DNA from: Pseudomonas sp. CHM02
GTDB taxonomy: Bacteria > Pseudomonadota > Gammaproteobacteria > Pseudomonadales > Pseudomonadaceae
Assembly (NCBI RefSeq): GCF_000612585.1
Contig: NZ_JFCA01000002.1
Coordinates: 124,001 to 188,000 of the forward strand
Direction: 5' to 3'
Length of the DNA: 64,000 bases
The translations under genes and the position numbers were made by a program. The notes under the pieces are model-generated. The model did not search any database, had not been told where the DNA came from, and was given only the letters and a program-made list of their open reading frames with translations. Shown here piece after piece: positions 1-64,000 of this stretch (position 1 is its first letter; each line of letters starts with the position of its first letter).

Positions 1-1531
1 GATCGCGCAGGTACACGGGGTTATACACATTGATGGTGCCGGCGAAGCCTGCGTCCCAATCCTGGTTGAACGAGGTGCGGTCATAACTGGCACCGAACAG
101 CACGGTATTTTCCAAGCCTCCGACCTGGAATTTGCCTTCCAGCTGGTTATCCAGGGAATAGACCATCGACTTGTTGTACCGGTCGTAGGCGGTCATGTTC
201 AGTTGGGTGCCGAAACCGCCATTGTTCAAGGTGCTCGGCCAGGTTTCGTGACGGTTGATGCGCGACTGCATGTACCGCGAGTTCTGCCGGAACTGCCAAT
301 CGTCGTTGAAGCTGTGGCTGAATTCGTAGCCGGTGCTCCAGGCTTCACGTTCGAACGTGTTCCAGTCCGGATCGCCGAGCATGGTGTGCTTGGACAGCTT
401 TCCGTTCGGATTTGTCAGCAAGGTGCCCGCGGCGGGTAGGCCGAGTTCGAGATTGGTGTGGTCCTTTTGGTAATTGGCCAACAGGGTAAGGGTGTTGAAG
501 TCGTCGAAATTCAGGGTCAGTGATGGCGCGATATACAGGCGATCATCAGGAACATGGTCAGTCTGCGTGTCGGATTTGCGACCGAGCATCACAACCCGAC
601 CAAGGATGTTGCCGCTGTCGTTGAGTGGCCCCGAGATATCCACACCCAACTGACGCCGATTATTCGAGCCATAACCGAGCTGCACTTCACCTTGCGGCGT
701 GGCAGTCGGATGTTTACTCACCAGGTTCACCAAACCGCCAGGTGCGTTTTCACCGTAGAGCAGGGAGGAGGGACCACGGAAGATTTCGACCCTTTCCAGG
801 CCATAGGGCTCACTGGTGGTGTCATACCGATTGCCTTGCACACGCAGGCCATCTCGCAGCAAACCGTAGCCGTAATCAGTGGCATTGAAACCGCGGATGA
901 AGAACAAGTCTCCTGCGAGACCGTCGCCGGCAGCAAAGGGCGGCGCGAAGATGCCGGGCACGTAGCCCAATACTTCAGTCAGGGTCTGCGACTTCTGGTC
1001 CTTGATGCGCTGGCCGGTGACAACCGATACCGAACGTGGTGTTTCCGACAGAGGCGTGCTGGTCTTGGTACCGATGCGGCTGTTTTGCGCCTTGTAGCCC
1101 ACATCACCGGCAATCTCTTGATTGAACCCCGCCTGTTGATAAGTGCTGACCGTGGTCGGCGCGAGCGTGAGTTGCCCTGCGGGAATGGCCTGCAGGACAT
1201 AGCTGCCGGGCGCCTGGACGATCGCTTGTAACCCCGAGTTCTGCAGCAACAGTGCAAAGCCTTGCTCAACCGAATAGTCACCTTCCAGCCCGGTCGTGTT
1301 CAAACGCGCGGTTTGCTGGGGCGAGAAAGACAGAATCACATTCGCCCTGGCGGCAAATTGGCTCAAGGCATTGTCCAGTGGACCGGCCGCAATGACGTAA
1401 TGTTGCACCGCGCTGGCGGCCATGGCGTCAGTGGATAGCAAAACACCGGCGGTGGCTGCCGTGCCGAGCAGCAGGCTGCACGTCATACCGTGGTAGGAAA
1501 GTCGCTGGCGAAGCTTGGTGGGAAGGCGCAT
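1..1531 (-). CDS. TonB-dependent siderophore receptor/transducer (partial, C-terminus beyond window)
   Basis: Outer-membrane receptor that imports a ferric siderophore with TonB energy. The N-terminal 510 residues are visible; the rest of the barrel lies beyond base 1. Residues 1-39 look like a signal peptide ending in AMA. Residues about 45-115 form an STN (secretin/TonB short N-terminal) signalling domain (YVIAAGPLDNALSQFA), followed by a plug domain at about 165-275 with the typical FIRGF and RVEIFRGPSSLLYG motifs and the first barrel strands. The STN domain marks a transducer that also signals to an anti-sigma factor, which fits the FecR and ECF sigma genes immediately upstream on the same strand (93-base gap). 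By family knowledge its transcription would depend on that sigma factor. The siderophore cannot be named from the sequence. Confidence 0.93.
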   Translation of the reverse strand, partial: MRLPTKLRQRLSYHGMTCSLLLGTAATAGVLLSTDAMAASAVQHYVIAAGPLDNALSQFAARANVILSFSPQQTARLNTTGLEGDYSVEQGFALLLQNSGLQAIVQAPGSYVLQAIPAGQLTLAPTTVSTYQQAGFNQEIAGDVGYKAQNSRIGTKTSTPLSETPRSVSVVTGQRIKDQKSQTLTEVLGYVPGIFAPPFAAGDGLAGDLFFIRGFNATDYGYGLLRDGLRVQGNRYDTTSEPYGLERVEIFRGPSSLLYGENAPGGLVNLVSKHPTATPQGEVQLGYGSNNRRQLGVDISGPLNDSGNILGRVVMLGRKSDTQTDHVPDDRLYIAPSLTLNFDDFNTLTLLANYQKDHTNLELGLPAAGTLLTNPNGKLSKHTMLGDPDWNTFEREAWSTGYEFSHSFNDDWQFRQNSRYMQSRINRHETWPSTLNNGGFGTQLNMTAYDRYNKSMVYSLDNQLEGKFQVGGLENTVLFGASYDRTSFNQDWDAGFAGTINVYNPVYLRD

Positions 1532-1623
1532 AGGTGGGTAAGCCCTGAAGGTGGCGTCGTGATTACCTGTAGGGCCGTGTCAGGTAAAAAAAAGATAACC
1601 CCTTGTGCGGATATTTTTTGCGA

Positions 1624-2568
1624 TCAGGCGATTCGCTTCACCGAAACCCAATAGCGAGTGAAGTACTTCACTTGAATCGGCAAGGTTGCCTGCAGATTCG
1701 CAAGTACCGCATCGGTGGAATCCAGGCGGAAGGTCCCGGAAACACGCAGGCGTGCGCAAGCCAAGTCGCATTGCAGGACACCCGGACGGTAACGGGCGAG
1801 GTCTTCGATCACATCCCCGAGGCGCGCATCCAATACGATCAACTGGCCATCGACCCAGGCTGCCTGGGACCCGCTATACGTGTGGTTAAGCCCAACGTGT
1901 TGACGATCGAAGTCAGCGCTTTCACCGGCTCCGAGCAGTCGAGCGTAATTGGGCTGATCACCAGGGGACACAGTCACCCGATCCTCCAGAACGCCGACAC
2001 GCGTGGAATCTGGCAACTGACGCACGGTAAACCGGGTACCCAATGCCTGGACTCGGCCTTGGCGGGTTTCGACATAAAAGGGTGTCTGCCCGCCCAACTT
2101 GCCGGTGTGGATAAGTACTTCACCTTCACGCAGGCGGATCAAACGTTGGCGCCCGTCGAATATCACGTCCATCGCCGTGCTGGTATTCAGATCAATCCGT
2201 GTGCCGTCGGCTAATTCGATACGCCGGCGTTCGCCCACGGACGTCCGGTAGTCGGCCCAGACATTACCCAGGGAAGTGTGTTGCTGAACATTCCAGCCCA
2301 GGTACCCGGTACCGCCCATCACCAGCATCCACTTGAGTACCTGGCGACGTTGTTGCGTGGTCGACAATGCGCGGCGCGTAAAATCCTGGGGCAGGGCGCC
2401 GAGACTACGCTGCAATTGCTCCATCTGGTTCCACGCGGCCTGATGGGATGGATCGCCGTTGAGCCATTGTTGCCAGGCCTGGCGCTCGGCGGCGGTAGGG
2501 GGTTGAGATTGAAACTGCACATACCAGCTGGCAGCGGCCTCAAAGGTCTTGCGGTCGGGGGCTGCCAT
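1624..2568 (-). CDS. FecR-family anti-sigma factor
   Basis: Inner-membrane sigma regulator of 314 residues that passes the receptor signal to the ECF sigma factor. The N-terminus carries the cytoplasmic DUF4880/FecR_N domain (AASWYVQFQSQPPTAAERQ, WNQMEQL), then one membrane helix at about residues 85-102, then the periplasmic FecR domain (RIELADGTRIDLNTSTAM, GEVLIHTG). I chose the ATG that overlaps the sigma-factor stop as TAATG; an in-frame start nine codons upstream would lie inside the sigma gene. This overlap indicates translational coupling of sigma and anti-sigma factors, as is common for Fec/Fpv-type systems. Confidence 0.93.
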   Translation of the reverse strand: MAAPDRKTFEAAASWYVQFQSQPPTAAERQAWQQWLNGDPSHQAAWNQMEQLQRSLGALPQDFTRRALSTTQQRRQVLKWMLVMGGTGYLGWNVQQHTSLGNVWADYRTSVGERRRIELADGTRIDLNTSTAMDVIFDGRQRLIRLREGEVLIHTGKLGGQTPFYVETRQGRVQALGTRFTVRQLPDSTRVGVLEDRVTVSPGDQPNYARLLGAGESADFDRQHVGLNHTYSGSQAAWVDGQLIVLDARLGDVIEDLARYRPGVLQCDLACARLRVSGTFRLDSTDAVLANLQATLPIQVKYFTRYWVSVKRIA

Positions 2569-3074
2569 TACAGGTTGGCCATGATCAGCGAGCATTCAGT
2601 CAATGCACGGATCATGTGTTTCTTCACCGTGGTCAGTGACACCTTCAGTTGATCGGCGATCTGTTGATAGGTCAGCCCCTCGATCTGCGACAACATGAAG
2701 ATCCGTCGCGCTCGTTCGCCTAGCCCCGACAGGGCTTTATCCACAGCCACCAGCGTCTCGATGATAATCGCTTTGTCTTCTTCACTGATGGCCGTGGCTT
2801 CGGGCCGTTCGGCCAAGGTTTGCTTGTAGGCCTGCTCGATGGCATGCCGACGATAACGATCAATCACCAGGCCCCTGGCGATGGTTGCCAGGTAGTCACG
2901 CGGCTCAACGATCTGTGCTGCATGCCGCCCGCCCAGAATGCGCACGAACGTATCGTGCGCCACATCGGCCGCATCGCAGGCGTTATGCAACTTACCCTTG
3001 AGCCAGCCGTGCAACCAGGAATGGTGCTGCTCGTAGATGTTCTGGACCGCAGCCGTGTGTGAAGAAGGGGACAT
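2568..3074 (-). CDS. ECF sigma factor, FecI/iron-starvation type
   Basis: RNA polymerase sigma factor of 168 residues. It has a region 2 (HNACDAADVAHDTFVRILG, then DYLATIARGLVIDRYRR) and a C-terminal region 4 helix-turn-helix (RRIFMLSQIEGLTYQQIAD, VSLTTVKKHMIRAL). The length and motifs are typical of FecI/PvdS-like sigma factors. The ATG at 3074 is preferred over an upstream TTG at 3086, because neither has a strong ribosome binding site and the ATG gives the normal N-terminus. It heads the operon sigma-FecR-receptor and has a Fur-box-like palindrome about 20 bases upstream, so iron limitation should switch it on. Confidence 0.92.
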   Translation of the reverse strand: MSPSSHTAAVQNIYEQHHSWLHGWLKGKLHNACDAADVAHDTFVRILGGRHAAQIVEPRDYLATIARGLVIDRYRRHAIEQAYKQTLAERPEATAISEEDKAIIIETLVAVDKALSGLGERARRIFMLSQIEGLTYQQIADQLKVSLTTVKKHMIRALTECSLIMANL

Positions 3075-3091
3075 AGGGCATGACAAGGCAA

Positions 3092-3110
3092 GTTAATGAT
3101 AATCGCTATT
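3092..3110 (-). promoter_or_regulatory. Fur box upstream of the ECF sigma gene
   Basis: The 19 bases GTTAATGATAATCGCTATT agree with the classical Fur consensus (GATAATGATAATCATTATC) at about 15 positions and extend into the partial palindrome TAATGATAATCGCTATTATTA. The site lies 18 bases upstream of the sigma start codon, where Fur-Fe(II) would block the promoter. Confidence 0.8.
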
Positions 3111-3119
3111 ATTAACTGC

Positions 3120-3530
3120 CCCGCGGTTTTCTCACAATAGATCTCTTTTTGCCGCGCTTACCACCAAATAGAAAGATTCGGACGGCTTCGTCGTGGGCGA
3201 AATGCACCTCGGTTCACCGATTTCTGTGGATTAAGCCCTGTGAATAACCGCCTCTGTGCCCAGTTGATAACAGGGACTGAAACCTGAGTAAAAACCCATC
3301 TGTGGATAACCGCCTGTTTAATCCACAGGCTTAAAGCAGTTATCCAAGGGCCTTATTGGCACATGACCACAGAGTTTTGAATCGCTGTACATACCGTAAA
3401 TAAAGGCCTGTAGAGATCTATCCACAGAAAGGCGCCTCAGTAGAAATAAACATAAAAACAAAGATTTAATAAATTTCTCTCTTTTAATTTCTATTGTCTG
3501 TGATTCATCCACAGCTGGTTAAATTTTGTG
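3120..3530. other. DnaA-box cluster with AT-rich block (oriC-like region) upstream of mnmG
   Basis: No gene is visible between the sigma gene and mnmG. The stretch holds one perfect DnaA box on this strand (TGTGGATAA, 3301-3309) and several single-mismatch boxes: 3225-3233, 3239-3247, 3319-3327, 3418-3426 and 3505-3513. Between the last two lies a very AT-rich block; in 3441-3500 only 11 of 60 bases are G or C. DnaA boxes next to an easily melted block, beside mnmG (gidA), resemble the E. coli-type oriC. The Pseudomonas origin is usually placed next to dnaA, which lies outside this window, so this may be an accessory or ancestral origin element, a DnaA-titration site or a regulatory region of mnmG. 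Confidence 0.55.
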
Positions 3531-3537
3531 CAAAGGG

Positions 3538-3566
3538 TTCTTTAGGAAGGGCTAAGTCCCTATACT
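3538..3566 (+). promoter_or_regulatory. Candidate sigma-70 promoter for mnmG
   Basis: A good -10 hexamer TATACT (3561-3566) lies 17 bases downstream of a weak -35 TTCTTT (3538-3543). It is about 70 bases upstream of the mnmG start and is the only strong -10 in the region. Confidence 0.5.
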
Positions 3567-3638
3567 TGCCGCCAAAGCTCTAAAACCAGCTCAACAATCA
3601 ATTCCTAATTACCTACATAAGCAGGCACGAGGTGCGTG

Positions 3639-5531
3639 GTGGATTTCCCTTCCCGTTTTGAAGTGATCGTCATCGGCGGCGGTCATGCCGGTACCGAGGC
3701 AGCACTGGCGTCAGCACGCATGGGCGTAAAAACCCTGTTGTTGACGCATAACGTGGAAACCCTCGGTGCCATGAGTTGCAACCCTGCCATTGGCGGGATT
3801 GGCAAAAGCCATCTGGTCAAGGAAATAGACGCCCTTGGCGGCGTAATGGCCATGGCAACCGACAAGGGTGGTATTCAATTTCGCGTGCTCAACAGCCGCA
3901 AAGGCCCGGCCGTGCGTGCCACTCGGGCTCAGGCTGATCGCATTCTGTACAAGGCCGCGGTCCGCGAAACCCTGGAAAACCAGCCCAACCTGTGGATATT
4001 TCAGCAGGCTGCAGATGACTTGATCGTCGAGCAGGACCAGGTCCGCGGTGTTGTTACGCAAATGGGTCTGCGTTTCTTCGCAGAATCCGTGGTGTTGACC
4101 ACCGGCACGTTCCTCGGCGGACTTATCCACATCGGCATGCAGAATTATTCCGGGGGCCGCGCCGGTGATCCGCCGTCGATTGCCTTGGCAAAACGCCTGC
4201 GTGAATTGCCGCTGCGTGTCGGTCGCCTGAAAACCGGAACCCCGCCGCGTATCGACGGGCGTTCTGTGGATTTTTCGGTGATGACCGAGCAAGCCGGCGA
4301 CACGCCGATCCCGGTCATGTCGTTCATGGGCTCCAAGGAGCAGCACCCGAAACAGGTCAGCTGCTGGATTACCCATACCAATGCGCGCACCCACGAAATC
4401 ATCGCCGCCAACCTCGACCGTTCGCCGATGTATTCTGGGGTGATCGAAGGCATCGGCCCACGTTACTGCCCGTCGATCGAAGATAAGATCCACCGCTTTG
4501 CCGACAAGGAAAGCCACCAGGTCTTCATCGAGCCCGAAGGCTTGACCACTCACGAGCTATACCCGAACGGGATTTCCACTTCGTTGCCGTTCGACGTGCA
4601 GATCCAGATCGTGCAATCGATTCGCGGCATGGAAAACGCGCACATCGTGCGTCCGGGCTACGCCATCGAGTATGACTATTTCGACCCGCGTGACCTGAAG
4701 TACAGCCTCGAAACCAAAGTGATCGGCGGTCTGTTCTTCGCCGGTCAAATCAACGGCACCACCGGTTACGAAGAAGCCGGCGCCCAGGGTTTGCTGGCCG
4801 GTACCAATGCCGCGCTGCGCGCCCAAGGCAAAGACAGCTGGTGCCCGCGTCGCGACGAAGCGTACATCGGTGTTTTGGTCGACGACCTGATCACCCTGGG
4901 TACCCAGGAACCGTACCGGATGTTCACTTCCCGGGCGGAATATCGCCTGATCCTGCGTGAAGACAACGCCGACCTGCGCCTGACCGAGAAAGGCCGTGAA
5001 CTGGGCTTGGTCGATGACGCGCGTTGGGCAGCGTTCTGCAAAAAACGTGAAAGCATTGCGCTGGAAGAGCAGCGCCTGAAAAGTACCTGGGTTCGTCCAG
5101 GCACTGAGCAAGGCGACGCGATTGCGGAAAAATTCGGCACGCCGCTGACCCACGAATACAACTTGCTGAACCTGCTGTCCCGTCCGGAAATCGACTACGC
5201 TGGTCTGGTCGAAGTGACCGGCCAGGGTGCAGAAGACCCACAGGTCGCCGAGCAGGTCGAAATCAAGACCAAATACGCCGGTTACATTGACCGACAGCAG
5301 GACGAAATCGCTCGCCTGCGCGCCAGTGAAGACACCAAGCTGCCTGTGGATATCGACTACACCGGGATTTCCGGGTTGTCGAAAGAAATTCAAAGCAAGC
5401 TGGGGATAACTCGGCCGGAGACCCTGGGCCAGGCTTCACGTATTCCCGGCGTCACCCCGGCAGCGATTTCGCTGTTGATGATCCATTTGAAAAAACGCGG
5501 CGCGGGCCGTCAGTTGGAGCAAAGCGCTTGA
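3639..5531 (+). CDS. mnmG: tRNA uridine-5-carboxymethylaminomethyl(34) synthesis enzyme MnmG (GidA)
   Basis: FAD-dependent enzyme that, with MnmE, installs the 5-carboxymethylaminomethyl group on wobble uridine 34 of several tRNAs. The 630-residue protein has the N-terminal dinucleotide-binding motif [11 protein letters not shown] (residues about 11-21), the family signature [21 protein letters not shown], and the C-terminal MnmE-interacting region ending near [11 protein letters not shown]. Two GTG codons follow each other at 3636 and 3639; the second gives the family-typical MDFPSRF start and suits the GAGG ribosome binding site at 3629-3632. It overlaps rsmG by 4 bases. mnmE, the usual neighbour in Pseudomonas, is not next to it here. 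Confidence 0.97.
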
Positions 5532-6172
5532 GTTCGTTGGTCACCTCGCAACACGCCGAAGAGTTATCCACAGGTGCGCGCCAGTTGGGCGTCGACCTGA
5601 CCCCGGCCCAGCACGAATTGCTGCTGGGCTACCTGGCCTTGTTGATCAAATGGAACAAGGCTTACAACCTCACTGCAGTGCGCGATCCCGACGAAATGGT
5701 GTCGCGCCACTTGCTCGACAGCTTGAGCGTGATGCCGTTTATCGAAAACGGTCGTTGGCTTGACGTCGGCAGTGGCGGCGGCATGCCTGGCATTCCTCTG
5801 GCGATCCTGTTTCCCGAGTCGCAAGTGACCTGCCTGGACAGCAACGGCAAGAAAACCCGCTTCCTGACCCAGGTCAAACTCGAACTCAAGCTGGACAACC
5901 TTCAAGTTATCCACAGTCGCGTCGAGGCCTTCACGCCTGAACAGCCTTTCACCGGAATTGTTTCCAGGGCGTTCAGCAGCATGGAGAACTTCAGCAACTG
6001 GACCCGTCACCTGGGCGACCGCGACACCCGCTGGCTGGCAATGAAGGGCGTCCATCCAAGCGACGAGCTGTTAGCATTGCCGGCAGACTTCCACCTCGAT
6101 AGCGAACACGCCTTGGCCGTACCCGGTTGCCAAGGCCAACGCCATCTGCTGATACTGCGCCGCACGGCATGA
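5528..6172 (+). CDS. rsmG: 16S rRNA (guanine527-N7)-methyltransferase RsmG
   Basis: SAM-dependent enzyme that methylates G527 of 16S rRNA; its loss gives low-level streptomycin resistance in other bacteria. The 214-residue protein has [18 protein letters not shown], the SAM-binding loop [15 protein letters not shown] at about residues 78-92, and the C-terminal [13 protein letters not shown]. The start is a TTG overlapping the mnmG stop codon, which gives an N-terminus of family length. Two perfect DnaA-box 9-mers lie inside the gene (5564-5572 and 5907-5915). Confidence 0.96.
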
Positions 6173-6190
6173 TTGGGAACACAAGCAAGA

Positions 6191-6988
6191 ATGGCTAAGG
6201 TATTCGCGATAGCGAACCAGAAAGGTGGCGTGGGCAAAACCACCACCTGCATCAACCTCGCAGCTTCCCTGGTCGCTACCAAGCGTCGGGTGCTGCTGAT
6301 CGATCTCGATCCACAGGGCAACGCCACCATGGGTAGCGGTGTGGATAAACACGGCCTGGAAAACTCGGTCTACGACTTGCTGATCGGCGAGTGCGACCTG
6401 GCGCAGGCCATGCACTATTCCGAGCACGGCGGTTACCAACTGCTGCCGGCCAACCGCGATTTGACCGCGGCGGAAGTGGTGCTGCTGGAAATGCAGATGA
6501 AAGAAAGCCGTCTGCGTAGTGCCCTGGCGCCGATCCGCGAGAATTACGACTACATCCTGATCGACTGCCCGCCGTCACTGTCGATGCTGACATTGAACGC
6601 GCTGGTGGCTGCCGATGGGGTGATTATCCCCATGCAGTGCGAGTACTACGCACTGGAAGGTCTGAGCGACCTTGTGGATAACATCAAGCGCATCGCCGAG
6701 TTGCTCAACCCGAACCTGCAGATCGAAGGCCTGCTGCGAACCATGTTCGATCCGCGCCTGAGCCTGATGAACGATGTGTCGGCGCAGCTCAAGGAACACT
6801 TCGGCGATCAGTTGTATGACACGGTGATCCCGCGCAACATCCGTTTGGCCGAGGCCCCGAGCTACGGCATGCCCGCCCTGGCGTACGACAAACAATCCCG
6901 TGGTGCCATTGCCTACCTGGCGCTGGCCGGCGAAATGGTTCGTCGCCAACGCCGCAACTCACGTACCGCTGCAGCCCAGCCAACTTAA
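6191..6988 (+). CDS. parA: Chromosome-partitioning ATPase ParA (Soj)
   Basis: Walker-type ATPase of 265 residues that moves ParB-parS complexes during chromosome segregation. It has the deviant Walker A motif KGGVGKTT at residues 11-18 with the signature lysine, the Walker B region YDYILIDCPPSLS and a C-terminus rich in basic residues for nonspecific DNA binding. The ATG at 6191 (MAKVFAIANQ) is the conserved family start; an upstream TTG would add six unlikely residues. parB follows after 9 bases. The gene contains two perfect DnaA-box 9-mers (6340-6348 and 6673-6681). Confidence 0.97.
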   Translation: MAKVFAIANQKGGVGKTTTCINLAASLVATKRRVLLIDLDPQGNATMGSGVDKHGLENSVYDLLIGECDLAQAMHYSEHGGYQLLPANRDLTAAEVVLLEMQMKESRLRSALAPIRENYDYILIDCPPSLSMLTLNALVAADGVIIPMQCEYYALEGLSDLVDNIKRIAELLNPNLQIEGLLRTMFDPRLSLMNDVSAQLKEHFGDQLYDTVIPRNIRLAEAPSYGMPALAYDKQSRGAIAYLALAGEMVRRQRRNSRTAAAQPT

Positions 6989-6997
6989 GGAATCCCC

Positions 6998-7870
6998 ATG
7001 GCCGTCAAGAAACGAGGTCTCGGACGTGGACTGGATGCACTGCTGAGTGGTCCAACCGTCACATCGCTTGAAGAACAAGCGGTGCAGGCCGACGAGCGCG
7101 AGTTGCAACACCTGCCCCTGGACCTGATCCAGCGCGGCAAATACCAGCCACGCCGGGACATGGACCCTCAGGCGCTGGAAGAACTGGCCAACTCGATCAA
7201 GGCTCAGGGCGTGATGCAGCCGATCGTGGTGCGCCCGATTGGTGGCGGTCGTTTTGAAATCATCGCCGGTGAGCGCCGCTGGCGCGCGAGCCAGCAGGCC
7301 GGCAAGGAAACGATTCCGGCGATGGTGCGTGATGTGCCGGATGAAACGGCCATCGCCATGGCGTTGATCGAGAACATCCAGCGCGAAGACCTCAACCCGA
7401 TCGAAGAAGCGATCGCCCTGCAGCGCTTGCAGCAGGAATTCCAGCTGACCCAGCAACAAGTGGCCGAGGCGGTGGGTAAATCCCGCGTGACTGTGTCCAA
7501 CCTGCTGCGCCTGATCGCGTTGCCGGAAGTCATCAAGACCATGCTTTCCCATGGCGACCTGGAGATGGGACACGCCCGTGCCTTGCTCGGTTTGCCGGAA
7601 AATCAACAGGTTGAGGGGGCGCGACACGTTGTCGCACGGGGGCTCACCGTTCGTCAGACCGAGGCCCTGGTTCGCCAGTGGCTCAGCGGCAAACCTGCAC
7701 CGGTCGAAACGGCCAAAACTGATCCGGATATCGCTCGCCTCGAACAGCGCCTGGCCGAGCGCCTGGGCTCTGCGGTGCAAATTCGCCACGGCAAGAAAGG
7801 CAAAGGGCAATTGGTCATCGGATATAACTCCCTCGATGAGCTTCAGGGCGTCCTTGCCCACATCCGCTGA
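6998..7870 (+). CDS. parB: Chromosome-partitioning protein ParB (Spo0J), parS-binding CTPase
   Basis: 290-residue DNA-binding CTPase clamp that loads at parS and spreads. It has the N-terminal ParA-interacting segment (KRGLGRGLDALLSG), the CTP-binding box GERRWRA at residues 91-97, the ENIQRE motif near 125, the helix-turn-helix TQQQVAEAVGKSRVTVSNLL at about 151-170 and a C-terminal dimerisation region. It lies 9 bases after parA and must be cotranscribed with it. A parS-like site is present about 46 kb away inside folE2. Confidence 0.97.
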   Translation: MAVKKRGLGRGLDALLSGPTVTSLEEQAVQADERELQHLPLDLIQRGKYQPRRDMDPQALEELANSIKAQGVMQPIVVRPIGGGRFEIIAGERRWRASQQAGKETIPAMVRDVPDETAIAMALIENIQREDLNPIEEAIALQRLQQEFQLTQQQVAEAVGKSRVTVSNLLRLIALPEVIKTMLSHGDLEMGHARALLGLPENQQVEGARHVVARGLTVRQTEALVRQWLSGKPAPVETAKTDPDIARLEQRLAERLGSAVQIRHGKKGKGQLVIGYNSLDELQGVLAHIR

Positions 7871-7915
7871 AACATTTGCTTATGTAGCGCGTGATCGGAA
7901 ATCACTACCCGGCAG

Positions 7916-7944
7916 TTGAATAGGGGCAGAACCGCCCCTATACT
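7916..7944 (+). promoter_or_regulatory. Promoter of the atp operon with a perfect inverted repeat in its spacer
   Basis: The -35 TTGAAT (7916-7921) and -10 TATACT (7939-7944) are separated by exactly 17 bases, giving a near-consensus sigma-70 promoter about 75 bases upstream of atpI. The spacer and its edges form a perfect 8-base inverted repeat, ATAGGGGC (7920-7927) and GCCCCTAT (7934-7941), with a 6-base loop. A protein binding it would sit between -35 and -10. Confidence 0.75.
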
Positions 7945-8018
7945 CTGCGCGCATTTTGTCGGCACAAATTATGCCAAGTTATTGATTTCCGGCAGCCGAC
8001 CATTGAGGAGCAAGAGTG

Positions 8019-9312
<1,294 letters not shown>

Positions 9313-9336
9313 GGCCAGTCTCGACTAGTCTGATGT

Positions 9337-9358
9337 CCTTCCCGGTGAAACGGGAAGG
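9337..9358 (+). other. Stem-loop between atpB and atpE
   Basis: Perfect 8-base stem CCTTCCCG (9337-9344) and CGGGAAGG (9351-9358) with the loop GTGAAA. No U-tract follows, so it is probably an mRNA-processing or stability element and not a terminator. It would protect or space the heavily translated atpE message. Confidence 0.6.
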
Positions 9359-9430
9359 TGGCCCACCAGGGCTATGAAACGATTTGTTTTACCGCTTTAA
9401 AATCTAAAAAACCTAAACCATACGACGTAA

Positions 9431-9703
<273 letters not shown>

Positions 9704-9760
9704 TCACTCGAATTTTCGAGTTGATTGGAGTGATGGACAACGAATGAGCGAGGTGTTGGC

Positions 9761-10231
9761 GTGAACATTAATGCAACCCTGATTGGCCAATCCGTTGCGT
9801 TCTTCATTTTTGTAGTGTTTTGCATGAAGTTCGTGTGGCCTCCGGTCATCGCGGCTTTGCACGAACGTCAGAAGAAGATCGCTGATGGCTTGGACGCTGC
9901 CAGCCGTGCAGCTCGCGACCTGGAGCTGGCCCAAGAGAAAGTGGGTCATCAACTGCGCGATGCTAAAGCACAGGCAGCTGAAATCATTGAGCAAGCCAAG
10001 AAACGCGGTAACCAGATCGTCGAAGAGGCTGTTGAAAAAGCCCGCGTCGAAGCTGACCGTGTGAAGGCTTCGGCTCATGCCGAGATCGAACAGGAACTGA
10101 ACGGCGTCAAAGACGCGCTGCGTGCCCAACTGGGTGCTCTGGCGGTCGGCGGTGCTGAGAAGATCCTCGGTGCCACAATCGATCAAAACGCGCACGCGGA
10201 GCTGGTTAACAAACTGGCTGCTGAAATTTAA
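9761..10231 (+). CDS. atpF: F0F1 ATP synthase subunit b
   Basis: Peripheral-stalk subunit of 156 residues: one N-terminal membrane helix ([21 protein letters not shown]) followed by a long charged, alanine-rich coiled coil (residues about 30-140) that reaches F1. The start is the GTG at 9761, giving the standard [11 protein letters not shown]-terminus; a nearby ATG is out of frame. atpH follows after 12 bases. Confidence 0.97.
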
Positions 10232-10243
10232 GCGAGGGCGATC

Positions 10244-10780
10244 ATGGCAGAACTGACCACGTTGGCCCGACCTTACGCTAAGGCAGCCTTCGAGCACGCC
10301 CAGGCCCACCAGCAGCTGGCCTCTTGGTCAGCCATGCTCGGCCTGGCTGCAGCAGTGTCGCAAGACGACACCATGCAGCGCGTGCTCAAGGCCCCGCGCC
10401 TGACGAGCGCAGACAAGGCCGCCACTTTTATTGAAGTGTGCGGCGACAAGTTCGATGTGAAAGTGCAGAACTTCATTCACGTCGTTGCCGAAAACGACCG
10501 TCTCCCGCTTTTGCCGGAGATCGCCGCTCTGTTCGACCTGTACAAGGCCGAAGCAGAGAAATCGGTAGACGTAGAAGTGACCAGTGCTTTCGCATTGAAC
10601 CAAGAACAGCAAGACAAACTCGCCAAGGTTCTCAGTGCACGACTCAATCGGGAAGTGCGCCTGCAAGCTTCGGAGGACGCATCCCTGATTGGTGGTGTCG
10701 TTATCCGTGCCGGCGACCTGGTTATCGATGGCTCGATTCGCGGCAAAATCGCGAAACTTGCCGAAGCATTGAAATCTTGA
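10244..10780 (+). CDS. atpH: F0F1 ATP synthase subunit delta
   Basis: 178-residue F1 subunit (OSCP type) that fixes the peripheral stalk to the top of the alpha/beta hexamer. The start [19 protein letters not shown] is the family N-terminus, and the end carries the signature [20 protein letters not shown] before KLAEAL. It sits between atpF and atpA in the standard order. Confidence 0.97.
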
Positions 10781-10801
10781 GTTTGAAGGGGCAGCAGAGC
10801 A

Positions 10802-12346
10802 ATGCAGCAACTCAATCCTTCCGAAATAAGTGAAATTATCAAGGGCCGCATCGACAAGCTCGATGTGACCTCCCAAGCCCGTAACGAAGGCACTGTCGTC
10901 AGCGTATCTGACGGCATCGTGCGGATTCACGGTCTGGCCGACGTCATGTACGGCGAGATGATCGAGTTTCCGGGCGGCGTCTACGGTATGGCCCTCAACC
11001 TGGAGCAAGACTCCGTAGGTGCCGTTGTATTGGGCGCGTACACCAGTCTGGCTGAAGGCATGAGCGCCAAGTGCACAGGCCGCATCCTCGAAGTTCCGGT
11101 TGGTAAGGAACTGCTGGGTCGCGTAGTCGACGCACTGGGTAACCCTGTTGACGGCAAAGGTCCACTGGGCAACACCGAGACCGACGCGGTCGAGAAAGTT
11201 GCTCCAGGCGTGATCTGGCGTAAGTCGGTAGACCAGCCTGTACAGACTGGCTACAAGGCTGTCGATGCCATGATCCCAGTCGGCCGTGGCCAGCGTGAGC
11301 TGATCATCGGTGACCGTCAGATCGGTAAGACCGCTCTGGCGATCGACGCGATCATCAACCAGAAGAACAGCGGCATTTTCTGCGTCTACGTAGCCATCGG
11401 TCAGAAGCAATCGACCATCGCCAACGTGGTTCGCAAGCTGGAAGAAAACGGCGCCCTGGCCAACACGATCATCGTGGCTGCCAGTGCTTCGGAATCTCCT
11501 GCGCTGCAATTCCTGGCACCGTACTCCGGTTGCACCATGGGTGAATTCTTCCGCGACCGCGGTGAAGACGCGCTGATCGTTTATGACGATCTGTCCAAGC
11601 AAGCAGTGGCTTACCGCCAGATTTCCCTGCTGCTGCGCCGTCCACCAGGCCGTGAAGCTTACCCAGGCGACGTGTTCTATCTCCACTCCCGTCTGCTGGA
11701 GCGCGCATCCCGCGTTTCCGAAGAGTACGTAGAGAAGTTCACCAACGGCGCAGTGACCGGCAAAACCGGTTCCCTGACCGCACTGCCGATCATCGAAACC
11801 CAGGCTGGCGACGTTTCCGCGTTCGTTCCTACCAACGTGATCTCCATCACCGACGGTCAGATCTTCCTGGAATCGGCCATGTTCAACTCGGGCATCCGCC
11901 CTGCAGTGAACGCCGGTGTTTCGGTATCCCGTGTGGGTGGTGCCGCTCAGACCAAGATCATCAAGAAGCTCTCCGGTGGTATCCGTACCGCTCTGGCTCA
12001 GTACCGTGAACTGGCGGCATTCGCCCAGTTCGCTTCTGACCTGGACGAAGCGACCCGTAAGCAACTTGAGCATGGTCAGCGCGTTACCGAGCTGATGAAG
12101 CAGAAGCAATACGCCCCAATGTCGATCGCTGACATGGCGTTGTCGCTGTATGCCGCTGAGCGTGGGTTCCTGACCGACGTTGAAATCGCCAAGGTCGGCA
12201 GCTTTGAACAAGCGCTGATTGCTTACTTCAACCGCGATCACGCCGAATTGATGGCGAAGATCAACGTGAAGGGTGACTTCAATGACGATATCGACGCTGG
12301 CATGAAAGCCGGTATCGAGAAGTTCAAGGCCACCCAAACCTGGTAA
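10802..12346 (+). CDS. atpA: F0F1 ATP synthase subunit alpha
   Basis: 514-residue non-catalytic nucleotide-binding subunit of F1. The Walker A loop GDRQIGKT lies at about residues 169-176, the arginine-finger region reads [10 protein letters not shown], and the protein begins with the typical [18 protein letters not shown] stable hairpin follows its stop codon before atpG. Confidence 0.98.
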
Positions 12347-12351
12347 GCCGC

Positions 12352-12375
12352 AGCGGGAGCCGCAAGGCTCCCGCT
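12352..12375 (+). other. Stem-loop with GCAA tetraloop between atpA and atpG
   Basis: Perfect 10-base stem AGCGGGAGCC/GGCTCCCGCT closed by a GCAA (GNRA) tetraloop, immediately after the atpA stop codon. There is no U-run, so it is more likely a 3'-end-protecting or translation-tuning hairpin than a terminator. Confidence 0.65.
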
Positions 12376-12396
12376 TGCTAACCTGATAGGTGTTAC

Positions 12397-13257
12397 ATGG
12401 CAGGCGCAAAAGAGATTCGCAGTAAGATTGCGAGCATCAAAAGCACGCAAAAAATTACCAGCGCCATGGAAAAAGTGGCGGTCAGCAAAATGCGCAAGGC
12501 ACAAATGCGCATGGCTGCTAGCCGTCCTTATGCGGAGCGTATCCGCCAGGTAATTGGGCATCTGGCCAACGCCAACCCGGAATACCGCCACCCGTTCATG
12601 ATCGACCGCGAAGTTAAGCGCGTCGGTTATGTGGTTGTGAGCAGTGACCGTGGTTTGTGCGGTGGTTTGAATACCAACCTGTTCAAGGCCCTGGTCAAGG
12701 ACATGGCGGTAAACCGCGAAAACGGCGTCGAGATCGATCTGTGTGTTGTTGGTAGCAAGGGTGCGGCCTTTTTCCGCAACTTCGGCGGTAACGTCGTTGC
12801 AGCTATCAGCCACCTGGGTGAAGAGCCGTCGATCAATGATTTGATCGGCAGTGTGAAGGTGATGCTGGATGCGTACCTGGAAGGCCGGATTGACCGCCTG
12901 TCCGTGGTATCCAACAAGTTCATCAACACCATGACCCAGCAGCCAACCGTGGAGCAATTGATTCCACTGGTGGCGACTCCGGATCAGGAACTCAAGCACC
13001 ACTGGGACTACCTCTACGAACCAGACGCCAAAGAGCTGCTTGACGGCTTGATGGTGCGCTACGTGGAGTCGCAGGTGTACCAGGCGGTGGTCGAGAACAA
13101 CGCAGCTGAACAAGCGGCGCGGATGATCGCGATGAAAAACGCTACCGATAACGCCGGTGATCTGATCAGCGATTTGCAGCTGATCTACAACAAGGCGCGT
13201 CAGGCTGCGATCACCCAAGAGATCTCGGAAATCGTCGGCGGCGCTGCCGCGGTTTAA
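12397..13257 (+). CDS. atpG: F0F1 ATP synthase subunit gamma
   Basis: 286-residue rotor shaft of F1, largely two long helices at the N- and C-termini. The N-terminus ([20 protein letters not shown]) and the C-terminal signature ([35 protein letters not shown]) are diagnostic. Confidence 0.97.
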
Positions 13258-14661
<1,404 letters not shown>

Positions 14662-14665
14662 TCCA

Positions 14666-14685
14666 AGCGCCCGGAAACGGGCGCT
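14666..14685 (+). other. Stem-loop with GAAA tetraloop between atpD and atpC
   Basis: Perfect 8-base stem AGCGCCCG/CGGGCGCT with a GAAA (GNRA) loop in the 44-base gap between atpD and atpC. No U-tract follows. It matches the style of the hairpin after atpA and may set different message levels along the operon. Confidence 0.65.
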
Positions 14686-14705
14686 CATCAGGTTGAGGCA
14701 ATCAG

Positions 14706-15122
14706 ATGGCTATGACAGTCCATTGCGATATCGTCAGCGCGGAAGGGGAAATCTTCTCCGGTCTGGTAGAAATGGTGATTGCACACGGCGAACTCGGTGA
14801 CCTGGGTATTGCCATGGGCCACGCGCCGTTGATCACCAGCTTGAAGCCAGGTCCGATCACGCTGACCAAGCAAGGCGGGGAAAAAGAGGTGTTTTACATC
14901 TCTGGTGGTTTCCTCGAGGTTCAGCCGAACATGGTCAAGGTACTTGCCGACACCGTGCAACGTGCTGGCGACCTGGATGAAGCCTCCGCTCAGGAAGCCG
15001 TCAAGGCTGCCGAGAAGGCCCTGAACGAAAAGGGCGCGGACTTCGACTACAGCGCTGCTGCTGTACGTCTGGCCGAGGCTGCAGCTCAGCTGCGCACGCT
15101 CCAGCAGATCCGCAAGAAGTAA
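14706..15122 (+). CDS. atpC: F0F1 ATP synthase subunit epsilon
   Basis: 138-residue F1 subunit: an N-terminal beta-sandwich ([49 protein letters not shown]) and a C-terminal helical hairpin that can inhibit ATP hydrolysis. It is the last gene of the operon and is followed by an intrinsic terminator. Confidence 0.96.
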
Positions 15123-15154
15123 GCGGCCATGCCGTCATGCTTCATGCGCGATTG

Positions 15155-15192
15155 ATTAAAAAGGGTAGCCTCGGCTACCCTTTTTCTTTTTT
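15155..15192 (+). terminator. Rho-independent terminator of the atp operon
   Basis: The hairpin AAGGGTAGCC-TC-GGCTACCCTT, extended by pairing A and T runs, is followed by TTTTCTTTTTTT. It lies 33 bases after atpC and is the strongest intrinsic terminator in the window. Confidence 0.9.
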
Positions 15193-15245
15193 TGCAAAAC
15201 ACTTCTTTGGTCTGAAGCCGGACCGCCCAGGATTGGTAGCCATTC

Positions 15246-16613
15246 ATGTCTCTTGAAATCGTCATTCTCGCCGCAGGCCAGGGCACCCGCATGCGTTCGG
15301 CCCTGCCCAAGGTGCTGCACCCGGTTGCGGGCAATTCCATGCTGGGTCATGTTATCCACAGCGCCCGACAGCTCGACCCCCAGCGCATTCACGTGGTGAT
15401 CGGTCACGGTGCCGATGCGGTGCGTGAACGTCTCGCCGCAGACGACTTGAATTTCGTTCTTCAAGACAAACAACTCGGTACCGGCCATGCCACCGCGCAG
15501 GCCGTACCCTTCATCACGGCAGACACCGTGCTGATCCTGTATGGCGACGTTCCGCTGATCGAAGTGGAAACCCTGCAACGCCTGCTCAAGCACGTCGTGC
15601 CTGGCCAGATGGGTCTGCTGACCGTTGAGCTGGATGACCCCACCGGCTATGGGCGCATCGTGCGCAATGCCGACGGGAAGGTCGCGGCCATTGTTGAACA
15701 CAAGGATGCCAGCGAAGCCCAGCGCGCCATCACCGAAGGCAATACCGGAATTCTGGCGGTGCCTGCCAATAAGCTCGCCGACTGGATGAGCCGCCTGTCC
15801 AACAACAACGCCCAGGGTGAGTACTACCTCACTGACGTCATTGAAATGGCCGTGAGCGATGGCCTGCTGGTTGCCACGGAACAACCCCACGACCCGATGG
15901 AAGTGCAGGGCGCCAACGACCGCAAGCAACTGGCCGAACTGGAGCGTCACTATCAATTGCGCGAAAGCCGCCGCCTGATGGCCCAGGGCGTGACCCTGCG
16001 CGACCCGGCGCGTTTCGATGTGCGCGGGGAAGTGACCGTCGGCCGTGATGTGCTGATCGATATCAACGTGATCCTCGAAGGCCGTGTGGTCATCGAAGAC
16101 GACGTGGTGATTGGCCCTAACTGCGTGATCAAGGACAGTACCCTGCGCAAGGGCGTGGTGATCAAAGCTAACAGCCATATCGACGGTGCCGTGATGGGCG
16201 AGGGCAGTGACGCTGGCCCGTTTGCGCGGTTGCGTCCAGGTAGCGTGTTGGGCGCCAAGGCTCATGTGGGCAACTTTGTCGAATTGAAGAACGCCAAGTT
16301 GGACGCCGAAGCTAAAGTCGGCCACTTGACCTACTTGGGTGACGCCACCGTAGGTGCGCGAACCAACATCGGCGCGGGCACCATCACGTGTAACTATGAC
16401 GGCGCCAATAAGCACCAGACCACCATTGGGGCGGACGTGTTTATCGGTTCCAATAATTCGTTGGTCGCCCCGGTTACCCTCGACGATGGCGCCACCACCG
16501 CAGCGGGCTCAACCATCAACCAGGATGTGGATAAGTCTCAACTGGCTGTTGCCCGCGCCCGCCAACGCAACATCGACGGCTGGAAACGTCCGGTCAAAAT
16601 CAAAAAGCCCTGA
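15246..16613 (+). CDS. glmU: Bifunctional UDP-N-acetylglucosamine pyrophosphorylase / glucosamine-1-phosphate N-acetyltransferase GlmU
   Basis: Makes UDP-GlcNAc for peptidoglycan and LPS from glucosamine-1-phosphate. The 455-residue protein has the N-terminal nucleotidyltransferase motif [15 protein letters not shown] (residues 8-22) and a C-terminal left-handed beta-helix acetyltransferase ([35 protein letters not shown]). It is transcribed separately from the atp operon, after the terminator. glmR and glmS follow, completing the pathway. Confidence 0.97.
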
Positions 16614-16633
16614 CTTATCCACACCCCGAGCGA

Positions 16634-16729
16634 CCTGTAGGAGCCGACTTGCCGGCGATGGCACCCTCAAGTTCACCACTTGGTGAACTGACGCTATCGC
16701 CGGCAAGCCGGGCTCCTACAGGTTTTTTT
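16634..16729 (+). repeat. REP-type palindrome doubling as a terminator after glmU
   Basis: Arms beginning CCTGTAGGAGCCGACTTGCC and ending with the near-complement GGCAAGCCGGGCTCCTACAGG enclose a small second hairpin (CAAGTTCACCACTTGGTGAACTG). A run of seven T follows. The sequence is of the GTAGGAGC..TTGCCGGCGATGG type and shares its arms with the repeats at 31.1 and 46.2 kb. With the T-run it should end glmU transcription. Confidence 0.8.
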
Positions 16730-16782
16730 GCGCCTGCAGCTTGACGATCTTTCGCCAATAGGTTTTGATTGCCTTCGTTATC

Positions 16783-16796
16783 TTTCGAAACGAAAC
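16783..16796. promoter_or_regulatory. Candidate DeoR-type operator upstream of glmR
   Basis: TTTCGAAACGAAAC reads on the minus strand as GTTTCGTTTCGAAA, with repeated TTTCG units like those bound by several DeoR-family regulators. It lies 11 bases before the glmR start codon, and a similar GTCGAAACGAAA follows within the first codons. Autoregulation is an inference. Confidence 0.35.
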
Positions 16797-16807
16797 TTAT
16801 CATCACC

Positions 16808-17575
16808 ATGTCGAAACGAAATACACCCCAACGGCGTCACAACATCCTGACCTTGCTCAATGAACAAGGCGAAGTCAGCGTGGACGAGTTGGCCAAGCGT
16901 TTCGAAACGTCGGAAGTCACCATCCGCAAGGACCTGGCCGCGCTGGAAAGCAACGGCCTGCTGCTGCGCCGCTACGGTGGCGCAATCACCATGCCTCAGG
17001 AATTGGTGGGCGATGCCACTCAACCGGTGTCGGTCTACAAGCGTGCCATCGCGCGGGCTGCCGTGATGCGCCTGCGCGAACACGCCCGCATCATCATCGA
17101 CAGCGGCAGCACCACCGCCGCGATGATTCCCGAGCTGGGCCACCAGCCTGGCCTGGTGGTGATGACCAACTCCCTGCACGTGGCCAGCGCCTTGAGCGAA
17201 CTTGAACACGAGCCGGTGCTGTTGATGACTGGCGGTACCTGGGACCCGCATTCGGACTCGTTCCAGGGCCAGGTCGCTGAGCAGGTGCTACGGTCCTACG
17301 ACTTCGACCAGTTGTTTATCGGTGCCGATGGTATCGACCTGGAACGTGGCACCACCACCTTCAACGAATTGCTGGGCCTGAGCCGCGTCATGGCCGAGGT
17401 CGCCCGTGAAGTGGTGGTGATGGTCGAGTCCGACAAGATCGGCCGCAAGATTCCCAACCTGGAACTGCCGTGGAGCAGCGTCCATACCCTTATCACCGAT
17501 GATCGCCTGCCGCTCGAGGCCCGCGACCAGATCCAAGCCCGCGGCATTACGCTGATATGCGCGGCAATCATCTAG
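16808..17575 (+). CDS. glmR: DeoR-family transcriptional regulator of glucosamine metabolism (GlmR-like)
   Basis: 255-residue regulator with an N-terminal DeoR helix-turn-helix ([22 protein letters not shown], residues about 22-43) and a sugar-phosphate-sensing C-terminal domain ([29 protein letters not shown]). Its place directly before glmS (10-base gap) matches the Pseudomonas GlmR that activates or tunes glmS. The ATG at 16808 gives the normal DeoR N-terminus [14 protein letters not shown]; a longer upstream extension would run through the candidate operator. Confidence 0.88.
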
Positions 17576-17585
17576 GAGAAACACC

Positions 17586-19418
17586 ATGTGTGGCATCGTA
17601 GGCGCAGTCGCTGAACGCAACATCACTCCCATCCTGCTCGAAGGCCTCAAGCGCCTGGAATACCGTGGCTATGACAGCGCCGGTGTGGCCGTCTTCACCA
17701 ACGCCGGCAAGCTTGAGCGCATGCGCCGCCCGGGCAAGGTCAGCGAGCTGGAGCAAGCGCTGCTTGGCGAGCCGCTGGTAGGCCGCCTGGGCATTGCCCA
17801 CACCCGCTGGGCGACCCACGGTGCGCCGTGCGAACGCAATGCCCACCCGCATTTCTCCGGTGACCTGGCCGTGGTCCACAACGGCATCATCGAAAACCAC
17901 GAAGCGCTGCGCGAACAGCTCAAGGGCCAGGGTTACGTGTTCACCTCGGACACCGACACCGAAGTCATCGCCCACCTGCTCAACCACAAGCTCAAGGACC
18001 TTGGTGACCTGACGGTTGCCCTCAAGGCCACGGTCAAGGAACTGCACGGCGCCTATGGCCTGGCCGTGGTCAGCGCCAGCCAGCCCGACCGTGTGGTCGC
18101 CGCACGCAGTGGCAGCCCATTGGTGATCGGCCTGGGCCTGGGGGAAAACTTCCTCGCCTCCGACCAGTTGGCCCTGCGCCAGGTCACCGACCGCTTCATG
18201 TACCTGGAAGAAGGCGATATCGCTGACATCCGCCGTGAAAGCGTGCAGATCTGGGACGTTAACGGTCAATCCGTCGAGCGCGAAGCCGTGCAATACCGTG
18301 ACGGCGCCGAAGCCGCCGACAAGGGCGAATACCGCCACTTCATGCTCAAGGAAATCCACGAGCAGCCAGCCGTGGTGCAGCGCACCCTTGAGGGTCGCCT
18401 GAGCCAGCACCAGGTGCTGGTCAACGCCTTCGGCCCACAAGCCGCCGATCTGTTCGCCAAAGTGCGCAACGTGCAGATCGTGGCCTGCGGCACCAGCTAC
18501 CACGCCGGCATGGTTGCCCGTTACTGGCTGGAAGAACTGGCCGGTATCCCGTGCCAGGTAGAAGTCGCCAGTGAGTTCCGCTACCGCAAGGTGGTGGTGC
18601 AGCCCGACACCCTGTTCGTGACCATCTCCCAGTCCGGCGAAACCGCCGACACCCTGGCCGCCCTGCGCAATGCCAAGGAGCTGGGCTTCCTGGCCAGCCT
18701 GGCGATCTGCAACGTCAGCATCAGCTCCCTGGTGCGTGAATCCGACCTGACCCTGCTGACCCAGGCCGGTCGCGAAATCGGCGTGGCGTCCACCAAAGCC
18801 TTCACCACCCAGCTGGTTGGCTTGTTGTTGCTGACCCTGTCCCTGGGTCAGGTTCGCGGCACCCTGGCCGAAGGCGTCGAAGTCACGCTGGTCGAAGAAC
18901 TGCGCCGCCTGCCAGCCCGCCTGGGTGAAGCCCTGGCCATGGACAGCACCGTGGAAAAAGTCGCCGAACTGTTCGCCGACAAGAACCACACCCTGTTCCT
19001 CGGCCGTGGCGCGCAATACCCAGTGGCGATGGAAGGTTCGCTCAAGCTCAAGGAAATCTCGTATATCCACGCCGAAGCCTACCCGGCCGGCGAACTCAAA
19101 CACGGCCCATTGGCCTTGGTGGATGACGACATGCCCGTGGTCACCGTCGCGCCGAACAACGAACTGCTCGAGAAGCTCAAGTCCAACCTGCAGGAAGTCC
19201 GCGCCCGTGGCGGCCAACTGGTGGTGTTCGCTGATGAAAAAGCCGGCATGACCAACGGTGAAGGCACCCACGTCATCAACATGCCGCACATCAACGACAC
19301 CTTGTCGCCAATCCTCTACACCATCCCGCTGCAACTGCTGTCGTACTACGTGGCCGTGCTCAAGGGCACCGACGTGGACCAGCCGCGCAACCTGGCGAAG
19401 TCGGTGACGGTGGAGTAA
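17586..19418 (+). CDS. glmS: Glutamine-fructose-6-phosphate aminotransferase (isomerising) GlmS
   Basis: First enzyme of hexosamine synthesis: makes glucosamine-6-phosphate from fructose-6-phosphate and glutamine. The 610-residue protein has the N-terminal nucleophile cysteine after Met ([10 protein letters not shown]), the glutaminase domain to about residue 240, two SIS isomerase domains ([47 protein letters not shown] is the usual signature region) and the C-terminus AKSVTVE. The RBS AGGAG precedes the ATG. I see no glmS ribozyme-like leader, since only 10 bases separate it from glmR. In many Gram-negatives the site just after glmS is the Tn7 target; no insertion is seen here. Confidence 0.97.
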
Positions 19419-19428
19419 CCCGACATAC

Positions 19429-19454
19429 CCTGGAGGCCCGTCCGGGTCTCCAGG
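19429..19454 (+). other. Stem-loop just after glmS
   Basis: CCTGGAG..CCC-GTCC-GGG..CTCCAGG forms a stem of about 11 pairs directly behind the glmS stop codon. No T-run follows, so termination by it alone is doubtful. Confidence 0.4.
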
Positions 19455-19477
19455 TTCAGCGAAAGGACGCGACCTCG

Positions 19478-19843
19478 ATGCAAACCCCCTCCCAGATTCA
19501 CCAGCGTCTGCACAACCGCCGCTTCACCGTCGCTAATAACGCCCACGGGCTGTCCGGTGCGGGCACGGTGTTTCATTACCTTGTGGAAGGTGATGTCATT
19601 TCCGGCACTTACCAGGGCGGGCGGATTCGTCTGGGCACGCAAGTCGGGCGAGTGACCGGCCCGGATACCATTGAACTGCTGTTTCAGTGCCTGACCTTGG
19701 AAGGTGAGCTGCTGTGCGGTTGGTCGCGTGGCACGGTAGGCACTGATCAGGCTGGGTGGACTACCCTGGCCTTCGAATGGGGCTGGCTGTCGGGCGCTAC
19801 AGGCGGCGGGGAGTCCAGCTACATTGAGTGCGCCTCTCGTTAG
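19478..19843 (+). CDS. Conserved hypothetical protein, 121 aa
   Basis: I do not recognise a family with confidence. The protein has no signal peptide or membrane helix and looks rich in short beta strands with regularly spaced glycines (VFHYLVEGDVISGTYQGGRIRLGTQVGRVTG, ELLFQCLTLEGELLCGWSRGTV), as in small beta-barrel proteins. The C-terminus has a GATGGGESSYIE segment. It stands alone between glmS and lemA on the same strand. Start chosen at the first ATG after a GAAAGGA-like site. Confidence 0.7.
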   Translation: MQTPSQIHQRLHNRRFTVANNAHGLSGAGTVFHYLVEGDVISGTYQGGRIRLGTQVGRVTGPDTIELLFQCLTLEGELLCGWSRGTVGTDQAGWTTLAFEWGWLSGATGGGESSYIECASR

Positions 19844-19943
19844 CGACCTCTTGTCGGTTCTGTGGGCCAGTGCCCGTCGCGCGATCCGGTTTTACCCCTA
19901 AAATGCGACCCTGTGGATAACTCAGCCAGGGAATGCCTTCACC

Positions 19944-20525
19944 ATGAACATCGAACTCCTTATCGCCAGCGTCGTCGTGCTGATCATTGTCGTCGGCCTG
20001 GTGGGCTGGATGGTGGGGGTCTACAACGGCCTGGTGATGCGGCGTAACGATGTGGACAAGGCCTTTGCCAACATCGACGTGTTGCTCAAGCAGCGGGCCG
20101 ATCAGATCCCGGACCTGATGCGCGTGGTCCAAACCGCCATGAACCACGAGAACGCCCTGTTCACGCGCTTGAGTGACGCTCGCCAGCAATATCTCAATGC
20201 CAGCAGCCTCAACGATAAAGTCGATGCCTCCAACCAGCTCAATGCGGCGATCAAGTCGGTGATTGCGGTGGCGGAGGGGTATCCCGCGTTGATCTCGGGC
20301 CCGAACATGGTCGCGTTGCAACAGGCGATCTCGGCGGTGGAGGAGCGCATTGCCGACCGGCGTGAGTTCTTCAATGAGTCGATCAACCTCTACAACATTG
20401 CCATTGCGGTGTTCCCCGACCTGTTCTTTGCGAGGCTGCTGGGCTATTCGCGCATCCCGTTGCTGGCCATCAGCGCCGAAGAAACCCGCTATGAAGGTGT
20501 GAAGCTTGAGGTGCCAGGCGCATGA
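19944..20525 (+). CDS. LemA family protein
   Basis: 193-residue membrane-anchored protein. An N-terminal helix (IELLIASVVVLIIVVGLVGWMVGVYNGLV) is followed by the LemA helical-bundle signature (RNDVDKAFANIDVLLKQRADQIPDLMRVV; ISAVEERIADRREFFNESINLYN). The stop codon overlaps the start of the next gene as ATGA, so the two are translationally coupled. The biochemical role of LemA proteins is not established. A perfect DnaA-box 9-mer lies 24 bases upstream (19912-19920). Confidence 0.92.
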   Translation: MNIELLIASVVVLIIVVGLVGWMVGVYNGLVMRRNDVDKAFANIDVLLKQRADQIPDLMRVVQTAMNHENALFTRLSDARQQYLNASSLNDKVDASNQLNAAIKSVIAVAEGYPALISGPNMVALQQAISAVEERIADRREFFNESINLYNIAIAVFPDLFFARLLGYSRIPLLAISAEETRYEGVKLEVPGA

Positions 20526-21688
20526 AGACCACGCCGGTAGGCGCCGTGGTGAAAAAGCCGAAGTGGAAAACCGCGTTGGCGCTGGTGATTCTTGCGGGCT
20601 TTATCGGTTTGCTGATCTACGCCCCGATGACGGTCGTCGCGCTGTTCTTCCCGGTGTTCTTGTTGATCTGCCTGCTGACCAGCTTTGGTCCGAGCTTCTA
20701 CAAGACTGAGCAGCGGCTGGCGACGAGCCAGATTCGTTCACTGGCGATGGGCTTGGTGGAGTTGCGTGGCAAGGTGATTGTGGACAAGCCGTTGTTGTCG
20801 CCGGTGCATCACAAGCCGTGCGCCGGCTACGTGTGGATCATCGAGGACGGCGAGAAGGATGACGACGGGCGCTGGAGCTGGAGCCGGGCCAAAAGCGAGG
20901 CGTGCTGCAATGACTTTCGCCTGCAGGATGCCAGCGGCGAAATCCCTGTGATTGCCGAGGGCATCGATCTGTTCGGCAACAAGTCGCCCGCCGATTACGA
21001 GTCGATCGGCAGCTCTCGCCGGCAAGGTGAAATCCTGCTTGTCCAAGACCTCGATGTGATGCTGATCGGCGATGCCTGCGAACGGGACGGCCAGACCGTG
21101 ATTGCCCAGGGCAAATACCCCAAGGCTGTGTTCGGCGTGGCGCTGACCGAGGACGTGGAAAGCCGCCGCGTGCTGGCGCCGCTGTGGCGTGCGGGCGGGT
21201 TCTATGCCGCCTTCGCAGGCATGATCGGCGTGGGCATCATGGCCCTCACACCCGAGCAGATTGCCCAGTTGCACTTACCGGGTCCGGACACTTATCAACA
21301 GATGGTGCCCCTCGGCCCGTTGTATCAACTGTTGGCCTGGTTGTACCGCGAAGGCGGTTTTCAGATTCCGTTCATGGCCGCGTTTGGCTTCTTCCTGGCG
21401 ATCATCATGGTGATGATGGCCACCCGATTGGTCCTGCCCAAAGGCATACGCATGGCCGTGGGTCGTGTGTTGGGGGCGTGGATGGGGCTGGGCATGGTGA
21501 TTGGCGGCGTGGTGACCCTGCTGCTGTTCGTGGCCCAGGTGGATACGCTGAAGCTGTTTCTGGTGTGGATGCTCATCCTGCTGGGCACCCTGGTGTTTTC
21601 TATCTTTGAACAACGAAAACTGGGGGCGGCGTACAACCATTTTGCCAAGCGTGTCGGCAAGGCGAGCTTCGGCGACGAAGACGCCTGA
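20522..21688 (+). CDS. GIDE-domain (E3 ubiquitin ligase-like) membrane protein
   Basis: 388-residue membrane protein with two N-terminal helices (ALVILAGFIGLLIYAPMTVVALFFPVFLLICLL), a middle soluble domain and four C-terminal helices. The middle contains the GIDE signature found in the mitochondrial ligase MULAN: LRGKVIVDKPLLSPVHHKPCAGY, then the CNDFRLQDASGEIPVIAEG region. No RING finger is present, so ligase activity is not expected. It is coupled to lemA, a pairing seen in other bacteria. Its stop codon abuts the stop codon of the convergent pbpC gene without a single spare base. Confidence 0.8.
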   Translation: MKTTPVGAVVKKPKWKTALALVILAGFIGLLIYAPMTVVALFFPVFLLICLLTSFGPSFYKTEQRLATSQIRSLAMGLVELRGKVIVDKPLLSPVHHKPCAGYVWIIEDGEKDDDGRWSWSRAKSEACCNDFRLQDASGEIPVIAEGIDLFGNKSPADYESIGSSRRQGEILLVQDLDVMLIGDACERDGQTVIAQGKYPKAVFGVALTEDVESRRVLAPLWRAGGFYAAFAGMIGVGIMALTPEQIAQLHLPGPDTYQQMVPLGPLYQLLAWLYREGGFQIPFMAAFGFFLAIIMVMMATRLVLPKGIRMAVGRVLGAWMGLGMVIGGVVTLLLFVAQVDTLKLFLVWMLILLGTLVFSIFEQRKLGAAYNHFAKRVGKASFGDEDA

Positions 21689-23989
21689 TCACGGCACAAA
21701 CTCCACCTTCAACCCTCGACTTGCGCTGCGCCCCTGATCATCGCTCACGCGCAATCGATACTCCCCCGACTTGCCCGGCCGCCAGTTCAGCGTGGTTTGC
21801 GGCGGGCCCTGGCCGATCAGGGTCTGGTCGGCAAACCAATACAACGTCGCCGCATCACTGGCCGCGTTGGCATTCAATGGGATGCTTTCCTGGGGTTGAG
21901 ACAAGCGCAGTTGATAGCTCACCTGGGTCAGCGGCGAACGAATCTGCGGCGCTTCGCTTTGGTCACCGAGGCGGTTGGGCTGGCAGTTTTTCATCACATT
22001 GGGCGGCGTGCGCCGGGGCAGGCCGGCGGCGCGGTACAGGCGCTGTACGTCGCTGGGCCAGAATTCGAAGACTTCTTCGCGAGTGTATTGCGCCTCGAAC
22101 GGCGGGCAGGCGGCCTTGCCGGTACGGGTGTCGATCAGCACCGGGCGGTGCAGGTTCGACACGCGAATCGGCGACACGCCGGGGATGTACCAGGTCTTGC
22201 GGGTTTGCGGGCACCAGCGGTTGGGCAACTCGCCGGACGCGGCGCAGACGTCGATGCGCACCAGCCCGGCAGGCGGCTTGTCGGGCTTTATGACGGTATT
22301 GGGCAAGGCCAGGGGCAGGGCGTCGGCGATGCGGAAGAACAGTGGCGCAGCGGTCTTGGCACCGATAAACGCCGGGTTGGGCCGGCCATCGAAGTTGCCC
22401 ACCCACACCACCAGCACATAGGGCCCGACCAGGCCGGCACTCCAGGCATCGTGAAAACCCCAGGAGGTGCCGGTTTTCCAGGCAGTGCGCCAGTGGCGGC
22501 CGGGCAGGCCATCCGGGCGTGGATTGCGGCGTAGCATGTCGCGCACCATGAAGGCCGCCTGGGGCGTCAGCAGTTGGGCCCCCGTGGTCTGGGGCTGTTC
22601 CTGCAAATAGCGCAACGGGCGCAGGTGCCCATCACCGGCCAGCATCACATACAGTCGCGCCAGTTCTTCCGGGGTCATTTCACCGCCGCCAAGGGCAAGG
22701 GCCAGGCCGTAGTGGCTCTCGTCGCGCAGGCCCTTGATGCCGGCGCGTTGCAGCAGTCCGTATAAAGACGGCGACTTTACTTGGCTGGCGAGCCACACAG
22801 CAGGGATGTTGCGACTACGGATCAACGCATCTCGCGCGGTCAGCGGGCCGACAAAACTGCCGTCGAAATTTTCCGGCTGGAAGTAGCCGAAGTTACTCGG
22901 CAAGTCCTTGAGGATGCTCATGGGGTGGATGACCCCCTGGTCCAGCGCCAGTCCATACAGAAACGGCTTGAGCGTCGACCCCGGCGAGCGTCGCGACAGC
23001 ACGCCATTGACCTGGCCGTGCAGGCTTGTGGATAAGTAGTCCGCCGAGCCCACCAATGCCTTGACGCTCTGGTCGCGGCTGTCGATCAGGATGGCCGTGG
23101 CGTTTTCCACCCCCCTGCTGCGCCGCTCGGCGATAAAGCCAGTGATCAGGCGTTCGAGCAATTGCTGCAACGGCAAGTTGAGGGTGCTGTTCAGTTCATT
23201 TCCGGCTTGGGAGGCCAGCAACTGTTCACTCAAGTGCGGGGCGAGGAATGGGATCTGCTGGCGGTTGCGAGCTTCCAAGGGCAAATCGAGCAGGCTGTCG
23301 TTACGCGGGTCCTGTGGATAAGTCTCGCGCCAGTCCGCCATCAAGCGCAGCCGCGCATTTTGCAGTGACGGTCCGAAGCGCGCCCGCCGCCCCGGCTGCT
23401 GCGGAATCACCGCCAGCGCCAGCGCCTCGGACAACGACAGCTGCGCCGCCGACTTGCCGAAATAGATACGGCTCGCCGCTTCGGCCCCTTCGATATTGCC
23501 GCCCATGGGCGCCAGGTTCAGGTAGGCCTCCAGGATGTCGTGCTTGCTGTAGCGCACCTCCAGCCACAGCGCCAATGCCATCTGTTGCAACTTGCCCGGT
23601 ACTTGGCGGGTGTTCAGGTCCCACAGGCGCCGCGCCAGTTGCATGCTCAAGGTCGAGCCGCCCTGGCGCTGGCCACCGCTGTAGGTGGCCATGGCCGCAC
23701 GCAGCAACGCCGGGGGATTGATCCCCGGGTGCCAGTAGAAATTGCGGTCTTCCTTGAGCAGCAAGGCTTCGACCAGAGAAGGGGATATCCGCTCCAGCGG
23801 CAGCCACAGGCGGTACTGACCGTCATCCGCCAATGTCATGCGCAACAGCGAACCGTCATCGGCCAATACCACCCGCGATGAGGTGACGGCGTGTTCCAGC
23901 GGGGCATGGGGCCAAAGCCGCAGCCCCACCAGCACCACCGCCGCTACGAGCAGCGGCGGCGCCAGGCGCTTAAGGCTTGGTAATTTCAA
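21689..23989 (-). CDS. pbpC: Penicillin-binding protein 1C
   Basis: 766-residue class A-like PBP with an N-terminal membrane anchor, a glycosyltransferase 51 domain (LKEDRNFYWHPGINPPALLRA; GGSTLSMQLARRL), a transpeptidase domain with SPGSTLKPF (SxxK), SRN and KTGTSWGFHDAW (KTG), and the C-terminal BiPBP_C beta domain. It is transcribed with, and overlaps by 20 bases, the upstream alpha-2-macroglobulin gene. The pbpC-macroglobulin pair is widespread: PbpC may repair peptidoglycan where a trapped protease signals attack. Confidence 0.95.
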   Translation of the reverse strand: MKLPSLKRLAPPLLVAAVVLVGLRLWPHAPLEHAVTSSRVVLADDGSLLRMTLADDGQYRLWLPLERISPSLVEALLLKEDRNFYWHPGINPPALLRAAMATYSGGQRQGGSTLSMQLARRLWDLNTRQVPGKLQQMALALWLEVRYSKHDILEAYLNLAPMGGNIEGAEAASRIYFGKSAAQLSLSEALALAVIPQQPGRRARFGPSLQNARLRLMADWRETYPQDPRNDSLLDLPLEARNRQQIPFLAPHLSEQLLASQAGNELNSTLNLPLQQLLERLITGFIAERRSRGVENATAILIDSRDQSVKALVGSADYLSTSLHGQVNGVLSRRSPGSTLKPFLYGLALDQGVIHPMSILKDLPSNFGYFQPENFDGSFVGPLTARDALIRSRNIPAVWLASQVKSPSLYGLLQRAGIKGLRDESHYGLALALGGGEMTPEELARLYVMLAGDGHLRPLRYLQEQPQTTGAQLLTPQAAFMVRDMLRRNPRPDGLPGRHWRTAWKTGTSWGFHDAWSAGLVGPYVLVVWVGNFDGRPNPAFIGAKTAAPLFFRIADALPLALPNTVIKPDKPPAGLVRIDVCAASGELPNRWCPQTRKTWYIPGVSPIRVSNLHRPVLIDTRTGKAACPPFEAQYTREEVFEFWPSDVQRLYRAAGLPRRTPPNVMKNCQPNRLGDQSEAPQIRSPLTQVSYQLRLSQPQESIPLNANAASDAATLYWFADQTLIGQGPPQTTLNWRPGKSGEYRLRVSDDQGRSASRGLKVEFVP

Positions 23990-26900
23990 GCTGGCCTACT
24001 TTGCCGCGCCCTTGCAGGGTGGTTTCGTACATGCCTTCGGCGTAGGCCGGTGGCGTATTGAAGGTCCCGGCGTTGGTGGCGCGGACGCGGTACACGAACG
24101 TGCCGACATCACGCAGCGCGGTGCCGTACAACACCACGCGATCATCACGTACGTCCACGTAGTCCGGCTGCCAGTTGCTCAGCTCGGTTTCGCCGATGGG
24201 CGCCTGCCAGCTTTGTTCTTCCTGGCTGTCTTCTTCGACGTATTCAGACTCTTCGCCCTCACTGTCCTCGCTGCTGGCGGCTTCCGGCTCCGGCGGCAAG
24301 TTATACACAGGCTCGACGCCTCCGGGCAGCAGGTCGACCACGGCCACTTGTTGCACCTGATCGCGGTCGGTAGCCCGCAGGCGCAGGCGTACCAGGAACT
24401 CATCACCGACGGCGACCTTGCTCACCGGCTCGCCCTTGAGGTCGAGGTATTCGTGGATGATTTCCAGGCCATTGTTGATCGGCTTGAGCTTGGCGCCCTT
24501 GTCGAAACCGGCTTCGCTGAGCATGTAGAACGCCGCTGGGCCGTCGGATTTCTCCATCACCAGCTTTTGTGTGGTGCCTGGTACGGCCGCGCGCGGTGGC
24601 TGACCAGCCATTTCCAGCAATTGCTGCTGCTTGTCGCCCAGCCAGGCGGTGGCCTTGAGGGTCATGTCGCTTTGCGCACGTTGGCCGTAGTTGTCCAGTG
24701 CACGCAGCAGCAGGGCCGCCGACAGCGAGTTGTAACGCTGCTCGTTGAGGCGCTTGCCGAGTTTATCCAGCAGCGCTGTAGGCACATCGTCCATCAGCTC
24801 CGGGAAATGTCGCGCCAACAGGTGCAGGTGTTCGGCATCGTGCACCAGCGGGTCGTAATACAGGCCGTCGCTGTCCCACTTATCCACAAGCGCACGCCAG
24901 GGGATTTTGCGGAACAGCGTATCGGCCTGGCGATCCTGTTTGAGCAATTTGTAACTGGCCGCCAGGTAAGCGGCGCCCAGGTCGTTCTGCCAGGTGTCCT
25001 TGAAGTAGCTTTCGTAGCGCTCGCGGATATCGCTCAACGCACCACTCACCAGAATCCCCTGACGGCTCAGCAGGTAGCTGGCGTAGGCGCGGTTGCGCAA
25101 TTCCGACAGGCCTTCGCTGGGACCATTGGCCAGGTCTGTCAGGTACGCATTCGAGCGCACCAGCAGGTCTTCCGGCACCGGCAACCCACGCTCCCTGGCT
25201 TCGATCAGGAAGTCGGTGGCGTAGAGGCTGGCGTACGGCGCCACGTCCGGGTTGGCTGCCCACAAACCGAAGCCGCCGGCCTGGTTCTGGCGTTGGCGCA
25301 GCATGCGTACCGCGCTGCCGAAGGCTTGTTCGGCCTCAGGTGCATTGCCGCCCCAGATCAACGCCGGCATGGCCTTGGACACCAGTTGCTCGGTGCAGGC
25401 GTAGCCGTAGTCATCCAGGTAGTGCTTGAGGCCATTGGCCCACACCAGCGGCGAGGCCGCTACGCCCAGTTGCACGTCGCGCAGTTGGCTGAACAACTCG
25501 CGGGTGGGTTTGAGCTCCTTGCTGGCGCTGTCGAAGCGGCCCAGGCTCAGGGCTACGCGATGTTCGCTCAGTGGGCGGATCGAGGTGGTTTCCGCCACCT
25601 GGATGCGTTTGCCATCCGGCAGCACTGCGACAAAACGCAGGTCCGCCGAGCCGAGGGTGTCGCCGACCTTGATCTTGAACTCGGCCGTGCCCTCTTTGCG
25701 CGGTTGCAGGGACAAGGTGCTGCCCTTGTCGCTCTGCACAACCAGGCCATCGCTGGTCTGCACTTCAAACTTCACGTCCGCCGCTGCATCCAGGTTACTG
25801 AACACCCCGGCGCTGACGTTGAACACATCCCCCGGCGCCACAAAGGCCGGCACGTTCGGCGTGATCACGATCGGCCCGCGCACGTCAGTACTGGCTTCGC
25901 TGACACCGACACTGTCGCTGTCCACCGCTACTGCGAACAGGTGCAGCTTGCCGTTGAAGCTGTCCGGCACTTGGTAATGCAGTACGGTTTCCCCGGCCGG
26001 CAGATCGACCAAGCCAGACCACCAGGCCACCGGCGGCTGGTGTTTACGCTTGAACGGGTTGAGGTGGTTGGCCAGGGCGCCTTCCGTATCGCCACCGGGC
26101 GCCGCCCCACTGAGCAGGCGGCTGAATTCCGGCAGGATCAGGTCAAGGATCTGACTGGTGCCGACCTCCAATGCACGCTTCTGGAAGAAGAAGCCCAGCG
26201 GGTCCGGCGTCTGGTAGCGCGCCACTTGCAGGATGCCTTCGTCGACCGCGTAGACCACCGCGCGGCCCGGGCGATCAGCGTTGACCTTGATATCCAGCGT
26301 CTGCCCCGGCTCGATCTTCGCCGGGCCTTCAACCTTCAAGGCCATGCGCCGCGCATCCAGGTTGATGCTGAACGGCACCACGCCGTAGGACAGCGGGCTC
26401 ATGTACACCTCGGCCGAGCCCATGTCGCGTACAAACTGCACGTTGACGTAGGCATTGCCCTCAAGCCCTGCCGGCACGCGGATGTGTTGCACACTGTTGG
26501 TGCTGTCGGCCTTGAACCACTGCTGGGTGTAGACCTTGTCGCGTTCGATGGTGATCAAGCCGGCGCCGGTATACGGCGCTCGAATGCTGATGGCGATCTC
26601 ATCGCCGGTGGCGTAGCTGCGTTTATCCAGGCGCAGTTGCAGCTCGGCGTTGCGTTCCAGGGAGCGCGATGTGTTGCCACGCCCGGCCACGCTGTAGTCG
26701 ATCTGGTTGAGCAGGTTGCCGTTGGCGTCCTTCAACTGCAGGGTGAAATCGCCCGGTGTGGACGTGTTCAGGGTCTGTTTGGCGCCTTCTTTCGTCATCA
26801 CCAGCGGTGAGGCGGGTTGGCTGATGTTCTTGATGCGCGACTCGTACTTGTAGGTGCCGTTGGACTGTTTCACCAACACCGACACATACCGGTGCTCGAC

Positions 26901-29783
26901 CACTTCGCTGGTCAGGCCGTCCACCGCCACGGGCGTAAGGTCCGGCGCGACGGCCAGCCATTGCACCTGGCGCGGGGCATCCTTGGCGACGTACGACAGC
27001 GAATCCTGACTTTTCACACCCACCAGGTAGGGCGCGGACGACACCAGCAAGGCACTTTGTGCCGCCACATTGCGGCCGCCTTCGGCTTCGAACACCTGGG
27101 TCATCACCTGCAGGCGATAGGTGCTGTTGGCGAAGCGTTGCAGGTTGAGGTCGAGCACGGCCTGGCCGTTGTCGTCGACGGTGGTTTCGGCCAGGTCTTC
27201 GGTCGTGGCGTCTTCCAGTGAGTCGTTGAGGCGGAAACGGTAATCCGGGTAACGATCAAACGCCGCGAGCGTCGGGCTCAGGGACATCTTCGCGGTGACA
27301 CGACGGCCGGTTGCCGGGGCGCCGAACAGGTGCATGGCGGTGACCTTGGCCACCACCTGGTCCGGTGGAATCCAGCCCTGCACCGGGGTGTCGTGCAGGC
27401 TAAGGCTGACCTTCATGCGGTCCGGCTCGAAGTCGCGGACCTTGAAGTTCACGCTGCCCAGGTCGGTGCGGGTCTGCTTCTGGCCAATCAACTGCAACGT
27501 TGCGGTGTACTCCCCGGCGGGGGCGACTTCACTGCTGGGGAAGTCAAAGGTTTCAAAGCCGCTGGCGGACAGCTTCAACGGCTGGCGAATCACTTCCAGG
27601 CCACGCGGGTCGGTGATTTGCAGCTCCACCGGCAGGCCTTGCAGCGCGCCTTTCCAGTTGCCGCTGCGCACAATCATGCCCAGGTGCGCGGTTTCGCCGG
27701 GCCGGTACAGGCCACGGTCGGTAAACAGGTAGGCGCTGAGGCGATCAATCGCGCCGTCTTCTTCCAGACCGCCGACGTCGAAACGCGACAAATCCAACTG
27801 CTGGGACTGGCGGGCGATCGGCAGGAACGACTGGTCATTGCCGCGCGTGACCACATACATCAGCGGCGTTTTCTCACGACGCAATTCATCCAGCTTGGCG
27901 AAATGCGCATGGCCTTCGGCATCCGTGTGGCCGCTGCTCACCGGCAAACCGTTGCGGCCGATGATGTCGACTTGCGCGTCGGAGACTGGCGAACCATTGC
28001 CGATGGACTGCACGTACACGTCATGGCTGCCATCGCTGGAGCGCTTGGCGATGATGCCCAGGTCCGTCACCACGATGAAACGCAGGTCGCTGGTACTGCT
28101 GCGGTCGTACTCGAACGTGCGCGGGGCCGGGTCGTCCTGCGGGCTGAGCTTGAGCACGAAAATGCCGCGCCGGCCGCCATTGGCGGTGAGGTAGTGGCTG
28201 AGGTCGACGTTGTCGTAGACGGTTTTCGCCGGGTCATTGGATGACAGGGGAATATCCAGCGACTGACGCTCGACCATGCGATCAAAATACTCGTTGCCGA
28301 AATTCGGCCGGGCAAAGCTGCCGCTGCTCTGGTCCACCAGGTGTTGTAGCTGGTTGGGCAACAGGCGGGCGATTTCCACATGGGCGCCAGGCACACCACG
28401 GGCCATGAAGCCCAAGCGCTTTTCACCGTTGAGGCTGAGCAAGGCGCCGTCAGAGAGGAACTGCAAGGTGCGCGGGTACGCCGGCATGCTGATCAGCGAC
28501 GCTGTAGGGTTTTTCGCCAGATAACCGCCGATGGCTTCCAGGTTGGCGGGCACGCGCACATACACGGCGCGACCGGCCGGGGCCTTGAATTTGAAGGCGT
28601 GCAGGGTATTCAGCGGTTCGACGCTGGGCACGTGGGTCAGGTTGACCTTGGTGCTGCGGGCGAGCAGGGCGTCATCGATGTCGTTGCTGCTGTAGGGGCG
28701 CGTGTCGTCCTGGGCTTTTTCCGGCAACAGCCAGGCCTGGACCTTGCCGGCGATGGTTTCGTCGGCCACGGCGCTGGAGCTGCTGAACATCAGCACCGGC
28801 TCCGGCTCGCCACGTTCGTTGTCGACAAAGCTCACTTCGGCCCCGGTGAAGGTCAGGCGATAGCGACCGGGCACGGTGACCTCCGCCACCAGCGGCGCGG
28901 TGCTGGCGTTGCCGCCGTCGCGGGCCTTGATGCCTTCGTCGAGCTTGGCGCTGACCGGCGTGCTTTCCAGCGGGGTCGCCAGGGCGGCGGAACGTACGTA
29001 GGCGTTGAGTTTCTTCTCGTCGAAGGTGATTTCCGGGCGGTTGGGCAACTGGGCGTCGCGGTAGGCCAAGCCTTTGCCCAGGGTCACCGTGACGCGCTTG
29101 CGCAGGCTGTCTTCATCCACCGGGTGGGAAAAACGGAAGGTCGCCACCAGCTGTTTCAGCGTCGGGTTGGACGGGTCCTGATACAGCTCGTTTTGCGCCA
29201 GGGTGGCGCGGAACGCTTGGGTGGAAAACTGCGTGCTGTATTGGTCCAGCAACACGCCGTCAGCCAGCAGGTTTTTCTTGGCCAGGTCGAGGGTGTAATG
29301 GGCGTCGATGGGCCAGTCTTTTTCCGGTACGAACAACAGGCTGCGGTCATCCGCCCAACGCCAGGTGCCCGCGACCGCAGGTTTGAGGGTGATGCCCTCG
29401 GTAACCGGTTTGCCGATGGCCCCCAGCGGGGCCACGGATTCGCCAAAGCGCACCTGCAAGTTATCCACCACCGGCGTTTGCTGGGTGTAGTCGGTGAGGT
29501 TCGGTTTGTGCAGCGAATAGCTCGCGGTATAGGGCTTTGGCAGGTTGGAATACCAGTGCCAGCCGTAGAAACCGGCAGCCGCCAGCAGGACCAGCCCTAA
29601 CACGCCGGCACCGGTTTGGCGTGGGTAAGCGCGGGCTTTGCTGCCCAGGTTCGCCAGCCCACGGCCGATGGCACGCAGCCAGGCCGGCGGATGCCATTGG
29701 CCAAACACGGCCCCCACCACAGTCAATAACGCACCGACAATACGGCGGCTGATCGCTTTGAACGAATCGAACATGGTGAGCAT
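23970..29783 (-). CDS. Bacterial alpha-2-macroglobulin (large, thioester-containing)
   Basis: Predicted periplasmic protease trap of 1937 residues, longer than the roughly 1650-residue E. coli YfhM. The N-terminus has a cytoplasmic tail of about 50 residues and one membrane helix (AGVLGLVLLAAAGFYGWHW) in place of a lipobox. MG domains (MG1/MG2: GLYRPGETAHLGMIVR) and the A2M domain follow, then a thioester domain with YACTEQLVS near residue 1460, a CxEQ thioester motif. An acidic Glu/Ser-rich stretch lies near residues 1830-1850. Start codons at 29783 and 29774 are both possible; the second is better spaced from AGGG. Confidence 0.93.
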   Translation of the reverse strand: MLTMFDSFKAISRRIVGALLTVVGAVFGQWHPPAWLRAIGRGLANLGSKARAYPRQTGAGVLGLVLLAAAGFYGWHWYSNLPKPYTASYSLHKPNLTDYTQQTPVVDNLQVRFGESVAPLGAIGKPVTEGITLKPAVAGTWRWADDRSLLFVPEKDWPIDAHYTLDLAKKNLLADGVLLDQYSTQFSTQAFRATLAQNELYQDPSNPTLKQLVATFRFSHPVDEDSLRKRVTVTLGKGLAYRDAQLPNRPEITFDEKKLNAYVRSAALATPLESTPVSAKLDEGIKARDGGNASTAPLVAEVTVPGRYRLTFTGAEVSFVDNERGEPEPVLMFSSSSAVADETIAGKVQAWLLPEKAQDDTRPYSSNDIDDALLARSTKVNLTHVPSVEPLNTLHAFKFKAPAGRAVYVRVPANLEAIGGYLAKNPTASLISMPAYPRTLQFLSDGALLSLNGEKRLGFMARGVPGAHVEIARLLPNQLQHLVDQSSGSFARPNFGNEYFDRMVERQSLDIPLSSNDPAKTVYDNVDLSHYLTANGGRRGIFVLKLSPQDDPAPRTFEYDRSSTSDLRFIVVTDLGIIAKRSSDGSHDVYVQSIGNGSPVSDAQVDIIGRNGLPVSSGHTDAEGHAHFAKLDELRREKTPLMYVVTRGNDQSFLPIARQSQQLDLSRFDVGGLEEDGAIDRLSAYLFTDRGLYRPGETAHLGMIVRSGNWKGALQGLPVELQITDPRGLEVIRQPLKLSASGFETFDFPSSEVAPAGEYTATLQLIGQKQTRTDLGSVNFKVRDFEPDRMKVSLSLHDTPVQGWIPPDQVVAKVTAMHLFGAPATGRRVTAKMSLSPTLAAFDRYPDYRFRLNDSLEDATTEDLAETTVDDNGQAVLDLNLQRFANSTYRLQVMTQVFEAEGGRNVAAQSALLVSSAPYLVGVKSQDSLSYVAKDAPRQVQWLAVAPDLTPVAVDGLTSEVVEHRYVSVLVKQSNGTYKYESRIKNISQPASPLVMTKEGAKQTLNTSTPGDFTLQLKDANGNLLNQIDYSVAGRGNTSRSLERNAELQLRLDKRSYATGDEIAISIRAPYTGAGLITIERDKVYTQQWFKADSTNSVQHIRVPAGLEGNAYVNVQFVRDMGSAEVYMSPLSYGVVPFSINLDARRMALKVEGPAKIEPGQTLDIKVNADRPGRAVVYAVDEGILQVARYQTPDPLGFFFQKRALEVGTSQILDLILPEFSRLLSGAAPGGDTEGALANHLNPFKRKHQPPVAWWSGLVDLPAGETVLHYQVPDSFNGKLHLFAVAVDSDSVGVSEASTDVRGPIVITPNVPAFVAPGDVFNVSAGVFSNLDAAADVKFEVQTSDGLVVQSDKGSTLSLQPRKEGTAEFKIKVGDTLGSADLRFVAVLPDGKRIQVAETTSIRPLSEHRVALSLGRFDSASKELKPTRELFSQLRDVQLGVAASPLVWANGLKHYLDDYGYACTEQLVSKAMPALIWGGNAPEAEQAFGSAVRMLRQRQNQAGGFGLWAANPDVAPYASLYATDFLIEARERGLPVPEDLLVRSNAYLTDLANGPSEGLSELRNRAYASYLLSRQGILVSGALSDIRERYESYFKDTWQNDLGAAYLAASYKLLKQDRQADTLFRKIPWRALVDKWDSDGLYYDPLVHDAEHLHLLARHFPELMDDVPTALLDKLGKRLNEQRYNSLSAALLLRALDNYGQRAQSDMTLKATAWLGDKQQQLLEMAGQPPRAAVPGTTQKLVMEKSDGPAAFYMLSEAGFDKGAKLKPINNGLEIIHEYLDLKGEPVSKVAVGDEFLVRLRLRATDRDQVQQVAVVDLLPGGVEPVYNLPPEPEAASSEDSEGEESEYVEEDSQEEQSWQAPIGETELSNWQPDYVDVRDDRVVLYGTALRDVGTFVYRVRATNAGTFNTPPAYAEGMYETTLQGRGKVGQLEITKP

Positions 29784-29796
29784 CCCTGGCTAAGTG

Positions 29797-29848
29797 CGGC
29801 GTATCTTACACGCGTCTTTGATACAAAAGATGACGCAGATACGCCGCC
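29797..29848. repeat. Perfect 11-base inverted repeat between the exporter gene and the macroglobulin gene
   Basis: GCGGCGTATCT (29797-29807) and AGATACGCCGC (29838-29848) are exact reverse complements, with further partial pairing inside (GCGTC..GACGC). It occupies most of the 68-base gap, beginning 13 bases before the macroglobulin start codon. It could end exporter transcription, act as an operator or shape the 5' end of the macroglobulin message. Confidence 0.6.
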
Positions 29849-29851
29849 CCG

Positions 29852-30481
29852 CTAGGTGTGTTGCACAAAAGTGAGCCGTACCGCAAAACCGATCAAAAGA
29901 CTGCCGAACAACCACTGCTGCATACGCTGCGCTGCGCGATTGCGCGCCAGCCACTGGCCGATGCGCGCGCCGGCCAGGGCGTAACAGCAATCGAACGCGA
30001 AGCCGAGACTCACCAGGATCACCCCCAGCAAGGCAAACTGCGCCGCCACCGGGCCGGCTTGCGGGTTGATGAATTGCGGCAGCAATACCGAGCAGAACAA
30101 CAGCGCCTTGGGGTTGAGCAGGTTGGTCAGCAAGCCGCGTTGAAACGCCGCGCGCCAGGCATGCGCCGTTGGCGGCGTGTTCGCAGTCTCGAGGGACGGC
30201 AGCATAGTCGCGCGCAGGCATTGAACACCCAGCCACAACAGATAGGCCGCGCCGCCCAGGCGCACCACATCAAAGGTCCACGGTGCCACCTTGAACAAGG
30301 TCGCCAGCCCCATGCCTGCCAATGCCACGTGGCAGGCGCGGGCCAGCCCCAGGCCAATCGCCGTGGTCAGCGCCAGGGCCTTGCCCTGGCGCGCACCGGT
30401 TTGCAGCAACAGGATCATGTCCGGCCCAGGCAATAGAAACGCCACTGAAAGGGCCACCAGAAATAACCAGAGTTCCGCCAT
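29852..30481 (-). CDS. LysE/RhtB-family amino acid exporter
   Basis: 209-residue inner-membrane protein with about six helices and the family start MAELWLFLVALSVAFLLPGPDMILLLQTGARQG (the PGPD motif near residue 18 is diagnostic). It probably exports an amino acid or homoserine-like compound; the substrate cannot be read from sequence. The Lrp-type regulator is divergent across a 126-base gap, an arrangement typical for such exporters. Confidence 0.9.
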   Translation of the reverse strand: MAELWLFLVALSVAFLLPGPDMILLLQTGARQGKALALTTAIGLGLARACHVALAGMGLATLFKVAPWTFDVVRLGGAAYLLWLGVQCLRATMLPSLETANTPPTAHAWRAAFQRGLLTNLLNPKALLFCSVLLPQFINPQAGPVAAQFALLGVILVSLGFAFDCCYALAGARIGQWLARNRAAQRMQQWLFGSLLIGFAVRLTFVQHT

Positions 30482-30607
30482 GTCTCACCCCCTTGTGTGT
30501 TCGCCAATTCTAGGGCCGGAGGACGGGGCAGGTGCTTGCGTATTCAGCCATGAAAGCGTCTATTATTGGTACTATCTACCACTAAACGACTGATCGGCAA
30601 TTCATTT

Positions 30608-31090
30608 ATGCCAAACATGAAACTCGATGCGTTTGACCGCAAGATTCTCGAAGCCCTGCAACGCGATGGTCGCCTGAGCAACGTACAACTGGCGGACGAG
30701 ATCGGGCTGTCTGCTTCACCCTGCCTGAGGCGCGTGCGTCTGCTGGAAGAAGCCGGCGTGATTCGCGGCTACCAGGCCACGCTGGATCGCGATGAAGTCG
30801 GCCTGGGGATGATGGTGTTCGTGGGCGTGAAGGTGGAACGGCATAACGATACCGAAGCCAACGCCTTTCGCGAGGCGGTGACGGCGCTGCCGGAAGTGAT
30901 CTCGGCGTTCCTGGTGTCGGGGGAGTCGGACTTTCTATTGCAGGTGGTGGTGCCGGATTTGCGCGGCTACGAACGGTTTGTCACCGGCAGTCTGTTGAAA
31001 CTGCCAGGGGTGAGGGACATCCGCAGCAACTTCGCGATCCAGACCGTAAAGACCCCAGGCGCATTGCCGCTGGGGCATTTGCCGGGCTAA
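30608..31090 (+). CDS. Lrp/AsnC-family transcriptional regulator
   Basis: 160-residue regulator with an N-terminal helix-turn-helix (DAFDRKILEALQRDGRLSNVQLADEIGLSASPCLRRVRLLEEAG) and a C-terminal RAM ligand-binding domain (VISAFLVSGESDFLLQVVVPDL). Candidate starts are ATG 30608 and ATG 30617. It is divergent from the LysE-type exporter and is the likely amino-acid-sensing regulator of it; this is an inference from position. Confidence 0.92.
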   Translation: MPNMKLDAFDRKILEALQRDGRLSNVQLADEIGLSASPCLRRVRLLEEAGVIRGYQATLDRDEVGLGMMVFVGVKVERHNDTEANAFREAVTALPEVISAFLVSGESDFLLQVVVPDLRGYERFVTGSLLKLPGVRDIRSNFAIQTVKTPGALPLGHLPG

Positions 31091-31093
31091 TGA

Positions 31094-31177
31094 CTGTAGG
31101 AGCCGGCTTGCCGGCGAGAGGCCCGTGAGTTTTATGAACGTTCAGGATCGCCATCGCCGGCAAGCCGGCTCCTGCAG
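31094..31177. repeat. REP-type palindrome between convergent genes
   Basis: Arms CTGTAGGAGCCGGCTTGCCG and CGGCAAGCCGGCTCCTGCAG are nearly perfect complements around a variable centre. It lies between the convergent Lrp-type and CdsA-like genes and probably ends transcription from both sides. Confidence 0.8.
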
Positions 31178-31185
31178 GGGGCTTG

Positions 31186-32118
31186 TCAGGTCCACCAGTA
31201 GCGCACGAGGTGGAAGAAGATCGGCGCGGCGAAGCACACCGAATCCAGCCGATCCAGCATCCCGCCGTGCCCTTCGATCATATGGCCCCAGTCCTTCACG
31301 CCCCGGTCGCGCTTGATCGCCGACATCACGATGCCGCCGGCAAACCCCAGCAGGTTGATCAGCAGCGCAATCAAGAACGACTGCCACGGGTTGAACGGCG
31401 TGGTCCACCACAACGCCGCGCCGATCAGCGACGAGAGCAGAATCCCGCCGACAAACCCTTCCACCGTCTTCGAAGGGGACAAGTTGGGTGCGATCTTGTG
31501 TTTGCCGAACAGCTTGCCGCACACGTACTGCAACACATCGGAAAGTTGCACCACGATCACCAGGTAGGCGATCAGCAGCAGGTTGCGGCCTTCGTAGCCG
31601 GGGATGTCGAGGGTCAGCAAGGCGGGCACGAACGACACGCAGAACACTGCGATCATCAAGCCCCACTGCACCTTCGAAGCACGCTCCAGGAAGTGCGTGC
31701 TGTCGCCGCCCAGGGACGCGAGGATCGGCAGCAGCAGGAACACGTACACCGGGATGAAGATCGAGAACAGCCCGTACCAGTCCGAATAGATCAGCAGGTA
31801 TTGCAGCGGCAGCGCCAGGTAGAACGCGGCGACCAATGCCGGGTAATCGCTGCGACGAGTGGGCGTGAGGGTGAGGAATTCGCGCAGGGCGTAGAACGAC
31901 ACCGCGTAGAACAGCAGGATCACCGCGCCGGTACCGAGCCAGAAGGCGATGCCGATGACCACCACCATCACCCACCAGGCGTTGATGCGCGCGTTGAGGT
32001 TGTCGATCACCGCGTTGGGGTTGCCGCGGGTGCGCAGCTTGAGGATCAGGCCGATCAGCGAGGCGAGCACCAGGATCGCGCCGATGCCGCCGAACAACAT
32101 CAGGGTTTGGCTATCCAT
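31186..32118 (-). CDS. Phosphatidate cytidylyltransferase-like protein (CdsA/YnbB-like)
   Basis: 310-residue inner-membrane protein with about eight helices. The CDP-diglyceride synthase signature is present as SAIKRDRGVKDWGHMIEGHGGMLDRLDS (residues about 268-295), which contains the catalytic GHGG and DR.D elements. It should activate phosphatidic acid, or a related lipid phosphate, with CTP to make a CDP-lipid. It is the last gene of a six-gene operon that also contains a CDP-alcohol phosphotransferase able to use this product, so it is probably a pathway-specific paralogue and not the housekeeping cdsA. The ATG at 32118 is one base after the acyltransferase stop codon; longer starts would lie inside that gene. 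Confidence 0.88.
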   Translation of the reverse strand: MDSQTLMLFGGIGAILVLASLIGLILKLRTRGNPNAVIDNLNARINAWWVMVVVIGIAFWLGTGAVILLFYAVSFYALREFLTLTPTRRSDYPALVAAFYLALPLQYLLIYSDWYGLFSIFIPVYVFLLLPILASLGGDSTHFLERASKVQWGLMIAVFCVSFVPALLTLDIPGYEGRNLLLIAYLVIVVQLSDVLQYVCGKLFGKHKIAPNLSPSKTVEGFVGGILLSSLIGAALWWTTPFNPWQSFLIALLINLLGFAGGIVMSAIKRDRGVKDWGHMIEGHGGMLDRLDSVCFAAPIFFHLVRYWWT

Positions 32119-32119
32119 G

Positions 32120-32740
32120 TCAGACGTGCTCCGGGGCAAGGGCGAGCAGGGCATCGCGGGTGCGGGCGAGGAAGGCGGCTTTGTCTTCGCCGTCTTCCAA
32201 TTGCAGCGGCGCGCCGAAGCTGGTGGTGCACAGCAGGGGCAGCGGCAATACGCGGCCCTTGGGCATGACCCGGTTGAGGTTGGCGATCCACACCGGGATC
32301 AGTTCGGCCTGTGGGTAACTTTTGGCCAGGTGATACAAGCCGCTTTTGAATGGCAGCAGGCCATCTTCGAGGTTACGCGTGCCTTCGGGGAAAATGATCA
32401 GCGAATCGCCGCCTTCCAGGGCGTTGAGCATGGGCTGCAACGGGTTATCCACAGGGTCCTTGCGTTCGCGATCGATCAATACGCCGTTGAACACGCGGTT
32501 GATGATGTAGCGGCGCAAGGCGCTTTTATTCCAGTAATCGCTGCCGGCCACCGGGCGTGTGAATTTGCGCAGGTTCTGCGGCAGCGAGGCCCACAGCAAC
32601 ACGAAGTCGCCGTGGCTGCTGTGGTTGGCGAAGTAGATGCGTTGCACCGGCACTGGCGCGCAACCCAGCCACAGGCTGCGTGCCCCGGTGACGGTGCGGG
32701 CCATGGAAGTAATCAGCGTGGCGACCACGGGTTCGAACAT
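32120..32740 (-). CDS. PlsC-like 1-acylglycerol-3-phosphate acyltransferase
   Basis: 206-residue acyltransferase with NHSSHGDF (the catalytic NHx4D motif, residues about 39-45) and FPEGTR (EGTR motif near 120). It has little hydrophobic sequence and probably sits peripherally on the inner membrane. Within this operon it would supply phosphatidic acid to the CdsA-like enzyme or acylate a lysolipid. It starts 9 bases after the small membrane-protein gene. A perfect DnaA-box 9-mer (32445-32453) is inside the gene. Confidence 0.88.
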   Translation of the reverse strand: MFEPVVATLITSMARTVTGARSLWLGCAPVPVQRIYFANHSSHGDFVLLWASLPQNLRKFTRPVAGSDYWNKSALRRYIINRVFNGVLIDRERKDPVDNPLQPMLNALEGGDSLIIFPEGTRNLEDGLLPFKSGLYHLAKSYPQAELIPVWIANLNRVMPKGRVLPLPLLCTTSFGAPLQLEDGEDKAAFLARTRDALLALAPEHV

Positions 32741-32749
32741 GGGAATTCC

Positions 32750-33181
32750 TTATCCGGCGAAAGGCAGCCAAGGGCTGGCCAGGATCACGCCCAGGGTCAG
32801 CAGCGCTTGCGCGCCGAGCAGCCAGGCTTGTTTGCGCAACAGTTTGAGCGCGCCGCGACGGCGCTCGGCCCACGGCCGGCCAACGCGCTTGGCCGATTGC
32901 AGGCCGAGGGTTTGCAGGGCCTGGTCAAGGTCCGGAGTGCGCTCGATGTCACGGGCCAGCAGGGCGAACAGGTCTGCGTCGAAGGCCACGCGCAGCGCCC
33001 AGTACTTTTGCAGCAGCCCGAGGATAATCATCCACAGGCTCAGCAACAGGCAGATCGGCGCAATGCTCGCCATCAGCAGTTGCGCCAGGCCGAACAATAC
33101 GCCGACCAAGGTCAGGCCTGTGGATAACTGATCCAGCGAGCGACCACGACGCAACAGGCTGGCGACGACCTGGAGTTCCAT
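32750..33181 (-). CDS. Small membrane protein of unknown function in the lipid operon
   Basis: 143-residue protein that I do not recognise. It has an N-terminal basic stretch (SLLRRGRSLDQLSTG), two hydrophobic helices in tandem (LVGVLFGLAQLLMASIAPICLLLSLWMIILGL), a soluble charged middle (RVAFDADLFALLARDIERTPDLDQAL) and a C-terminal helix (AWLLGAQALLTLGVILASPW). Its position inside the lipid operon suggests an accessory or scaffold subunit. ATG 33181 lies one base after the upstream stop; ATG 33193 is an alternative. Confidence 0.75.
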   Translation of the reverse strand: MELQVVASLLRRGRSLDQLSTGLTLVGVLFGLAQLLMASIAPICLLLSLWMIILGLLQKYWALRVAFDADLFALLARDIERTPDLDQALQTLGLQSAKRVGRPWAERRRGALKLLRKQAWLLGAQALLTLGVILASPWLPFAG

Positions 33182-33182
33182 A

Positions 33183-34481
33183 TCAGCCGGCATGGGGAAA
33201 ACCCTCCAATGCTTCACGGTGTGCGGGGTGCAGGACCACATCGGCCCGCGCTGTACGAATGATAGTCAGCGCCTGCTCGACCGTCGCGGCGCGTCCGGTG
33301 TGCAGCAACCAGGCGGCGACGGCGGTAGCGCTGCGCGAGTAGCCGAGGGCGCAGCACACCAGCAGCGGGCCGCTGGCGCGCAGGCGTTCGATGGCGTGGG
33401 CAGCCTGCAGGCATTCGTCGGGCGTTGGGGCGATCAGATCCAGCACGGGGATGCATTGGTAGGTGCGGCCCTGTGGATCAATCGGCAATTCGGCACACAG
33501 ATCGACGATGGCCTTGAAGGGCGCTTGCTCGCTTCTCGTAGGAATTCGACCGAGCCAGACGTTATCCACAATCAGATCGGGTTGGGGATGCTTGTGTGTC
33601 CACAGGCGTGAGTTAAACCACGCGGCAGCCAGATAGGGCGCGTACAGCCAGCGTGCGGCGGGCGTTAGTTGGCCGTCGGTGCGTTTCTGAAAACCCGCAG
33701 CGCCCAGCACGAAGTAATTGGCCTTGATCAACCCCAGGGAAACGGCCGGCCACAGGAGCCACAGCCAGGCGCCGCCCAATACAAACGCTGGAATCGCCAA
33801 CAGCAGGGCTCCAAGCCCGTAGCGCATTCCCAGTCGCCAGCGCTTGGGATCGCGCGTCAGCCGTGCACTCAACAACGGACTCGGATGTTCCACCGGCCAC
33901 AGCCACACGCAAATCCACCCGGCGAGGGCGCCTGTGGGTAAGTCGATAAAGTGATGTTGATAAGTGGTCAGCACCGAAATCCCGATCAAGGCGAACCAGC
34001 CATGCACCAGCCACCGCCAGAAACCCTGGGTATGGCGCTGGTACATGACCCACAGGATTACCAGCAGCGCGATATGCAGCGACGGTGCCTGGTTGAACGG
34101 CTTATCGAAGCCCGCCAGCACGGCAAACAGCCAGCCGAATACGCCGTCCAGTTCCGGCCGCTCGAAGGTAAAGCGCAGCGGCCAGATCAGGAAACAACTC
34201 ACCGCGATGACCTGGGCCGACAGCAGCCGCAGCGCATGCTGCTTCAACTCGTGTCGAGTGTTGGGCAGCAGCAGGGAAAACCCGTAGAGCAGGTCGATGG
34301 ACCAGTAAGGCACGATGGTCCAGGCCCAGAACGGCATATGGGTTTCCCAATCGAACACCAGGGTGCCGACGTCGCTGCGTTGGCTGGTCACCCACGTGGC
34401 AAAGCCGTAGGTGCTGAAAAACAGCGGCGTCAACAGCAGCAGCCAGAGGACCGCGGGTTTCAACAAGCCGGGTTCGCGCAT
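33183..34481 (-). CDS. PAP2-family lipid phosphatase fused to a dual-specificity protein phosphatase domain (YnbD-like)
   Basis: 432-residue inner-membrane protein. Residues about 1-290 form a multi-helix PAP2-like domain with the conserved SLHIALLV and YQHHFIDLPTGALAG segments, which hold the Ser-His and His-x-x-x-Asp catalytic elements. Residues about 300-430 form a cytoplasmic dual-specificity phosphatase with VDNVWLGRIPTRSE and the Cys-x5-Arg loop CALGYSRSATAVAAWLL. The layout matches E. coli YnbD. One protein could thus dephosphorylate a lipid phosphate and a phosphoester on the other membrane side. It starts 2 bases after the upstream gene. Confidence 0.85.
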   Translation of the reverse strand: MREPGLLKPAVLWLLLLTPLFFSTYGFATWVTSQRSDVGTLVFDWETHMPFWAWTIVPYWSIDLLYGFSLLLPNTRHELKQHALRLLSAQVIAVSCFLIWPLRFTFERPELDGVFGWLFAVLAGFDKPFNQAPSLHIALLVILWVMYQRHTQGFWRWLVHGWFALIGISVLTTYQHHFIDLPTGALAGWICVWLWPVEHPSPLLSARLTRDPKRWRLGMRYGLGALLLAIPAFVLGGAWLWLLWPAVSLGLIKANYFVLGAAGFQKRTDGQLTPAARWLYAPYLAAAWFNSRLWTHKHPQPDLIVDNVWLGRIPTRSEQAPFKAIVDLCAELPIDPQGRTYQCIPVLDLIAPTPDECLQAAHAIERLRASGPLLVCCALGYSRSATAVAAWLLHTGRAATVEQALTIIRTARADVVLHPAHREALEGFPHAG

Positions 34482-34483
34482 GT

Positions 34484-36238
34484 TCAGATCTTCTGCGCCA
34501 GGGACACGGTAAAGATGCCCCACTCATCCACCCGCTGGGTGATCTTGCGAAAGCCCGCGGCCTCGACCAATTGATCCATTTCCGCCTGGCTGCGGCGACG
34601 CATCACCCAGGCCTGGCCCTGGCGGTGGCTGGTCAGCGCACGGGCGATCAGTTCCAGTTGCGGGTGCCATGGCTGGCCGGTGTAGACCAGATAACCACCG
34701 GGCTCCACTGCCTCAGCCAGGCCGGCCAATGAGCTGCCGACCATGCCGTTATCGGCAAACAATTCATACAACCCGGACACCACCGCCAGCGTCGGTTTCG
34801 GCTCCAGTGCGGCCAGGTCCAGGCGGTCGAACGCATCGCCTTTGACGAACTGTGCGATATCCCCAAGGCCTTTCTCACGGATCAGCGCGCCACCGTCGCG
34901 TACGTTGATGTCGCTGTAGTCGCGCAGCAGGATCGATTCCGGCAGCGGCGACACGCCCTGCAAGGCTTCCAGAATGTAGCGGCCATGGCCGGCGGCGATA
35001 TCCACGATACGCACTTCGCGATCGTCGGCGCGTAACCTGGCCATGGCCAGGCGCAGCAGTTCCTCGACGTTCAGCTTGCGCTGGCGAATGCCGCGCCAGC
35101 CAATGGAGTTGAGGTAGTTGGTGTCGATCATCCGCCCCAGCCCGCCCTTGCCGGTGGGCGTGTTGCGGTACACGTAGTCCAGGGTGCTGCCGGAGTCGAA
35201 ACCGGTGTCGAAGCCCAGTTTCACGCCGTCCGAGAGGTTCTTGCCCAGGCCCATGCTGGCGCGGGTCAGGCGCCAGTACAGGTCGCGCAGGGAGCTGCGT
35301 GGCAACGGCGCGGCGAGGGCTTCGGATTCGGCGCAGGTGGCGCCCAGTTTGTCCGCATCCAGCAATGAGGCGCGGTCCAGCGGGTGTTCGAAGTTCTGCA
35401 GGATAAAGCGCCTGGCGCTGTTCACGGCCGTGGCGCGATCGCGCTCGCCGAGGGTGTCATGGAAAAAGCCGGGGAGGATGTGCAGCTCTTTTTTCAGGCT
35501 GCCAAGGCGATCGAAAAATTGCTGCTGGGGTTTGCGATGCACCACGAAGTCGGAGCCGGAGACCAGCAGTTGGGTCGGCACCTGGATCGCCTGCGCATCG
35601 GCTACCACCCGGTCCGCCGCTTCATACAGGCCAAGCAGCACATTGACCGAGATCGCCTTGGTGATCAGGGGGTCACTGTCGTAGGACGCTACGCGTTCAG
35701 GGTCATGGCTGAGGAACTTGGCCTTGACGTAACTGTTGACGAAAAAGTTGCCGCGAAACTTGCGCATCAACGCCAGGCCCGGCCGCGCGAAGGGCACGTA
35801 GAGCTTGACCTTGAACGCCGGCGAGGCGAGCACCAGGGCACGGATTTTCGGCGCGTAATCGTGCACCCAGGTCGCGGCAATCACCGCACCGACGCTTTGG
35901 GCGATGACGGCGAAGTTTTCTTCCTCGATGCCATAGGTGGCGCCGATGTGGTCGCGAAAGGTCTGCACATCGCGGGCGCTGGTGGCGAAGCTGGGGCTGT
36001 CACCACGCTCGCCGGGGGACTGGCCGTGACCACGGGCGTCCCAGGCGAAGAAATCGAATTGGGGCAGGTTCAGCTCATCGACCAGATGGGCGATACGCCC
36101 TGAATGCTCGTGGCCGCGATGGAACAACACAATCGCCTTGCGCGGCTCGCCGTGTGCTGAAGCGGCAGCCGGCCAGTGCCGGTAGAAAAGCTCGACGCCA
36201 TCATGGGTACTGAAGGTGTGCTCTTGCTGTTCGCGCAT
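34484..36238 (-). CDS. Alpha/beta hydrolase-class I methyltransferase fusion protein (YnbC-like)
   Basis: 584-residue two-domain protein. Residues about 1-290 resemble monoacylglycerol lipases/lysophospholipases (lid-type hydrolase: FAWDARGHGQSPGERGD, nucleophile region VIAQSVGAVIAATW, HDTLGERD with the catalytic His). Residues about 370-580 form a SAM-dependent methyltransferase (RIVDIAAGHGRYILEALQG; GGYLVYTGQPWHPQLE). No membrane helix is visible. The layout matches E. coli YnbC. It may deacylate and methylate the operon's lipid product. The ATG at 36238 (MREQQEHTFST) lies 10 bases after the CDP-alcohol phosphotransferase stop. Confidence 0.85.
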   Translation of the reverse strand: MREQQEHTFSTHDGVELFYRHWPAAASAHGEPRKAIVLFHRGHEHSGRIAHLVDELNLPQFDFFAWDARGHGQSPGERGDSPSFATSARDVQTFRDHIGATYGIEEENFAVIAQSVGAVIAATWVHDYAPKIRALVLASPAFKVKLYVPFARPGLALMRKFRGNFFVNSYVKAKFLSHDPERVASYDSDPLITKAISVNVLLGLYEAADRVVADAQAIQVPTQLLVSGSDFVVHRKPQQQFFDRLGSLKKELHILPGFFHDTLGERDRATAVNSARRFILQNFEHPLDRASLLDADKLGATCAESEALAAPLPRSSLRDLYWRLTRASMGLGKNLSDGVKLGFDTGFDSGSTLDYVYRNTPTGKGGLGRMIDTNYLNSIGWRGIRQRKLNVEELLRLAMARLRADDREVRIVDIAAGHGRYILEALQGVSPLPESILLRDYSDINVRDGGALIREKGLGDIAQFVKGDAFDRLDLAALEPKPTLAVVSGLYELFADNGMVGSSLAGLAEAVEPGGYLVYTGQPWHPQLELIARALTSHRQGQAWVMRRRSQAEMDQLVEAAGFRKITQRVDEWGIFTVSLAQKI

Positions 36239-36248
36239 CGCAAAATCC

Positions 36249-36872
36249 TTATGCAGAAGGGGAAGTGTCTTGTTGTTCTTTAAGGCCCTGACGCACACGA
36301 TTGACCAGGGTGTAGGCGAGCAGGGCAGCGACCAGCCACATCACCACGTCGACCCAGCCGGCGCCCAGCCAGCCCAGCGCCACGCCGGTGGCCAGGACGC
36401 CGAGTACGAAGGCGCGATCACTCTTGCCCATCGGCCCGTCATAGCGGCGCGATGCACCGGCCATCGGCCCGAGCACGCCGGCGTATTCGCTGAACACCGC
36501 CAGCAGCGCCACCAGCAGCACCGGCGCCAGGCTCACACCGGGGATCAGTGCAAACGGCAGGATCAGCGCGCTGTCGGCGATCACGTCGCACAGTTCATTG
36601 AGGTAGGCACCCAGGCGTGACTGCTGGCCGAATTCGCGGGCGAGCATGCCGTCGATGGCGTTGAGGGCCATGCGCAGGATCATCCACAGCGGGATCAGCG
36701 CGAACAGCCATAGGTGGTTGGCGAAGCTGGCGATCAGCAGGCCGACCAGCAGCGAAACCACGCCGGCCAATACGGTGATCTGGTTGGCGGTGGTGCCGTT
36801 GTCGTAGAGGCGCTGCACCAGTGGGCGCAGCAGGTTTTGAAAACGCGGCTTGAGCTGATAGATCGAAATCAT
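36249..36872 (-). CDS. CDP-alcohol phosphatidyltransferase-like protein (YnbA-like) with altered active-site motif
   Basis: 207-residue inner-membrane protein with six or so helices and the CDP-alcohol phosphotransferase motif between residues 71 and 96. The usual pattern D-x2-DG-x2-AR-x8-G-x3-D-x3-D reads here as N71, D74, G75, A78, R79, G88, N92, D96: the first and third aspartates are asparagines. I recall the same pattern in E. coli YnbA, but cannot check it here. It is the first gene of the six-gene lipid operon and should transfer a CDP-lipid to an alcohol, making an unusual phospholipid head group if active. Confidence 0.85.
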   Translation of the reverse strand: MISIYQLKPRFQNLLRPLVQRLYDNGTTANQITVLAGVVSLLVGLLIASFANHLWLFALIPLWMILRMALNAIDGMLAREFGQQSRLGAYLNELCDVIADSALILPFALIPGVSLAPVLLVALLAVFSEYAGVLGPMAGASRRYDGPMGKSDRAFVLGVLATGVALGWLGAGWVDVVMWLVAALLAYTLVNRVRQGLKEQQDTSPSA

Positions 36873-37015
36873 GGGGGTGACGCTTCCTTGTCCGTGAACC
36901 CGCGAAAAACTGTGCTGGAGTGTGCCGATTAATCCCGGCCTGCACCAGTGATGGCGCGTGTTTCTGGGGGGTTAGTCACGGTCTGCTTCTAAGCAAACAA
37001 AAATTTCACGCCTTG

Positions 37016-37030
37016 TGTTATATCGTAACT
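37016..37030. promoter_or_regulatory. Zur-box-like palindrome upstream of the SPFH/P-type ATPase operon
   Basis: TGTTATATCGTAACT agrees with the Zur core seen twice later in this window (TGTTATA-TATAACA) at 12 of 15 positions. It lies 27 bases before the start of the first SPFH gene. It is weaker than the sites at 54.2 and 55.9 kb, and Zur control of this operon is only a suggestion. Confidence 0.4.
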
Positions 37031-37057
37031 AATTGTGTACAACTGGGCGTTGAGTGG

Positions 37058-38962
37058 ATGCAAGTGGATCTGGAAGCTGACGGCGCGTGGGTAGAAAGCC
37101 TTCCGCGTTTTCAACAGGGGCTGTTCCATGCCCGTCGATTGCGCCAGGCCGGTATCTGCCTGACGGTACTGGCCGTGGCCGGTTGGGTGTTGGCGCTGTT
37201 TGTCGCGCTGTTTGTGCCGCTGTCGATCTGGCCGGTGGTGCTGATCAACTGCGCGTCGGCGTTATTGCTGCTGGTGGCCGGTTTGCAATCGGCGTGGTGG
37301 GTGGCGGATTGGCGCGCCCAGGCGTTGGAAGAGCCCGCGGTTGAAGTGCCGGTTGAAGACACGAGCCGGTACGCGCGCCTGGTGGAGCGTGTTGTCGAGC
37401 AGATCGGTGCACCGGTGTTGTGGCTCGGCGGCTGGTCGTTGCTGGCGCTGGTCAGCATTATCGAGTTCTGGAACCTGGCGTTGCCCGCCGCGCCGGTCGG
37501 TCAATCGGCAAGCATCGGTGCGGCGCTGGCCCTGGCCCTGGCGTTTGGGTTGCTGGTGTTCGAACGCCGCCTCGCCCAGGAAACCACCGCACAATGGCCA
37601 GAAGCTTCGCAACTGGCACCGTTGAGCCGGGTGGCGATCATCTGCCTGGTGGTCTGTGCGGTTTGCCTGCTGTTTGCCGGGGCCGAATCCGTGTGGCCGT
37701 TGCGCCTGGCGGTACTGATCGGCCTGCTGCCTGGGCTGGTGGCGCTGGAGTTTCTACTAAGGGCCGTGCTGTCGCTGTTCAGCCCCCGTCAACGGCGCCT
37801 CGAACCTCGCTTGATGGCGCAGAGCTTCATCGCCGGACTGCTGCGTTGGCCGCCTCAACCCTTGCTTGCCTTGCAGCATGAATTGCACAACCGCTTTGGC
37901 ATCGACTTGCGCCAGATCTGGGCATTTACCTACATGCGTAGGGCGTTCCTGCCGGTGTTGCTGGTGGTACTGGCGGTAGGCTGGGCGCTCACCGGCGTGC
38001 ACGAAGTGCCCCTGCAAGGCCGTGGGATTTATGAGCGCTTCGGTAAACCCGTCGAGGTGTTCGGCCCCGGTTTGCATGCCGGGTTACCGTGGCCGCTGGG
38101 GCGTGTCATCAGCGTGGAAAACGGCGTGGTGCATGAGCTGGCCACCAGCGTCACTGACTCCGCAGCACCAGAACTGGCCCCCGCCGAAGGCCCGCCGCCG
38201 CTGATCGCCAATCGGTTGTGGGACGCCAGCCATGTGAATGACAAATCCCAGGTGATCGCCAGCAGCAGCGGCGACAAGCAGAGCTTCCAGATCGTCAATA
38301 TGGATGTGCGCTTCGTTTACCGCATCGGCCTCACCGATCAGGCGGCGTTGGCAGCCACCTATAACAGCGCGGATGTGCCGACCCTGATCCGCAGCACTGC
38401 GAGCCGCATCCTGGTGCACGACTTTGCTTCGCGTACCCTCGATGAATTGCTCGGCGAACAACGCACCCGCCTGGCCGACGAGATCGGCCGCGCCGTGCAG
38501 GCAGATCTGCAAAGGCTCGACAGCGGCGTGGACATCCTCGCCACTGTGGTCGAAGCGATCCACCCTCCGGCCGGCGCAGCCAATGCCTATCACGGCGTGC
38601 AAGCTGCGCAGATCGGCGCCCAGGCCCTGATCTCCCGCGAGCGCGGTGCGGCCAGCGAACAAACCAACCAGGCGTTGCTGCAAGCCAGCACTGCGCGTGA
38701 TCAGGCCCAGGCCACCGCACGGGAAGTGAATGCCGGTGCCCAAGCCGCCGGCCTGCGTTTCGCCGCCGAACAAAAGGCCTATGCCACGGCCGGCCAGGCC
38801 TTCGTGCTGGAGCAATACCTTGGCCAACTGAGCCAGGGCCTGGCCCACGCCAAGCTGCTTATCCTGGATCACCGCCTGGGCGCCGATGGCGCGCCGACGA
38901 TCGATCTGCGTTCTTTTACCTTGCCGGCCGATCCCTCGCAGCCGCGTAAAGCCGTTCAATAA
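37058..38962 (+). CDS. SPFH-domain protein with multi-helix N-terminus (HflK-like)
   Basis: 634-residue membrane protein. The first 280 residues hold about six hydrophobic helices in pairs, unlike true HflK, which has one. At about residues 297-315 a further helix leads into an SPFH/band-7 domain (HEVPLQGRGIYERFGKPVEVFGPGLHAGLPWPLG; VDVRFVYRIGL; HDFASRTLDELL) and an alanine/glutamine-rich coiled coil (ERGAASEQTNQALLQASTARDQ). The first gene of a four-gene operon. The housekeeping hflK/hflC of the FtsH complex are normally next to hfq-hflX, so this is a paralogue. Start at ATG 37058, the first good codon after the promoter region. Confidence 0.82.
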   Translation: MQVDLEADGAWVESLPRFQQGLFHARRLRQAGICLTVLAVAGWVLALFVALFVPLSIWPVVLINCASALLLLVAGLQSAWWVADWRAQALEEPAVEVPVEDTSRYARLVERVVEQIGAPVLWLGGWSLLALVSIIEFWNLALPAAPVGQSASIGAALALALAFGLLVFERRLAQETTAQWPEASQLAPLSRVAIICLVVCAVCLLFAGAESVWPLRLAVLIGLLPGLVALEFLLRAVLSLFSPRQRRLEPRLMAQSFIAGLLRWPPQPLLALQHELHNRFGIDLRQIWAFTYMRRAFLPVLLVVLAVGWALTGVHEVPLQGRGIYERFGKPVEVFGPGLHAGLPWPLGRVISVENGVVHELATSVTDSAAPELAPAEGPPPLIANRLWDASHVNDKSQVIASSSGDKQSFQIVNMDVRFVYRIGLTDQAALAATYNSADVPTLIRSTASRILVHDFASRTLDELLGEQRTRLADEIGRAVQADLQRLDSGVDILATVVEAIHPPAGAANAYHGVQAAQIGAQALISRERGAASEQTNQALLQASTARDQAQATAREVNAGAQAAGLRFAAEQKAYATAGQAFVLEQYLGQLSQGLAHAKLLILDHRLGADGAPTIDLRSFTLPADPSQPRKAVQ

Positions 38963-38974
38963 GGAGTCTGTCTG

Positions 38975-39964
38975 TTGAGCGCTCATTCTCACGATCATCA
39001 TCACGGCCATCACCACCACCACCACCATCATCATGGTGACGAACAAGCGGCCGGCCCGTTCCCCTGGCGGCGCATGGCCTGGGCGCTGTTGCTGGTGCTG
39101 TTTGCGGTCGCTGCCGCCAGCCTGGTGCAAGTGCGTTCCGGCGAGGCCACGGTGATTACCCGTTTCGGCAACCCCTCGCGGGTGCTGCTGGAGCCGGGCC
39201 TGGGCTGGCGCTGGCCGGCGCCGTTCGAAGCGGCGATCCCGGTGGATCTGCGCCTGCGCACCACCTCCAGCGGCTTGCAGGATGTGGGCACCCGCGATGG
39301 CCTGCGCATCATCGTGCAGGCGTACGTTGCGTGGCAGGTGCAGGGCGATGCGGACAATGTGCAACGCTTTATGCGCGCGGTGCAGAACCAGCCGGATGAA
39401 GCGGCGCGGCAGATCCGCACCTTCGTGGGTTCGGCGCTGGAAACCACCGCGGCCAGCTTCGACCTGTCGAGCCTGATCAACACCGATGCCAGCCAAGTGC
39501 GCATCGCCGATTTCGAAACGCAGTTACGCCAGCAGATCGATCAACAATTGCTCACCACTTATGGCGTGCGCGTGGCCCAAGTCGGTATCGAACGGCTGAC
39601 CTTGCCGTCGGTCACCCTGACGGCCACTGTGGACCGCATGCGTGCCGAGCGGGAAACCATCGCCACCGAACGCACCGCTGTGGGCAAGCGCGAGGCGGCG
39701 CAGATCCGTTCCGCCGCCGAGCGCGATGCGCGCATCGTGCAGGCCGATGCGACGGTGAAAGCCGCCGATATCGAAGCGCAATCGCGGGTCGAGGCCGCGC
39801 AGATCTATGGCCGCGCCTACGCCGGCAATCCGCAGCTGTATAACCTGCTGCGCTCCCTGGATACCTTGGGCACCGTGGTCACGCCGGGCACCAAGATCAT
39901 TCTGCGCACCGACGCTGCGCCGTTCCGCGCCTTGGTGGACGGGCCTAAGGATGTCCAGCCATGA
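38975..39964 (+). CDS. SPFH-domain protein with histidine-rich N-terminus (HflC-like)
   Basis: 329-residue membrane protein. Residues 4-20 contain 14 histidines (HSHDHHHG followed by nine His), then one helix (MAWALLLVLFAVAAASLVQV) and an SPFH domain (SGEATVITRFGNPSRVLLEPGLGWRWPAPF; GVRVAQVGIERLTLP) with a C-terminal coiled coil rich in Ala/Glu/Arg. The His cluster should bind metal ions near the membrane; the neighbouring gene is a metal ATPase. The start is a TTG 8 bases after the strong ribosome binding site AAGGAG (38961-38966). It overlaps the next gene by 4 bases. Confidence 0.85.
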   Translation: MSAHSHDHHHGHHHHHHHHHGDEQAAGPFPWRRMAWALLLVLFAVAAASLVQVRSGEATVITRFGNPSRVLLEPGLGWRWPAPFEAAIPVDLRLRTTSSGLQDVGTRDGLRIIVQAYVAWQVQGDADNVQRFMRAVQNQPDEAARQIRTFVGSALETTAASFDLSSLINTDASQVRIADFETQLRQQIDQQLLTTYGVRVAQVGIERLTLPSVTLTATVDRMRAERETIATERTAVGKREAAQIRSAAERDARIVQADATVKAADIEAQSRVEAAQIYGRAYAGNPQLYNLLRSLDTLGTVVTPGTKIILRTDAAPFRALVDGPKDVQP

Positions 39965-40995
39965 CCGAGCGTGACAGCCCCGACAGCCCGTGGATCCAGG
40001 CCGGGCGCCTGACCTTCCTGGCGTTGTACGCGGTGACGGTGCTGGCGGCGTTGGCCTGGGCATTTTCCAATGTGCGCCAGATCGACCCGCAGAACCGTGC
40101 GGTGGTTTTGCACTTCGGCGCTCTCGATCGTATCCAGAATGCCGGCCTGTTGCTGGCCTGGCCGCAGCCGTTCGAGCAGGTGGTGCTGTTGCCGGCGGCC
40201 GACCGGGTGATCGAGCGGCGGGTGGAGAACCTGCTGCGTTCCGACGCGGCGATCCAGGCCGACCGCGTGGCCAGTTTCGCCACGCCGTTGAGTGATGCAC
40301 TGGCCGGCTCCGGTTACCTGCTGACCGGTGATGCCGGCGTGGTGCAACTGGATGTGCGGGTGTTCTACAAAGTCACCGAACCCTATGCCTTTGTGCTGCA
40401 GGGCGAGCATGTGCTGCCGGCGCTGGATCGCCTGGTCACTCGTAGCGCCGTGGCCCTCACGGCGGCGCGGGACCTGGACACGATTCTGGTCGCACGACCT
40501 GAATTGATCGGGTCAGATAACGGCGCTGCCGAACGTCGCGAGCGGCTGCGCGGCGACTTGGTACAAGGCATCAACAAACGCCTGGCGGAGCTGACATCCA
40601 CAGGGTTGGGATTGGGTATCCAGGTCACCCGCGTGGATGTGCAATCGAGCCTGCCAAGCCCGGCGGTAAACGCGTTCAACGCGGTGCTGACCGCCAGTCA
40701 GCAGGCCGATAAAGCCGTGGCCAACGCCCGCACCGACGCGGAAAAACTCACCCAGACCGCGAACCAGCAGGCCGATCGCCTGGTGCAAGTCGCCCACGCC
40801 CAGGCCAGCGAACGCCTGGCCAACGCCCAGGCGCAAACCGCCACGGTCGCCAGCCTGGCCCAGGTGAACGACCCGGGCCTGTTGGTGCGTCTGTACCGCG
40901 AGCGCCTGCCGAAGATTCTCGGCCAGGCGGGTTCCGTGACCACGGTCGATCCGAAAGACGACTCCCGCTTGATCATCCAGGGAGCCGAACAATGA
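39961..40995 (+). CDS. SPFH-domain protein (HflK-like), third of the operon
   Basis: 344-residue protein with one N-terminal helix (FLALYAVTVLAALAWAFSNV) and an SPFH domain (IDPQNRAVVLHFGALDRIQNAGLLLAWPQPFEQV; VQLDVRVFYKVTEP) followed by a coiled coil (KAVANARTDAEKLTQTANQQADRLV). It overlaps the His-rich gene upstream and the ATPase gene downstream by 4 bases each (ATGA), so the last three genes are translationally coupled and the products probably form one complex. Confidence 0.85.
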   Translation: MTERDSPDSPWIQAGRLTFLALYAVTVLAALAWAFSNVRQIDPQNRAVVLHFGALDRIQNAGLLLAWPQPFEQVVLLPAADRVIERRVENLLRSDAAIQADRVASFATPLSDALAGSGYLLTGDAGVVQLDVRVFYKVTEPYAFVLQGEHVLPALDRLVTRSAVALTAARDLDTILVARPELIGSDNGAAERRERLRGDLVQGINKRLAELTSTGLGLGIQVTRVDVQSSLPSPAVNAFNAVLTASQQADKAVANARTDAEKLTQTANQQADRLVQVAHAQASERLANAQAQTATVASLAQVNDPGLLVRLYRERLPKILGQAGSVTTVDPKDDSRLIIQGAEQ

Positions 40996-42878
40996 GCGCA
41001 CCCATGCTGACTTCCGCCGAGCAGCGCAGTGCTGCCCGGCAATTGACCCTCGCCATGCTCGCCTTGGGCTTGCTGGTGTTGGGCCTGGTATGGCGCTGGC
41101 TGGCGCCAGGCCAGAGCGGTGTGAGCCAATTGCTGTTGGGCGTCGCTTCGCTGTTGGTGGCGGTGCCGGTGATGCGTTCGGCCTGGTACAGCCTGCGGTT
41201 TCCCAGCCTGCATGGCATCACCGACCAACTGATCGCCCTGGCCATGCTCGGTGCGTGGGCCACGGGTGATCTGCTGACCGCCGCGCTGCTGCCGATCATC
41301 ATGATCTTTGGCCATGTGCTGGAAGAGCGCAGCGTGATCGGCTCCCAGGAGGCGATCCGTGCCCTGGGCAAGCTGACCCGCAGCCACGCGCGGTTGGTGC
41401 AGGCTGACGGCAGCATCCATGAAGTGGACAACGGCACGCTGAACACCGGCGACATCGTCGAGGTGCGTGCGGGTGATCGGGTGCCGGCGGATGGCGTGGT
41501 GCTGTCGGGCCGGGCGAGCCTCGACACGGCGCCGATTACCGGTGAGTCGGTACCGTTGGAAGCCAGTGTGGGCGTGCAGGTGTTTGGTGGGGCGATCAAC
41601 CTCGACGGCTTGCTGCGCCTGCAAGTGACCCGCACCGGTAACGAGTCCACCTTGGGCAAAGTCATTGCGCTGATGCAGAACGCCGAGCGTTCCAAGCCGC
41701 CAATCACGCGGTTGCTGGAGCGTTATGCCGGCAGCTATATGGTGCTGGTGTTGCTGCTGGCGGCGGTCACCTGGTTTGTGACCAATGATGCCCAGGCGAT
41801 GCTCGCCGTGCTGGTGGCCGCATGTCCGTGTGCGTTGGTGCTGTCGGCGCCGGCCACCGCCATTGCCGGGATCGCCGTGGCGGCGCGCCATGGCATCCTG
41901 ATTCGCAGCTCGGCGTTCCTCGAAGAGCTGGCGGACCTGACCTCGCTGGTGGTCGACAAGACGGGCACCCTGACCTTTGGCACCCTGCGGTTGCAATCCA
42001 TCGAGACCACCGCGCCGGATCGGCAGCTGTTGCTGAACCTGGCGGCCAGCTTGGGCTCGGCCAGCAGCCACCCGGTCAGCCGAGCGTTGGCGGGGTTGGC
42101 GACGCAGGAACAGATGCTGGCGTTGACGGATATTCGCGAGCGCCAGGGCCTGGGGGTGGTGGCGCGGACCGATCAAGGCGAAGCGGCATTGGGCCGGCCG
42201 GAGTTATTCGAACAGCTGGGCATCCTCACCACCGCGGTTCCGAATCACGACGGGCCCATCGCCGGGTTGGCGCTGGACGGGCGGTTTCTTGCCTGGCTGT
42301 TGCTGGCCGATAGCGTCAAGCCGGAAGCCCGCCAGGCGCTGCAAGAGTTGCGTGACCTTGGCCTCGGTCGCCAACTGCTGCTCACCGGCGACCGCCAGAG
42401 CGTGGCTGACAGCCTGGCGCTGGACGTGGGTATCAGCGATGTCGAAGCCCAGGCCTTGCCGGAAGACAAGCTCAACCGCGTGCTGGGCGAAATCGGCAGT
42501 GGCTTTCGACCGATGGTGGTAGGGGATGGCATCAACGATTCGCTGGCGCTCAAGGCCGGTGTGGTGGGCGTGGCCATGGGCGCGGGCGGGGCGGATATCG
42601 CCTTGGCGTCGGCGGATGTGGTGCTGATCGGCAGCGACCTGCGGCGCCTGGGCACCTGTGTGCGCTTGAGCCGTCAGTGTCGGCAGACATTGCAGGTCAA
42701 TGTGATCATCGGCCTGGGCTGGACCTTGGCCATTGTCGTATTTGCCGCCTTTGGCTGGCTGGGTGTCGCCGGCGCGATGATCGCGGCGGTGCTGCACAAC
42801 CTCAGCACCTTGCTGGTGCTGGGGAATGCCGGGCGGTTGCTGCGCTTCCAGGAGCCCCTGTTGAAGCTTGAGGAATAA
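40992..42878 (+). CDS. P1B-type heavy-metal-transporting ATPase
   Basis: 628-residue ATPase without an N-terminal CxxC metal-binding domain. Motifs in order: TGESVP (actuator, about 190), ACPCALVLSAP (CPC in the metal-binding helix, about 278), DKTGTLTFG (phosphorylation, about 322), SSHPVSRAL (the HP motif) and GDGINDSLALK (about 511). The last helices end HNLSTLLVLGNAGRLL, which is unlike the classical copper (P1B-1) or zinc (P1B-2) endings and recalls the HEGST-type motif with Asn in place of Glu-Gly. The metal and direction are therefore uncertain. The upstream His-rich SPFH protein may replace the missing metal-binding domain. Confidence 0.9.
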   Translation: MSAPMLTSAEQRSAARQLTLAMLALGLLVLGLVWRWLAPGQSGVSQLLLGVASLLVAVPVMRSAWYSLRFPSLHGITDQLIALAMLGAWATGDLLTAALLPIIMIFGHVLEERSVIGSQEAIRALGKLTRSHARLVQADGSIHEVDNGTLNTGDIVEVRAGDRVPADGVVLSGRASLDTAPITGESVPLEASVGVQVFGGAINLDGLLRLQVTRTGNESTLGKVIALMQNAERSKPPITRLLERYAGSYMVLVLLLAAVTWFVTNDAQAMLAVLVAACPCALVLSAPATAIAGIAVAARHGILIRSSAFLEELADLTSLVVDKTGTLTFGTLRLQSIETTAPDRQLLLNLAASLGSASSHPVSRALAGLATQEQMLALTDIRERQGLGVVARTDQGEAALGRPELFEQLGILTTAVPNHDGPIAGLALDGRFLAWLLLADSVKPEARQALQELRDLGLGRQLLLTGDRQSVADSLALDVGISDVEAQALPEDKLNRVLGEIGSGFRPMVVGDGINDSLALKAGVVGVAMGAGGADIALASADVVLIGSDLRRLGTCVRLSRQCRQTLQVNVIIGLGWTLAIVVFAAFGWLGVAGAMIAAVLHNLSTLLVLGNAGRLLRFQEPLLKLEE

Positions 42879-42994
42879 TTTTCAGAAATATTTGCACAGG
42901 GCTGTAACGCGGATGAGGGGCCTCACTCTAGTGGTGTGTCGAGACTGAACAATCCGTTCAGACCGACACCCCTACGATCATGAGGAATACAACA

Positions 42995-43249
42995 ATGAAC
43001 ATCAAATCCGCTGCTGCTGGTGCCGCCCTCGCAATGGCTGCCGCTACTATGTTTGCGGGTGTTGTCACTCAGGCCCAGGCCGCTGACACCGCCGTCCACT
43101 GCTACGGCATCAACGCGTGCAAAGGCCAGAACGACTGCAAAACCAAGGACCACGCGTGCAAAGGCCAGGGCTCCTGCAAAGGCCAGGGCTTTAAAGTCCA
43201 GGCCAGTGCCGATGCCTGCACCAAGGCGGGCGGCAAAGTCGGCGAGTAA
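42995..43249 (+). CDS. bufA: Bufferin (BufA, DUF2282) metallophore precursor peptide
   Basis: 84-residue exported peptide with an Ala-rich signal sequence (cleavage after AQAA, about residue 30) and a mature part with six cysteines at 36, 41, 48, 55, 61 and 75 ([26 protein letters not shown]). DUF2282 proteins of this kind are known as bufferins: ribosomal peptides whose cysteines are modified by a DUF692/MNIO enzyme and which bind copper in the periplasm. The MNIO enzyme gene follows. ATG 42995 gives a normal signal peptide; a start five codons upstream is less likely. Confidence 0.9.
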
Positions 43250-43314
43250 CCGGCAAACAAGTGCACCCGCAGCGGTTGCCCCCACCGCTGCGGTCACTTT
43301 CCCAGGAGTGTCTT

Positions 43315-44160
43315 ATGCCTACCTCCCTTCCGAGCCTCGGTTACGGCCTGGGTCTACGCAGTGAGTATTACCAGCAGATCCTTGAACAATCGCCGGCCGT
43401 GGATTGGTTCGAAGTGATCTCCGAAAATTATCTGGTCCAGGGCGGTAAAGCCTTGTACTACCTGGACGCGATAGCCGAGCGTTATCCCCTGGTGATGCAC
43501 GGCGTGTCCCTGTCCATCGGCGGGCCCCATGCCCTCGATATCGATTACCTGAAACAAATCAAACAGCTCGCCGAGCGTATCCAGCCAGCGTGGGTTTCCG
43601 ATCATCTGTGCTGGAGCCGCGGCAGCGCCCACCAGTTGCACGACCTGCTGCCGCTGCCTTACACCGAAGAAAGCCTCTACCACGTGGCTGCCCGCGTGCG
43701 CCAAGTGCAGGACGTATTGCAACGCCCGCTGGTGTTGGAAAACGTCTCCAGCTATGTGCGCTCGAAGGCCGATGAATTCACCGAGTGGGAATTCCTCAAC
43801 GCCCTGGCGCACCTGTCGGGCTGCCAGTTGTTGCTCGACGTCAACAATGTGTATGTCAGCTCGCGCAATCATGGTTTTGACGCCTGGACGTTTATCCGCA
43901 ACCTGCCACCGGAGAGCATCCGCCAACTGCATCTGGCGGGCCATATGGACTATGGCGACTATGTGGTCGACACCCATGACCATCCCGTGTGTGACCCGGT
44001 GTGGGCGCTCTATCAACAGACACTGGAGCACCTGGGACCCGTGTCGACGCTACTGGAGCGGGACGACCATTTCCCACCTTTCGAAGCGCTGCTCACCGAA
44101 CTGAGCAAGGCGCGCGAACTGGGTGCCATGGCGTTGGCAAGGAGATCGTTATGCGCCTGA
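43315..44160 (+). CDS. bufB: MNIO-family (DUF692) bufferin-modifying enzyme BufB
   Basis: 281-residue multinuclear iron-dependent oxidative enzyme with a TIM-barrel pattern. Metal-binding segments are readable: LVMHGVSLSIGG, VSDHLCWSRG, LVLENVSSYV, LLLDVNNVYVSSRNHG, IRQLHLAGHMDYGDYVVDTHDHPV and LLERDDHFP. It would oxidise cysteines of the BufA precursor encoded just upstream. The ATG at 43315 follows the ribosome binding site CAGGAG (43302-43307). It overlaps the next gene by 10 bases. Confidence 0.93.
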   Translation: MPTSLPSLGYGLGLRSEYYQQILEQSPAVDWFEVISENYLVQGGKALYYLDAIAERYPLVMHGVSLSIGGPHALDIDYLKQIKQLAERIQPAWVSDHLCWSRGSAHQLHDLLPLPYTEESLYHVAARVRQVQDVLQRPLVLENVSSYVRSKADEFTEWEFLNALAHLSGCQLLLDVNNVYVSSRNHGFDAWTFIRNLPPESIRQLHLAGHMDYGDYVVDTHDHPVCDPVWALYQQTLEHLGPVSTLLERDDHFPPFEALLTELSKARELGAMALARRSLCA

Positions 44161-44939
44161 CCGATTGGCAGTTGGCCTTCGAGCAGCATCTGTTATCCGA
44201 AACGCCAGTGGCCAACAGTGGTTTCGCCGCCACCCTGCTGGGTGGGCCGACACTGGACGTGGACACGGGCCTGGCGATTTACCACAACGCTTACCTCTCG
44301 CGGTTGCAGGAGGTATTGCGGCATGACTTCAGTGCCATCTTCTATTGGCTGGGTGATGATGAATTTGCGTCGCTGACCGAGGCCTATGTGCGCCGCTATC
44401 CATCGGCGCACTACAGCCTGCGTTGGCTGGGCGAGCGTTTCCCGGCGTTCATCCTTGAGCACTTGGTGGCGGAGCAAAGCGCGCCGCTGGCGGAGCTGGC
44501 GCGGTTGGAATGGACGTTTACCCTGGCGTTTGATGCGCCGCAGGGCGAACCGCTGACCCTGGACGACATGGCACACCTGGCGCCTGAAGACTGGCCGGGT
44601 TTGCAGGTGACGCTGGCGCCCTCCGTGCAGCAGATACTCTGCCGCTTCAATACGGTGGCAATCTGGCGGGCCAGCAAGGATGAGTCGGACTTCCCCCACA
44701 GCCAGGCGCTGGACCCGGCGCAAATCTGCCTGGTGTGGCGGCACCAGAATGTGTGCCATTACCGCAGCCTGGAGCCTGCAGAAATGTGCGCCCTGGCAGG
44801 CATGGTGACTACCGGCTGGTGTTTTTCAGAACTGTGCGCCGAACTTGCAGTCACTTATGCAGAGGGTGCACCACTGCAAGCCGTCACGTGGCTGAAACAG
44901 TGGATCCAGGACGGTTTGCTCGAGCGCCGAGCCCCATAG
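44151..44939 (+). CDS. bufC: DUF2063 protein, bufferin biosynthesis partner BufC
   Basis: 262-residue soluble protein with the DUF2063 N-terminal DNA-binding-like domain (LTDWQLAFEQHLLS; GLAIYHNAYLSRLQEVLRHDFSAIFYWLGDDEF; YVRRYPSAHYSLRWLGERFPAF). It acts as the substrate-recognition partner of DUF692 enzymes. The ATG at 44151 overlaps bufB and gives the family-typical start. After its stop there is an 87-base gap with a small hairpin (GCTATC-GATAGC, 44946-44962) and no other visible feature. Confidence 0.9.
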   Translation: MRLTDWQLAFEQHLLSETPVANSGFAATLLGGPTLDVDTGLAIYHNAYLSRLQEVLRHDFSAIFYWLGDDEFASLTEAYVRRYPSAHYSLRWLGERFPAFILEHLVAEQSAPLAELARLEWTFTLAFDAPQGEPLTLDDMAHLAPEDWPGLQVTLAPSVQQILCRFNTVAIWRASKDESDFPHSQALDPAQICLVWRHQNVCHYRSLEPAEMCALAGMVTTGWCFSELCAELAVTYAEGAPLQAVTWLKQWIQDGLLERRAP

Positions 44940-45026
44940 AAGACCGCTATCAAATCGATAGCCTCCTACTTTGTCTTCGGATGGTCTACCCTCACACCAG
45001 ACGTCTGAAACAAGGGGGGACCACTC

Positions 45027-46211
45027 ATGCTCGCGCAACTTCCACCGGCCTTACAGAATCTTCAGCTACCGCTGCGTCTTCGACTCTGGGACGGCCATGA
45101 ATTCAACTTGGGCCCCGAGCCCAGTGTGACCATCGTGGTGAAGGACCCCACGGTTGTCTCCAAGCTGACCCATCCCACGCTCGACTCTCTGGGCGAAGCC
45201 TTCGTCGAGGGCAAATTGGAGCTGGAAGGCTCCATCTCCGAGGTCATCCGGGTATGTGACGAATTGAGTCACGCCCTGATCGAAGACGACGAGGGGCGTC
45301 GTCCGGTGCGCTCGATCCACGACAAGGCCACTGACGCAGCGGCCATTTCCTACCATTACGACCTGTCCAACGAGTTCTACCAGCTGTGGCTGGACCAGGA
45401 CATGGCGTACTCCTGTGGCTATTTCGAAACCGGCAGCGAATCCATCGACCAGGCTCAACAGGACAAATTTCGCCACCTGTGCCGCAAACTGCGGCTGCAG
45501 CCAGGCGAGTATTTGCTCGATGTCGGCTGTGGTTGGGGCGGGCTGGCGCGGTTTGCGGCGCGGGAGTTCGGGGTGAAAGTGTTTGGTATCACCTTGAGCA
45601 AGGAGCAATTGGCCCTGGCCCGGGAACGGGTGAAAGCCGAAGGCCTGGAAGGCCAGGTGGACCTGCAACTGCTCGATTACCGTGACCTGCCGCAGGACGG
45701 CCGTTTCGACAAGGTGGTGAGCGTGGGCATGTTTGAACACGTCGGCCACGCCAACCTGGCTGAGTACTGCAAGACCCTGTTTGGTGCCGTGCGCGAAGGC
45801 GGCCTGGTGATGAACCACGGCATTACCGCCAAGCACACCGATGGCCGACCTGTGGGCCGTGGCGCCGGAGATTTTATCGAGCGTTACGTGTTCCCCAACG
45901 GCGAGCTGCCGCACCTGGCGATGATGACCGCCGAGATCAGTGAAGTCGGGCTGGAAGTGGTCGACGTCGAAAGCCTGCGCCTGCACTACGCGCGCACCTT
46001 GGACCATTGGAGCGAACGCCTGGAAGACAACCTGGAAGCGGCGGCGAAGATGGTGCCGGAGCAAGCGTTGCGCATTTGGCGGCTGTACCTGGCCGGTTGC
46101 GCGTATGCGTTTGCGCGGGGCTGGATCAACCTGCATCAGATCCTGGCGGTGAAACCCCATGCCGATGGCAGCCATGAACTGCCGTGGACACGGGAAGATA
46201 TCTACCGCTGA
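45027..46211 (+). CDS. cfa: Cyclopropane-fatty-acyl-phospholipid synthase
   Basis: 394-residue SAM-dependent enzyme that adds a methylene bridge to unsaturated acyl chains of membrane phospholipids, usually in stationary phase. The N-terminal lipid-binding domain is followed by YHYDLSNEFYQLWLDQDMAYSCGYF, the SAM motif LDVGCGWGGLARFAA (about 168-182), SVGMFEHVGH and FIERYVFPNGELPHL. An RpoS-dependent promoter is expected from the family, but I could not identify a clear one in the short upstream gap. A second cfa gene may exist elsewhere in the genome. Confidence 0.93.
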   Translation: MLAQLPPALQNLQLPLRLRLWDGHEFNLGPEPSVTIVVKDPTVVSKLTHPTLDSLGEAFVEGKLELEGSISEVIRVCDELSHALIEDDEGRRPVRSIHDKATDAAAISYHYDLSNEFYQLWLDQDMAYSCGYFETGSESIDQAQQDKFRHLCRKLRLQPGEYLLDVGCGWGGLARFAAREFGVKVFGITLSKEQLALARERVKAEGLEGQVDLQLLDYRDLPQDGRFDKVVSVGMFEHVGHANLAEYCKTLFGAVREGGLVMNHGITAKHTDGRPVGRGAGDFIERYVFPNGELPHLAMMTAEISEVGLEVVDVESLRLHYARTLDHWSERLEDNLEAAAKMVPEQALRIWRLYLAGCAYAFARGWINLHQILAVKPHADGSHELPWTREDIYR

Positions 46212-46236
46212 TTATTGAAAACGCAGAAGACCTGAC

Positions 46237-46325
46237 TGTAGGAGCTGGCTTGCCAGCGATGGCGGTGTATCAGTACCGGATCAGTCGGCTGACACGACGC
46301 TATCGCTGGCAAGCCAGCTCCTACA
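46237..46325. repeat. REP-type palindrome between convergent cfa and cls
   Basis: Arms TGTAGGAGCTGGCTTGCCAG and CTGGCAAGCCAGCTCCTACA are perfect reverse complements, with CGATGG/CTATCG continuing the stem around a variable centre. It belongs to the same family as the repeats at 16.6 and 31.1 kb. Confidence 0.85.
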
Positions 46326-46341
46326 CTGGGTATCGGATGTG

Positions 46342-47781
46342 TTAAAGAATCGGTGAAATAAGCCGCGCGACCCGCATGCCCAGTTGTTGAAGGCGGCGGG
46401 TTTCGCGGCTTTCTTCCTGGCTGACTTCATGGGCCAGGGCGAAGTCGTCCAGCAGCATGTGTTCGACTTGTTGGGCGAAGGCTTCGTCGACGGTCAGCAG
46501 CATCACTTCGAAATTCAGCCGGAACGAACGGTTGTCCATGTTCGCGCTGCCAATGGCGCTGATCTCGCTGTCCACCAACACCACCTTTTGATGCAGAAAC
46601 CCTGGCGTATAGCGGAACACGCGCACGCCGGCACGTACTGCTTCGATCGCGTAAAGGCTGGAGGCGGCGTAGACGATGCGGTGATCGGGCCGCGAGGGCA
46701 GCAGCAGGCGCACGTCTACGCCACGCAAGACCGCCAGGCGCAGTGCGGCAAACACGGCTTCGTCGGGGATGAAATACGGGCTGGTGATCCACACGCGTTC
46801 GGTCGCCGCGTGGATGGCTTCGACGAAGAACAGCGAGCAGGTTTCGTACGGGTCGGCCGGCCCGCTGGCGAGCAATTGGCAGAGCACGCCGTCCTCGGGG
46901 TAGGCGTCTGGCAGGATCAGCGGCGGCAACTCGCGCGCGGCCCAGAACCAGTCTTCGGCAAACGACTCCTGCAAGCACGCCACCACGGGGCCGGTGACCT
47001 GCACGTGGGTATCGCGCCATGGTGCCAGCGGTGGTTTTTTGCCCAGGTATTCATCACCGACGTTGTGCCCGCCGACAAACCCGGTGATGCCGTCCACCAC
47101 GACGATCTTGCGGTGGTTGCGGAAGTTGACCTGGAAGCGATTGAGCCAGCCGCTGCGGGTGGCGAAGGCTTTGACTTTCACCCCGGCGTCGCGCAGCGAT
47201 TGCACATACCGGTGGGGCAGCGCGTGGCTGCCGATGCGGTCGTAGAGCACGTGGATGTCCACGCCCTCGGCGGCTTTTTCCTTCAACAGAGCGTGCAGCT
47301 GGCGGCCGAGCTCGTCGTCATGAATGATGAAAAACTGGAAAAGCACCGCTGTCCTGGCGCTGCGGATCGCTTCGAAGATCGCGCTGAAGGTGGCCTCGCC
47401 ATTGATCAACAAGCGCACTTCATTGTTGGCCAGGCACGGCATGCGGCCCAGCTTGGGCATGGCGCGCAGCGAGGCGTAGGCGCTGGAGTTGCGCGCGGCC
47501 AGGGCTTCTTCGACCCAAGGGCGCCAGTTCAGCTCGGTGATGGCGGTGTGCATTTCCTGGTTGGCCTGGCGACGCGCCTGGATATACGCATCGAAGGTGC
47601 TGCGGCCGAAGATCAGGTAGGGGATCAGCGTGAGGTAGGGCATGAACATCAGCGACAAGGCCCAGGCGATCGAGCCTTGGGCAGTCCTGACGGTCAGCAC
47701 CGCGTGGATCGCAGCGAGGGTCCCGAGAAAATGCAGCGTGGCGATGAAGTAGGCGAGCAGGTGCGGGCCAAAAAAATCCAT
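46342..47781 (-). CDS. cls: Cardiolipin synthase
   Basis: 479-residue phospholipase D-type enzyme that makes cardiolipin from phosphatidylglycerol at the inner membrane. Two N-terminal helices ([44 protein letters not shown]) are followed by two HKD motifs: [19 protein letters not shown] (about 222) and [25 protein letters not shown] (about 400). The start is ATG 47781 ([11 protein letters not shown]); the longer reading frame has no family support. Confidence 0.94.
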
Positions 47782-47911
47782 GGACGACGGTACTCCAGGC
47801 AATCCAGTGCCTAACAGACCATGTTCGGTCACGAATGTCGCTATTTTATTTGCCGTGCAACACTGGCCGCTTTGCGGCGTCTAACGCCAACAATTGTCCA
47901 GGAGTTACCCG

Positions 47912-48433
47912 ATGAATGCTCGTCTGCTTGGTTTAGCCATGGTTATTGGTTTGTCGCTGCCGGTGGCAGCGCAGGCGCAGATGCTGGCGCCGGGCTTGTG
48001 GGAATTGACCACCAGCAATATGAAAGTCGATAACCAGGACCTGCCGGACCTGTCGCTGATCCTCGGTCAACTCAAGCAACAGATGACCCCTGAACAGCGC
48101 GCCATGCTCGAAAAACAAGGCATCACCATGGCGGGCAAAGGCGTGCAGGTGTGCCTGACACCGGCGCAGGTCGCCTCCGATTCGATCCCCCTGACCGACC
48201 CGCAATCGGGCTGCAAACAGGAAGTGACCGACAAGACCGGCAACCAGTGGAAATTCCGTTTCAGTTGTCCGAAAGCCCAGGGCACCGGCGTCGCCACTTT
48301 CCAGAGCCAGAAAGAATTCACCACCACCGTCAACGGCACCTTCAATGCCACCGGCATTCAGCAGAAGGGCAGCCTCGACAGCCATGCCCAGTGGCTGGGT
48401 AACGATTGCGGCACGGTCAAGCCGCGCGCCTGA
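47912..48433 (+). CDS. DUF3617 domain-containing exported protein
   Basis: 173-residue protein with a clear signal peptide (MNARLLGLAMVIGLSLPVAAQA) and a mature DUF3617 domain (LAPGLWELTTSNMKV; MTPEQRAMLEKQGI; four cysteines). Its biochemical role is unknown. The ATG at 47912 follows GGAG (47901-47904) at a good distance. Confidence 0.88.
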   Translation: MNARLLGLAMVIGLSLPVAAQAQMLAPGLWELTTSNMKVDNQDLPDLSLILGQLKQQMTPEQRAMLEKQGITMAGKGVQVCLTPAQVASDSIPLTDPQSGCKQEVTDKTGNQWKFRFSCPKAQGTGVATFQSQKEFTTTVNGTFNATGIQQKGSLDSHAQWLGNDCGTVKPRA

Positions 48434-48442
48434 CGCCACACC

Positions 48443-48472
48443 CTGTGGAGCGAGCTTGCTCGCGCCTACAGG
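48443..48472. repeat. Short single REP palindrome between convergent genes
   Basis: CTGTGGAGCGAGCTTGCTCGCGCCTACAGG is an imperfect palindrome centred on GCGAGCTTGCTCGC, the other REP subtype of this genome (compare 60.6 and 63.3 kb). It lies just after the DUF3617 gene and 12 bases before the 3' end of pyrC. Confidence 0.7.
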
Positions 48473-48484
48473 TGTTGTGTTGGG

Positions 48485-49822
48485 TCAGCGCTCAAAGTGC
48501 AGGGGCAAGCCCTGGCAACTGTCGACCACCTGGCCGTTGTGCCAAGCCAGGTGGCCGGAGACCAGCGTGGTGCTGACGCGGTGGCGAAAGCTGCGCTCGG
48601 CGAAGGGCGTCCAGCCGCAGCGGGCCAGGACCGGCTGGCTACTGACCGGCATGCCCGCAGGCTCCGGTTTGATCAACACCAGGTCGGCCCAATAACCCTC
48701 GCGTAGATAACCCCGATCCGGGATGGCGAACAGGTCGGCCACGCGGTGACTGGTTTTCGCCACCAGGGTGGTCAGCGGCAGCAGCCCATCGGCCACCAGT
48801 TCCAACAACGCCGGCAGCGCGTGCTGCACCAGGGGCAAACCCGACGGCGCTTCACGATAGCCCAACTGCTTTTGCGCCCAGCTATGCGGCGCATGGTCAG
48901 TGCCAATCACATCCAGACGATCACTCAACAAGGCCAGGCGCAGTGCGTCACGGTCGGTACGGGTCTTGATCGCCGGGTTGCATTTGATCTGGTGGCCCAG
49001 GCGGTGATAGTCGCGGTCATCGAACAACAGGTGGTGCACGCAGACTTCAGCGGTGATGCGTTTTTCCGCCAGTGGCTTGTCCTCGAACAGGCTCAATTCG
49101 CGAGCGCTGGTCAGGTGCAGCACATGCAGGCGCGTGCCAAAGCGCTGGGCCAATGTCACGGCGAACGACGACGAGCGATAACACGCCTCGGCATCCCGGA
49201 TCAGCGGGTGGGCCACGGGTGGAATCTTGTCGCCGAAGCGCTCGCGCAGGCGCTGTTCGTTGGCCAGGATGCTCGGCGTGTGTTCGCAGTGGGCCAGCAG
49301 AATGGTGGGCACTTCGGCAAACAGCCGCTCCAGGATCTGTGGGTCATCCACCAACATGTTGCCGGTGGAGGCGCCCATGAACACTTTGACCCCGGCCACT
49401 TCGCGCGGATCGAGGGCGGCGACGGTGTCGAGGTTGTCGTTGCTCACGCCGAAGTGGAAGGCATAGTTGGCCACCGAGTGCAGGGCGGCGCGGCGCTTTT
49501 TGTCGGCCAGGGCTTCCAGGGTCAGGGTGGCGGGGCTGGTGTTGGGCATGTCCATGAAGCTGGTGATGCCGCCAGCCACCGCTGCACGGGATTCGCTGTA
49601 GAAGCTGCCTTTGTCCGGTGCGCCAGGTTCGCGAAAGTGCACCTGGTCATCGATCATGCCCGGCAGCAGCCACTGGCCTTGGGCGTCGATGGCCATTGGC
49701 GCGTTGCAGTCCTCGATGCTGCTGGCGATCTTCTCGATCCGGCCGTTGGCGACCAGCACATCAGCGTCGAATTCCTGGCCTTCGTTCACCAGGCGGGCAT
49801 TGCGAATCAGCAGGCGGCTCAT
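48485..49822 (-). CDS. pyrC: Dihydroorotase, zinc-regulated paralogue (PyrC type I)
   Basis: 445-residue amidohydrolase of pyrimidine synthesis. Metal-site segments: DDQVHFREPG (residues 58-67), GVKVFMGAS (carboxylated lysine), LLAHCEH, LHVLHLTSARE and DVIGTDHAPHSW. The first histidine of the usual HxH pair is a glutamine (Q60-V-H62), so the metal site differs from the classical enzyme. It ends a Zur-type operon and should stand in for a zinc-dependent dihydroorotase during zinc shortage. It starts 3 bases after the carbonic anhydrase gene. Confidence 0.92.
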   Translation of the reverse strand: MSRLLIRNARLVNEGQEFDADVLVANGRIEKIASSIEDCNAPMAIDAQGQWLLPGMIDDQVHFREPGAPDKGSFYSESRAAVAGGITSFMDMPNTSPATLTLEALADKKRRAALHSVANYAFHFGVSNDNLDTVAALDPREVAGVKVFMGASTGNMLVDDPQILERLFAEVPTILLAHCEHTPSILANEQRLRERFGDKIPPVAHPLIRDAEACYRSSSFAVTLAQRFGTRLHVLHLTSARELSLFEDKPLAEKRITAEVCVHHLLFDDRDYHRLGHQIKCNPAIKTRTDRDALRLALLSDRLDVIGTDHAPHSWAQKQLGYREAPSGLPLVQHALPALLELVADGLLPLTTLVAKTSHRVADLFAIPDRGYLREGYWADLVLIKPEPAGMPVSSQPVLARCGWTPFAERSFRHRVSTTLVSGHLAWHNGQVVDSCQGLPLHFER

Positions 49823-49825
49823 GGT

Positions 49826-50386
49826 TCAGAACTCGTTTTGCAAGGCTTTGTAGCCACGCACCAGATCGACGTTGGTACGCGCCACGTCTTCGGAAAACTC
49901 CGAGGCGCTCACACTCACTGGCGGGAATTGCGACAGGTCGGTGTTGGGCCCGATGCGGGTGGTGGAGGGCACATAGAAGGCAGCAGGCAAGTCGCGACCG
50001 TCGACCACCGAGTTGTGGCGCACCACACAGCCGTGGCCCACGGCGCAATTGAACAGCACGCTGTTGAAGCCGATGAACACGCGGTCGCCAACCGTGCAGG
50101 GGCCGTGCACGATGGAGCGGTGCGCAATCGAGGTGAATTCGCCGATAGTCACCGCCGCACCAGACTTGGAGTGGATGACCACGCCGTCCTGGATATTGGA
50201 GTTGGCGCCGATGGTGATCGGGTCCATGGCGCCGCTGGCGTCGACTTCGTCGGCACGGATCACCGCGTAGGGGCCGACGAAGACGTTCTCGCCGATGATG
50301 ACCTTGCCGCAGATGATTGCGGTCTTGTCGACGTAGGCCGATTCGGCAATCACTGGCAGATCGCCGGAAGGGTTCTTGCGGATCAT
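49826..50386 (-). CDS. Gamma-class carbonic anhydrase-like protein
   Basis: 186-residue left-handed beta-helix protein with the hexapeptide repeats (IICGKVIIGENVFVGPYAVIRADE) and the three histidines expected for metal binding (GVVIHSK, SIAHRSIVHG). Gamma carbonic anhydrases can use iron or cobalt, which fits a zinc-sparing role in this operon. The ATG at 50386 overlaps the hisI stop as ATGA. Confidence 0.88.
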   Translation of the reverse strand: MIRKNPSGDLPVIAESAYVDKTAIICGKVIIGENVFVGPYAVIRADEVDASGAMDPITIGANSNIQDGVVIHSKSGAAVTIGEFTSIAHRSIVHGPCTVGDRVFIGFNSVLFNCAVGHGCVVRHNSVVDGRDLPAAFYVPSTTRIGPNTDLSQFPPVSVSASEFSEDVARTNVDLVRGYKALQNEF

Positions 50387-50796
50387 GCGCAGGGCTCCGT
50401 GAGGATGTGAACGTAGTCGCCATCGATAGCGTTGTAGAAACAGGTGGGCCGCCCGGTGTGGCACGCCGGGCCTTGCTGGTCGACGATCAGCAGCACCGCG
50501 TCGCCATCACAATCGAGCCGCGCCTCCACTAACTGCTGCCAGTTGCCCGAGGTTTCGCCCTTGCGCCACAAGTGCTGGCGCGAGCGCGACCAGTAGCAGA
50601 CTTGCCCGGTGGCCAGGGTTTCCTTGAGGGCCTGGCGGTTCATCCAGGCCAGCATCAGCACCTCGCCGCTGCCGTGTTGCTGGGCGATGGCGGCGATCAG
50701 TCCATCGCTGTTCCATGGCAATGCGTCGAGGACGTGTTCGAGTGGAAAGCGGCTGCCGACGGCAGCCCCTTCCAGGTCGAGCATGCTCAAGGTCAT
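50383..50796 (-). CDS. hisI: Phosphoribosyl-AMP cyclohydrolase paralogue (HisI)
   Basis: 137-residue enzyme of histidine synthesis, with LMLAWMNRQAL, the WSRSRQHLWRKGETSGNWQ segment, and the metal sites LDCDGDAVLL and ACHTGRPTCFY. HisI needs zinc and magnesium; Pseudomonas often has a second copy under Zur, and this is most likely that copy. It overlaps the upstream binding-protein gene and the downstream carbonic anhydrase gene by 4 bases each. Confidence 0.9.
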   Translation of the reverse strand: MTLSMLDLEGAAVGSRFPLEHVLDALPWNSDGLIAAIAQQHGSGEVLMLAWMNRQALKETLATGQVCYWSRSRQHLWRKGETSGNWQQLVEARLDCDGDAVLLIVDQQGPACHTGRPTCFYNAIDGDYVHILTEPCA

Positions 50797-51686
50797 GGCT
50801 TGGATTTTTCAGGTGAGCTTAGGGCCGCGCACAGGGTGTTGAGGTTGTATTCGAACAGCCCGGCAAACGTGCTGGCCGGGCCTTCTGCGGCGAGAGCGTC
50901 GGAGTACAGCGTGCCGCCGATCTGAGCACCGCTTTCGTCAGCGATCTGCTGGAGCAGGCGCGAATCCTTGATGTTTTCCATGAACACCGCTTTGACTTTG
51001 TCTTTGCGGATCTGGGTGATCAGTGCGGCGACTTCGGCGGCGGACGGCTCACGTTCGGTGGACAAGCCTTGTGGCGCGAGGAACTGAATGCCATAGGCCT
51101 GGCCCAGGTAGCCAAAGGCGTCATGGGACGTGACGATGCGGCGATTGCCCGCTGGCAGTGCGCCGAATTTGGTCTTGGCTTCGGCGAGCAGACGGTAGAT
51201 TTCTTTCAGGTAGGCCTGACTGTTGCGCAGGTAGTCAGCCTTGTTGGCCGGGTCCGCGGCCACCAGCGCCTTGGTGATGTTGTTCACGTAGATTTCGGCG
51301 TTGGCCAGGTTATGCCAGGCGTGCGGGTCGGGGATGGTTTCGCCGTCCTCTTCCATGGTGTGGGAGATCACGCCTTTGCTGGCGGTAACCACCGTGGCCT
51401 TGGTTTCGGTGCTGGTCACCAGTCGGTCCAGCCACGGCTCGAACCCCAGGCCGTTCTTGATGATCACCTTGGCCTTGAGCAGCGCCTTGGCGTCGTCGGG
51501 TGTTGGCTCGTAGGTATGGGCGTCGGCGTCGGGGCCGACCATGTTGCTGATCTGGATGTGATCGCCACCGATCTGGTGAGTGATGTCATCGAGAATACTG
51601 AAGCTGGTTACCACTTGGAGTTTGTCTGCGGCCTGAGCCGTCGATAACGACAGGACTAGACTGAACAGCACGAGTAGAGCGCGCAT
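50793..51686 (-). CDS. Metal ABC transporter substrate-binding protein (ZnuA-like)
   Basis: 297-residue periplasmic protein with signal peptide MRALLVLFSLVLSLSTAQA. Metal ligands are readable in GPDADAHTYEPTPDDAK, DPHAWHNLANAEIYV and TSHDAFGYLGQAYGI. The long His-rich loop of classical ZnuA is missing. The permease and ATPase genes are just upstream. ATG 51686 has GAGGTG 8 bases before it; ATG 51701 overlaps the permease stop as ATGA and is the alternative. A much longer open frame upstream is in the wrong frame relative to the permease and is not used. Confidence 0.92.
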   Translation of the reverse strand: MRALLVLFSLVLSLSTAQAADKLQVVTSFSILDDITHQIGGDHIQISNMVGPDADAHTYEPTPDDAKALLKAKVIIKNGLGFEPWLDRLVTSTETKATVVTASKGVISHTMEEDGETIPDPHAWHNLANAEIYVNNITKALVAADPANKADYLRNSQAYLKEIYRLLAEAKTKFGALPAGNRRIVTSHDAFGYLGQAYGIQFLAPQGLSTEREPSAAEVAALITQIRKDKVKAVFMENIKDSRLLQQIADESGAQIGGTLYSDALAAEGPASTFAGLFEYNLNTLCAALSSPEKSKP

Positions 51687-51697
51687 CGGGAAACACC

Positions 51698-52564
51698 TCA
51701 TTGGGATGACAGCAAGGGCGGGCGGCGCAGCAAGCCGTGCACCGGACCGAAGACCACGGACAGCAGATACCCGGCGCCTGCCACCAGCACGATGGCCGGG
51801 CCGCTGGGCAGCGAGTAGTAGAACGACAGCAACAAACCCAGCCATACCGACAGGCATCCCAGCACTGCCGATACCGCGATCAACACCGGCAGGCGCCGGC
51901 TCCAGAAACGTGAAGCAATGGCCGGCAACATCATCAACCCCACCACCATCAACGCGCCGATCGCCTGGAAACCGATCACCAGGTTCAGCACCACCAGGGT
52001 CAGGAACAAACCGTGGGCCAAGGGGCCGAGACGGCTGACGGTCTGCAGGAACAGGGGGTCGAGGGTGTCCAGCAGCAGCGGTTTGTAGATCGCGGCCATG
52101 GCGATCAGGCTGAAGCCGGAGACCCAGAGCATGCCGGTGAGGGTGGTTTCGTCCACGGCCAGGGCGGAGCCGAACAGCAGGTGGAGCAGGTCCAGGCGTT
52201 TGCCGGCGAGGCCAAGGATCAGCACGCCGGCGGCGAGGGAGATGGGGTAGATGGCCGCGAGGCTGGCATCTTCGCGTAGGCCGGTACGGCGGGTGATCCA
52301 CGCGGACAGGCCGGCCATGCTCAGGCCGGCGCCGAGGCCGCCGATGGTCAGGGCGGGCAGGCTGAGGCCGGCGAACCAGAAGCCAAGCGCAGCGCCGGGC
52401 AGGATGCCGTGGGCCACGGCGTCACCGATCAGGCTCATGCGGCGCAGGATCAGGAACACTCCCAGCGGCGCAGTGCTGCAGGCCAGTACCAGCCCGCCGA
52501 TCAATGCACGGCGCATGAACACGAAGTCGAGGAAGGGCATCCACAGGTGGGAAGCGAAGTGCAT
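51698..52564 (-). CDS. Metal ABC transporter permease (ZnuB-like)
   Basis: 288-residue inner-membrane permease of the ABC-3 family with about eight helices; signature segments LILRRMSLIGDAVAHGILPGAALGF and VGFQAIGALMVVGLMMLPAIASRF (read with one leading residue varied: VIGFQAIGALM). It overlaps the ATPase gene by one base and is followed by the binding protein, forming a complete zinc/manganese-type importer. Confidence 0.93.
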   Translation of the reverse strand: MHFASHLWMPFLDFVFMRRALIGGLVLACSTAPLGVFLILRRMSLIGDAVAHGILPGAALGFWFAGLSLPALTIGGLGAGLSMAGLSAWITRRTGLREDASLAAIYPISLAAGVLILGLAGKRLDLLHLLFGSALAVDETTLTGMLWVSGFSLIAMAAIYKPLLLDTLDPLFLQTVSRLGPLAHGLFLTLVVLNLVIGFQAIGALMVVGLMMLPAIASRFWSRRLPVLIAVSAVLGCLSVWLGLLLSFYYSLPSGPAIVLVAGAGYLLSVVFGPVHGLLRRPPLLSSQ

Positions 52565-53232
52565 CAGGCCACCTGCATCTGAGGTTGCGGGCGGATCAGT
52601 TCTTTACTGGGCCCGAAGACGCAGCCGGTGCTTTTGATCTGCACCACTTGCTGGGTGTGATGGCGCACGGACGCGAGGTCATGGCAGACGACGATCAGCG
52701 TGCGGCCCTGGTCGTGCCAGGCATGGATGTGTTTCCAGCACAGCGCCTGGCCTTCTTCATCGAGGGCGGCGTGGGGTTCGTCGAGCAAGAGCACCGGCGC
52801 TTCGGCCAGGCTCATGCGGGCGAGCAGGGCGCGTTGCAACTCGCCACCGGACAAGGCCATCAACGGGCGGCGCTCCAGGCCGCTGAGGCACCAGTCCTCC
52901 AAAACCGCTTCAAGGCGCTGGCTGCGTTGCTGCGGGGAGAGTTGGGTGCCCCAGAAACCGGCGGCGACCAGTTCCTGCAGGCTGATCGGGAACTGGCGGT
53001 CCAAGTGCTGCTGCTGAGGCAGGAACGACAGGCCGCCACGGCGTGGAACATCCACCGTGACTTTGCCAGCCAGCGGCTTTTGCAGGCCGGCGATGACTTT
53101 GAGCAGGCTGCTTTTGCCGGTGCCGTTGGCGCCGATGATGCCGGTAAGGCTGCCTTTTTCCAGGGTGAGGTCTATGGCTGGCGTCAGCGGTTGACCCGGG
53201 GCGCCCCAACGCAAAGCGGTGCAGGTGATCAT
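52564..53232 (-). CDS. Metal ABC transporter ATP-binding protein (ZnuC-like)
   Basis: 222-residue ATPase with Walker A GANGTGKSS (about 34-42), the signature LSGGELQRALLARM, Walker B PVLLLDEPHAALDE and the switch His in VVCHDLAS. It overlaps folE2 by 4 bases and the permease by 1 base, so the transporter is cotranscribed with folE2 from the Zur-box promoter. This is probably a second zinc importer next to the main znuABC elsewhere. Confidence 0.93.
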   Translation of the reverse strand: MITCTALRWGAPGQPLTPAIDLTLEKGSLTGIIGANGTGKSSLLKVIAGLQKPLAGKVTVDVPRRGGLSFLPQQQHLDRQFPISLQELVAAGFWGTQLSPQQRSQRLEAVLEDWCLSGLERRPLMALSGGELQRALLARMSLAEAPVLLLDEPHAALDEEGQALCWKHIHAWHDQGRTLIVVCHDLASVRHHTQQVVQIKSTGCVFGPSKELIRPQPQMQVA

Positions 53233-54125
53233 GCAGGGTTTCTCGTCCAGCGGCTTTCAGCCACGGCATCGTGCGCGTGCAGGCTTTCGGCGTGGATCAC
53301 TTTCAGGTGGAAGGCTTTGACGGCATCCGAGCGTTTCAAGGCGAGGTTCAGGCGGCGGGCGGCGTCTTCGCAGAACATCAGGTTCTGCCCATTGGCCAGG
53401 GCGAAGGCTTGTTCGTCCGCGCGTTTTACAGCGGTTTGTACGGCGGTGCCGAGGGCGGCTTCGACGTCATCTATCAGGTCAGTGATGGGCAGGCGGGGTT
53501 GTTCGCCGTCCAATGCGATCAGCAGTTGTGCGCTGCTGCGCTGGCTGTGGGGCGTGGCGACGATGCCGTTGGTGCTGCCAAGCCAGGTCAATACGTCTTC
53601 ATGTTGCAACGGTGTATTGGCGAAGTCTTCGAGAAATTGCTGTTGAATCAATTGCCTGGCGAGTGCAGCCGAGCAAGGGCACGTCGAGGAATAAGTAACG
53701 TCAATTTTTAGTTCCACGTGGAACATCTGGTTTTCCAGACGCGCTTCGATGCTCACCGGATAGCCTTTCCAACCGGCCAGCGGACTGACCAGCGCCGGGC
53801 GTTTGAGCAGCAAATCGGTGTGGATACGCAGGTAGGCGTTATTAGATAAACCTTCATGACTGTCGAGAAAACGCTGCAGTACATTACGCAGAAGTGCAGG
53901 CGTCAGCGGTTGCTGGTCGAGCATCTCCAGCGCCAGGTACAGGCGTGACATATGAATGCCACGGGCAGTGCCATCGTCCAGGCTCACCCCGGCATCGGCG
54001 GTGGCGGTGAGGCGCTGGCCGCCGATGAGAATCGGCAGGGCGATGCCGCACATGCCTACCCAGTCGAGTGGCAAGGCTTGGCGTGAAGCCTGCGCGGCGA
54101 TATCCGGCAGAGTCAGCGCATTCAT
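53229..54125 (-). CDS. folE2: GTP cyclohydrolase FolE2 (zinc-independent type IB)
   Basis: 298-residue enzyme that makes 7,8-dihydroneopterin triphosphate, replacing the zinc enzyme FolE when zinc is scarce. Family signatures: LDWVGMCGIALPI, ARGIHMSRLYLAL, YSSTCPCSAALAR (catalytic cysteine region near 145-150) and RSSAQLLIALDG. It is the first gene of the minus operon, 30 bases downstream of a Zur box. A parS-like palindrome lies within its codons at 53710-53725. Confidence 0.96.
   Translation of the reverse strand: MNALTLPDIAAQASRQALPLDWVGMCGIALPILIGGQRLTATADAGVSLDDGTARGIHMSRLYLALEMLDQQPLTPALLRNVLQRFLDSHEGLSNNAYLRIHTDLLLKRPALVSPLAGWKGYPVSIEARLENQMFHVELKIDVTYSSTCPCSAALARQLIQQQFLEDFANTPLQHEDVLTWLGSTNGIVATPHSQRSSAQLLIALDGEQPRLPITDLIDDVEAALGTAVQTAVKRADEQAFALANGQNLMFCEDAARRLNLALKRSDAVKAFHLKVIHAESLHAHDAVAESRWTRNPA
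53710..53725. promoter_or_regulatory. parS-like ParB-binding site inside folE2
   Basis: AGTTCCACGTGGAACA contains the perfect 14-base palindrome GTTCCACGTGGAAC and differs from the Pseudomonas parS consensus TGTTCCACGTGGAACA at one terminal base. It encodes residues around MFHVEL of FolE2 on the minus strand. It is the only such site I found in the window. Confidence 0.8.
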
Positions 54126-54155
54126 GAGCAGGTCCGTCGTTGGAAATAAAAAGAC

Positions 54156-54173
54156 ATGTTATATTATAACTAT
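54156..54173. promoter_or_regulatory. Zur box between divergent folE2 and amiC
   Basis: ATGTTATATTATAACTAT carries the palindrome GTTATATTATAAC of the gammaproteobacterial Zur consensus. It lies about 30 bases upstream of folE2 and 80 bases upstream of amiC, so Zur-Zn could repress both directions. Confidence 0.85.
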
Positions 54174-54253
54174 TAAATCGACGATGATTTTTCTGCTCCA
54201 GCCTTTTTTCAGTCATGTCGAGTAGGGACGCTCCTTCATTTGCGGTATTTGTC

Positions 54254-55456
54254 ATGCACAGACGTCAGCTCCTTAACCTGCTTCTGGCCAGTCCTCTTTT
54301 CACACTGCCGTTTGCAGCCCACGCCACACAGATACGCAACGCCCGTCTGTGGCGCTCGGACGACAAGCTGCGGCTGGTGTTCGACCTCAGCGGCCCGGTG
54401 CAATACAAGACCTTCACCTTGAGCGCGCCGGAACGCCTGATCATCGACCTGAGTGGCGCCGGGCTCAGTGGTGATTTCTCTCAACTGGCGCTGACGAACA
54501 GCGGCATCACGGCGATCCGCTCCGGGCATTTCGGCAAAGGCGACACGCGCATCGTGCTCGACCTGGCCGCGCCGATGCAGCTCAACAGCTTTGTATTGCC
54601 GCCCCAGGATGGCCAGGGTCATCGCCTGGTGCTGGACCTGACCAGCGCCACCCAGGCGCCTCGCCAAATCGCCGCCGAGCCTGCGCCGCTCGTGGATAAG
54701 GCGCACCCCAAGCGCGACATCATTGTGGTGGTCGATCCTGGCCACGGCGGCAAGGACCCTGGTGCGGTCGGCTCCAAGGGCCAGCGCGAAAAAGACGTGG
54801 TGCTGTCCATCGCTCAACTGTTGGCCAAACGCTTGAAGCGCGAGAAGGGCTTTGACGTAAAATTGGTGCGCAACGACGACTTCTTCGTGCCGCTGCGCAA
54901 GCGCGTGGAGATTGCCCACAAGCACAACGCCGATATGTTTATCTCGGTGCATGCGGATGCGGCACCACGGATCACTGCGTCGGGTGCTTCGGTGTATGCC
55001 TTGTCCGAAGGCGGCGCGACTTCAGCCACCGCACGCTTCATGGCGCAGCGGGAAAACGGCGCCGATCTGCTCGGCGCCACCAGCCTGCTCAATCTGAAGG
55101 ACAAGGACCCGATGCTGGCAGGGGTCATTCTGGATATGTCGATGAACGCCACCATCGCCTCCAGCCTGCAACTGGGCAACTCGATCCTGGGCAGCCTGGA
55201 AGGCATCACCAGCCTGCACCAGAAGCGCGTGGAGCAAGCGGGATTCGCGGTGCTCAAGTCACCGGACGTGCCGTCGATCCTGGTGGAAACCGGGTTTATC
55301 TCCAATGCGCGTGACAGTGCGCGCCTGGTTACCGCGCGGCATCAACAGGCGGTTGCCGATGGTTTGTTCGAAGGCCTGAAAAAATACTTCCAGAAGAACC
55401 CGCCGATGAACAGCTATATGGCGTGGGTGCAGGAACAGAAGAACAGTCAGGTCTAA
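54254..55456 (+). CDS. amiC: N-acetylmuramoyl-L-alanine amidase (AmiC type, zinc-regulated)
   Basis: 400-residue periplasmic amidase that cuts the stem peptide from peptidoglycan during cell separation. The N-terminus MHRRQLLNLLLASPLF has a twin-arginine pair, as in AmiA/AmiC exported by Tat. An AMIN domain (about 28-130) is followed by an amidase_3 domain with zinc ligands in VVDPGHGGKDPG, QREKDVVLS and ISVHADA, and the catalytic Glu in ILVETGFISN. ATG 54215 would extend the N-terminus by 13 residues and is possible. Its placement by the Zur box suggests it compensates for zinc-starved amidases. Confidence 0.93.
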   Translation: MHRRQLLNLLLASPLFTLPFAAHATQIRNARLWRSDDKLRLVFDLSGPVQYKTFTLSAPERLIIDLSGAGLSGDFSQLALTNSGITAIRSGHFGKGDTRIVLDLAAPMQLNSFVLPPQDGQGHRLVLDLTSATQAPRQIAAEPAPLVDKAHPKRDIIVVVDPGHGGKDPGAVGSKGQREKDVVLSIAQLLAKRLKREKGFDVKLVRNDDFFVPLRKRVEIAHKHNADMFISVHADAAPRITASGASVYALSEGGATSATARFMAQRENGADLLGATSLLNLKDKDPMLAGVILDMSMNATIASSLQLGNSILGSLEGITSLHQKRVEQAGFAVLKSPDVPSILVETGFISNARDSARLVTARHQQAVADGLFEGLKKYFQKNPPMNSYMAWVQEQKNSQV

Positions 55457-55821
55457 CAACCCGTTATACGGCTGCAGGTGAATTTGGCGCTGGCGCCACC
55501 CGAACTGGAAAACCGGTTGAGGGTGGTCCAGCCCACACGCCGCGTGTAGCCGACCCACGCCTCACCGTCCGACGCCAACCCGGTAAAGAACGTCAGTTGC
55601 CCGTAGCGGCTGTTGGTCTGTGCCCAATAGCGTTTGCCGATCACCTCGTACCCGCGCAAATACGTGGTGCTGCCGACCGTCGCCACACTGTAGGCATTGC
55701 CCAGGGGATCGACGCAGGCCAGCAGATTGGCGCTGCGCGTGCAGTTGGCCAGCAGGTTGGGTACCTGTGCGCAGGCCGTTCCGGCCGTTGCCAATAACAG
55801 GGCGCACACCAGGTATTTCAT
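55453..55821 (-). CDS. Small secreted protein with four cysteines, unknown function
   Basis: 122-residue protein with a signal peptide (MKYLVCALLLATAGTACA) and a mature part that has four cysteines, at the start (NCTRSANLLAC) and the end (FTCSRITGC). I do not recognise the family. It starts 80 bases from the Zur box at 55.9 kb, divergent from dksA2, and its 3' end overlaps the amiC end by 4 bases. It may therefore be a zinc-starvation-induced periplasmic protein. Confidence 0.8.
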   Translation of the reverse strand: MKYLVCALLLATAGTACAQVPNLLANCTRSANLLACVDPLGNAYSVATVGSTTYLRGYEVIGKRYWAQTNSRYGQLTFFTGLASDGEAWVGYTRRVGWTTLNRFSSSGGASAKFTCSRITGC

Positions 55822-55898
55822 CGGATTTCTCGTGGCGGGGAAGTGTTCAAGCATTGCGCCCTTCGTCGAGGTGAGCAAGAGGGGATTGGCTTATTTGT

Positions 55899-55917
55899 AT
55901 TGTTATACTATAACATT
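55899..55917. promoter_or_regulatory. Zur box between dksA2 and the small secreted protein gene
   Basis: ATTGTTATACTATAACATT contains the perfect 15-base palindrome TGTTATACTATAACA apart from its central base. It lies 31 bases upstream of dksA2 and about 80 bases upstream of the divergent secreted protein gene. It is the best Zur site in the window. Confidence 0.9.
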
Positions 55918-55948
55918 AAAACACAGCCTGACCCGTGAACCGCTCCCC

Positions 55949-56353
55949 ATGACCGAACAAGACCTGCTGGCCCAGCCGCCTGCCGACTACATGAATGAAG
56001 CCCAGCAAGGGTTCTTCCGTGAGTTGCTGCTGACCCAGCGCAATGAGCTGCAAGCACGTATCGACGCCGAGTTCCTGGCGTTGCGTGAACAGGAAACCAA
56101 CAGCGACCCGGCCGATGTGGGCAGCGCCGAAGAACAGCGCCAATGGCAACTGCGCCTGCTCGAGCGGGAAAAGAAGCTGTTGGACAAGATCGACGACGCC
56201 CTGGAATTGCTGGCCCGTGGTGAATACGGCTGGTGCCGCGAAACCGGTGAGCCCATCGGCCTGCACCGCCTGCTGCTACGTCCCACCGCCACCCTGTGTA
56301 TCGAAGCCAAAGAACGTGAAGAGCTGCGCGAACGCCATAAACGGGCGATTTGA
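55949..56353 (+). CDS. dksA2: DksA2, zinc-independent DksA paralogue
   Basis: 134-residue RNA polymerase-binding factor that works with ppGpp. A coiled coil with the DPADVGSAEEQRQWQLRLLEREK segment leads to the C-terminal globular domain. The four zinc cysteines of DksA are reduced to two: C96-RE-T99 and C117-IE-A120, as described for P. aeruginosa DksA2. It would replace DksA when zinc is missing. The ATG at 55949 gives the usual length; longer frames extend through the Zur box and are wrong. Confidence 0.95.
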   Translation: MTEQDLLAQPPADYMNEAQQGFFRELLLTQRNELQARIDAEFLALREQETNSDPADVGSAEEQRQWQLRLLEREKKLLDKIDDALELLARGEYGWCRETGEPIGLHRLLLRPTATLCIEAKEREELRERHKRAI

Positions 56354-56380
56354 CCGGCCAACCCTGATGAGGAATACCTG

Positions 56381-57589
56381 ATGCCCAATCGTCTCCCCGT
56401 TACCGTGTTGTCCGGCTTTCTCGGCGCCGGTAAAAGCACGCTGCTCAACTACGTCCTGCGCAACCGCGACAACCTGCGGGTGGCGGTGATCGTCAACGAC
56501 ATGAGCGAAATCAACATCGACGGCAGCGAAGTCCAGCGTGACGTCACCCTCAACCGCGCCGAAGAAAAACTGGTGGAGATGAGCAACGGCTGCATCTGCT
56601 GCACCTTGCGTGAAGACTTGCTGGAAGAAGTCGGAAAACTCGCCAAGGAAGGTCGGTTCGATTACCTGCTGATCGAGTCCACCGGTATCTCCGAGCCTTT
56701 GCCGGTGGCCGAGACCTTCACCTTTCGTGATGAAAACGAGCAAAGCCTGGCCGACATCGCACGCCTGGACACCATGGTCACGGTGGTCGACGGCATGAAC
56801 TTCCTGCTCGACTACCAGGCCGCCGAAAGCCTGGCCTCACGGGGTGAAACCCTCGGTGAAGAAGACGAGCGCTCCATCACCGACCTGCTGATCGAGCAGA
56901 TCGAATTCGCCGATGTGATCCTTATCAGCAAGATCGACCTGATCAGCAGCCGCGAACGCGAAGAGTTGATGGCGATCCTCGAGCGCCTGAATGCCCAGGC
57001 GGAAATCATCCCGATGGTCATGGGCGAAGTACCGCTGAACAAGATCCTCAACACCGGCCGCTTCGACTTTGAACGCGCAGCTCAAGCGCCGGGCTGGCTG
57101 CAGGAGTTGCGCGGTGAACATGTACCGGAAACCGAAGAGTACGGCATCGCGTCCACCGCTTACCGTGCGCGCCGTCCCTTTCATCCGCAGCGCTTTTTCG
57201 ACTTTATCGACCGCCCGTGGGTCAACGGCAAACTGCTGCGCTCCAAAGGCTTCTTCTGGCTGGCCAGCAAGCATCAGGATGCGGGCAGTTGGTCACAGGC
57301 CGGCGGCCTGATGCGCCATGGTTTTGCTGGTCGCTGGTGGCGCTTCGTGCCCAAAAACCAGTGGCCCCAGGATGAAGAAAACATTGCGGCGATCATGGGC
57401 AATTGGCAACTGAGCACCGGTGACTGTCGCCAGGAACTGGTGTTTATCGGGCAGAACATCGACTTCAACCAGCTGCGCGCCGAGTTGGACGCTTGCTTGC
57501 TCAACGATGAAGAAATGGCCCTGGGCGTCGACGGTTGGCGCCTGCTGGCCGATCCCTTTGGCCCCTGGTATGAGGAGGCAGCCGCCTGA
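56381..57589 (+). CDS. zigA: COG0523 GTPase, zinc metallochaperone ZigA
   Basis: 402-residue G3E-family GTPase that hands zinc to client enzymes under zinc limitation. Walker [11 protein letters not shown] (11-20), the metal site CICC at 71-74 ([13 protein letters not shown]), [16 protein letters not shown], guanine-specificity SKIDL and the C-terminal CobW_C domain ([23 protein letters not shown]). It follows dksA2 by 27 bases, the usual Pseudomonas arrangement under one Zur box, and overlaps the next gene as TGATG. Confidence 0.95.
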
Positions 57590-58233
57590 TGCTGGCCCCG
57601 GTTATTCCCCTGCGCCCCGTGATTCGCCAGACTTATGGTGAAACTCCGCTGGCGCTGTCCGACATCCTTGAAGATGGCGTCAACCTGGCGGTGTGGCAGC
57701 GCCAGTTGCCCCTGCATATCGCCGAGTTCGGCGCCTTGCTGGTGGCGCTCAACGAGCCATTGGCCGAAGCCATGGTGATTGAGCTCAACGACGAAGACGC
57801 CGTGCCCAACTTGCAAGGGCTGGCGTCCAGTTGCCGCGATCTTGAAGGCTACGAAGGCTTTATCGCCGATGTGTCTTGGCTGGTCAGTGCGTTCGCCTGT
57901 TTGCTGGGCGCCAAGCGCATCGGCGTGCGCCTGCGCGTGTTGGATAAAGCCATGTGTCCGCGTTTTCACGTCGACCATGTGCCGGTGCGGCTGATCACCA
58001 CCTATGCCGGGATCGGCAGCCAGTGGTTGCGTGAAGGTGTGATGGACCGTCGCAAGCTGAGCCAGCCGGATGCCGAACCCACCGAGCGTGTCGAACAGAT
58101 CCACTGCGGCGAAGTCGCCCTGCTCAAGGGCACCAAATGGCATGGCAATGAAGGTCACGGCCTGATTCACCGTTCGCCGGCACTCAAGGCTGACGAGCGT
58201 CGCTTGATCCTGACACTGGATTGGCTCGCATAA
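57589..58233 (+). CDS. DUF1826 protein in the zinc-starvation operon
   Basis: 214-residue soluble protein of unknown function. It has no signal peptide. Residues 124-135 read PRFHVDHVPVRL and residues 177-195 NEGHGLIHRSP..ERR, giving H127-x-D129 ... H184 and R195. This spacing resembles the iron site and 2-oxoglutarate arginine of Fe(II)/2OG oxygenases; that is my inference. It is translationally coupled to zigA, so it is probably part of the zinc-starvation response. Confidence 0.88.
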   Translation: MLAPVIPLRPVIRQTYGETPLALSDILEDGVNLAVWQRQLPLHIAEFGALLVALNEPLAEAMVIELNDEDAVPNLQGLASSCRDLEGYEGFIADVSWLVSAFACLLGAKRIGVRLRVLDKAMCPRFHVDHVPVRLITTYAGIGSQWLREGVMDRRKLSQPDAEPTERVEQIHCGEVALLKGTKWHGNEGHGLIHRSPALKADERRLILTLDWLA

Positions 58234-58268
58234 CCGCGTAGGATCAAACGCTCTACACGGTCCGAACG

Positions 58269-59240
58269 ATGCCCCTCATGCTGCAGAACATTCCCACCCA
58301 CGTGATTGCCGGGCCCTTGGGGGCCGGCAAGACCAGCCTCATCAAGCACCTGCTCGCCCAGCGCCCGGCCAACGAGCGCTGGGCCGTGCTGATCAACGAG
58401 TTCGGGCAGATCGGCCTGGACGCTGCCTTGCTCACTCAGGATGACGACGGCATTGCCCTGGGCGAAGTCGCTGGCGGCTGCCTGTGCTGTGTGAATGGCG
58501 CACCGTTCCAGGTAGGACTGGGTCGTTTGTTGCGCAAAGCCAAGCCCGACCGGCTGTTTATCGAACCGTCGGGCCTGGGCCATCCGGCGCAATTGCTCAA
58601 GCAGTTGCGCGAGGCGCCTTGGCAGAACGTGCTGGCGGTTCAGCCCTGTGTGCTGGTGCTGGATGCCCAGGCGCTGGCGGCGGGCAAACCTTTGCCGGCA
58701 GCGCAGCAGGAAGCCCTGGCGAGTGCCGGGCTGCTGGTATTGAACAAGGATGAAGCACTGGACGCTGCGCAGCGCCAGGCGATTGAACAGCAGTTGCCTG
58801 ACTGCCCTCTGTACTGGACGCGCCAGGCTCAATTGCCTCTGGAGCAGTTGCCAGGCCTGAATGCGCAGGCGGCAGCGGCTGTGGATAACTTCGACGTGCC
58901 CAGGGGGGTGGCGCAGATGCCGGCGATCTGGAGCGATCCCGCGCAACCGATCTGCTTGAGCCAGGCCCAAGAGGGCGGCTGGAGCGTTGGCTGGCGCTGG
59001 CACCCAAGCCAGCAATTCGATGCGCAACGCCTGAATCGTTGGCTGGCAAGCCTTGAGTGGCGCCGCGCCAAGCTGGTTATCCACAGCGCCGAAGGTTGGG
59101 TTTGCGCCAATGCTGTGGACAACAGCGCGCTCGCTTGGCAGCCCAGCGAATGGCGGCGTGACTCGCGTATCGAATTGATTTTCGGCGAACCGCAGGACGT
59201 GGCTGCGTTGCAGGCCGCCCTGGCAGCCTGTCGTTACTGA
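58269..59240 (+). CDS. Second COG0523 (CobW-like) GTPase
   Basis: 323-residue G3E GTPase with Walker A GPLGAGKTS (15-23), the metal site CLCC at 71-74 (GGCLCCVNGAPF), FIEPSGLGHPAQLLKQL and LNKDEAL in place of the classical NKxD. It is shorter than ZigA and belongs to a different COG0523 subfamily. It is 35 bases after the DUF1826 gene and probably in the same transcript. A perfect DnaA-box 9-mer occurs twice in it (58880-58888, 59077-59085). The 3' end overlaps the convergent DUF3301 gene by 7 bases. Confidence 0.9.
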   Translation: MPLMLQNIPTHVIAGPLGAGKTSLIKHLLAQRPANERWAVLINEFGQIGLDAALLTQDDDGIALGEVAGGCLCCVNGAPFQVGLGRLLRKAKPDRLFIEPSGLGHPAQLLKQLREAPWQNVLAVQPCVLVLDAQALAAGKPLPAAQQEALASAGLLVLNKDEALDAAQRQAIEQQLPDCPLYWTRQAQLPLEQLPGLNAQAAAAVDNFDVPRGVAQMPAIWSDPAQPICLSQAQEGGWSVGWRWHPSQQFDAQRLNRWLASLEWRRAKLVIHSAEGWVCANAVDNSALAWQPSEWRRDSRIELIFGEPQDVAALQAALAACRY

Positions 59241-59629
59241 CGGTTCTTGGTGCCGTGGTCCTGGCGCCACTGGCTCAGCTCGATCACTTCGGCACTGGGC
59301 AGCGGGGTCTTGATCTCGAACGGGTAGGGTGCCAGTTCGATCTGCGCGCTGTGAGCGCCGAACTGGGTGATCACGCCGGCGTGGCGGGTTTCGCCCGTCA
59401 CCGTGAATTCAAAGTTGTAGATGCGTGCCAGGCGTCGCCGACCGTTGGCATCCTTTACAAAACCGATGCGCTTGAGCGCCACCGCACCGTCCAGCAACTC
59501 GATGTCGAGTTTGGCGCAATGCTGCTTGACCCGTTCCAGCGCGCGCTCGCGCAGGCCGTGGTTGTGCCACACCCAGGCGGCACCAGTCGCCAGCAGCATC
59601 AACACGAAGATGTTTCCCAGGGTGAGCAT
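59234..59629 (-). CDS. DUF3301 domain-containing membrane-anchored protein
   Basis: 131-residue protein with one N-terminal helix (MLTLGNIFVLMLLATGAAWVW) followed by the DUF3301 domain (HGLRERALERVKQHCAKLDIELLDGAVAL; RIYNFEFTVTGETRHAG). Function unknown. ATG 59629 is taken as start; the longer open frame upstream overlaps the pdxY promoter region and is a shadow. It is convergent with the COG0523 gene and divergent from pdxY. Confidence 0.85.
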   Translation of the reverse strand: MLTLGNIFVLMLLATGAAWVWHNHGLRERALERVKQHCAKLDIELLDGAVALKRIGFVKDANGRRRLARIYNFEFTVTGETRHAGVITQFGAHSAQIELAPYPFEIKTPLPSAEVIELSQWRQDHGTKNRQ

Positions 59630-59746
59630 GCAATGAACTCCAACAAAGTGAGAGCAGCTTAACTGTGTCGCCGGTCTGTCGTACAGGCTGCGTTTAGTCG
59701 CATACTGCGTGGCCAGAATTTCAACGGCTTTACGGAAATCTCCTGC

Positions 59747-60619
59747 ATGAAACGCACACCTCATCTGCTTGCGATCCAGTCTCATGTGGTCTTTGGCCAC
59801 GCCGGAAACAGCGCCGCCGTGTTCCCCATGCAGCGGGTCGGGGTGAATGTCTGGCCGCTGAACACGGTGCAGTTCTCCAACCACACCCAGTATGGTCAGT
59901 GGGCGGGCGAAGTGTTGGCGTCGCAGCAGATTCCGGCGCTGGTGGAAGGTATCGCCGCGATCGGTGAACTGGGCAATTGTGACGCGGTGTTGTCCGGTTA
60001 CCTGGGCAGTGCGGATCAGGGCCGGGCGATCCTGACGGGTGTGGCGCGCATCAAGGCCATCAATCCCAAGGCCCTGTACCTGTGCGACCCGGTGATGGGC
60101 CACCCGGAAAAGGGCTGCATCGTGCCTCAGGAAGTCAGCGACTTCCTGCTGGACGAAGCCGCGGCCATGGCCGACTTCCTGTGCCCCAACCAGCTTGAGC
60201 TGGACAGCTTTGCCGGGCGCAAGCCGCAGTCGTTGTTCGATTGCCTGGCCATGGCCAAGGCGTTGCTGGCACGCGGGCCGAAAGCCGTATTGGTCAAACA
60301 TCTGGATTACCCCGGCAAGCTGCCGGACGGTTTCGAGATGCTGCTGGTGACCGCCGAAGGCAGCTGGCACCTGCGCCGACCATTGTTGGCATTCCCGCGT
60401 CAGCCAGTGGGCGTCGGCGACCTGACCTCGGGACTGTTCCTGGCGCGGGTGCTGTTGGGCGACAGCCTGTTGGCGGCGTTTGAGTTCACTGCCGCAGCGG
60501 TGCATGAAGTGCTGCTGGAAACCCAGGCTTGCGCCAGTTATGAACTGGAGTTGGTGCGTGCTCAGGACCGTATCGCCCATCCCCGCGTGCGGTTTGAAGC
60601 CACCCCTATAGATCTATAA
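59747..60619 (+). CDS. pdxY: Pyridoxal kinase PdxY
   Basis: 290-residue ribokinase-fold kinase of the vitamin B6 salvage pathway. Signatures: [56 protein letters not shown] and the catalytic [15 protein letters not shown] (anion hole GVGD). Length and motifs match PdxY and not PdxK. A REP palindrome follows 15 bases after the stop. Confidence 0.94.
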
Positions 60620-60634
60620 GTACACAAAACTCCA

Positions 60635-60723
60635 TGTGGGAGCGGGCTTGCTCGCGAATGCGGTGCACCAGACCCTGATGAGCCGGCTGACACACTGCCT
60701 TCGCGAGCAAGCCCGCTCCCACA
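60635..60723. repeat. REP palindrome pair between convergent pdxY and thioesterase genes
   Basis: TGTGGGAGCGGGCTTGCTCGCGAA and its reverse complement flank a central segment with AGCCGGCTGACA. Both outer arms are exact over more than 20 bases. This is the GTGGGAGCGGGCTTGCTCGCG subtype typical of the P. fluorescens group. It probably also ends transcription from both sides. Confidence 0.85.
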
Positions 60724-60759
60724 GTTTGATTGGGTTTACAGTTTGAGATTTACGGCGCT

Positions 60760-61236
60760 TCAGCCTTTGATTTCCTGGTAGCGCTTTTCCAGCTCCTGGC
60801 GGATCTGCCGACGTTGCTGGGCCTGCACGAACCGGCGCTTGTCTTCGCTGTTGTGCGGTTGCAGCGGCGGTACGGCGGCTGGTTTGCGCTGGTCGTCCAC
60901 CGCCACCATGGTGAAGAAGCAGCTGTTGGTATGGCGCACCGAGCGCTCGCGGATGTTCTCGGTCACCACCTTGATGCCCACCTCCATCGAGGTATTGCCG
61001 GTGTAGTTGACCGACGCAAGGAACGTCACCAGTTCGCCGACATGGATGGGCTCGCGGAAGATCACCTGGTCCACCGACAGCGTCACGACATAGCGGCCGG
61101 CATAACGGCTCGCGCAGGCGTAGGCCACTTCGTCGAGGTACTTGAGCAGGGTGCCGCCGTGGACATTGCCTGAGAAGTTGGCCATATCAGGGGTCATCAA
61201 TACCGTCATCGACAGCTGGGCGTTTCCGGGTTCCAT
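60760..61236 (-). CDS. Hotdog-fold acyl-CoA thioesterase (YciA-like)
   Basis: 158-residue cytoplasmic enzyme that hydrolyses acyl-CoA. The hotdog signature PDMANFSGNVHGGTLLKYLDEVAYACASRY (with the catalytic Asn-His-Gly-Gly and Asp) is clear, as is SVDQVIFREPIHVGELVTF. The C-terminus is a charged helix (EDKRRFVQAQQRRQIRQELEKRY). ATG 61236 gives the usual MEPGNAQLSM start; ATG 61260 is possible. The 291 bases up to the next gene hold no visible gene or clear motif. Confidence 0.92.
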   Translation of the reverse strand: MEPGNAQLSMTVLMTPDMANFSGNVHGGTLLKYLDEVAYACASRYAGRYVVTLSVDQVIFREPIHVGELVTFLASVNYTGNTSMEVGIKVVTENIRERSVRHTNSCFFTMVAVDDQRKPAAVPPLQPHNSEDKRRFVQAQQRRQIRQELEKRYQEIKG

Positions 61237-61527
61237 AGCACACTCACGGGTTGTAGGCATTGGTTGGGGGGCACCTCTGCGGGTGCTGGAATCTTTGCAG
61301 CGCCATCCATAACGGGACGCCGGCAGGCGGCTTGCCGTCACGCGTGCACCGATCTGTTTCCATATATTGCACCGGCTTTCTGCCGGAAGTCGCGGTGTTA
61401 ACCTTCAAAAGCCCATCTCAGGGCATTTCTTACGATCAAGGCAGACTTTTCCCTCCGCACTTTGCGACAGTTCAAGGGCGCGGGCGGAAGTGGGAAAAGC
61501 GCCAGTACCCTCAAGGAGCCCCTCGCC

Positions 61528-63291
61528 ATGCACGCCATCAGCTTTATCCAGGACCTGGCCGTGATCATGTTGGTGGCAGGGGTTGTCACCATCCTGTTTC
61601 ACCGCCTCAAGCAGCCGGTGGTGCTGGGCTACATCGTCGCCGGGTTCATCATCGGCCCCCACACCCCGCCGTTCGGCCTGATCCACGACGAAGACACCAT
61701 CAAGACGCTCGCCGAGCTGGGCGTGATCTTCCTGATGTTCTGCCTGGGCCTGGAGTTCAGCCTGCGCAAACTGTTCAAGGTTGGCGCCACGGCGTTTATC
61801 GCGGCCTTCCTGGAAATCATCCTGATGATCTGGATCGGCTACGAGATTGGCCGCTGGTTCGACTGGAACACCATGGACTCGCTGTTCCTCGGCGCGATCC
61901 TGGCGATCTCCTCGACCACCATCATCGTCAAGGCGCTCAATGACCTGAAGATGAAGAACCAGCGCTTCGCCCAGCTGATTTTTGGCGTGTTGATCGTGGA
62001 AGACATCCTCGGTATCGGCATCATCGCGTTGCTGTCGAGCATTGCGGTCAGCGGCACGGTCAGCTCCGGCGAAGTCTTCTCCACGGTCGGCAAGCTCTCG
62101 CTGTTCATGATTGTCGCGTTGGTCATCGGCATTTTGCTGGTGCCGCGTTTGCTGGCCTACGTGGCCAAGTTCGAAAGCAACGAGATGCTGCTGATCACCG
62201 TGCTGGGCCTGTGCTTCGGCTTCTGCCTGCTGGTGGTCAAGCTGGAATACAGCATGGTGCTGGGTGCCTTCCTGATCGGCGCGATCATGGCCGAATCCCG
62301 TCAGTTGATTAAGATCGAACGCCTGATCGAGCCGGTTCGCGACATGTTCAGCGCCATCTTCTTTGTGGCGATTGGCTTGATGATCGACCCGCAGATCCTG
62401 CTGCAATATGCCTGGCCGATTGCGGTGATCACCGTAGCGGTGGTGCTGGGCAAGATGTTGTCCTGCGGCCTGGGCGCGTTTATCGCCGGCAATGATGGCC
62501 GTACCTCACTGCGTGTGGGCATGGGGCTGTCACAAATTGGTGAGTTTTCCTTCATCATCGCGGCGCTGGGGATGACGTTGCAGGTGACGAGTGATTTCCT
62601 CTATCCCGTCGCGGTGGCGGTTTCGGCGATTACCACACTGCTCACGCCGTACCTGATCCGTGGCGCCGACCCGCTGTCATTGAAGATCGCGGCGGTCATG
62701 CCCAAGCGTTTGAGCCGGGTGTTCGGCCTGTATGGTGAATGGCTGCGCAGCATTCAGCCCCAGGGTGAGGGGGCCATGCTGGCGTCGATGATCCGCAAGA
62801 TCATCCTGCAAGTCGGGGTCAACTTGGCGCTGGTGGTGGCGATCTTCTTTGCCGGCAGCTTTTTCGCGGCGCGCATTGGTGGGTATCTGGAAGGCTGGAT
62901 CAGCGATCCAAGCTGGCAGAAGGCGCTGATCTGGGGCGGGGCGTTGCTGTTGTCGCTGCCATTCCTGATCGCGGCGTACCGCAAGCTCAAGGCGCTGTCG
63001 ATGTTGCTGGCGGAGATGAGCGTGAAGCCGGAAATGGCCGGGCGGCATACCCAGCGCGTGCGGCGGGTGATCGCGGAACTGATCCCGATCCTCTCGCTGC
63101 TGGTGATTTTCCTGCTATTGGCAGCCTTGTCGGCCAGTATCCTGCCGACCAACAAGTTGCTGGTGCTGATCGCCGTGGTGACGGCGGCGGTGGCGGCGGT
63201 GCTCTGGCGGTGGTTCATCCGCGTGCATACACGGATGCAGGTCGCCTTGCTGGAGACCCTGGATAACCACAAGGATACGCCCGAACACTGA
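61528..63291 (+). CDS. Cation/proton antiporter, CPA2 (KefB/C-like) family
   Basis: 587-residue inner-membrane protein. Residues 1-385 form the Na+/H+ exchanger-type core (VVLGYIVAGFIIGPHTPPFGL; GVIFLMFCLGLEFSLRKL; LIFGVLIVEDILGIGIIALL with the ion-binding acids; GMGLSQIGEFSFIIAALGM). Instead of the KefC TrkA-N domain, the C-terminal part has four more helices (LALVVAIFFAGSFFAARIGG; IPILSLLVIFLLLAALSASILP). The substrate is probably K+ or Na+. ATG 61528 follows AAGGAG. Confidence 0.92.
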   Translation: MHAISFIQDLAVIMLVAGVVTILFHRLKQPVVLGYIVAGFIIGPHTPPFGLIHDEDTIKTLAELGVIFLMFCLGLEFSLRKLFKVGATAFIAAFLEIILMIWIGYEIGRWFDWNTMDSLFLGAILAISSTTIIVKALNDLKMKNQRFAQLIFGVLIVEDILGIGIIALLSSIAVSGTVSSGEVFSTVGKLSLFMIVALVIGILLVPRLLAYVAKFESNEMLLITVLGLCFGFCLLVVKLEYSMVLGAFLIGAIMAESRQLIKIERLIEPVRDMFSAIFFVAIGLMIDPQILLQYAWPIAVITVAVVLGKMLSCGLGAFIAGNDGRTSLRVGMGLSQIGEFSFIIAALGMTLQVTSDFLYPVAVAVSAITTLLTPYLIRGADPLSLKIAAVMPKRLSRVFGLYGEWLRSIQPQGEGAMLASMIRKIILQVGVNLALVVAIFFAGSFFAARIGGYLEGWISDPSWQKALIWGGALLLSLPFLIAAYRKLKALSMLLAEMSVKPEMAGRHTQRVRRVIAELIPILSLLVIFLLLAALSASILPTNKLLVLIAVVTAAVAAVLWRWFIRVHTRMQVALLETLDNHKDTPEH

Positions 63292-63314
63292 GTGAGCGGG
63301 CCACTTAGCTTTTT

Positions 63315-63442
63315 GTGGTGAGCGAGCTTGCTCGCGCTGGGCTGCGTAGCAGCCCCAGTCCAGGCGACGCGTTCTTTCAGGTTTTGCGAGGGGAGGCATG
63401 GGGCCGCTACGCAGCCCAGCGCGGGGCAAGCCCGCTCACCAC
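63315..63442. repeat. Degenerate REP palindrome pair between convergent genes
   Basis: GTGGTGAGCGAGCTTGCTCG and, at the far end, CGGGGCAAGCCCGCTCACCAC form an outer stem; CTGGGCTGCGTAGC and GCTACGCAGCCCAG form an exact inner stem. The centre holds CGCGTTCTTTCAGGTTTTGC. It separates the antiporter from the convergent SMI1/KNR4 gene. Confidence 0.75.
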
Positions 63443-63488
63443 GCTAAGCCCGATCACCACAGCAAGCCGGTCACCATGGGTGCAGGGC

Positions 63489-63896
63489 TCAGCTTTCCAG
63501 CCAGACATCCCGCGCCCAGTGCCACACCGATTCCCAGGTTTCTTCGGTAACGATTTCTTCTTCGCCAGACCACAGCACCACGGTGCCGTCTTCTTCGACG
63601 CAGTAGTAATCGTCGCCATCCTGGCAGATCGGGATCAGGCTGCGATCAACACCGGCGTCCCAGGCGTTGGCGGCCACGTCCGGCAGGTAGGTGTGGGACT
63701 GCGGGTCGGTGACGGTCACCGGCTCCAGGCTGCCGTACACCACGTCACTGACGGTCAGCAGGAATTCACGGAAGACAAACGGGATGTCGATGAACAATTG
63801 TTCCTCGATCTCCACCAGTAAATCTTCGTCAGGCAGCTCCAGAGGAACCGGGACCGGTTCGTTGGCTTCACGCAATTGTTCGATGATTTCTTCCAC
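63489..63896 (-). CDS. SMI1/KNR4 (SUKH) family protein
   Basis: 135-residue acidic soluble protein with the SUKH fold pattern: an N-terminal helix, LPDEDLLVEIEEQLFIDIPFVFREFLLTVSD, then SHTYLPDVAANAWDAG, LIPICQDGDDYYCVEEDGTVVLWSGEE and a C-terminal TWESVWHWARDVWLE. Some SUKH proteins are toxin immunity factors; no toxin gene is visible beside it, so a housekeeping role is equally possible. Confidence 0.88.
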   Translation of the reverse strand: MEEIIEQLREANEPVPVPLELPDEDLLVEIEEQLFIDIPFVFREFLLTVSDVVYGSLEPVTVTDPQSHTYLPDVAANAWDAGVDRSLIPICQDGDDYYCVEEDGTVVLWSGEEEIVTEETWESVWHWARDVWLES

Positions 63897-63970
63897 GGCC
63901 GGGATCCTCGTGCTAGATGGCGCGGTTTATAGGGGCGTTTTATACAGTAGCTCGCTATAAGTGCAACCGT

Positions 63971-64000
63971 GAAATAGAAAACCCCGGACAGGTCCGGGGT
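63971..64000 (-). terminator. Intrinsic terminator for a minus-strand gene right of the window
   Basis: CCCCGGAC-AG-GTCCGGGG (63982-63999) is a perfect 8-base stem. Read on the minus strand it is followed by TTTTCTATTT, so it ends transcription coming from beyond the right edge. Confidence 0.8.

Follow-up and report, generated by a model that had tools for sequence, protein, structure and literature searches.

Three HflK/HflC-like SPFH genes and a probable HmtA-group P1B ATPase form a conserved unit with a probable role in zinc acquisition

Four adjacent genes in Pseudomonas sp. CHM02, encoding three different SPFH proteins, which belong to a ring-forming membrane family, and a P1B-type ATPase, constitute one conserved unit that moves between proteobacterial classes. 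The genes reside in a 64,000-nucleotide stretch of DNA, hereafter called the window, and a preliminary description considered them a possible undescribed metal transport complex. Metal transport is indeed the likely function, and we regard a role of the four-gene module in zinc acquisition as highly probable. The system is not undescribed, however, because it corresponds to the hmtA cluster of P. aeruginosa (PA2439-PA2434), which is listed in the zinc-depletion response of that species.

Table 1. Coordinates of the four genes and the upstream Zur-like site within the window
Feature	Position	Strand	Description
Zur-like palindrome TGTTATATCGTAACT	37016-37030	+	42 bases 5' of SPFH1 ATG
SPFH1	37058-38962	+	ATG start, 634 aa; PA2439/PaFlo5 counterpart
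SPFH2	38975-39964	+	TTG start, 329 aa; PA2438/PaFlo6 counterpart
SPFH3	39961-40995	+	344 aa; PA2437/PaFlo7 counterpart
P1B ATPase, probable HmtA group	40992-42878	+	628 aa; PA2435 counterpart

Open reading frames and Pfam searches bear out the tight run at 37058-42878, in which three Band_7/SPFH genes precede a P1B ATPase (Table 1). SPFH1 and SPFH2 are separated by 12 bases, and the 4-base overlaps noted earlier are present at both SPFH2/SPFH3 and SPFH3/ATPase. Among 112 related loci, in which gene starts were assigned by script, the same -4 spacing is found in 98 and 82 cases, respectively. SPFH1 is an HflK-like protein whose Band_7 domain (72.7 bits versus a Pfam cut-off of 23.6) spans residues 321-532 of P0001, a translation that is one residue longer at its N-terminus than the 634-aa call. 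Its extra helices are likewise apparent from hydropathy, as about six hydrophobic segments that precede, together with one anchor helix, the Band_7 domain. A conserved linker, predicted to be cytoplasmic, is located between these helices and the anchor. SPFH2 is HflC-like (Band_7 E 1.3e-31, 110.5 bits versus 23.6) and carries the 14 His previously described, all within residues 1-20. SPFH3 is HflK-like with one N-terminal helix (Band_7 E 4.7e-17, 63.0 bits versus 23.6).

The fourth protein is a P1B-type (heavy metal) ATPase as judged by its Pfam E1-E2_ATPase and Hydrolase domains, by scores above cut-off for NCBIfam ATPase-IB families (TIGR01525, 523 bits), and by the motifs DKTGT and CPC (278-280). 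It also has HNxST in its last helix. The sequence ACPCAL recurs in 112 of 112 related ATPases and HNxST in 107; L151 and L152 deviate, and three others are cut or shortened. The best match of known structure is PDB 7qbz (E 2.9e-76), which we take to be the P1B-4 ATPase sCoaT. Neither protein has a folded metal-binding domain within the aligned region, but the window ATPase has CPC and HNLST where 7qbz has SPC and HEGST. In members of the P1B-4 subgroup, helix 4 carries SPC and helix 6 carries HEGxT, and the residues found at those places set the window ATPase outside this subgroup by motif, although it may work in a similar way. The claim that the ATPase lacks any metal-binding domain holds for the window copy, in which Pfam finds no metal-binding domain and neither His nor Cys occurs N-terminal of the first helix, but it does not extend to all relatives, as 17 of the 112 have their own His-rich N-terminal tail. 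AlphaFold2 models were too poor for use (mean pLDDT 49 for SPFH1 and 42 for the ATPase) because the alignments were shallow and confined to Pseudomonas.

A search for the gene order across genomes, which the preliminary description had suggested as a check, was strongly positive. All 118 examined loci (117 distinct) from alpha-, beta- and gammaproteobacteria have the four genes in this order on one strand, even though 92 loci were retrieved via an SPFH query alone and six via the ATPase alone. Within the genus, SPFH1 (E < 1e-100) and the ATPase (E <= 1e-120) occur in the identical 71 of 119 genomes, always on the same contig and strand and about 4 kb apart. The SPFH1 search matches 74 genomes in total, and three with weak matches (G006, G070 and G079; E 2e-11 to 1e-9) were set aside. 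Each of these has a second match above the hflK cut-off, and two of them (loci L184 and L185) carry a different HflK/HflC-like pair. In a phylum-wide set of 398 genomes, the SPFH1, ATPase and SPFH2 queries each match the identical 11. Eight loci examined from 13 ATPase-bearing genomes all contain the four genes, and one of 199 genomes matches in the alphaproteobacterial order of G276. The module is also present on two predicted-conjugative plasmids (six of 10 matched records were examined). Breadth is taken from separate searches such as the phylum set; a scan of genome contigs is uninformative in this regard because the best 80 of 479 relatives are all titled Pseudomonas. In the literature that we searched, the strictness of this unit was not found in print.

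The genes that flank the module in the window are present at 3-14 of the 20 diverse loci compared from the genus and at none of 12 distant loci. These changing neighbours and the co-occurrence counts (71/119 and 11/398) rule out a chance neighbourhood. Pairwise distances of the four proteins, compared with one another only, correlate with r values of 0.88-0.98 (27 loci). Broken genes are found in seven of the 112 loci, affecting SPFH1 (L050, L089), SPFH2 (L148) or SPFH3 (L071, L102, L135, L137), and in L071 the ATPase frame is shortened as well. In the same set, L045 and L114 are one locus, and L035 and L088 are cut by contig ends. Two other associations were considered and rejected. A functional tie to the bufferin genes immediately downstream is not supported, as BufB lies next to the module at 3 of the 20 diverse loci and at none of the 12 distant ones, and an ordinary flotillin-NfeD operon is excluded by the lack of NfeD in the four module proteins and the five flanking proteins scanned.

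Upstream of SPFH1, the palindrome listed in Table 1 differs at three positions from TGTTATANTATAACA, which we assume to be the Zur box consensus, and is a weak site. Its position and sequence are conserved in Pseudomonas loci. In 104 of 113 sequences (the window plus the 112 loci), the best upstream match has at most four mismatches, a level reached by about 8.5% of mononucleotide shuffles. No Zur-like box at the assumed consensus is found in the alphaproteobacterial and most betaproteobacterial loci.

Locus L178, which we take to represent the P. aeruginosa group because its DksA2 is 95% identical to PDB 4ijj (presumably from that species), has the same gene order as the window and a gcvT-like gene upstream of the cluster. 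Identities to the window are 57% for SPFH1, 82% for SPFH2, 67% for SPFH3 and 81% for the ATPase. The N-terminus of the L178 ATPase is rich in His whereas that of the window has none, and in both L178 and L144 a small ORF whose start resembles a signal peptide lies between SPFH3 and the ATPase; the window lacks it. In P. aeruginosa, the order PA2439-PA2438-PA2437-PA2436-hmtA(PA2435)-PA2434 likewise places three HflK/HflC-type genes before a P-type ATPase. From L178, gene order and published work, we judge that the window ATPase probably belongs with HmtA.

Reviews report HmtA to be a Zn/Cu importer of P. aeruginosa, and a review's account of Lewinson 2009 attributes Zn and Cu accumulation and hypersensitivity to its overexpression. 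PA2435 and PA2437-2439 are 5.6- to 14.4-fold up in a P. aeruginosa znuA mutant, and another study describes increased HmtA and PA2438 protein on zinc depletion. In a P. aeruginosa EMSA, Zur together with zinc retards the PA2439 promoter. This conflicts with a review by the same group, wherein Zur binds every zinc-uptake promoter but that of hmtA, and one P. aeruginosa study observed low hmtA mRNA and no repression by added zinc. We propose that the four genes would form one module of the zinc-starvation response for acquiring zinc, and probably also copper, in which the HmtA-type ATPase would move metal from the periplasm to the cytoplasm.

This direction affects how the His-rich tail of SPFH2 should be viewed. 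Despite a rapidly changing sequence, the tail is retained in 111 of 112 loci, and in the single exception it is the ATPase whose tail contains His. It is predicted to be cytoplasmic because it precedes a helix with an N-terminal-side Arg and an HflC-type domain, and therefore it should be located at the exit side of an importer. Thus, of the original idea that the tail feeds the pump, we keep metal handling as a proposal and abandon feeding. The tail, and in some lineages that of the ATPase, may instead take up or buffer incoming metal. The cytoplasm is also the side from which ordinary P1B pumps are loaded, and the closest relative of solved structure is a P1B pump of the export type. Hence, one could imagine that the tails collect scarce zinc or copper for export and that the pump, as other metal-loading P1B pumps do, supplies metalloenzymes of the periplasm within an SPFH chamber located there. 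We find this quite improbable, since the induction on zinc depletion and the metal accumulation and hypersensitivity described for HmtA overexpression favour import.

The kinship of the trio raises another concern. The best relatives of known structure are HflC and HflK, with SPFH1 and SPFH3 nearest to HflK and SPFH2 nearest to HflC, yet all three fall below the NCBIfam equivalog cut-offs (hflK, 159.4: SPFH1 56.2 and SPFH3 92.6 bits; hflC, 134.4: SPFH2 93.3 bits). The trio shares with E. coli HflK/HflC this kinship and a single anchor helix N-terminal to the SPFH domain, but it comprises three genes rather than two, includes the extra helices and the His-rich tail, and lies beside an ATPase gene and not within the hfq-hflX operon. 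Published structures place FtsH inside the HflK/C cage, and two publications label the trio as FtsH modulators. The trio might accordingly retune the zinc protease FtsH during zinc starvation and merely be co-regulated with HmtA, as its family would suggest. We consider this unlikely. All 119 genus genomes, whether or not they hold the module, have canonical hflK (the window genome encodes canonical HflK/C elsewhere), which also excludes the trio as an HflK/C replacement. Moreover, FtsH is itself near universal and would give no reason for the restriction of the trio to ATPase-bearing genomes, plasmid copies included.

We somewhat favour a physical assembly in which the SPFH proteins would contact the ATPase. 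The three might form a dedicated HflK/HflC-like hetero-oligomer, with periplasmic SPFH domains, that would collect the ATPase in the inner membrane and enclose or scaffold it there. A precedent is mycobacterial PacL1, described as a membrane protein with a cytoplasmic Asp/His motif that scaffolds its operon partner, the P1B ATPase CtpC, in high-molecular-weight complexes. That system is an efflux platform whose foci are independent of flotillin, and PacL is not an SPFH protein; it has Glu/Ala repeats and a C-terminal metal motif, whereas the window partners have an N-terminal motif. PacL1 also reportedly maintains CtpC levels without requiring its metal-binding motif. By analogy, the trio could be a general chaperone or membrane-microdomain set whose sole effect is to stabilise HmtA in the membrane, with no enclosing and no metal handling, but this seems quite unlikely given how persistently the fast-changing tail stays His-rich. 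On balance, we lean towards a Zur-linked zinc/copper import platform with an HflK/C-like scaffold around HmtA. For the window organism, we infer topology, complex, tail role and import direction alike. More tentatively, and with some doubt, the trio might be a dedicated vault that has left proteolysis behind and forms a membrane micro-compartment for a P-type ATPase, its periplasmic dome concentrating metal over HmtA while cytoplasmic His tails pull metal through, all as a mobile four-gene cassette.

HmtA alone is reported, in the review's account, to raise metal uptake, and transport may therefore not require the trio. A 2026 study deleted the P. aeruginosa trio as PaFlo5-7 and, in its available part, describes mild phenotypes under conditions without zinc limitation; pairing with a zinc pump offers a reason for this silence. 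Although the pump is already known in P. aeruginosa, why it travels with the trio is a question that can be tested in one small operon. That one class of ATPase and an HflK/C-like trio travel as an obligate, portable pair bears on the roles of SPFH cages beyond FtsH, and on how a P-type ATPase might act as an importer instead of an exporter.

The window operon agrees with the preliminary description, which had three Band_7 (SPFH) genes and a P1B ATPase gene in one operon, with 4-base overlaps joining the last three. We refer to the SPFH genes as the trio and to all four genes as the module (see the table). Among the best 80 of 479 matches in the genome collection, the closest relatives of SPFH2 come from Pseudomonas canadensis and other strains of the P. 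fluorescens group (98%), which places the window in this group. The rare TTG start of SPFH2 has been long retained, being the start codon in the 20 diverse genus loci (L031-L050) except for GTG in L031 and L035, with starts chosen by script.

Features of the window (positions in the window)
Feature	Position	Strand	Description
Two long ORFs	21689-29783	-	766 and 1937 aa; presumably resemble a PbpC/alpha-2-macroglobulin pair
Zur-like palindrome	37016-37030		TGTTATATCGTAACT; 42 bases upstream of SPFH1 start
SPFH1	37058-38962	+	About six hydrophobic segments, then an anchor helix and the Band_7 domain
SPFH2	38975-39964	+	TTG start; 14 His within first 20 residues
SPFH3	39961-40995	+	One helix and Band_7 domain
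P1B ATPase	40992-42878	+	CPC, DKTGT; lacks a folded metal-binding domain
Bufferin genes	42980-44939		BufA2 bufferin precursor, BufB maturase, DUF2063 partner (copper RiPP); begin about 100 bases past ATPase
DksA/CobW-GTPase (COG0523)/DUF1826/amidase (Amidase_3) cluster	54157-58233		Zinc-starvation type; two Zur-like boxes, one with 1 mismatch (54157) and one perfect (55901)

Strong matches to SPFH1 (E below 1e-100) and matches to the ATPase (E <= 1e-120) fall in an identical set of 71 of the 119 genus genomes, the two genes of each pair being separated by about 4 kb on a single contig, on the same strand, and the other 48 lack both at these thresholds. Across a phylum sample of 398 genomes, searches with SPFH1, the ATPase and SPFH2 each match the same 11; the weakest of these ATPase matches has an E value of 4e-261, and no other falls below 1e-110. 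Another genus of the same family has the ATPase in 13 of 25 genomes, and all eight of these loci examined carry the four genes. The same gene order is present in 118 of 118 loci examined (117 distinct), of which 20 were chosen for matching both SPFH1 and the ATPase, 80 came from an SPFH2 scan, and six each came from SPFH1 searches, an SPFH2 plasmid search and the ATPase. Some of these loci lie on plasmids of Rhizobium, Paraburkholderia, Burkholderia and Klebsiella, and two of those plasmids are predicted to be conjugative. Pairwise distances of the four proteins parallel each other (r 0.88-0.98) in a comparison confined to module proteins. Flanking genes vary, and bufferin genes adjoin the module only in close relatives (50 of 80 named Pseudomonas loci, 3 of the 20 diverse loci and none of 12 distant loci). 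Given this co-occurrence, fixed order and differing flanks, the four genes are the unit, and it travels as one. A module gene is broken in 7 of 112 loci, and therefore the module can also decay.

On the two predicted conjugative plasmids, from Burkholderia ubonensis (L152) and Klebsiella aerogenes (L153), the module has transposase genes nearby. At two loci from another genus in the family, a small ORF with a signal-peptide-like start separates SPFH3 from the ATPase (L144, 9141-9593; L178, about 8030-8460), a place like that of PA2436; a Pfam search with the L144 ORF gave no match.

Profile comparison with solved structures gives HflK as the match of SPFH1 and SPFH3 and HflC as that of SPFH2, but none of the three reaches the NCBIfam HflK/HflC cut-offs. 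Separate genes for HflK, HflC and a QmcA-like protein are present in the window genome; SPFH2 shares 24% identity with this HflC and carries a His tail that HflC lacks. Together with canonical hflK in all 119 genus genomes, the sub-cut-off scores and the genome's own HflK and HflC mark the trio as an additional, divergent HflK/C-like set. In G006, G070 and G079, genomes of the genus that lack the module, a second HflK/HflC-like pair accompanies canonical hflK; no ATPase was seen next to this pair in the two loci read (L184, 4662-6595; L185, 4625-6684).

The nearest solved relative of the ATPase is 7qbz (E 2.9e-76), which has SPC and HEGST where the window protein has CPC and HNLST. CPC occurs in 112 of 112 loci and HNxST in 107. 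The name that fits the protein best is HmtA-group P1B ATPase, HmtA being PA2435 of P. aeruginosa, a reported Zn/Cu importer. The genome taken as nearest to P. aeruginosa PAO1 (G569), whose DksA2 is 95% identical to PDB 4ijj, holds the same four genes at L178, with identities to window SPFH1, SPFH2, SPFH3 and ATPase of 57, 82, 67 and 81%. A gcvT-like gene lies upstream and the small extra ORF precedes the ATPase, an arrangement that we take to be that of PA2442 to PA2434. We regard the window operon as the counterpart of the P. aeruginosa hmtA cluster (PA2434-PA2439).

In published work, a znuA mutant shows induction of PA2439 (9.0-fold), PA2438 (10.6-fold), PA2437 (14.4-fold) and HmtA (5.6-fold), reported along with a weak Zur site, and PA2439 is placed in the HflK family and PA2438 and PA2437 in the HflC family (PMC4542158). 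Zur shifted the PA2439 promoter (PMC8531726), and zinc depletion raised HmtA and the PA2437-2439 proteins, significantly for PA2438 by one method (2025 preprint, PMC11761036). Deletion of the trio, named PaFlo5-7, had mild effects in a study whose available text mentions zinc once, regarding FtsH, and never uses the word ATPase (PMC13086221); the available text of a 2009 SPFH survey does not mention ATPases (PMC2636767). The hmtA cluster and its regulation are already published; in the accessible parts of the open-licence PMC literature, we found neither a description of the trio and ATPase as an obligate module nor a test of their interaction.

Upstream sites with at most four mismatches to the Zur consensus occur in 104 of 113 sequences (the window and 112 loci) versus 8.5% of shuffles, a footprint rather than 104 independent events since the loci are related. 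This consensus is supported by the window's two stronger Zur-like sites, which sit at the DksA/CobW-GTPase/DUF1826/amidase cluster; in P. aeruginosa, a published list assigns the corresponding genes to the Zur regulon. Counting against Zur control, however, are one study in which hmtA was unrepressed by zinc, and a review that excepts hmtA from Zur binding.

Of 112 loci, 111 have at least five His ahead of the SPFH2 helix, in a fast-changing tail, and 17 have at least three ahead of the conserved start of the ATPase; none of the 112 lacks both tails. The single locus without the SPFH2 tail, the Klebsiella plasmid L153, has the ATPase tail, which as one case is only a hint. The bulk of HflC is periplasmic. 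Since P1B ATPase N-termini are cytoplasmic and an Arg precedes the SPFH2 helix as in HflC, both tails probably face the cytoplasm.

The nearest working precedent for the proposed scaffold around HmtA is PacL1-CtpC, a system whose P1B ATPase is brought together by a membrane scaffold protein that bears an Asp/His motif (PMC9374683); the direction there is efflux, whereas import is proposed for HmtA. In the mode of action that we consider most likely, Zur would free the operon under zinc scarcity, and HmtA would carry zinc or copper inward from the periplasm. We infer that the SPFH trio may build an HflK/C-like scaffold with HmtA seated within it, and that the His tails may take over the metal on the cytoplasmic side.
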